Source: a virus. From it: a stretch of 21,522 nucleotides of DNA. The stretch is taken from IMG/VR virus record IMGVR_UViG_3300008110_007969, positions 1 through 21,522 of that record; one strand, 5' to 3'. Each line of letters opens with the position of its first letter. Within the stretch, counting starts at the first letter, position 1. Positions 1 to 21,522 of this stretch are shown in pieces. The position numbers and the translations under genes were made by a program. The notes beneath the pieces were generated by a model. The model worked only from the letters and a program-made list of their open reading frames with translations, did not search any database and was not told the origin of the DNA.

Positions 1-276
1 ATAGAAGTAGCGTTCAAGACACGTCGTGACTATGACGGTGCGCGAACAATCATGGCTGCATCCCCAGGCTGTTTAGCCCGAATTGATGGAGCCGTACGCT
101 CAACAATCGGCGGATTAGACCTCGACGGACGCCCATTAACAGTGGTGGAGAATTGGCAACAAGGCCTCGGAGTCGTCACCTACGAAGACAAGGGAGACCA
201 CAAGTTCTCCTACGAGACCATGCCTATCTACAACGGATGGGGCATTTTCAGGGGAACTGAATATAACGCTCGATAA
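1..276 (+). CDS. C-terminal part of an unidentified protein (gene starts before the window)
   Basis: The frame is open from base 1 to the TAA at 274-276, so only the last 91 residues are visible; the ATG at 52 is probably internal because the reading frame continues upstream without a stop. The tail contains NWQQGLGVVTYE and ends PIYNGWGIFRGTEY. Such an ending reminds me of the C-terminal beta strands of phage calcineurin-like metallophosphoesterases, but none of the catalytic motifs of that family lies in the visible part, so this is a weak guess. It runs in the same direction as the protease and WhiB genes that follow, 96 bases upstream of the first. Confidence 0.7.
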   Translation: MEVAFKTRRDYDGARTIMAASPGCLARIDGAVRSTIGGLDLDGRPLTVVENWQQGLGVVTYEDKGDHKFSYETMPIYNGWGIFRGTEYNAR

Positions 277-305
277 GAACGGCGCGGCTATTTAAAACCG
301 TCCAC

Positions 306-334
306 GATTTCTGAATTCCGGTCAGTCAGAAATC
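306..334 (+). other. Stem-loop in the leader of the protease gene
   Basis: GATTTCTGA (306-314) and TCAGAAATC (326-334) form a perfect 9-bp stem with an 11-base loop. No T-run follows, so it is not a typical intrinsic terminator. It lies 38 bases before the start codon of the protease gene and could be a processing or regulatory structure. Confidence 0.45.
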
Positions 335-372
335 TCCAAAAGAGACAAAAGCTCTAGGGAGAGAAGTAAGAC

Positions 373-1023
373 ATGACAACGATAGTGGGAATACAGGGGG
401 ATGGTTTTGCTGTTCTTTGCACCGACTCACGTATAGCCAATGACGGTGGGTTAGGAACACTAAGCACCCTAGGTCAAGGGATGAACAAGGTTGCCCAAAA
501 CGGGTCATACCTGATAGGTGCTGCTGGGGATGTTAGAGCAATCAACATTTTGCATCACGCCTTCACCCCACCTACACCTCCAGCGAACCTTAAAGGCAAA
601 AAGCTGGATGCCTTTATGACAGTCAAGTTCATTCCAGCTTTACGAGAATGCCTAGAAAAACAAGGGTACTCGTACTTTGATAAAGACTCTATGTATACGG
701 CAACGTTTGACTCGACCATCATCGCGGTAATTCACTCAACTATTTACGTGATAGATGGGGATTACTCTTGGGCATCCGACTCCAACGGCACCTATGCAAT
801 CGGTTCAGGGTCAGACTACGCCCTAGGAGCAATGAGCGTACTCATGCCCAAAAACAAGCTCACCATCCACACCGCAAAGTCAATCTGCGTAAAAGCCCTC
901 GCGACAGCATCCAAATATGACTCTGGAACTGGAGCCCCATATCACACATTCATACAAGAACAGCCGGCCAAAACCGTTAAAACAATAGAGAAAAAACCAG
1001 CAACAAGAAAAAGAGTCAAATAA
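373..1023 (+). CDS. Proteasome beta/HslV-like N-terminal-nucleophile threonine protease
   Basis: This 216-residue protein has the hallmarks of a 20S proteasome beta subunit or HslV. It begins MTTIVG, so removing Met1 exposes a nucleophilic Thr. Counting that Thr as 1, the Asp of TDSR falls exactly at position 17. The lysine of NKV (K39, slightly shifted by a short insertion) matches Lys33, and GAAGD (49-53) matches the conserved AG turn. GSGS (144-147) and YDSGTG (182-187) match the Ser129 and Asp166/Ser169 regions. No propeptide precedes the Thr, as in HslV. The C-terminus is a lysine/arginine-rich tail. A GGGAGAGAAG ribosome site supports the ATG at 373. The whiB-like gene starts 3 bases after the stop. 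No unfoldase or alpha subunit is beside it, so partner and substrates are unknown. Confidence 0.88.
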   Translation: MTTIVGIQGDGFAVLCTDSRIANDGGLGTLSTLGQGMNKVAQNGSYLIGAAGDVRAINILHHAFTPPTPPANLKGKKLDAFMTVKFIPALRECLEKQGYSYFDKDSMYTATFDSTIIAVIHSTIYVIDGDYSWASDSNGTYAIGSGSDYALGAMSVLMPKNKLTIHTAKSICVKALATASKYDSGTGAPYHTFIQEQPAKTVKTIEKKPATRKRVK

Positions 1024-1026
1024 AAA

Positions 1027-1353
1027 ATGGTCAAACCAGAAATAGCAAACCAGACAAACATAACCGCTATACAAATACAAAAAAACGATTGGACAAAACA
1101 CGCCAACTGTAAAGGGCAAACCCAAAAGATGTTCCCAAAAGCCCACAAAGACATCTCCTACATACCAGAAGCCAGAGCCCTCTGCGAAGCCTGCATCGTA
1201 AAAAACCAATGCCTCGAATACGCCCTAGAATTCCCAGTAGCAGACATGCACGGAATATGGGCCGGCATGACATCAAGACAACTACAAGCCGAACAGAAAA
1301 GAAGAGGCATAGGACCAATCAGACCCACCCTCTCACAAATGTGGGGAGACTGA
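1027..1353 (+). CDS. whiB: WhiB-family transcriptional regulator
   Basis: The protein is 108 residues long and carries the four cysteines of the WhiB Fe-S cluster: C28, C53, C56 and C62, in the order C...CxxCxxxxxC. The glycine/tryptophan turn GIWAG (76-80) follows, then a basic stretch QAEQKRRG for DNA contact. WhiB proteins bind a 4Fe-4S cluster and usually act with the primary sigma factor at promoters; phage versions such as mycobacteriophage TM4 WhiB can interfere with host WhiB regulation. The gene sits 3 bases downstream of the protease gene and overlaps the next start in an ATGA junction, so the three genes look co-transcribed. The coding strand is very rich in A and C at third positions. 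Confidence 0.93.
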   Translation: MVKPEIANQTNITAIQIQKNDWTKHANCKGQTQKMFPKAHKDISYIPEARALCEACIVKNQCLEYALEFPVADMHGIWAGMTSRQLQAEQKRRGIGPIRPTLSQMWGD

Positions 1354-1472
1354 TGAAAAACCTGATAATCATCCCACTAGCAATAGCCACCTACTACATA
1401 CTAAAAAAATACGTACACTGGCAAGACACAAAAATCCCGCCAACAAAATACCCAAACCAAAAAACCGATTAA
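1353..1472 (+). CDS. 39-residue single-pass membrane peptide
   Basis: The ATG overlaps the WhiB stop codon (TGATGA), so translation is probably coupled. Residues 4-20 (LIIIPLAIATYYILKKY) form one hydrophobic segment, followed by a polar tail rich in Lys, Pro and Gln. No family is recognised. The A/C-rich third codon positions match the two genes before it. It ends in a 4-base convergent overlap with the minus-strand gene at 1469. Confidence 0.6.
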   Translation: MKNLIIIPLAIATYYILKKYVHWQDTKIPPTKYPNQKTD

Positions 1473-1813
1473 GCTCCCCGAATCCCGCATTTTGAGCAGA
1501 ATTTCATGTTTTGTAGTTGCTGCCATTCTGGTTGGCAGTCGGTTTTGCCGCAGGGTTGTAATAGTTTTTCTCCGGTTGCCCAGGCGCGTATTTGGTCTGC
1601 GGTTGTGGGGATTTGGTTTGTAGCTTCGGGGACTGGTGGTAGTCCTTTGTCTTCTCGTATGGCGAGTAGTAGCCGGCTTGTGGCCCAGTCGTTTATTGAG
1701 CTGTTGATTGTGGCGCAGTGTTCGAGTATTTGGTTTTTTAGCCAGCCGGGGATTGTTAATACGATGTTGTATTTTCCGTCTGGTAGTTCAGCTTTTTGGG
1801 GTTCCTTGGGCAT
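1469..1813 (-). CDS. Ribbon-helix-helix-like protein with a C-terminal zinc ribbon
   Basis: This 114-residue protein starts with a short polar region and then YNIVLTIPGWLKNQILEHCA, a strand followed by a helix as in MetJ/Arc ribbon-helix-helix DNA-binding proteins. The C-terminus has cysteines 88, 93, 106 and 109 (C-x4-C-x12-C-x2-C), a plausible zinc ribbon. The start overlaps the end of the small RHH gene (1788-1967) by 26 bases in another frame, so coupling is likely. It converges on the WhiB operon with no terminator between. Role unknown; a phage repressor or anti-host regulator is possible. The coding strand shows the same A/C richness as the plus-strand genes opposite. Confidence 0.75.
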   Translation of the reverse strand: MPKEPQKAELPDGKYNIVLTIPGWLKNQILEHCATINSSINDWATSRLLLAIREDKGLPPVPEATNQIPTTADQIRAWATGEKLLQPCGKTDCQPEWQQLQNMKFCSKCGIRGA

Positions 1814-1967
1814 CGCGTGTGACGAGGGTTAGGAGGTATTCGGTTACGGTCATGTCGTAGCCGTCGGCGAGTTCTGTTATTAGGTTTTTTGTTTCGGCGG
1901 CGATTTTGATTGTGATGGTGGAGTGGGTGCCTTCAGCTTTTTTGGTTGGTCGTCCCATTCTGGCCAT
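1788..1967 (-). CDS. 59-residue ribbon-helix-helix-like DNA-binding protein
   Basis: The protein reads MARMGRPTKKAEGTHSTITI, then KIAAETKNLITELADGYDMT and VTEYLLTLVTRDAQGTPKS. The GRPTKK start, one amphipathic strand and two helices are typical of Arc/MetJ/CopG repressors. Start ATG at 1967; an in-frame ATG nine bases later (MGRP) is an alternative. It overlaps the downstream zinc-ribbon gene by 26 bases. A tandem 12-bp repeat lies 80 bases upstream and could be its own operator. Confidence 0.72.
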   Translation of the reverse strand: MARMGRPTKKAEGTHSTITIKIAAETKNLITELADGYDMTVTEYLLTLVTRDAQGTPKS

Positions 1968-2046
1968 TTGGGTACGGTATCACAGGTTGTGTGTTTTTTG
2001 GCTGGAGTTTTGGTGTTGTACTTTTTGTAGCGTATTTATTGTTAGC

Positions 2047-2072
2047 TACTTATGGTTTAGTACTTATGGTTT
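2047..2072. repeat. Tandem 12-bp direct repeat, candidate operator
   Basis: TACTTATGGTTT occurs at 2047-2058 and exactly again at 2061-2072, a 14-bp period. It lies in the 96-base gap upstream of the small RHH gene, the second copy reaching into the 3' end of the loader-like gene. Tandem short sites are typical targets of RHH repressors, so autoregulation is plausible but unproven. Confidence 0.5.
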
Positions 2073-2528
2073 GAATGTTTTCCTCAACCAGCTTTTTACA
2101 TTCTTTTCGTATGCAGCTAAAAAGTATGTTCGGTCACCATTTGTGATTGTGTCCAGCTTGCTCATGCCGCCCATCTGGTGGATTGTTTCGAGCAGAACCG
2201 GATGTGTTTCTGTGACAGCGGAAGTCCCGTGTGCGACAGTTTGTGAAAGCGTTTGGACGTGAGCCCAGGCTTCATGTTCGTTTGGGGGATGCAATATGTT
2301 GTTTTGTTTTGTGAAAGCAACAATTCTTATATGCGCCGGCTTAGGCATAAAGGTGTCTGTTAAAGCAAGCTCTTGTACAGCTGCGAGAGCAGTGTCGTAA
2401 TCGATGTCTGAAAGCATTTCAGCCCATGGGGCGAGTACTTCTTTTTTTACGCTTTCTGTTGACGGAAGACGGTCGTTCCAATATCCGTACACGAGAGAAG
2501 CGATGTCTCGTATCTGTTTAGCGTCCAC
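2064..2528 (-). CDS. Helicase-loader-like replication protein (G39P-type candidate)
   Basis: The 154-residue protein opens MDAKQIRDIASLVYGYWNDR, then LAPWAEMLSDIDYDTALAAV and LTDTFMPKPAHI. This pattern (small helical domain, a W-x-E-x-L helix, a tyrosine/aspartate turn and a PxPAxI signature) resembles the N-terminal domain of SPP1 G39P and related loaders that deliver the replicative helicase. The start is GTG at 2528. Its ribosome site GGTGGAGG comes from the border repeat R1, which directly abuts the start codon. It follows a second replication-type gene, supporting a replication module. Identification is by pattern only. Confidence 0.62.
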   Translation of the reverse strand: MDAKQIRDIASLVYGYWNDRLPSTESVKKEVLAPWAEMLSDIDYDTALAAVQELALTDTFMPKPAHIRIVAFTKQNNILHPPNEHEAWAHVQTLSQTVAHGTSAVTETHPVLLETIHQMGGMSKLDTITNGDRTYFLAAYEKNVKSWLRKTFKP

Positions 2529-2553
2529 TCATCCTCCACCGTCAAATTGTTAG
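2529..2553 (+). repeat. Border repeat copy R1 (AAATTGTTAG variant)
   Basis: TCATCCTCCACCGTC followed by AAATTGTTAG. It shares the CCACCGTC core of the family but has AAATTGTTAG in place of GCAACAAGATG, as does copy R5. It directly abuts the GTG start of the loader-like gene; its complement supplies GGTGGAGG as a ribosome site. Confidence 0.75.
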
Positions 2554-2594
2554 CCCTAGCTGCGTCCGATGTTCCCTTTTCGTCCAGCTAGGGC
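2553..2594 (-). other. Intercistronic stem-loop
   Basis: GCCCTAGCTG (2553-2562) and CAGCTAGGGC (2585-2594) form a perfect 10-bp stem with a 22-base loop, starting right after the stop of the upstream minus-strand gene. There is no T-run, so it may limit 3' decay or lower downstream expression rather than stop transcription fully. Confidence 0.6.
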
Positions 2595-2966
2595 CTACGG
2601 TGAAGTGTAACCGTTTTTGCGTTCCGATGCAAGGCTGCGTGCGAACTTGTTGACACGCCATTCTTCCCGGAGAATCAAATCAAGGCTCGTATACCTTTTG
2701 CCGGCAGGATTGGCACCCATATGCCACTCTGAGAACTGGACCCCTTCAATCGCATCCAAACAGCGTTTAAAACCGTATTTAAAGATTCCTCGGCGAATCG
2801 TTTGTTCACGTGAAGAAGTCAACACTGGACGCCGGCCAGAACCAGACCAATGGAACTTAACCCACTGGTCAAACACCTCTTGTATTTCGGATAAATCTAT
2901 CCCAGCTAAACCAGCTGCGTTCTCTTGGTCATACAGCTTCTTTTGTACAGGTGCCCTTCTCTTCAC
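2595..2966 (-). CDS. Replisome-organiser-like phage replication protein
   Basis: This 123-residue protein has a C-terminal half reading FKRCLDAIEGVQFSEWHMG, then a turn ANPAGKRY and LDLILREEWRVNKFA. The order (CLxAI, a WHMG segment, a G-K-x-Y turn, then LxLILR) is a recurring C-terminal domain of phage replication-initiator proteins, where the N-terminus normally binds DNA. Here the N-terminal part is short (about 45 residues), so the usual winged helix is missing or reduced. The start is GTG at 2966, with TACACT seven bases upstream, implying a leaderless message. It lies beside the gene-free stretch with ATCCACG boxes and upstream of the loader-like gene. Confidence 0.6.
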   Translation of the reverse strand: MKRRAPVQKKLYDQENAAGLAGIDLSEIQEVFDQWVKFHWSGSGRRPVLTSSREQTIRRGIFKYGFKRCLDAIEGVQFSEWHMGANPAGKRYTSLDLILREEWRVNKFARSLASERKNGYTSP

Positions 2967-2973
2967 GAGCTCT

Positions 2974-2979
2974 AGTGTA
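2974..2979 (-). promoter_or_regulatory. -10 element of a leaderless promoter
   Basis: Minus-strand TACACT ends 7 bases before the GTG at 2966, placing the transcription start at the start codon. The -35 at the 17-bp distance (CACAAA) is poor. Confidence 0.45.
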
Positions 2980-3008
2980 CCTGGGAGAAAGAATCATTTG
3001 TGTTTTTT

Positions 3009-3047
3009 CGTGGATAGTTTTTCGCACGCCTTTTATTGTTATCCACG
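3009..3047. promoter_or_regulatory. Inverted pair of DnaA-box-like sites
   Basis: CGTGGATAG (3009-3017) and TTATCCACG (3039-3047) face each other and share CGTGGATA/TATCCACG. They are near matches to the TTATNCACA DnaA box and lie just upstream of the minus-strand replication genes. Confidence 0.4.
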
Positions 3048-3354
3048 TTTCATGTGAATGAGCAAAAACCATTTTCGCTCGCTAGCTAGCACGGCTTCGC
3101 CGGGCGGCTCAGCGATGCAAGTCAATCCACGAATGCAATCGAGTTTTACAACCCCCCCCACGCTTTGTGCAGCTTGCACTGGTGGCCGTGGCATTTTTAG
3201 CCGACACCATTTAAAACTTTTGCATCCCCATCCGAGAATAGGGAAACTACCCAGGTTCCCCTGTTGAAGCCCCGCACCATGCAACCGGTGTACAGCAGTC
3301 CTTGCCCCTTCTCAATCGAGGCGCTATTCAGTTATGTCCAAGATTCTATACATG

Positions 3355-3401
3355 TCATCCACCACCGTGACAACAAGACAAGATAAAAACTTTAGCCCCG
3401 T
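3355..3401 (+). repeat. Border repeat copy R2
   Basis: TCATCCACCACCGTGACAAC followed by AAGACA, a 13-base variable part, then AGCCCCGT. It lies in a gene-free region and has the same plus-strand orientation as the other copies although both neighbouring genes are on the minus strand. Confidence 0.8.
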
Positions 3402-3476
3402 CCACTACAGCCGTCTAGATATAGGCTAATATTTCCAGCGGCGTCGATGGGTCCCCCCTTCTCCCCGGAAACGCCA

Positions 3477-3529
3477 GGTGGGGTTGAGTCGCATCGGTTT
3501 GGTGTAGGTGGCCTTGCGACTCCCCCACC
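3477..3529. terminator. Long stem-loop after the DUF1599-like gene
   Basis: GGTGGGG (3477-3483) plus GAGTCGC (3486-3492) pair with GCGACTC (3516-3522) plus CCCCACC (3523-3529): 14 bp with a 2-base bulge. It starts just after the stop of the minus-strand gene ending at 3534. No good U-run follows on the minus strand; ACTTTTAAA follows on the plus strand. Terminator function is therefore uncertain. Confidence 0.5.
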
Positions 3530-3533
3530 ACTT

Positions 3534-4037
3534 TTAAATCAGCTCGAGAAGGAACTGCTTTCGGTCCCACATGATGCCGATTGTTGAGTAGCCGGCAATA
3601 TCCAGCACGGTGTCACGTATCGGCTCATTAGCTGCCTCAGCTCCCCGCCCAACCAGATTCTCGAGTCGGGCAATCTTGTCGTGTACCCGGATGAGAAGAC
3701 CATCCCGGCCAAACATTGCGATGTTGTGATGGCCATAGTCCCGTTGCTTACGCACGAGGGTCTCAATCAGCTCCTGCTGCGTGATGTCCCAGCCTTCAAG
3801 CCGGCCCCACTTAAGTGCCTTGGCACCCAGAATCATCCATTCACTGGTAGCTGTTCTGCCCTGCTTGTTGAAAAAGTCCTGGACCATCTCGTCAAACCAG
3901 TCCCGTATCTTAGGTATAGAAGACGTGAAAGATGTCGAGAGGACAAATATTTCTTTAGACGCGTAGTCTGCTGCTGAGTTCCAGCTGTCATGCTCGACGT
4001 TCTGGAAAAGCTTTACTGGTTCAATTTCTGTTGTCAT
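3534..4037 (-). CDS. DUF1599/Nmad1-like nucleotide-modification-associated protein
   Basis: The second half of this 167-residue protein reads RKQRDYGHHNIAMFGRDGLL, then IRVHDKIARLENLVGRG and ESIRD-type residues before TVLDIAGYSTIGIM. This matches the DUF1599 family (nucleotide modification associated domain 1): a DYGxxNI...FG motif, a GLLxRxxDKIARLxNL helix and a D-xxx-D-xAGY end. Members are all-helical and MazG-like in arrangement and occur in phages with nucleotide or DNA modification pathways; the exact chemistry is not established. The N-terminal 80 residues are not recognised. It ends the small-gene operon that begins near 5605, but a weak promoter in repeat R3 gives it a possible start of its own. 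Confidence 0.72.
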   Translation of the reverse strand: MTTEIEPVKLFQNVEHDSWNSAADYASKEIFVLSTSFTSSIPKIRDWFDEMVQDFFNKQGRTATSEWMILGAKALKWGRLEGWDITQQELIETLVRKQRDYGHHNIAMFGRDGLLIRVHDKIARLENLVGRGAEAANEPIRDTVLDIAGYSTIGIMWDRKQFLLELI

Positions 4038-4044
4038 GAGACAT

Positions 4045-4073
4045 GTCTATCACATGTCATCCGCCACCGTCAA
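4045..4073 (-). promoter_or_regulatory. Possible leaderless promoter using repeat R3 as -35
   Basis: On the minus strand TTGACG (4073-4068, inside repeat R3), a 17-bp spacer and ATAGAC (4050-4045) are followed by 7 bases and the ATG at 4037. The -10 is a weak match, but the geometry equals that of the stronger promoter in repeat R6. Confidence 0.4.
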
Positions 4074-4081
4074 TTATTTAG
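4057..4081 (+). repeat. Border repeat copy R3 (short variant)
   Basis: TCATCCGCCACCGTC followed by AATTATTTAG. It overlaps the stop codon of the zinc-ribbon gene (4078-4080), exactly as copy R5 overlaps the stop of the gene at 6660. Confidence 0.75.
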
Positions 4082-4236
4082 GAAGAAGCAAATTCCTTTT
4101 TGGATTTTTGCGTGACGTCTTCCATCGTTGCAGCTTCAGAATGTTTGAGCGCGCATGTTGGTGGGACCGTAAGATTTACGTGCGTCGTTACTGTGTTGCT
4201 GCACTTCGGGCATTTCCAGTGGCGAGTTTTATTCAT
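4078..4236 (-). CDS. 52-residue zinc-ribbon protein
   Basis: The product begins MNKTRHWKCPKCSNTVTTHV and continues NLTVPPTCALKHSE. CPKC plus the later Cys and His of TCALKH give a CxxC...C-x3-H zinc-binding site typical of small phage zinc-ribbon proteins that read W-x-C-x-x-C near the start. It is a member of the minus-strand operon. Its stop codon TAA lies inside border repeat R3. Role unknown; DNA or protein binding is likely. Confidence 0.7.
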   Translation of the reverse strand: MNKTRHWKCPKCSNTVTTHVNLTVPPTCALKHSEAATMEDVTQKSKKEFASS

Positions 4237-4250
4237 AAGTTAATATTTAA

Positions 4251-4313
4251 TCACATGCTGACAATAATCAGCAGAACAATGAAACCCGTTAAGAAAGATA
4301 TAGCTTCGCTCAC
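4251..4313 (-). CDS. 20-residue membrane microprotein (family member A)
   Basis: The product is MSEAISFLTGFIVLLIIVSM. GGAGGT stands five bases before the GTG start, and the GTG overlaps the TGA of the upstream gene (GTGA), so translation is coupled. Residues 6-20 form a single hydrophobic helix. The pattern xLTxxVxLIIIxS is shared with the 17-residue products at 14932, 17649 and 18443. Such peptides may be membrane effectors or modulators; nothing in the sequence decides which. Confidence 0.65.
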   Translation of the reverse strand: MSEAISFLTGFIVLLIIVSM

Positions 4314-4516
4314 CAGGACCTCCAGCTTTGGCCCCACCTCGGCGATGTGGAACGTAGATATTTAGCTAATTTAGGCAATGCATTCTCAATGAACTCTGGC
4401 AGCACGATGTGGACTGCAATGTCAAGCGTGCGAACGAACTTGCACGGTGACCCGAGTTTAAAACGTGATACTGGTTTGTTCTTTGGAAGATTGGCCAGCA
4501 CTTCAATTAATGACAT
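4310..4516 (-). CDS. 68-residue protein of unknown function
   Basis: The product starts MSLIEVLANLPKNKPVSRFK and ends PRWGQSWRSW. I chose the ATG at 4516, directly after the upstream stop with AAAGAG before it; an ATG at 4537 inside the upstream gene would add seven residues. No family recognised. Its stop overlaps the GTG of the 20-residue microprotein, which supports both being translated. Confidence 0.55.
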   Translation of the reverse strand: MSLIEVLANLPKNKPVSRFKLGSPCKFVRTLDIAVHIVLPEFIENALPKLAKYLRSTSPRWGQSWRSW

Positions 4517-4520
4517 CTCT

Positions 4521-4862
4521 TTAGTTAGCATCATCATCCCATTCGTCAGCCATGTCTTTCACGGTGGAGCGAATAAGATTCGAGATTTCTTTTCTCTTCT
4601 CTGGTGACTCATTCATGTAGATGACTTGCAGGAGCTTTGCAAAAACGTTGGCACCCATCATCACAAATGAAATAAGTTCCTGGCCCTCCTTTTTGGCAAG
4701 CTCAGAAATTTCTATTTCATTACCTGCAGAGAGAATTTGTTTTTGCTCCCACGACAGCTCGTCTATGTCGAGAATCATCACATCTTTGGTTACAGGAAAA
4801 CCTCGCTTTTCCATTTCGTCCCAGATGTACAGCGCTCCGAAAGTTTCGTTAAACCCGTCCAT
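4521..4862 (-). CDS. 113-residue helical protein of unknown function
   Basis: AAGGAGATATTTAATATG gives a strong ribosome site for the ATG at 4862. The sequence is mostly helical with an acidic C-terminus (DEWDDDAN). No cysteines are suggestive of metal binding and no membrane segment is present. It begins two bases after the stop of the preceding gene in the operon. Confidence 0.7.
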   Translation of the reverse strand: MDGFNETFGALYIWDEMEKRGFPVTKDVMILDIDELSWEQKQILSAGNEIEISELAKKEGQELISFVMMGANVFAKLLQVIYMNESPEKRKEISNLIRSTVKDMADEWDDDAN

Positions 4863-4863
4863 A

Positions 4864-5106
4864 TTAAATATCTCCTTGAAGAGCGTCTACCTCAATTTCA
4901 AGCGTTTCTTCGTTCATTTCGCTGTCTACTTCAGGCTCTGAGAATTCATCAGAGATAAAAGTTGCGTTCTCGTTAAGCCAGGTGCCCTTGTCGTTTAAAG
5001 ACCAGTCGTCCCATTCGCTTGGAAGCGGCGTCTGCAGGTCGTATGTTACGTACCTGTTTGTGAACTGGTTCCGTTCTTCCCTGTTTGTAACTATGTAAAT
5101 AGTCAT
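4864..5106 (-). CDS. 80-residue acidic protein of unknown function
   Basis: Starts MTIYIVTNREERNQFTNRYV. It overlaps the upstream stop by an ATGA junction. The first residues MTIYIV resemble MTIYVL of the upstream gene, so the two may be diverged tandem copies. The C-terminal half is strongly acidic (EFSEPEVDSEMNEETLEIE), a feature of DNA mimics and chaperone-like anti-host proteins, though that is only a possibility. Confidence 0.68.
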   Translation of the reverse strand: MTIYIVTNREERNQFTNRYVTYDLQTPLPSEWDDWSLNDKGTWLNENATFISDEFSEPEVDSEMNEETLEIEVDALQGDI

Positions 5107-5294
5107 TTTTTTACCCCCATGTAGTAGTCGATTGCTTTCGGCAAATATGTTGCTTTGTCAAGAACTGATTGCGGAATCAATCCGTCGTTCATTACGGCGT
5201 TTTCTTCAAAAGTAAACTCAGAGTCCTGGACAATGAAGCATTCATCAATTGGAATCATTCGGTCAGTATCTGGGTGAAGTACGTAAATAGTCAT
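5103..5294 (-). CDS. 63-residue protein of unknown function
   Basis: Starts MTIYVLHPDTDRMIPIDECF. GAAGGAGAG lies before the ATG at 5294. Probably a small beta-rich fold (VLHPDTDRMIPIDECFIV). It starts two bases past the preceding gene and is coupled to the following gene through ATGA. No family recognised. Confidence 0.68.
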   Translation of the reverse strand: MTIYVLHPDTDRMIPIDECFIVQDSEFTFEENAVMNDGLIPQSVLDKATYLPKAIDYYMGVKK

Positions 5295-5296
5295 TA

Positions 5297-5605
5297 CTAC
5301 TCTCCTTCAAATTGTGGAATCAAACTCATGAATCCACGGTTAGGGTTTTCGTTGTCGGTCCATACAGCGGATATGAATCGCAAACCGCAGGACTCGTCCC
5401 ACCACTCTTGGATTTTTTCAAACATCTCATCAGGGGTTCCGTGAAATGTCCGTTCGCCTCCTTGGCCGGCGTAGTACTTCTCGTACCACACTGCTTGTTC
5501 AAGGTCCATGGCAAGATAAATCTTGTGGCACGAATCCCATGCGATTAGGTGAGCTGTCTGAAGCGATGCCTCAACGTCTTCCCAACGGTCATTAATAGTT
5601 TTCAT
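5297..5605 (-). CDS. 102-residue protein of unknown function, first gene of a minus-strand operon
   Basis: I chose the ATG at 5605 (MKTINDRWEDVEASLQTAHL) because AAAGGAAAAG and a full promoter lie upstream; the longer frame from 5650 would run through the operator palindrome. The product has many aromatics (WDSCHKIYLAMDLEQAVWYEKY) and a repeated tryptophan pattern. It heads an operon running down to about 3534. No family recognised. Confidence 0.7.
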   Translation of the reverse strand: MKTINDRWEDVEASLQTAHLIAWDSCHKIYLAMDLEQAVWYEKYYAGQGGERTFHGTPDEMFEKIQEWWDESCGLRFISAVWTDNENPNRGFMSLIPQFEGE

Positions 5606-5625
5606 ACAAATACTTTTCCTTTCGT

Positions 5626-5663
5626 GTGGGGTGCACGCTACACCCCACAAGCGCGGTTGTCAA
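5626..5663 (-). promoter_or_regulatory. Promoter with a palindromic operator over the -10
   Basis: Minus strand: TTGACA (5663-5658), 17-bp spacer, TAGCGT (5640-5635). GTGGGGTG (5626-5633) and CACCCCAC (5641-5648) form a perfect 8-bp inverted repeat with a 7-base centre that contains the -10. Binding there would block the polymerase. It drives the gene starting at 5605. Confidence 0.72.
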
Positions 5664-5866
5664 CCTTTAACGATTGAAATGCGGTGGTTTTCTACCCACT
5701 GTTCGCCTTGGCCGTTGACTGGTGTTACTAGTACGTCAACATGGCCGAATCGAACACGGATGTCTTGGATTTTTACATTGATGGTCATCTTCTCGACTTC
5801 CATCGTTCCTGTCATGCCCTTTTGAAACGGCTTGACCTTCATGGCGTGCTCCATAGTTAGTTCCAT
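5660..5866 (-). CDS. 68-residue protein of unknown function
   Basis: AAAGGAGGGAC directly precedes the ATG at 5866, so I prefer this start over one 21 bases upstream. The sequence is beta-rich (VKIQDIRVRFGHVDVLVTPV) and ends in NGQGEQWVENHRISIVKG, looking like a small barrel. A promoter lies at 5888-5915. Its stop codon touches the -35 of the next unit, so it forms a one-gene unit. Confidence 0.7.
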   Translation of the reverse strand: MELTMEHAMKVKPFQKGMTGTMEVEKMTINVKIQDIRVRFGHVDVLVTPVNGQGEQWVENHRISIVKG

Positions 5867-5887
5867 GTCCCTCCTTTCGCCGTGCAC

Positions 5888-5915
5888 TGTATAGGCGGCA
5901 GCTAGCTAGATGCAA
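5888..5915 (-). promoter_or_regulatory. Promoter for the 68-residue gene
   Basis: Minus strand: TTGCAT (5915-5910), 16-bp spacer containing CTAGCTAG, TATACA (5893-5888), followed by AAAGGAGGG before the ATG at 5866. Confidence 0.6.
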
Positions 5916-5933
5916 CTCCTGGCCGGCAAATTA

Positions 5934-5980
5934 TCATCCGCCACCGTCGCAAGAAGATGGCATCCCCCTGGAAGCCCCGT
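5934..5980 (+). repeat. Border repeat copy R4
   Basis: TCATCCGCCACCGTCGCAAG followed by AAGATG, a 13-base variable part and AGCCCCGT. It lies between divergent genes. Confidence 0.85.
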
Positions 5981-6035
5981 AGCTAAAGGGAAATACTTCC
6001 GCCAGGTAAAAGCTATTTGTATTAGCCTCTTGACT

Positions 6036-6419
6036 ATGAAGACATCTGATAAATGGGCAAGAAACATCAAAGCACTCGAAAAGTTCGTGTCAGAACACGG
6101 ACATGCACGAGTTCCAGCAGCATCAAAGGTTGATGTTGATGGAAATGTCATCGCACTCGGCTCTTGGGTGAGCTACCTACGTGTCAAGTACAAAACTGGG
6201 ACACTTTCATTGGACAAAAAGGCACAGCTCGAATCATTTCCGTCATGGACGTGGGGCCCGTGCAAACCGGGTCCACTCGGCGACGCGGCCAGAGACGGGG
6301 CTATGTTGCAAGCCAGAGAACAAGGACGAAGTCTTCAGTCGATAGCTGATGAATACGGTTTGTCCCGGCAGCGTGTACATCAAATACTTGAACGCGTTGG
6401 AAAGAAACAACTTGTCTAA
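6036..6419 (+). CDS. HA-domain plus sigma-like helix-turn-helix protein
   Basis: I chose the ATG at 6036 (MKTSDKWARNIKALEKF); the longer frame would run through repeat R4. Residues 7-70 (W...L.KFV.EHGHARVP, then LGSWVSYLRVKYKTGTLSLD) match the helicase-associated HA domain, a small helical DNA-binding module usually found in arrays behind helicases. Residues 90-123 (REQGRSLQSIADEYGLSRQR plus VHQILERVG) match a sigma-70 region 4-like helix-turn-helix. The product is thus a 127-residue fusion of two DNA-binding modules with no enzyme part. It could bind replication origins or promoters. Confidence 0.75.
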   Translation: MKTSDKWARNIKALEKFVSEHGHARVPAASKVDVDGNVIALGSWVSYLRVKYKTGTLSLDKKAQLESFPSWTWGPCKPGPLGDAARDGAMLQAREQGRSLQSIADEYGLSRQRVHQILERVGKKQLV

Positions 6420-6636
6420 AGAACAACACAAGCCGGCATCGTACTTAGTGATGACAGGATTACTGGGCTGGTTGTTTTCAAGCTCAGTTCTTGGCGTGAA
6501 CCTCTGGGCAGCTTTACTCGTGCTCCGGAGATACGATGTCATCGACAAGATAGTCCCGTATCAGGGATGCTTTGCTTTAGCTGCGTTGTTTGTATCAGCA
6601 GTCATTTACCTGAAGACAATTGTCTTTGGTAAGTAG
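6412..6636 (+). CDS. 74-residue two-helix membrane protein
   Basis: The best start is TTG at 6412, overlapping the upstream stop by 8 bases, with GGAAAG at the right distance; an in-frame GTG further in is an alternative. Two hydrophobic segments are visible (YLVMTGLLGWLFSSSVLG and FALAALFVSAVIYL), joined by a charged loop. A holin-like or inner-membrane role is possible but the flanks show no lysis genes. Confidence 0.6.
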   Translation: MSKEQHKPASYLVMTGLLGWLFSSSVLGVNLWAALLVLRRYDVIDKIVPYQGCFALAALFVSAVIYLKTIVFGK

Positions 6637-6638
6637 CG

Positions 6639-6663
6639 TCTTCCGCCACCGTCAAATTGTTAG
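6639..6663 (+). repeat. Border repeat copy R5 (AAATTGTTAG variant)
   Basis: TCTTCCGCCACCGTC followed by AAATTGTTAG. It starts 3 bases after a plus-strand stop and overlaps the minus-strand stop codon TAA at 6660-6662, so it fills the whole convergent junction. Confidence 0.8.
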
Positions 6664-6797
6664 GATGCAGTATTTTCTAAGCTCAGAATGAGGCTTGCTA
6701 CTGCGTGTGCGAAAGTTTCCGGGTCTCGTGTTCGAACAACTTCCCGGGCTTTTTCTTTCATTCGTTCTACTTCTTCGTGGGTCATTTCAGTTTCCAT
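6660..6797 (-). CDS. 45-residue helical protein
   Basis: Product METEMTHEEVERMKEKAREV followed by VRTRDPETFAHAVASLILSL. It is an amphipathic two-helix peptide. GAGGAGAGCAAAAATG provides the ribosome site. The start overlaps the end of the upstream membrane gene by 11 bases. Last gene of the AAA+/VWA cluster. No family recognised. Confidence 0.6.
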   Translation of the reverse strand: METEMTHEEVERMKEKAREVVRTRDPETFAHAVASLILSLENTAS

Positions 6798-6963
6798 TTT
6801 TGCTCTCCTCTAACAGTGTTATGAACTCTGGATTATCAGCCGCGTGACGCAATCGAACGCGATGAGCAACTTTGTCATGCTCTCGCAACACATATTTGAT
6901 GAAACTCCAGATGACAGCCCAAGTAGGGATAGCAACTAGAAGAACCTCTGCGCTTGTATTCAT
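6787..6963 (-). CDS. 58-residue membrane-anchored protein downstream of the VWA gene
   Basis: AAGGAGAAGAAATG is a strong ribosome site for the ATG at 6963. Residues 5-25 (AEVLLVAIPTWAVIWSFIKY) form one membrane helix, followed by a basic and then acidic tail. It is separated from the VWA gene by a stem-loop (6982-7021), which may reduce but not stop transcription. Confidence 0.62.
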   Translation of the reverse strand: MNTSAEVLLVAIPTWAVIWSFIKYVLREHDKVAHRVRLRHAADNPEFITLLEESKNGN

Positions 6964-6981
6964 TTCTTCTCCTTCTTAGAT

Positions 6982-7021
6982 GACAGGTGGGTGGGGGAAG
7001 CGAACACCTCACCCACCCGTC
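6982..7021 (-). terminator. Stem-loop after the VWA gene
   Basis: On the minus strand GACGGGTGGGTG pairs with CACCCACCTGTC around a loop of about 16 bases, with one mismatch. It lies between the VWA stop and the next ribosome site. No U-run, so partial termination or mRNA stabilisation is more likely. Confidence 0.5.
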
Positions 7022-7027
7022 AAACCT

Positions 7028-8533
7028 TTACTTCATTTCTAGTGGGCGGCCCGTTTCTGAACGGTACACAGAAGCCAACTGCTGTGGAATGATGCTTGAC
7101 ACCTTTTTGCCTTGTTGCATCTGTTTGAGCATCGTTACAGCGTCTTCCGCATCTGGAACAACATAGATGTTGTGACGCTTACAGAAAGCGATACACGCCA
7201 TAACTAGGTTGTCGTCATAGTGGTCGCTTTTCCCGGTAACTCCACCATCTGAAACCCAGATGATGGGGTCTTTTGGATTTTTGCGTTGCTTTACAGCCCA
7301 CTCCAAAGCCGGTCCATCAACACCGTTGCCACCGTGTGGTTGTGGAATAGTGTCCACCATCTTTCCCTTGCGGCCGATTACCCACAAGTTGCTTTGATTA
7401 GCGCGACCAGCAGAGTATGTAGCAACAGTCGCGCTAGGCGCGCTTTCCAACATCTTTTTCACCTGAGCTTCTGAAAGAGACATCGAACCACTGTTGTCAA
7501 TGATTACAACTCCACCAGTGCCTCGTGTGACACGGTCAAAGATACGCATTTGTGGGTCTGAGTAAAGACGAGATATGCGACGTGGGTTCTTTCCGAACTG
7601 AGCCGCTGTTCGCTTCTTTCCGATAGAACCAACAGCGTTGCGTGTGAGCATCGGTGTAGCGATATTTAGTTTTTGCCACATATCACCAATGCCCTTAGCA
7701 GGTAATCCAGCACCCCACTTGTGTTCATACGATTTCGCCTCAGCAGATTTTTTGATGCTTTCAGCAACAGATTTTTTTGGCGATTTATTTTCTTGCTCAA
7801 ACTGGTTGTTGGCTGGCTTCTCAACGGTTTCATTTTCGTTAGCCATTACCATCAACTCAACCCACTGCGCGCAGCTCTCTGTGTGGCGAAATCCGTGTCC
7901 GCGAACACCGTTGCTTGTTTTCGTGAAGCTTTCGCGAGTATGGTTCGAATCACTGTTTATGAGGTTGTCATAAATTGAGATAGCACCATCAACTATTGCG
8001 CGTATGCGTTCTTCCCACTGCGGAAAGTTACGCAGAACACCTTTTAGAAACGGCTCGTATTCTGCCGTACGCGCAAAGCGAATAGCGTTCAGAGTTGCTT
8101 CGTGAAGTGTCTGACAGCGAGAACCGATGTATTCTCCAGCACCATTACGAATATATGTTGATGTCTCAAACCCTTTCGCTGTTAGGTATGAATGAACACG
8201 CAACTCCTCGCAGGCAACCATCGCAGGAACAGACGCATAGCCGCGACCTGCCCACACTTTGCCCATTTGTTTTTCACTTGGAGATATTTTTGCGTGTGTC
8301 ATTTCGTGAGCCTGAATATGGCGAGATATTTCGTCATGAGAAACAGGAACAGACATAACATTTTGGTCAATGACTGCGAACGCGCTGTTGGAAGATGTTG
8401 GCTGTGCATAAACAGTCCAACGACCATCTGTTTTCTCATCTGTGCGTGTAATGATTTCGGGTTCGGGAACGAGAATGGTGGGCGATGATACGCCCACCAC
8501 TTCGCCAGAGTTGCCCTCTGAATAGATATCCAT
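7028..8533 (-). CDS. VWA-domain protein with an N-terminal HExxH metallopeptidase-like region
   Basis: The product has 501 residues. The N-terminal part holds HEMTH (76-80), an HExxH zinc site, followed by EELRVHSY (109-116) whose Glu could be the third ligand, as in gluzincin-type domains seen in phage and bacterial VWA proteins. A charged linker (about 230-270) leads to a VWA domain with a complete first MIDAS motif DNSGS (346-350) and the later Asp of VSDGG (D429); the middle Thr is not obvious (GNGVDG at 402-407). VWA proteins of this kind partner with MoxR AAA+ ATPases to remodel protein complexes. The ATG overlaps the stop of the AAA+ gene (TAATG), as expected for a two-component pair. 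Cytoplasmic; no signal peptide. Confidence 0.85.
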   Translation of the reverse strand: MDIYSEGNSGEVVGVSSPTILVPEPEIITRTDEKTDGRWTVYAQPTSSNSAFAVIDQNVMSVPVSHDEISRHIQAHEMTHAKISPSEKQMGKVWAGRGYASVPAMVACEELRVHSYLTAKGFETSTYIRNGAGEYIGSRCQTLHEATLNAIRFARTAEYEPFLKGVLRNFPQWEERIRAIVDGAISIYDNLINSDSNHTRESFTKTSNGVRGHGFRHTESCAQWVELMVMANENETVEKPANNQFEQENKSPKKSVAESIKKSAEAKSYEHKWGAGLPAKGIGDMWQKLNIATPMLTRNAVGSIGKKRTAAQFGKNPRRISRLYSDPQMRIFDRVTRGTGGVVIIDNSGSMSLSEAQVKKMLESAPSATVATYSAGRANQSNLWVIGRKGKMVDTIPQPHGGNGVDGPALEWAVKQRKNPKDPIIWVSDGGVTGKSDHYDDNLVMACIAFCKRHNIYVVPDAEDAVTMLKQMQQGKKVSSIIPQQLASVYRSETGRPLEMK

Positions 8534-9258
8534 TAGATACCTTCGTTCACTTTCATCGCGTCAATAATTGACTTTGCGCGCTCATGGAAGACCATTTCAG
8601 CCGCTTGCTTTGCGCCAAGTGCTGTGCGTAGCTTGTCAAACGCGTACCACGAACGCAAAGAAACACGACGCTCTCCTGCATCACACAAACGGCGAGCTGG
8701 TTCGCGCAAGTCTTCGCTTAGACGAGCAAGTGCGTCTGGGTGTGGCTCGTTGATACGAATACACACAGGGAAACGGTCTTTGAGTGCCATAGGCAGGTCG
8801 CTCATCTGTTCGATGTTGGTTGTCATTACAACGCTGAAACCATTTATCGGAGTAACTGTTTCCATCGTGTCAGGATTAGTCCACTTCGCGCTTTCAGGGC
8901 TGTCGGTAATTGCAAGCAGAGTTGCAAACACGTCGCCACCTGCCTTGTCAATTTCGTCAATGACCAAGCGGCCACCAACTGTTCCGTTTCCACGCCATGC
9001 CAAGATGCCTGCGCCTTCGTTCCAAGACAGGTTTCCGTCTTTTGTTGGCTTCCACATTCCGGTCACTTCTGCTGTTGTCATGTCGTCGGTGCAAGCCAGA
9101 CGGTGTGCGCCGCCATCAACATTTCCGAGCGATAGACCTGCATAGGTTTTTCCGATGCCGGGCGCGCCGTACAGAACTACACGGTCAATGCCTGCGAGCA
9201 GAGCATTTTCGAGTGTCTGCCAGCATTTCGGCAGGTTTGTTTGTTTTGTCTTTGTCAT
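8533..9258 (-). CDS. MoxR-type AAA+ ATPase
   Basis: The 241-residue protein has Walker A GAPGIGKT (31-38), Walker B RLVIDEID (97-104), sensor 1 VVMTTN (143-148) and an arginine finger in ALKDRF (R162). The insert between Walker A and B (TTAEVTGMWKPTKDG) matches the MoxR/CbbQ/GvpN group. Such ATPases work as hexamers with a VWA partner, here the next gene, to activate or dismantle a target complex. Ribosome site AAAGGGGAAG stands before the ATG at 9258. It is short for the family, with a reduced lid domain. The operon starts at the promoter near 9827. Confidence 0.9.
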   Translation of the reverse strand: MTKTKQTNLPKCWQTLENALLAGIDRVVLYGAPGIGKTYAGLSLGNVDGGAHRLACTDDMTTAEVTGMWKPTKDGNLSWNEGAGILAWRGNGTVGGRLVIDEIDKAGGDVFATLLAITDSPESAKWTNPDTMETVTPINGFSVVMTTNIEQMSDLPMALKDRFPVCIRINEPHPDALARLSEDLREPARRLCDAGERRVSLRSWYAFDKLRTALGAKQAAEMVFHERAKSIIDAMKVNEGI

Positions 9259-9323
9259 TTGCTTCCCCTTTTTAGGTGTTAGGTGTTTTTAGATTAGTTA
9301 CTTTTTAGATGTATTGCAAGTAG

Positions 9324-9342
9324 GGGTGGGTCTTCCCCACCC
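9324..9342 (-). other. Intercistronic stem-loop
   Basis: GGGTGGG (9324-9330) and CCCACCC (9336-9342) around a 5-base loop, in the gap between the coiled-coil gene and the ATPase gene. No U-run follows. It may set the ratio of the first gene to the ATPase/VWA pair. Confidence 0.5.
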
Positions 9343-9356
9343 ACCCCCACAAGTTT

Positions 9357-9758
9357 TCAGGAAGCCTGAGCGATGCTCTGCTTCTTTGACTTTGCTTCTG
9401 CCGATACTGGCGTGACGCGTACTTGTGAGTACGGAGTTACGTTTGCGGCGGTAAGAGCCACCTGCTCGTCAATAAGACCCATCTTCACTGCGCTGTCCAT
9501 CAGCTCGTTGTCCACGACCATCTTTACTACTTTCTTTAGAACGGTCGGCTTGACCATCTGTGAAAGAGTTTCAGCGTCGTAAGAAACACGGGTTGCTTCT
9601 ACGATTTTGACAAGAACACCATCAACGGTGTAGTTGTCAATTCCAGCCTGAGCGAGTTCCTTACGGAGTTCTGCTTCTGCGGCTTTCTTTGCCTTTGTTG
9701 CTTCTGCTTCTACTTGCTTTAGAGCCAGATAGTTCTGGACTACTGCTTGGAGTGCCAT
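9357..9758 (-). CDS. 133-residue coiled-coil protein, first gene of the AAA+/VWA operon
   Basis: The ATG at 9758 (MALQAVVQNYLALKQVEAEA) follows AAGGAAAAAG; the longer frame from 9827 would run through the promoter. Residues 10-45 form an Ala/Glu/Lys-rich coiled coil. The rest (DNYTVDGVLVKIVEATRVSY, then VVKMVVDNELMDSAVKMGLI) looks like a compact alpha/beta domain. Position directly before the ATPase and VWA genes suggests it is a scaffold, adaptor or substrate of the pair. No family recognised. Confidence 0.7.
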   Translation of the reverse strand: MALQAVVQNYLALKQVEAEATKAKKAAEAELRKELAQAGIDNYTVDGVLVKIVEATRVSYDAETLSQMVKPTVLKKVVKMVVDNELMDSAVKMGLIDEQVALTAANVTPYSQVRVTPVSAEAKSKKQSIAQAS

Positions 9759-9798
9759 CTTTTTCCTTCTTTCGTTAGTGGGTGTGACTGGCAGGTAC

Positions 9799-9827
9799 AC
9801 CGTACAGGCGACAAGGGAAGATGTCAA
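9799..9827 (-). promoter_or_regulatory. Promoter of the AAA+/VWA operon
   Basis: Minus strand: TTGACA (9827-9822), 17-bp spacer, TACGGT (9804-9799). Predicted start near 9792 leaves a leader of about 34 bases with the ribosome site. Confidence 0.75.
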
Positions 9828-9829
9828 GT

Positions 9830-9988
9830 TTATTCAGATAAATCTTTCCGAAATCTTTGTGGCGTTCGACACATATATTTGGCGTTCTGTTTTCGCCTAT
9901 CCATAAAGCGAGCGGCACGAAGACGGAAGCCATCAGCAAACTGCTGAGCTTCTTCATCTGACCACCGGGCTCGAACTTTGCGCTTCAC
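9830..9988 (-). CDS. 52-residue basic protein, leaderless
   Basis: Product (V/M)KRKVRARWSDEEAQQFADG, then FRLRAARFMDRRKQ. The reading frame is open further upstream, but that part runs through repeat R6 and shows repeat-derived sequence, so I start at the GTG at 9988. It sits 7 bases after a good -10 (TAAAAT) with a 17-bp spaced -35 (TTGCGA), which fits a leaderless message. Rich in Arg, possibly nucleic-acid binding. Its stop lies 3 bases before the next -35. Confidence 0.58.
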   Translation of the reverse strand: MKRKVRARWSDEEAQQFADGFRLRAARFMDRRKQNAKYMCRTPQRFRKDLSE

Positions 9989-9995
9989 GGCAGCT

Positions 9996-10024
9996 ATTTT
10001 ACAGGTCTTCCACCACCGTCGCAA
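9996..10024 (-). promoter_or_regulatory. Leaderless promoter whose -35 lies in repeat R6
   Basis: Minus strand: TTGCGA (10024-10019, from the repeat core), exactly 17 bases, TAAAAT (10001-9996), 7 bases, GTG at 9988. Confidence 0.6.
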
Positions 10025-10060
10025 GATGCAGTCCCGCTGGGGTTCCGCGAAGCGGGGCTT
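10006..10060 (+). repeat. Border repeat copy R6 (hairpin, inverted 3' block)
   Basis: TCTTCCACCACCGTCGCAAG followed by ATG, then CCCGCT and AGCGGG forming a hairpin that ends GGGGCTTCTGG. The 3' block is the reverse of AGCCCCG. Confidence 0.8.
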
Positions 10061-10188
10061 CTGGCTGTTCTGGCAGCTGTTGCAGCAGCCGCTACCCCGG
10101 GGTGGAACGCGCTCTCTTCGACTGGGCATCAAGTAGGTTGCCCGTTTCATTCTGTACCCTTGATGTGACGCACGACCATATCAAATAC

Positions 10189-10217
10189 TTGACATATGTC
10201 CGTGAAGCGTGTACCTT
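10189..10217 (+). promoter_or_regulatory. Promoter for the 150-residue gene
   Basis: TTGACA (10189-10194), 17-bp spacer, TACCTT (10212-10217). TGTACCTTGTAC overlaps the -10 and is partly palindromic. Confidence 0.75.
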
Positions 10218-10256
10218 GTACTTGTCACATACACCTATCCCAAAAGGGGGAAGCAA

Positions 10257-10709
10257 ATGTCCACATTGGAAGAAAAAGTAGGCGACTTGTTCGTCGTACT
10301 TGGAGTACAGGAAGGCGACAGCCGGTTCGACCTCGGTAAAGCCAACTTCTACTCAATAAAGACAGACGGAACATTCCGTCTTATCTATTCACACGGAGAC
10401 GTGTACGAAGGCTTTGAGAACATTCCGAGCATCGTGCGTTGGTCAAAAGACGATGAAGCCATCGCCGTTGAGAGTTGTGGTTGGGCTGCCCCAATACAAG
10501 AAACCGAAGACGACGACACAGCACCATCTCAACACCCAAAGCGTCGTCGTGTGCGTCTTGTTTCCGTTATCACCAACACCTTTGAGACAGCGAGTGCGCT
10601 CGGTTTCGCAGACAGCGACGAAGTCGTGACTGACGCTGGACAAGCTCGTGGTTCTATGGCAGATGCGATGTTGGAAATGATGCGAGAGATACTCACGCAA
10701 GCAAAATAG
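10257..10709 (+). CDS. 150-residue conserved phage-type protein of unknown function
   Basis: I use the ATG at 10257 (MSTLEEKVGDLFVVLGVQEG) after AAAAGGGGGAAG; an in-frame start at 10209 lies over the -10. A middle PKRRR stretch separates an alpha/beta N-terminus from a C-terminal part reading GFADSDEVVTDAGQARGSMA and DAMLEMM. I recall similar C-terminal patterns in other actinobacterial phage proteins but know no function. It forms its own unit with a promoter and a strong terminator. Confidence 0.78.
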   Translation: MSTLEEKVGDLFVVLGVQEGDSRFDLGKANFYSIKTDGTFRLIYSHGDVYEGFENIPSIVRWSKDDEAIAVESCGWAAPIQETEDDDTAPSQHPKRRRVRLVSVITNTFETASALGFADSDEVVTDAGQARGSMADAMLEMMREILTQAK

Positions 10710-10727
10710 CCAAACTTCGGCTCATCG

Positions 10728-10768
10728 AAAGCCCCTCAGCCTTCGGGTTGGGGGGCTTTCTTATTTCC
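10728..10768 (+). terminator. Intrinsic terminator
   Basis: AAAGCCCC (10728-10735) pairs with GGGGCTTT (10752-10759), the stem being extended by CAGCC/GGTTG around a TTCG loop; TCTTATTT follows. Confidence 0.85.
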
Positions 10769-10776
10769 CCCACTTC

Positions 10777-10828
10777 TCATACGCCACCGTCACAACAAGA
10801 TGTCAGCTGCCGGGCAATAGCCCCGTTG
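10777..10828 (+). repeat. Border repeat copy R7
   Basis: TCATACGCCACCGTCACAAC, AAGATG, a 16-base variable part, AGCCCCGTTG. It lies directly behind the terminator of one unit. Confidence 0.9.
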
Positions 10829-10843
10829 GTTTATGTTTCTGCA

Positions 10844-10901
10844 GCAGCTCTTCGAGCCCGGACGCAGCTCGTTGAGCCCGGTGCGCAGCTCTTCGAGCCG
10901 G
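10844..10901 (+). repeat. Three tandem copies of an 18-bp unit
   Basis: GCAGCTCTTCGAGCCCGG starts at 10844, GCAGCTCGTTGAGCCCGG at 10864 and GCAGCTCTTCGAGCCGG at 10885, giving periods of 20 and 21 bp. That is two helical turns, so a bound protein would see each site on the same face. They stand upstream of the promoter at 10933. Confidence 0.75.
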
Positions 10902-10932
10902 CAAATATTTTTTAGATTTTTTCTCGTGATAC

Positions 10933-10961
10933 TTGACAGGTACAAGTGCTACCTGTACACT
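10933..10961 (+). promoter_or_regulatory. Promoter with spacer palindrome
   Basis: TTGACA (10933-10938), 17-bp spacer, TACACT (10956-10961). ACAGGTA (10936-10942) and TACCTGT (10950-10956) are a perfect inverted repeat with a 7-base centre, filling the spacer: a likely operator. Confidence 0.78.
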
Positions 10962-10992
10962 AAACGGCACACACCTACCGAAAGGACAAAAA

Positions 10993-11511
10993 ATGGGAAT
11001 GGACGTTATTGGCAAAAAGCCAAAGAATGAGAAAGGCGAGTACTTTCGCAACAATGTGTGGTGGTGGCGGCCACTAGCAACATTCATTTGCGACACCTAC
11101 CCTGACCTCGCAGAACAATGCGAATACTGGGGAAGCAATGACGGAGATGGGCTCGACGCAAAAACATCTCTCCAACTCGCAAAACTCATTCGTCAAGACC
11201 TCGCTAATGGCAAGGTCGCAGAGTTTGAGCGTGAGTACAACACTTGGCGCGCAGAACTGCCGCGCGAAAAATGCTCTTTCTGCGAGGCAACTGGTATCCG
11301 CCGAGATGAAGTCGGACAGGAAAACGGAATGCCCGACAAGGAACTTGCAGAAGAAGTCAAGATTTTGGTCGGACGTGAGTTCGGCTGGTGCAACGCTTGT
11401 CAGGGCGTTGGTACAACAGAAAACTGGAACGCTGGATACCCGTTCAGCATTGAGAATGTAGAGGAGTTCACCGAGTTCCTAGAGAACTGCGGCGGATTTG
11501 AGATTTGGTAG
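10993..11511 (+). CDS. 172-residue protein with two CxxC pairs
   Basis: Starts MGMDVIGKKPKNEKGEYFRN followed by NVWWWRPL, a start I recognise from a conserved family of phage and bacterial hypothetical proteins. Two CxxC pairs, CSFC (about 96-99) and CNAC (about 134-137), could bind one zinc as in a DnaJ-like or zinc-ribbon fold. AAAGGAC stands before the ATG at 10993; an upstream in-frame ATG at 10933 lies in the -35 and is rejected. First gene of a unit that continues with the XRE regulator. Function unknown. Confidence 0.75.
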   Translation: MGMDVIGKKPKNEKGEYFRNNVWWWRPLATFICDTYPDLAEQCEYWGSNDGDGLDAKTSLQLAKLIRQDLANGKVAEFEREYNTWRAELPREKCSFCEATGIRRDEVGQENGMPDKELAEEVKILVGREFGWCNACQGVGTTENWNAGYPFSIENVEEFTEFLENCGGFEIW

Positions 11512-11540
11512 TTGCTATTTCCAAAAACGGCAAGTACCAT
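11512..11540 (+). promoter_or_regulatory. Possible internal promoter for the XRE gene
   Basis: TTGCTA (11512-11517) directly after the preceding stop, 17-bp spacer, TACCAT (11535-11540). Confidence 0.5.
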
Positions 11541-11572
11541 TACCACCCAACCAATATCCCTAAGGAGGGACT

Positions 11573-11785
11573 ATGAAAACAAAACAGGAAAAACTAGCAA
11601 CGCGGCTCTATGAGTACCGCATTGAAGCCGGGCTGACGCAACAGCAAGTTGCAGACCTCGCAGGCGTAGACCGCAAGACGGTGAACCGCATTGAGAACAA
11701 CCGTTTCTCTCCGAGCGTGGACACCATCTTCCGTTTGTGTGTCACGTTTGCAAAGAAGCCTTCGGAAGTGTTTGAGGGGCTCTAA
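11573..11785 (+). CDS. XRE-family helix-turn-helix regulator
   Basis: A 70-residue Cro/CI-type domain with nothing else. TRLYEYRIEAGLTQQQVADL is helices 1 and 2, AGVDRKTVNRIENNRFSPSV the recognition helix and following turn, ending in FAKKPSEVFEGL. This short form resembles YgzD-like regulators. TAAGGAGGGACTATG is a near-perfect ribosome site. It is followed two bases later by the 91-residue gene, so it may control its own unit. A repressor role is likely. Confidence 0.92.
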   Translation: MKTKQEKLATRLYEYRIEAGLTQQQVADLAGVDRKTVNRIENNRFSPSVDTIFRLCVTFAKKPSEVFEGL

Positions 11786-11787
11786 AA

Positions 11788-12063
11788 ATGGCTTCCTCTA
11801 TCTCACCGGTCTCAGGGGTGGTAATCACCCCTGAGATGGCGAAAAGCATTGCAGAAGCCACAGAAACAAAGCAGCTAGAAATGGCAACAAATGTTTGCCG
11901 TACACTCGTGGAAACACTTGATAGCGATTTGTTCGGTAACGGCTTGAAGTACATCAGCCCTCTTGACCTTCTTGATGTGCTGGGTATTTGTGGTCTTTCT
12001 CTGACTATCGGAGAATGGGCTTCTTGGACATATTTGACAGAGTTGGAAAAGGTAGGTCAGTAA
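11788..12063 (+). CDS. 91-residue protein of unknown function
   Basis: Starts MASSISPVSGVVITPEMAKS and is mostly helical, with a C-terminal part reading LDLLDVLGICGLSLTIGEWA. It begins 2 bases after the XRE stop and is immediately followed by the next ATG, so it is in the same operon. CTCACCGGTCTCAGGGGTGG in the 5' coding part contains the inverted repeat CTCAGGGGTG/CACCCCTGAG (about 11811-11835), which could be an RNA hairpin near the start. No family recognised. Confidence 0.7.
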   Translation: MASSISPVSGVVITPEMAKSIAEATETKQLEMATNVCRTLVETLDSDLFGNGLKYISPLDLLDVLGICGLSLTIGEWASWTYLTELEKVGQ

Positions 12064-12492
12064 ATGGCTACACGTTCGATTATCGCTGAAGTCTCTGAAA
12101 AGGGCTGGCAAGGGCGGTACTGCCATTGGGACGGACACCCGGGAACAAAGTTAGACCAACTTTTGTTGCTGGTTGCTCGTGATGGCTTGCAGACCGTTAC
12201 TCAAACCATTATCCACGACAACTATTCGTGGTCGTCTATTGACCCATTCCAAAAGGAAGACGGCAGCCAATGGAAGTTCGTAGAGGGATACGGGTACGCA
12301 CATAACGACATTGAAGAACCACGTCGGTATATGTTCACCGAAGCAGACACAGAGTTTGCTTGGGCAGAGTATCTGTATGTTCTTGGTGTGAGCGGCATAC
12401 AAGTCTGGACAGCATCAACCGAAGCAGATGGCGTCGATACTTGGGTTACGTCCGAAGATGATTTCCACCCATACACATCAGTATTCGTGTAA
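12064..12492 (+). CDS. 142-residue conserved phage/plasmid-type protein (HWDG motif)
   Basis: Starts MATRSIIAEVSEKGWQGRYC followed by HWDGHPGTKLDQLL. The start MATRS, the YCHWDG-x-P motif and the tryptophan/tyrosine-rich middle are shared by a widespread family of hypothetical proteins in phages and mobile elements. Function is unknown. The ATG directly follows the upstream stop codon (TAAATG). A strong terminator ends the unit 17 bases after the stop. Confidence 0.78.
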   Translation: MATRSIIAEVSEKGWQGRYCHWDGHPGTKLDQLLLLVARDGLQTVTQTIIHDNYSWSSIDPFQKEDGSQWKFVEGYGYAHNDIEEPRRYMFTEADTEFAWAEYLYVLGVSGIQVWTASTEADGVDTWVTSEDDFHPYTSVFV

Positions 12493-12508
12493 CTAAACCA
12501 AACCATTT

Positions 12509-12552
12509 CCCCTCACTCGCAGTCACGCTCTGCGGGTGGGGGGATTTTTTTT
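12509..12552 (+). terminator. Intrinsic terminator
   Basis: CCCC-CAC-CGCAG (from 12509) pairs with CTGCG-GTG-GGGG around a short loop, followed by eight T residues. Confidence 0.9.
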
Positions 12553-12562
12553 GTCCCGGAAC

Positions 12563-12614
12563 TCATACACCACCGTCGCAACAAGATGTCTGGCGCAGCC
12601 CAAGAGCCCCGTTG
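12563..12614 (+). repeat. Border repeat copy R8
   Basis: TCATACACCACCGTCGCAAC, AAGATG, 16 variable bases, AGCCCCGTTG. CCCAA before and TTGGG after the AGCCCCG block could pair and expose it in a loop. Confidence 0.9.
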
Positions 12615-12658
12615 GGTTTTCTTTTTTATCCTCAAGCTGGTTCTTTTCCCCGGCTGAT

Positions 12659-12687
12659 TTGTTTTTTCTCGAGCTGCAGCCTACACT
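12659..12687 (+). promoter_or_regulatory. Promoter for the 196-residue gene
   Basis: TTGTTT (12659-12664), 17-bp spacer with CTCGAGCTGCAG, TACACT (12682-12687); AGAAGGAG follows before the ATG. Confidence 0.65.
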
Positions 12688-12713
12688 TATCACACCTACT
12701 AGAAGGAGTATTT

Positions 12714-13304
12714 ATGAGTTTTGTAACTGACCGTACACGCAGTTCCATTGAGGAACTTATCCAACGACTGAATTCGCTCGCCGAAGATATCGGAATGGAG
12801 GGAATTGAGCCTGTTATTATTTTCCGCCGCAACGAATACGACGACGAAGCCGTGGTTACACCATTGTCTGATGAGGCAGAGAGTTGGGAAGAAGCTTTGA
12901 TTCGCACTTTCTATCGTTTGTTCCTCGCTAAAGAAGAACAAATGTATTGGGTTGGTGCAATTTGCGAGTCTTATGGTTTAGTGAAGGACGGAGTTCTGCT
13001 GAACCCAGTGCCCGGCGGGATTCAACCCGGCGACCTCGAGGAAGATTTCACAAACAACCCATTCAGTGAGGTGACATTAGGTGTTTCTGTGTTCCTTGCT
13101 TGCGAGAACGGGGAAACCGAGTTTATGTTTTACCCTTCCAAGCGTGATGACAACGGAAAGGCTGTATTCGGTAAGCCATGGGTACGCAGCGCAGACACCA
13201 CTGCTGATGGTATCTCTGAGAGCGAGGTTTATCTGGCTCGTTTCCAAGAGGTGCTTGCTCAGTCTCGTGCCGGCGAACTCACTTTCGACGAAGAAGACGA
13301 ATAG
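12714..13304 (+). CDS. 196-residue acidic protein of unknown function
   Basis: AGAAGGAGTATTTATG sets the start at 12714 (MSFVTDRTRSSIEELIQRLN); the longer frame would run through the promoter. The sequence is rich in Glu and Asp, ending TFDEEDE. It is probably a soluble alpha/beta protein, without metal-binding cysteines or membrane segments. It forms its own unit with promoter, gene and repeat R9 acting as a terminator-like hairpin. No family recognised. Confidence 0.75.
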   Translation: MSFVTDRTRSSIEELIQRLNSLAEDIGMEGIEPVIIFRRNEYDDEAVVTPLSDEAESWEEALIRTFYRLFLAKEEQMYWVGAICESYGLVKDGVLLNPVPGGIQPGDLEEDFTNNPFSEVTLGVSVFLACENGETEFMFYPSKRDDNGKAVFGKPWVRSADTTADGISESEVYLARFQEVLAQSRAGELTFDEEDE

Positions 13305-13305
13305 T

Positions 13306-13356
13306 TCTTCCGCCGCCGTCGCAACAAGATGCCCTTCCGCGCCAGCGGCGGGGCTT
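13306..13356 (+). repeat. Border repeat copy R9 (terminator-like, inverted 3' block)
   Basis: TCTTCCGCCGCCGTCGCAAC, AAGATG, then a variable part ending GCGGCGGGGCTT. CCGCCG in the core and CGGCGG in the 3' part can pair, and CTTTTGTTCTT follows, so this copy may itself act as the terminator of the gene that ends 2 bases before it. Confidence 0.85.
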
Positions 13357-13442
13357 TTGTTCTTCAGCACGTATTTTGTTTTGCAGCAGCTGTGCCGGCA
13401 ATAGTTTTCGAGCTGCCGCCCAGAAATAGTTTTTGCAAATAC

Positions 13443-13471
13443 TTGACATTGGGGCGTAGATGGGGCATACT
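13443..13471 (+). promoter_or_regulatory. Leaderless promoter
   Basis: TTGACA (13443-13448), 17-bp spacer, CATACT (13466-13471), then 6 bases to the ATG at 13478. CATAC and GTATG (13466-13480) form an inverted repeat spanning the -10 and the start codon. Confidence 0.8.
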
Positions 13472-13477
13472 GTACGT

Positions 13478-13888
13478 ATGAAACTTACACACTATAAAGA
13501 CATTGCCCAGTGGGACGGGGAGTTATCAAACTCCTGCACCTGCAGCAACTACAACGAGACAACCGGCGAATGGAATCAAACCGACGTTTGCTTTGGAGAT
13601 TGTTGGGACGACCAACTTGAAATCTTCGGAGAGTCCGTCAAAGAGTTCTTCGACGGTAACGAGCTCAAAGAATGGCAAGTAGACGGACTCCCATTGTGGG
13701 GACGCACGGTATCAGGCAAGTTCTATGCAAAGAAGATTGCCGACTTCGTTCAGGGAATTACCGTTCGCGGCGAATGGCACTTGTTCTACAAGTTGGACGG
13801 CGACTCTCTGCGAGTTCGTCTGTCTCACCACGACGTCCCAACTGGCGGCGTGTTCACCGTCCGTTATGCCGAGGTAGGCGAGGAATAA
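13478..13888 (+). CDS. 136-residue cysteine-containing protein, leaderless
   Basis: I place the start at the ATG at 13478 (MKLTHYKDIAQWDGELSNSC), because the ATG 18 bases upstream lies in the promoter spacer. The promoter geometry puts transcription start at the A of this ATG. Cysteines at about 20, 22, 38 and 42 (SCTCS and DVCFGDCW) near the N-terminus could bind a metal. The C-terminal half is beta-rich. No family recognised. Confidence 0.75.
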   Translation: MKLTHYKDIAQWDGELSNSCTCSNYNETTGEWNQTDVCFGDCWDDQLEIFGESVKEFFDGNELKEWQVDGLPLWGRTVSGKFYAKKIADFVQGITVRGEWHLFYKLDGDSLRVRLSHHDVPTGGVFTVRYAEVGEE

Positions 13889-13914
13889 TACCTACCAAGC
13901 AATAAACCGTTCGA

Positions 13915-13958
13915 GCCCGGCGTGTCTCTCCCCTGAGATGCGCCGGGCTTTTTCTTTT
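13915..13958 (+). terminator. Intrinsic terminator with inner hairpin
   Basis: GCCCGGCG (13915-13922) pairs with CGCCGGGC (13941-13948); the loop GTGTCTC...GAGATG holds a second small stem. TTTTTCTTTT follows. The terminator at 14625 has the same loop. Confidence 0.9.
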
Positions 13959-13965
13959 CCCCGGC

Positions 13966-14016
13966 TCATACGCCACCGTTGCAACAAGATGTCAGCGGCC
14001 CCCCAGAAGCCCCGTT
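13966..14016 (+). repeat. Border repeat copy R10
   Basis: TCATACGCCACCGTTGCAAC, AAGATG, 16 variable bases ending CCAGA, AGCCCCGTT. Confidence 0.9.
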
Positions 14017-14067
14017 ACATCGCGTTGATGTCGTCCCCGGCCAGAACGCGTCGATGGCAGCAGCTGA

Positions 14068-14105
14068 GTCTTTCGCTGGCCGTGAAGTCTTTCGCCGGCC
14101 GTGAA
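14068..14105 (+). repeat. Two tandem copies of a 19-bp unit
   Basis: GTCTTTCGCTGGCCGTGAA at 14068-14086 is repeated as GTCTTTCGCCGGCCGTGAA at 14087-14105, one base different. They lie 20 bases upstream of the -35 at 14125. Confidence 0.8.
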
Positions 14106-14124
14106 TAATTCAGCGGCCAAAGAC

Positions 14125-14153
14125 TTGCATTCTTGTACCGCAGGCGGTATGAT
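14125..14153 (+). promoter_or_regulatory. Promoter with palindrome touching the -10
   Basis: TTGCAT (14125-14130), 17-bp spacer, TATGAT (14148-14153). TACCG (14136-14140) and CGGTA (14145-14149) form an inverted repeat next to the -10. Confidence 0.75.
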
Positions 14154-14179
14154 TACACCAACTACCTAAGGGGGTAAAT

Positions 14180-14602
14180 ATGGATATCGAATCCGCAGTG
14201 AGTCGTATGCTCACTAAAGCACCAAAGCGGCAAGACCGTGAAACGGAATGGGTATGGAAGTCACCAACCCAAGACGTGGAGAAACTTGACCACACAGGTG
14301 AGGCAGTCGGAGTTCAAATTGAACTGGAACTACGACATGACGCCAAGCGTAAGCAGTTCATCGCAATAATGCGCAAAGTCCATTACAAGGACGCCAGCAC
14401 GACAGGTTTCTCTGTCACATTCTTCAGCCCGTTTGACAGCGTGAACTATCCTTCAATAATTATCGCACGCCACCCGGTTGCACGCTATTCAAAGACGCAA
14501 GCTCATTTCTTTGAAACAATCGTGCTTGAAGAACTTGCTAACTATTGCGAGCAAAGCGAAGAAGTAGCCAAATTGGTGCAACTCGCCGCAAGTTACGCCT
14601 AA
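14180..14602 (+). CDS. 140-residue protein of unknown function
   Basis: TAAGGGGGTAAATATG sets the start at 14180 (MDIESAVSRMLTKAPKRQDR). The N-terminus is basic and helical; the middle is a beta-rich stretch (VGVQIELELRHDAKRKQFIA) and the end is helical with EELANYCEQSEEVAKLVQLA. It is a single-gene unit with its own promoter and terminator. No family recognised. Confidence 0.75.
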   Translation: MDIESAVSRMLTKAPKRQDRETEWVWKSPTQDVEKLDHTGEAVGVQIELELRHDAKRKQFIAIMRKVHYKDASTTGFSVTFFSPFDSVNYPSIIIARHPVARYSKTQAHFFETIVLEELANYCEQSEEVAKLVQLAASYA

Positions 14603-14624
14603 CAGTTATTCAGTTCAGCCACAC

Positions 14625-14671
14625 AGGGCTGGCGTGTCTCCGAGTCGAGATGCGCCAGCCCTATTTGCTTT
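14625..14671 (+). terminator. Intrinsic terminator
   Basis: AGGGCTGGCG (14625-14634) pairs with CGCCAGCCCT (14653-14662), with the same GTGTCTC...GAGATG loop as the terminator at 13915; ATTTGCTTT follows. Confidence 0.88.
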
Positions 14672-14678
14672 CATGGGC

Positions 14679-14729
14679 TCATGCCCCACCGTCGCAACAA
14701 GACGTTTGCGCCCGGGCGAAAGCCCCGTT
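14679..14729 (+). repeat. Border repeat copy R11, overlapping a promoter
   Basis: TCATGCCCCACCGTCGCAAC, AAGACG, 16 variable bases, AGCCCCGTT. The variable part holds the -35 and the 3' end runs into the -10 of the next gene. Confidence 0.88.
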
Positions 14730-14734
14730 ATATT
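14706..14734 (+). promoter_or_regulatory. Leaderless promoter inside repeat R11
   Basis: TTGCGC (14706-14711), 17 bases, TATATT (14729-14734), 6 bases, ATG at 14741. No ribosome site is present. Confidence 0.6.
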
Positions 14735-14740
14735 GATTCC

Positions 14741-14935
14741 ATGAATCTTTTCCACTGTGTTTTCTGCTCGAATCCTGTAGACCCAGACCAACCCGGAATT
14801 GCGCATCTGGTTACCGCATGGGTGCGTGTGGGGAAGACGGCTGTCATAAAGGTTCAAGACAAGCAGTATCAGTACGCCCACGCAATATGCGTAGAGGCGC
14901 CCGGCAAGAAAGAGCAGGAAGAGAAGCTGTTCTAG
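14741..14935 (+). CDS. 64-residue zinc-finger-like protein, leaderless
   Basis: The ATG at 14741 gives MNLFHCVFCSNPVDPDQPGI; the frame is open to 14681 but that part is repeat R11. CVFC (6-9) and HAIC near residue 48 give a CxxC...HxxC metal site in a single small domain. No Shine-Dalgarno sequence is visible and the -10 ends 6 bases upstream, so a leaderless message is likely. It overlaps the convergent microprotein gene by 4 bases. Function unknown. Confidence 0.66.
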   Translation: MNLFHCVFCSNPVDPDQPGIAHLVTAWVRVGKTAVIKVQDKQYQYAHAICVEAPGKKEQEEKLF

Positions 14936-14985
14936 AGAGCAGCGATAATTATTAGCACAACAAGTGCTGTAAGCATTTCAATCAT
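14932..14985 (-). CDS. 17-residue membrane microprotein (family member B)
   Basis: Product MIEMLTALVVLIIIAAL, ending at TAG. The ATG overlaps the TGA of the 80-residue gene (ATGA), so translation is coupled. It differs from the copy at 17649 at three residues (V/F, A/S, L/V) plus several silent codon changes, which argues for selection on the peptide. A single hydrophobic helix with one acidic residue at position 3. Confidence 0.75.
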   Translation of the reverse strand: MIEMLTALVVLIIIAAL

Positions 14986-15224
14986 GAAACTTTAGCTTTC
15001 AGTATGTTTAGTTGTTCTCGTGCGAGGTCTTTGGCAATCAGGGTGAGGTCTTCGTAATCAAACCCCCAAGCCTGAAGCTTGTAATCAAACCGACGTTCGC
15101 TTATGTCCCGGAATAAATTCATCAACGCTTTGAACGGCGGCAATCCTTCACACATGTAATCATCGTAAAGAATTTCACGGACTTCACGTTCAGTGAATTC
15201 TCGTGGGTCGCTAAAGTCTCCCAT
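14982..15224 (-). CDS. 80-residue protein of unknown function
   Basis: Starts MGDFSDPREFTEREVREILY and continues as a helical, charged protein (FRDISERRFDYKLQAWGFDY). TAGGGAGGGAAA stands before the ATG at 15224. It follows the LysM-like gene after 9 bases and is coupled to the 17-residue microprotein through an ATGA overlap. No family recognised. Confidence 0.72.
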   Translation of the reverse strand: MGDFSDPREFTEREVREILYDDYMCEGLPPFKALMNLFRDISERRFDYKLQAWGFDYEDLTLIAKDLAREQLNILKAKVS

Positions 15225-15233
15225 TTTCCCTCC

Positions 15234-15566
15234 CTAAATACATTCTTCTATAACTTCTTGACCGTCTGTCCGACGCAACTCACAACCATCGTGAGTAGGC
15301 AGGTAGATGGTGTCGCCAATTGTAAGAGTTGTCCCATAGAAAGACACAACTTTGTCAAGTGCATTCATTGTGTTCCCGTCACAATTTGTCCGGGTAATCC
15401 AATAAAGGGTGTCGCCTTCTTTGACTGTCAGCGGTGCCCCATTGCAGAAGAACTCGTTGTCCATGGCTTGTTGTTTCTGTAGGAAAGAGAATCCAAGTAC
15501 GGTTGAAGCTGCGACAGCAACTGTTGCAACGCCGGCTTTGAACCCTCGATAGGTGTTTTCGTTCAT
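15234..15566 (-). CDS. Membrane-anchored LysM-like protein, leaderless
   Basis: Start at ATG 15566 (MNENTYRGFKAGVATVAVAA), seven bases after TACAGT; the open frame further upstream covers repeat R12. Residues 9-29 form a membrane anchor or uncleaved signal (GVATVAVAASTVLGFSF). Residues 46-93 (VKEGDTLYWITRTNCDGNTM to LTIGDTIYLP) read as a LysM peptidoglycan-binding domain: GDTL start, middle helix, then xIGDxIYLP end. Cysteine pairs could form a disulphide outside the membrane. A role in cell-wall binding or superinfection exclusion is possible. Length 110. Confidence 0.72.
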   Translation of the reverse strand: MNENTYRGFKAGVATVAVAASTVLGFSFLQKQQAMDNEFFCNGAPLTVKEGDTLYWITRTNCDGNTMNALDKVVSFYGTTLTIGDTIYLPTHDGCELRRTDGQEVIEECI

Positions 15567-15573
15567 GACGTGA

Positions 15574-15602
15574 ACTGTACAGGCTGCAGCAAACAATTGC
15601 AA
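15574..15602 (-). promoter_or_regulatory. Leaderless promoter of the LysM-like gene
   Basis: Minus strand: TTGCAA (15602-15597), 17-bp spacer, TACAGT (15579-15574), 7 bases, ATG at 15566. Confidence 0.68.
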
Positions 15603-15616
15603 ATATTTTTCCTGGC

Positions 15617-15660
15617 TCTTCCGCCACCGGTACAACAAGATGGATGGTTGGGGCGGGGCT
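15617..15660 (+). repeat. Border repeat copy R12 (inverted 3' block)
   Basis: TCTTCCGCCACCGGTACAAC, AAGATG, shorter variable part, GGCGGGGCT. It lies upstream of the divergent LysM-like gene. Confidence 0.8.
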
Positions 15661-15957
15661 CCCAGATGCTGGGTGATGTCGCCCCGGGCGGCCGGGTGCA
15701 GCAGCTCAGGAAGCTCGAGAAAAAGATGGAAAAAAAACGCGTTTTTCGGTTTTTTCAAGTCCTTACTGGGAAAGGGTTTGGTGGCTCACGAGTGCTGGTC
15801 GAAAGAGTTATTCCGGCTCGTGGCAGCTTTCGAGACTTCGTCACGCGTTAGTCCCGTCTTCGCCGTGCGGCTGTCATCGGGACTTCTGGTTGGAGATGGC
15901 AATAGCTACCGGGTCGAGCGGTAGCTGCCAGCCGGGTCGAGCAGCTCTGATTCCCTT

Positions 15958-16016
15958 CAGACTTCAGCCCCGTCCGTTCGTCTTCGTAGAAGACGGGGCT
16001 TCTGGTCTTCAGTCTG
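15958..16016. other. Two-tier hairpin carrying the AGCCCCG block in both orientations
   Basis: Outer stem CAGACT (15958-15963)/AGTCTG (16011-16016); inner stem AGCCCCGTC (15966-15974)/GACGGGGCT (15992-16000). The loop can form CGTCTTC/GAAGACG as an alternative. The right arm continues into TCTGG, as in repeat R6 and the hairpin at 15850. Confidence 0.65.
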
Positions 16017-16054
16017 GTTCAGTTGATTTCGTAAGCCGGGAACACTGCAGCGTG

Positions 16055-16093
16055 GTCGACGTGAGTTCCTCGCAGCTACGTCGACGTGAGTTC
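16055..16093 (+). repeat. Two direct copies of a 14-bp unit
   Basis: GTCGACGTGAGTTC at 16055-16068 and at 16080-16093, a 25-bp period, 21 bases before the -35 at 16114. Possible activator or repressor sites. Confidence 0.7.
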
Positions 16094-16113
16094 ATCATTT
16101 CTTTTTCCAATGC

Positions 16114-16142
16114 TTGACTTTTTCTTTCAGGTGGTGTACCTT
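16114..16142 (+). promoter_or_regulatory. Promoter for the 119-residue gene
   Basis: TTGACT (16114-16119), 17-bp spacer, TACCTT (16137-16142). AGGT and ACCT flank a 5-base centre over the -10. Confidence 0.72.
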
Positions 16143-16169
16143 TGACGGAATACGAGAGGGGGTGAAAAA

Positions 16170-16529
16170 ATGAAACTAAAGTTCGGAAGCAGCACGGTGA
16201 ACATTCTCAGCCTTGAGCGAGATTTTCGCCCCTGCGACATCAGCCAAACAAACGCCCAAGTGGGACGGATGAACATTCTCGCCATTTCCGGCGGTCGTGT
16301 AATTCCACTAAAAAACGCAAAAGGCGAAACCGTAGGTGTTGCCTACCCAATAGACCCAACACGCCGTGTTGAGGTACTGCTGGACTGGGACGACACTTAC
16401 ACGGTCAGCCGGGTGCGCTACATCACAAAAGGAAGCGAAGCACACACCGAAGTTGTGGAGTATTCCGCATCAGGTATCTACTGCGATTATGTCGGAGAGG
16501 TCGCCTACTCGGCAAGTTGCTGGAAGTAA
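16170..16529 (+). CDS. 119-residue beta-rich protein of unknown function
   Basis: GAGAGGGGGTGAAAAAATG sets the start at 16170 (MKLKFGSSTVNILSLERDFR). Mostly beta strands (RVEVLLDWDDTYTVSRVRYI) with conserved-looking WDD and aromatic residues. It stands alone between two structured gene-poor stretches, with its own promoter and terminator. No family recognised. Confidence 0.72.
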   Translation: MKLKFGSSTVNILSLERDFRPCDISQTNAQVGRMNILAISGGRVIPLKNAKGETVGVAYPIDPTRRVEVLLDWDDTYTVSRVRYITKGSEAHTEVVEYSASGIYCDYVGEVAYSASCWK

Positions 16530-16540
16530 ACCCGCAAACA

Positions 16541-16578
16541 AGACCCCTAGTCCAACCCCCCGGGCTAGGGGTCTTTTG
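16541..16578 (+). terminator. Intrinsic terminator
   Basis: AGACCCCTAG (16541-16550) pairs with CTAGGGGTCT (16565-16574), perfect 10-bp stem, followed by TTTGCTG. Confidence 0.88.
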
Positions 16579-16588
16579 CTGTCCCGGG

Positions 16589-16640
16589 TCATACGCCACC
16601 GTCGCAACAAGACGCATCGACCAAAATCTGGAGCCCCGTT
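16589..16640 (+). repeat. Border repeat copy R13
   Basis: TCATACGCCACCGTCGCAAC, AAGACG, 17 variable bases, AGCCCCGTT. Confidence 0.9.
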
Positions 16641-16916
16641 GAAGTTCGTTTGTAGCCGGGCTCAACGCGTTCACGAGCTCGATGGCAACACACGAGGTGG
16701 TTGATTTGTTCTTCAGCTCAGAAGGTTTCCGGAATCGACGCATTTTCCCGGGCTGCTGCGGTTCTGGCGGCTGCCGGTTTTCAAGGGCGGGACTTCCAGA
16801 TGCAACGCAGCAAACGATTTACCCCGGGGTGAAGGACGTTGATGACAAGCATCGAAAGTATCTGAGTTGTTCCGGCTCGTGGTCGAGGAAAAACATTTAG
16901 CACTAAACTCTCTTGG

Positions 16917-16967
16917 TCTTCCGCCGCCGTCGCAACAAGATGATACGTGCACACCAGAAGCCCCGTC
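16917..16967 (+). repeat. Border repeat copy R14
   Basis: TCTTCCGCCGCCGTCGCAAC, AAGATG, 16 variable bases, AGCCCCGTC. CACACCAG and CTGGTGTG form a perfect 8-bp stem with AAGCCCCGT as the loop, the clearest view of the conserved block in a loop. Confidence 0.88.
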
Positions 16968-17230
16968 TGGTGTGACTGGGCTGCTGCGTCGCCCGGAGAA
17001 GCCGGCAACTCGACCCGGAAAGTCGCCCCAGAAAGCCCGGAACGCGCTGCATCACCCTTCTGGATGGGACTTTAGTCCCGTAGCTACTCTGGTTCAGCCG
17101 GAAGACAGCCGCTGAGTCGAGCAGCAGCTTTTACCGGGTAGCTCCAGACAAAGGCGGGGCTTATACCCCCTTCTACCGGGCAATGCATTGATGCGCGGCA
17201 GCTCCCAGAAGTTTTCGACCGGGCACACGA

Positions 17231-17264
17231 GCAGTCATCACCATGTCCTCATGGTGGTGACTGC
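17231..17264. other. 14-bp hairpin with 6-base loop
   Basis: GCAGTCATCACCAT (17231-17244) pairs fully with ATGGTGGTGACTGC (17251-17264), one T-G wobble, loop GTCCTC. GAGGGGGCGGGGCT follows. No T-run, so not a normal terminator. Confidence 0.75.
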
Positions 17265-17294
17265 GAGGGGGCGGGGCTATTGGCCCAAGGAACA

Positions 17295-17341
17295 CTCAGT
17301 GCAATTCTTTTTGCGGCAGCACGCAAAAAAATTGCAATGAG
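17295..17341. other. Long hairpin with 6-base loop
   Basis: TGCAATTCTTTTTGCG (17300-17315) pairs with CGCAAAAAAATTGCA (17322-17336) with one bulged C; CTCA (17295-17298) and TGAG (17338-17341) extend the stem past a G/A mismatch. Loop GCAGCA. It is followed by GGGGCGGGGCTTT, as is the hairpin before it. Confidence 0.78.
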
Positions 17342-17427
17342 GGGGGCGGGGCTTTCAGTCTGAAACACGGATGTCTGGTGTTGCGCGCCGGCCAGGAAAA
17401 TATTTTCGATTAATTTGTTTTTGATGC

Positions 17428-17455
17428 TTGACAAGTGCAAGCTGCACCTTATAAA
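17428..17455 (+). promoter_or_regulatory. Near-leaderless promoter with spacer palindrome
   Basis: TTGACA (17428-17433), 16-bp spacer, TATAAA (17450-17455), ATG at 17465. GTGCA and TGCAC in the spacer form an inverted repeat, a likely operator. Confidence 0.72.
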
Positions 17456-17464
17456 GTGCACGGA

Positions 17465-17656
17465 ATGCAAACGATTGGATTAGTAATCACAGCACGCCAT
17501 CGAGACAAGTGTCTACGGTGTGGCGGCCCAATTGAAAAGGACCTGAGCTGCATTCTTGTTCCACGAGAAGGAGTCATGCATTTAGACCGATTCTGTGAAC
17601 TTGAGCAGATTGAACGCAGTAAAAAGGGCCACCCAGCAAGGAGGAACAATGATTGA
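17465..17656 (+). CDS. 63-residue zinc-binding protein
   Basis: Start ATG 17465 (MQTIGLVITARHRDKCLRCG); the in-frame ATG 30 bases upstream lies in the promoter spacer. CLRC (16-19) and the later HLDRFC (His39, Cys44) give a small treble-clef-like metal site. No ribosome site is visible and the predicted transcription start lies about three bases before the ATG. Its 3' end overlaps the microprotein gene by 8 bases. Function unknown. Confidence 0.68.
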   Translation: MQTIGLVITARHRDKCLRCGGPIEKDLSCILVPREGVMHLDRFCELEQIERSKKGHPARRNND

Positions 17657-17702
17657 AATGCTAACCGCATTAGTTTTTCTAATAATCATCGCTTCAGTTT
17701 GA
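17649..17702 (+). CDS. 17-residue membrane microprotein (family member C)
   Basis: Product MIEMLTALVFLIIIASV. AAGGAGGAACAATG is a near-perfect ribosome site, and the start overlaps the end of the zinc-binding gene. Only three residues differ from member B at 14932. Single hydrophobic helix. Confidence 0.78.
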   Translation: MIEMLTALVFLIIIASV

Positions 17703-17724
17703 AACTGCACCTATCGGAGGTACC

Positions 17725-17943
17725 ATGACCACCATGATGGATAACACTGAATTTATCTGTGAATGGTCCGAAGAGGACTTTAAAACATACGGAGAATGGG
17801 TTCAAAAAGCAAAAATGTACGCTGAATCAAAAGACATCTTCAACGATATGCGACATAGCCAAATGGCTTACCGCATGGAACTCGTTTGGGAAAAGCAGAT
17901 TCTGCCCCAAAATGTAGAGGAATACCTTGCAATCCCGAATTAA
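17725..17943 (+). CDS. 72-residue acidic helical protein
   Basis: CGGAGGTACCATG sets the start at 17725 (MTTMMDNTEFICEWSEEDFK). Rich in Trp, Tyr and Met, probably helical. It follows the microprotein by 22 bases in the same transcript and overlaps the next gene by 17 bases. No family recognised. Confidence 0.7.
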   Translation: MTTMMDNTEFICEWSEEDFKTYGEWVQKAKMYAESKDIFNDMRHSQMAYRMELVWEKQILPQNVEEYLAIPN

Positions 17944-18277
17944 CAACTGTGATGCGTGCGGCGCCGCATTGCCAGAGGACACACCATGGTTTCCAGATGA
18001 CGGATGGTCTCTTGATTGGGCAAACTTCGGTGGTTACAGCCAGTTCATGGATGTTCTGGACGAACCGAACCGCCCTACGTGGACCCTTTGTCACGACTGT
18101 GTCGTCAAATTCCTAGAAACATTCCCAGCGCTAGCGGTTGACATTCCTCTAGGTGCGCACCCATCTCGTACGGAGGCACCGTGCTGTCCATGGTCTTACC
18201 GATTGTCGTGGGAAGACGGAGACGCAAGCGGAATTCTCTACCTCCCAGACGGCAATAACTGGAAGCAAGCTAGCTAA
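17927..18277 (+). CDS. 116-residue protein with two CxxC pairs
   Basis: The start is probably TTG at 17927 (MQSRINNCDACGAALPEDTP) with AGAGG before it, overlapping the previous gene. CDAC (8-11) and CHDC (about 55-58) form a likely zinc site; CC follows near residue 85. The combination of CxxCG..LP near the N-terminus and WTLCHDCVVKFLE later occurs in other actinobacteriophage small proteins, of unknown function. Repeat R15 starts 2 bases after the stop. Confidence 0.7.
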   Translation: MQSRINNCDACGAALPEDTPWFPDDGWSLDWANFGGYSQFMDVLDEPNRPTWTLCHDCVVKFLETFPALAVDIPLGAHPSRTEAPCCPWSYRLSWEDGDASGILYLPDGNNWKQAS

Positions 18278-18278
18278 C

Positions 18279-18329
18279 TCATCCGCCACCGTCACAACAA
18301 GACGTGATTTTAAACCTGAAAGCCCCGCT
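18279..18329 (+). repeat. Border repeat copy R15
   Basis: TCATCCGCCACCGTCACAAC, AAGACG, 16 variable bases, AGCCCCGCT. It starts directly after a stop codon; no other terminator is seen for that operon. Confidence 0.88.
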
Positions 18330-18388
18330 GTTCTGGCTTGTTTGATGCTGCTGCCGCCCGGGAAAGTTTTTCGCTGCCAGCCGGGTGC

Positions 18389-18417
18389 TTGACAAGACCC
18401 AGCAATGTGTGTACCCT
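18389..18417 (+). promoter_or_regulatory. Promoter of the stand-alone microprotein gene
   Basis: TTGACA (18389-18394), 17-bp spacer, TACCCT (18412-18417). AAGGAGGGGG follows the predicted start. Confidence 0.78.
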
Positions 18418-18442
18418 GTCAGGCATAAAGGAGGGGGTAAAA

Positions 18443-18496
18443 ATGATTGAGTTTATGTCCGCACTCGTATTTCTAGTGATACTGGCATCTCTGTAA
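18443..18496 (+). CDS. 17-residue membrane microprotein (family member D), own transcription unit
   Basis: Product MIEFMSALVFLVILASL. It has a consensus promoter and a very strong ribosome site (AAGGAGGGGGTAAAAATG) of its own, which is difficult to explain unless the peptide is made. Compared with members B and C the pattern MIExxxALVxLxIxAS is kept while the codons differ widely. It stands 28 bases upstream of the SNF2 helicase gene and may partly share transcription with it. Confidence 0.8.
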   Translation: MIEFMSALVFLVILASL

Positions 18497-18510
18497 TCAA
18501 ACAACGCACG

Positions 18511-18516
18511 TATAAA
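18511..18516 (+). promoter_or_regulatory. -10 element of a possible leaderless promoter for the helicase
   Basis: TATAAA (18511-18516) ends 8 bases before the GTG at 18525. No recognisable -35 at the usual distance, so read-through from 18389 may contribute. Confidence 0.4.
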
Positions 18517-18524
18517 CTAAAAGC

Positions 18525-20459
18525 GTGACCTCACGACTTTCGCTCGCAGACGACCATCTGGTTCTTGACTTCCCGTACGACGCAAATCAGGTCACTGAAA
18601 TAAAAAGTATCCAAGGCGCAAAATGGGACAAAGTCTCTCGTGTCTGGAGAGTACCCATCAGCAGCATCGAACGCGTCCGGGATTTTGCAGCGGGGCATCA
18701 GTTCGTTATTGACCCAGATGTGCTGCTCTTCGATGTCCCAAAGCCGCTCACTAAGACCTCAGGTGTTGGAAGGAAAGGTGAATGGCTCTACCTCAGGTTT
18801 AGCTACGACCCGGTAAAAGTTCGAGCAGTCAAAGCTGTCCCCGGCATCACATGGGATACCAAAGAAAAAAGCTGGAGAGCCCCGTTGACATCAATCACTC
18901 AGGTAATAGCTTGGGCAGAAATGTTCGGTCTTGACACGCCGGCAGAAATAATCAACGAAGCTGCTCGAGTCAAAACCGTTAGAGAAGAAACAATCCTCGC
19001 ATCAAAGGCAAAAGATGCAGAACTTGACATTCCCACGCTGACTGGGACACTACTTCCTTACCAAAAAGCAGGAATAAAATATGCCGTAGCTGCTGGAAGG
19101 AGTTTCATAGCCGACGACATGGGGCTCGGTAAAACGGTACAAGCAATCGGTGCGGTCGAACACGCAAACTCATACCCCACCGTTGTGGTTTGTCCGGCGG
19201 GGCTTGTTTTGAACTGGCGAGATGAATTCAACAAATGGCTGCCGCAACGCCGGGTTTCCGTCGTCACCAACCGCTCAAACTTCCCTGAGAAAGGAACATT
19301 TGACGTGCTTGTTATCGGCTACCCAAACATAACCCATTGGAACAAACTCCTTCTTGGTTACAACGGGTATGTATTCGATGAGTCGCATTACGCAAAAAGC
19401 CCGACAGCCCAACGCACGAAAGCTTCAGTGAAGATGGCACGTTCCGCGCCAGAAGGCGGCCTCGTGTTGTGTTTGACCGGGACACCCATTACCAACCGTC
19501 CCGCTGAATACGCATCCCAGCTCGACATCCTTGGCCAGCTCAACAGGTTCGGCGGCTTATGGGGTTTCTATCGAAGGTACTGCGGTGCGTTTCGAGACCG
19601 ATTTGGCCAATGGCACATTGATGGCGCAACCAACCTTGATGAACTCAACGAAACACTGAGGTCAATTTGCTACATCCGGCGTACAAAAGACCAAGTGCTT
19701 GAAGAGCTGCCCCCAGTAAGGCACTCCCGTCTGGTCGTTAGCGGGACTTCATCTGGAATGAAGGAATACCGGGAAGCCGAAGCTGACATTATTGCTTACA
19801 TAGTTGCTCGAGCAGAAGAAATCGCACGTGAACTCGGAAAATCACCAAGGTCAGCAGCCGTGCAAGCAAAAATCAAAGCCGAATCAAGCGAACACCTCGT
19901 ACGCATCTCCGTTCTAAGAAAACTTGCCGCAAAAGCAAAAATTGATGCCGTCTACGAATGGATTGACCAAAAGATTGGAGCAGGTGAAAAGGTTGTTGTC
20001 GCCGCACACCACCGGGAAGTCGTTGATGCAATAGCCAACCATTACTGCGGACTGAAAATCCAAGGGGGAATGTCCGTCGAGGACGTGCAAGAAGCCAAGT
20101 TGCGATTCCAGACTGGGTCCATAGATGAAGCCCCGATTATTTCTTTATCTATCCAAGCAGCTAAAACCGGACATACGCTAACCGCAGCTCAAGAAGTTCT
20201 CTTTGTCGAGCTTCCATGGTCCCCGGCAGATGTTGACCAGACCTACAGTCGCTGTCATCGCCTTGGCCAGAAAGGTTCAGTGATGGCAACCTATATTCTT
20301 GCCTCTGGCACGATTGACGAGGAAATATATGACCTGATTGCCTCAAAGCGGGCTGTGGTAAACGCAGCCACAGAAGGTTCTTCCGACGAGGAATCTTCTG
20401 GCGGGGCTGAACAGTTAGTTATGAAGTTTCTTGAAAATGGGCTTGCAGCTTCCGACTGA
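18525..20459 (+). CDS. SNF2-family helicase with two HARP-like domains (SMARCAL1-like annealing helicase)
   Basis: The 644-residue protein starts with GTG. Residues 5-70 and 84-140 are two similar modules (LxLxFxYDxxxVxxxKxxxG, a TWD/KWD step, W-R-x-P), which match HARP domains of annealing helicases such as SMARCAL1. The motor follows: Q motif YQKAGI (179-184), motif I DDMGLGKT (197-204), motif Ia VVVCPAGLVLNW (220-231), DESH (285-288), TGTP (318-321), then the RecA2 half with motif VI YSRCHRLGQ near residues 574-582. All motor motifs look intact. Known relatives rewind ssDNA bubbles at stalled forks, so a role in phage replication or repair is likely. The C-terminus is short and acidic. Confidence 0.92.
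   Translation: MTSRLSLADDHLVLDFPYDANQVTEIKSIQGAKWDKVSRVWRVPISSIERVRDFAAGHQFVIDPDVLLFDVPKPLTKTSGVGRKGEWLYLRFSYDPVKVRAVKAVPGITWDTKEKSWRAPLTSITQVIAWAEMFGLDTPAEIINEAARVKTVREETILASKAKDAELDIPTLTGTLLPYQKAGIKYAVAAGRSFIADDMGLGKTVQAIGAVEHANSYPTVVVCPAGLVLNWRDEFNKWLPQRRVSVVTNRSNFPEKGTFDVLVIGYPNITHWNKLLLGYNGYVFDESHYAKSPTAQRTKASVKMARSAPEGGLVLCLTGTPITNRPAEYASQLDILGQLNRFGGLWGFYRRYCGAFRDRFGQWHIDGATNLDELNETLRSICYIRRTKDQVLEELPPVRHSRLVVSGTSSGMKEYREAEADIIAYIVARAEEIARELGKSPRSAAVQAKIKAESSEHLVRISVLRKLAAKAKIDAVYEWIDQKIGAGEKVVVAAHHREVVDAIANHYCGLKIQGGMSVEDVQEAKLRFQTGSIDEAPIISLSIQAAKTGHTLTAAQEVLFVELPWSPADVDQTYSRCHRLGQKGSVMATYILASGTIDEEIYDLIASKRAVVNAATEGSSDEESSGGAEQLVMKFLENGLAASD
19169..19205 (+). repeat. Repeat-core-like sequence inside the helicase gene
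   Basis: CTCATACCCCACCGTTG (19169-19185) differs from the start of repeat R10 (CTCATACGCCACCGTTG) at one base, and GGCGGGGCTT follows at 19196-19205. It codes for residues around motif Ia. It may be chance. Confidence 0.35.
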
Positions 20460-20473
20460 CATGGATACCATGT
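20443..20473 (+). promoter_or_regulatory. Leaderless promoter with palindrome over the -10
   Basis: TTGCAG (20443-20448), 17-bp spacer, TACCAT (20466-20471), 6 bases, ATG at 20478. ACATGG-ATA-CCATGT (20459-20473) is a perfect palindrome over the -10. Confidence 0.62.
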
Positions 20474-20477
20474 ACAC

Positions 20478-20621
20478 ATGACTAAAGAAGAAATAATTGA
20501 AGAACTTGATTTGATGCTCGCAAACGGATTAATTGAAATAATAAGTGGGTTCGGAGATGAAGCAAAGTATGTAATCACCGACAAGGGTCGCAAATACCTG
20601 GAATCACAAGACCTGATGTGA
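20478..20621 (+). CDS. 47-residue winged-helix-like protein
   Basis: Product MTKEEIIEELDLMLANGLIE, then IISGFGDEAKYVITDKGRKY and LESQDLM. LxxGLIE...KYVITDKGRKYLE is the end of a winged helix-turn-helix (recognition helix, wing, TxKG). Only the C-terminal half of the usual domain is present, so it may work as a dimer. No ribosome site is seen; the promoter suggests a leaderless message. GTGA overlap with the next gene indicates coupling. Confidence 0.65.
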   Translation: MTKEEIIEELDLMLANGLIEIISGFGDEAKYVITDKGRKYLESQDLM

Positions 20622-21052
20622 GCAAAAAGCAAGCTCCACAGCAAACAGTCGTCTCCATTTCTCGCTACGGCGAATGGGGGAAAGTTGAGTACGCACATAA
20701 ACTTGAGTGCGGGCACACCGAAATACGGAAACGCGCAACCCGCGCACCAAAAATTGCATGCGAACAATGCGTAAAAGCAAACACAGCAAAACAAATGCTG
20801 TCAAAATTTGTTCCCATCAAGATTGAAGAAGTATTTGACTGGGATGATGAGATTGCTTCATCAATAGCTAAAACCGAACAAGATATTGGTCGCCTTAGAG
20901 CCGGCATTGCAGCAAAGTTCAACATCGGACCAGAGTCAATCGATGTAATCACTGAGGAAACAGAAGAAGGAACTTTTGTTTCATATGTAGTTATCGTCCT
21001 AGATGCTGAACAAGCTAAGATGGCCGCAGGCGTCGGTAGCTCAATCGGATAG
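20618..21052 (+). CDS. 144-residue protein with a zinc-binding N-terminus
   Basis: GTG start at 20618 (MSKKQAPQQTVVSISRYGEW). CGH (31-33) and CEQC (48-51) form a likely zinc site of the CxH...CxxC type, a small motif common in phage proteins. The C-terminal part (IKIEEVFDWDDEIASSIAKT and then an alpha/beta stretch) is unfamiliar. Coupled to the upstream winged-helix-like gene. The AGGGAAAAATG of the HNH gene follows at once. Confidence 0.68.
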   Translation: MSKKQAPQQTVVSISRYGEWGKVEYAHKLECGHTEIRKRATRAPKIACEQCVKANTAKQMLSKFVPIKIEEVFDWDDEIASSIAKTEQDIGRLRAGIAAKFNIGPESIDVITEETEEGTFVSYVVIVLDAEQAKMAAGVGSSIG

Positions 21053-21058
21053 GGAAAA

Positions 21059-21522
21059 ATGCCAAAATACATGTCACTTATTGACCGATTTTTTGAGAAG
21101 GTTGATAAGTCTGGTAACGATAAATTTCCAGAATGCTGGATTTGGAAAGGTGGAAGGACCAGTAAAGATTACGGTTCTTTCAAGTACTACCAGGAAAAGT
21201 CAGCGATTGGTGCCCATGTATCAAGCTATCTTTTTCATATAGGAGAAATACCAGATGGGAAGATTGTCTGCCATCATTGTGACAATCCACCTTGTGTAAA
21301 TCCAGAGCATTTATTTCTTGATACAAACTCTGGGAACATGAAAGACATGGTTAAAAAGGGACGTAATGGCTCTAGTTCAAAAACACAAACTCATTGCCGC
21401 AGGGGGCATTCGTTTGAAGAATTCGGCGCATACTTACGAAAGAAGAAAAATGGTAAAACTTTCCGCACCTGTAAAGAATGCGAACGTATTGCTGCTTTCA
21501 AAAAAAGACACAGTCCAGAAAC
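21059..21522 (+). CDS. HNH endonuclease (3' end beyond the window)
   Basis: The frame runs from ATG 21059 to the window end, 154 residues so far. ECWIWKGGRTSKDYGSF and IGAHVSSYLFHIGEIPDGKI lead to the HNH core VCHHCDNPPCVNPEHLFLDT, with the two zinc CxxC pairs, the catalytic HH and the NPEHL motif, then NSGNMKDMVKKGR. A C-terminal zinc finger (CRRGHSF and CKEC) follows, typical of phage free-standing homing-type HNH enzymes. Ribosome site AGGGAAAA. Probably a nicking or homing endonuclease that targets phage or host DNA. Confidence 0.9.
   Translation, partial: MPKYMSLIDRFFEKVDKSGNDKFPECWIWKGGRTSKDYGSFKYYQEKSAIGAHVSSYLFHIGEIPDGKIVCHHCDNPPCVNPEHLFLDTNSGNMKDMVKKGRNGSSSKTQTHCRRGHSFEEFGAYLRKKKNGKTFRTCKECERIAAFKKRHSPE

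Follow-up and report, generated by a model that had tools for sequence, protein, structure and literature searches.

A directional 15-bp repeat as the probable boundary element of gene cassettes in a hypervariable island of large freshwater actinophages

Promoter early stem-loops (PeSLs), said to go back to Arbiol 2010 and Comeau 2014, are reportedly mobile regulatory cassettes of T4-type phages. Stoperators are protein-binding sites of cluster A mycobacteriophages that control transcription. The part of PMC4503421 in which PeSLs are cited presents them as promoter-terminator motifs of T4-type phages that mediate shuffling. In the haloarchaeal myovirus HGTV-1 a motif consisting of a TATA box-like region and an inverted repeat was compared with PeSLs, according to the passage of PMC3950731 that deals with it, and for Microbacterium phages of clusters EC and EI the corresponding passage of PMC7302621 reports an asymmetric motif of 18-30 bp, present in 5-12 copies in small genome gaps. 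The repeat described here, whose closest analogue is the PeSL of T4-type phages, is probably the boundary element of a gene-cassette array in a hypervariable island of large freshwater actinophages. The core lies between cassettes. To its left a rightward terminator closes the preceding cassette, and to its right the next one opens with a spacer, followed by the AGCCCCG/CGGGGCT block, a leader, a promoter of sigma70 type and between one and a few ORFan genes.

The repeat was re-measured directly from the letters of a 21.5-kb linear IMG/VR virus record, which was analysed over its whole length (21,522 nucleotides) and is referred to as the window. It is present in 15 copies, numbered R1-R15 from the left end of the window, and every one of them is on the plus strand, even around 2529-5934 and left of 15617, where the genes run on the minus strand (Table 1). 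The 15-bp core, TC[A/T]T[C/A]C[G/A]CCACCGTC, is followed by a lineage-specific spacer and then by AGCCCCG or its reverse complement; in the lineage of the window the core is mostly continued by GCAACAAGATG or GCAACAAGACG, after which come a variable stretch and AGCCCCGT or CGGGGCT. The numbers given in the original prediction were confirmed: the stretch after AAGATG/AAGACG is 16 nt long at 10777, 12563, 13966, 14679, 16917 and 18279 (R7, R8, R10, R11, R14 and R15), 17 nt at 16589 (R13) and 13 nt at 3355 and 5934 (R2 and R4), the second block is reversed to CGGGGCT at 10006, 13306 and 15617 (R6, R9 and R12), and the stem around AGCCCCGT at 16917 (R14) is perfect (CACACCAGA / TCTGGTGTG), with 9 bp if the loop is taken as AGCCCCG. 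Three copies that lie outside the region covered by that prediction, R1, R3 and R5 (2529, 4057 and 6639), have the core without AGCCCCG. A weak 16th match at 19170 is located inside the helicase gene and was taken as chance.

Table 1. Copies of the repeat and associated features in the window
Feature	Position	Strand	Context
Core only (N-type)	2529..2543	+	Between two minus-strand genes, stable left part
Core 3355-3369 and AGCCCCGT 3394-3401	3355..3401	+	Minus-strand genes on both sides
Core only (N-type)	4057..4071	+	Between minus-strand genes
Core and AGCCCCGT 5973-5980	5934..5980	+	Divergent gene boundary
Core only (N-type)	6639..6653	+	3 nt past stop of a plus-strand ORF; next called gene on minus strand
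Core 10006-10020, AGTCCCG 10030-10036, CGGGGCT 10053-10059 (B-type)	10006..10059	+	Divergent boundary
Terminator-like hairpin of preceding gene, adjoining core on the left	10736..10770	+	Sequence; class statistic
Core 10777-10791, 16-nt variable stretch, AGCCCCGT 10819-10826	10777..10826	+	
Sigma70-like promoter (TTGACA..) of cassette 10993-12492	10931..10960	+	Sequence; class statistic
Four-gene cassette; counterpart in opposite orientation between cores in G011/G012/G017/G018/G020	10993..12492	+	
Core and AGCCCCGT 12605-12612; AGCCCAA/TTGGGTT stem, then T-run	12563..12612	+	
Single-gene cassette (ORFan, family 22)	12714..13304	+	
Core 2 nt past stop codon; CGGGGCT 13349-13355 as part of a strong hairpin resembling a terminator (z -3.4)	13306..13355	+	
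Single-gene cassette (family 23)	13478..13888	+	
Core and AGCCCCGT 14008-14015; left border of cassette missing from L007/L015	13966..14015	+	
Gene of cassette missing from L007/L015	14180..14602	+	
Core and AGCCCCGT 14721-14728; right border of cassette missing from L007/L015; TATATT, ATG directly after	14679..14728	+	
Core (variant ..CCGGT) and CGGGGCT 15654-15660	15617..15660	+	Divergent boundary
Core, 17-nt variable stretch, AGCCCCGT 16632-16639	16589..16639	+	
Core and AGCCCCG 16959-16965, loop of perfect stem 16950-16958/16966-16974	16917..16974	+	
Core 2 nt past stop codon and AGCCCCG 18321-18327; last boundary before helicase	18279..18327	+	
Snf2-type helicase; fixed right-hand landmark of island	18525..20459	+	

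More than 70 related IMG/VR contigs were gathered by a DNA pattern scan and a helicase search, and two pattern scans added more. Core arrays are present in most of the closer relatives, often with one copy per 650-950 bp, and whole-record scans revealed 10-20 copies per record in many phages, with hardly any on the opposite strand. With a core pattern allowing two mismatches, most of 39 related records carried copies that were almost confined to a single strand, and its reversed counterpart, used as a control, gave 0 or 1 matches per strand in related records; thus, the repeat is confirmed as real, and chance is ruled out. It is confined to a variable island of about 20 kb in freshwater actinophages of 100-160 kb: every copy with at most one mismatch in the 160-kb G008 is located within 121.8-141.5 kb, and the copies lie within 91-110 kb in the 138-kb G012 and within 95-111 kb in the 156-kb G038. 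A genome-wide role in replication or packaging is ruled out, because the copies are limited to this one island. Bacterial genomes contained eight matches to the two-part pattern, each alone and none in an array, where about one was expected by our own estimate; among isolated phages the right half of the window found no match, and one version of the element used as the query gave only chance matches of 18-23 nt.

Pfam and PHROG scans covering most of the G008 proteins identified WhiB, a sigma70 region 4 protein, SSB, a class II ribonucleotide reductase and ThyX, as well as a Rad52-like annealing protein, RuvC, a tail sheath protein and Baseplate_J, of which the last two indicate a myophage. 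WhiB is regarded as an actinophage marker in the literature (PMC6802176), and the natural reading is that these are large freshwater actinobacterial myophages, Actinobacteria being the presumed hosts. Eight genes of the right part of the window were tested and had no Pfam match; one of them weakly matched a PHROG of unknown function. Contigs of the same phage types from different samples show the same gene orders, which argues against misassembly.

Within the island, cassettes are lost, gained and re-ordered as units, and are also found inverted. The window carries a cassette of 600 nt (gene 14180-14602) that is absent from L007 and L015, which are about 79-80% identical to the window; in both relatives 14030-14631 is gone, one core is left and the junction is located in the terminator/core region. 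Among 18 pairs of relatives, 12 of 17 island indels, some of which recur across overlapping pairs, fall within 50 nt of a core, where 2.9 were expected. Units >17, >22, >23, >27, <25<42<18 and others are block-permuted between cores in G012, G017 and G011. An operon of families 18-21/42 (window 10993-12492) lies between cores on the plus strand in the window, G001p, G002, G004 and G007, and between cores on the minus strand in G011, G012, G017, G018 and G020, the polarity of the cores being unchanged. In the right part of the island the order was broken in 67% of neighbour pairs with an intervening core versus 30% of those without; counted as distinct family pairs, 37 of 42 with a core and 12 of 28 without had ever been broken, the p-value (about 1e-4) serving as a guide only since gene-order comparisons are not independent. 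Order breaks are more frequent at cores even when only gaps of at least 60 nt between genes on the same strand are compared. Gene order is stable in the left part of the island, whose cores mostly come without AGCCCCG, and this indicates that it takes more than a core to render a boundary mobile.

The position of the repeat was related to genes called with a simple codon-usage caller written for this analysis: of about 191 copies, roughly 181 are intergenic and only 9 fall within a called gene. The genes on either side show all strand combinations (++ 67, -+ 43, -- 38 and +- 33), and therefore the polarity of the core is independent of transcription. Where the left gene is on the plus strand and 40-140 nt from the core, a terminator-like hairpin is found between its stop codon and the core in 93% of cases versus 11% of shuffles, and the stop-to-core distances peak near 67-80 nt, which goes with this left-hand terminator. 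A sigma70-like promoter is found between the core and a plus-strand gene in 59% of cases versus 11% of shuffles, the distance from core to minus-35 peaking near 130-150 nt. With a terminator on the left and a promoter on the right, the element is situated in DNA that neither plus-strand neighbour is expected to transcribe, and this position, together with the uniform polarity, points to a cassette boundary acting at the level of DNA, not to an RNA element.

Another explanation, which we consider rather unlikely, could be that the core is an asymmetric protein-binding site controlling transcription, like stoperators or the intergenic motifs of the cluster EC/EI phages, and that breaks between genes are merely tolerated by mosaicism. 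Such a site would agree with the strict conservation of an asymmetric 15-bp sequence at about one per gap, with the preferred distance to the minus-35 element, with the WhiB and sigma70 region 4 proteins of the phage and with the actinophage intergenic motifs of unknown role that are already reported in the relevant part of PMC7302621. It is at odds, however, with a core orientation that does not track gene strand, with a core that lies left of the promoter of plus-strand genes yet at the 5' or 3' edge of minus-strand genes, and with the greater frequency of order breaks at cores in same-strand gaps of at least 60 nt. The core was also considered as a minus-strand promoter (TTGAC + GGTGGCGGATGA), which by eye fits a few copies of the left part and was rejected as a general explanation because copies without AA after the core do not fit.

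Comparison of near-identical phages shows where exchanges begin and end. G007 and G008 (98.3% identical) differ by two exchanges that start at core+14 and core+16 (core = 0-14) and have their far edge 99-275 nt from the core, once inside a small gene; L111 and L112, which are identical over 60 nt as far as the core and have nothing in common beyond it, display the same event as the first of these. Between L038 and L053 one exchange ends at core+0 and another starts at core+17. L031 is without one L026 cassette, which lies between two almost equal boundary copies, and the crossover falls inside the boundary element, consistent with recombination between these two copies. Overall, about 4 of about 30 edges in near-identical pairs are located at a core edge versus about 0.8 by chance (own estimate), an excess that favours the boundary model and is supportive, not overwhelming. 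The opposite edges frequently fall 80-275 nt away from a core, or within a gene, so that the exchanges are not strictly core to core.

Short-homology recombination might use the cores for crossover, the Rad52-like annealing protein of the phage being the most likely mediator, a route proposed because no recombinase was found: tyrosine recombinases (Phage_integrase, PF00589) were detected in 0 of 25 records and 14 of 14 controls, and serine recombinases (Resolvase) and the Y1_Tnp transposase (PF01797) gave no match in the 25 records, their controls being positive. Rad52_Rad22 was identified in 8 of the 25 records, all eight of them 80-160 kb long; as it also occurs in records without a close core match (G037, G022 and G039), it is not specific to cores. 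Direct core-to-core joining would keep all cores in one direction whatever the cassette content. Two observations stand against this model: core-to-core recombination alone does not account for in-place inversion between direct repeats, and recombination over 15 bp alone does not account for conservation of the core across phages with helicases only about 60% identical. The constancy of the core may possibly be explained by a protein that binds it. A bolder version, which can be put forward only tentatively and is improbable on balance, is that a phage protein recognises the 15-bp core and directs the excision, insertion and inversion of single-gene cassettes, AGCCCCG marking the mobile boundaries, in an integron-like system without a known recombinase. 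Less likely still is an integron- or transposon-like system in which a dedicated enzyme cuts or joins at the core as at an attC-like or REP/IS200-like site. In its favour are the single site that goes with each cassette, the uniform polarity, the occurrence of genes in either orientation, the permuted cassettes, the exact junctions and, in a subset, a variable stem with a constant loop; the negative searches just described, the attC R boxes, which were not seen, and the imprecise cassette ends distal to the core speak against it.

The first block after the core is AGCCCCG (or AGTCCCG) in 164 of 249 non-redundant copies and CGGGGCT in 23; the other 62, which include some chance core matches, have neither. 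The original prediction took the constant length of the intervening stretch for a sign of a fixed-spacing two-site protein target or of an RNA with covarying stems. It was right that a second conserved block accompanies the conserved site, but the fixed spacing is a property of the window lineage only: in relatives the distance from core to AGCCCCG is 7-36 nt, with lineage-specific modes (164 non-redundant copies). Covarying stems are not supported in the window, where 2 of 12 block-bearing copies folded more than 2 sd better than shuffles (z below -2) and no stem is common to all copies; Rfam searches at gathering and E-value thresholds gave no credible match to the repeat, and a tRNA/tmRNA search found none. 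Stems as such do occur in a minority of copies in the relatives: in about 16% of the non-redundant copies AGCCCCG forms the loop of a strong hairpin whose long stem is perfect and unrelated in sequence from copy to copy, versus 0.8% expected when the 3' arms are permuted among copies. CGGGGCT follows AGCCCCG within the stretch in 20 copies, as paired arms require, and a leftward terminator-like signal is present right of A-type cores in 36% of cases versus 12% of shuffles. We infer that in stem-bearing copies the block is an arm of leftward or two-way terminators insulating the left end of the cassette; this would be the main role of the AGCCCCG/CGGGGCT hairpins, and it might allow a cassette to work in either orientation and beside any neighbour. 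A structured RNA or a fixed-spacing two-site target, despite the constant 16-nt stretch of the window lineage and the excess of strong hairpins, is highly improbable given the variable spacing, the Rfam result, the folding result for the window copies and a position flanked by a terminator on one side and a promoter on the other.

Recombination by annealing between short direct repeats, combined with insulation of the cassettes by terminators, is the most economical model. The repeat provides a sequence-level handle on how ORFan genes are assembled and swapped in phages of abundant freshwater bacteria. As a border it is precise enough for phage genomes to be cut automatically into cassettes and for these to be catalogued over many metagenomic contigs, and it allows asking whether annealing at short homologies suffices for shuffling or a dedicated enzyme is required.

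PeSLs are composite terminator/promoter motifs that occupy the gaps separating small ORFan genes in a hyperplastic region, and the repeat resembles them in this and in being tied to modular shuffling, which for PeSLs probably proceeds via recombination at the repeated motif. Both traits were found here, the former as a terminator on the left and a promoter on the right of the core (93% and 59%, shuffles 11% each), the latter as indels, inverted or permuted cassettes and order breaks. The conserved sequence is not an early promoter, since it lies left of the promoter and ignores gene strand; unlike that of PeSLs, the 15-bp core keeps one polarity throughout the genome, irrespective of transcription, and the host group is presumably freshwater Actinobacteria. 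The orientation of stoperators and other phage repressor sites is expected to correlate with transcription, which was not observed for the core. With integrons the repeat has in common that a single directional site goes with each cassette, that the genes are of unknown function and that their order is permuted, and it differs in that each cassette has its own promoter and terminator, distal ends are imprecise and the attC architecture is not seen: no GTTRRRY/RYYYAAC pair of R and L boxes was noticed on inspection of the copies, the window copies have no consistent fold, and an IntI-type tyrosine recombinase was not detected (PF00589, 0 of 25), as was the case for the Y1_Tnp of REP and IS200-IS605 systems (PF01797, 0 of 25). 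The HGTV-1 motif is similar in being repeated, with an inverted repeat, in one genome region and in having proposed roles in transcription and shuffling, and differs in being promoter-like and preceding ORFs, a fixed polarity not being described in that passage of PMC3950731. The cluster EC/EI motif is likewise asymmetric and located in small actinophage gaps, but its sequence is unrelated, and the passage of PMC7302621 concerned describes neither a terminator/promoter layout nor a link to shuffling. The repeat thus belongs among phage cassette-boundary elements, and is set apart from them by a core that is not a promoter and by a direction that is independent of transcription.

At 14721-14741 of the window, in the repeat copy that starts at 14679, AGCCCCGT runs directly into TATATT and an ATG, from which an open reading frame runs to 14935. 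Several relatives have TATAAT or TATGAT and an ATG at the equivalent position, and the -10 box lies 6-7 nt from the start in 11 of the 41 predicted promoters. The transcript of this window reading frame is likely leaderless. Of 57 leaders between repeat and promoter in relatives, 18 contain the 7-mer GTCACAC or its complement, against 0.5 expected from shuffles; this 7-mer may represent a regulator site close to the promoter.

The second block of the repeat, AGCCCCG, is absent at the cores at 2529, 4057 and 6639 of the window and at cores in the left parts of relatives; cores of this kind sometimes overlap a minus-strand start region. Gene order around these left-part cores is stable, whereas in the right part it is not.

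Other genes of the window.
Feature	Position	Remarks
501-aa protein and adjoining MoxR-like AAA ATPase	7028-9258	ATPase: PHROG ATPase match
Conserved 133-aa protein	9357-9758	Weak match to RecE-like exonuclease PHROG (E 7e-4)
HNH_3 endonuclease gene	21059-21522	Right of helicase; incomplete, cut by window end

The related 160-kb phage G008 (L159-L166) encodes two proteins that match a PHROG with the name RNase E; there are ParB-like PHROG matches as well. The 501-aa protein/ATPase pair and the gene that follows it at 9357-9758 (island gene families 14-16) are kept in nearly all island-bearing phages.
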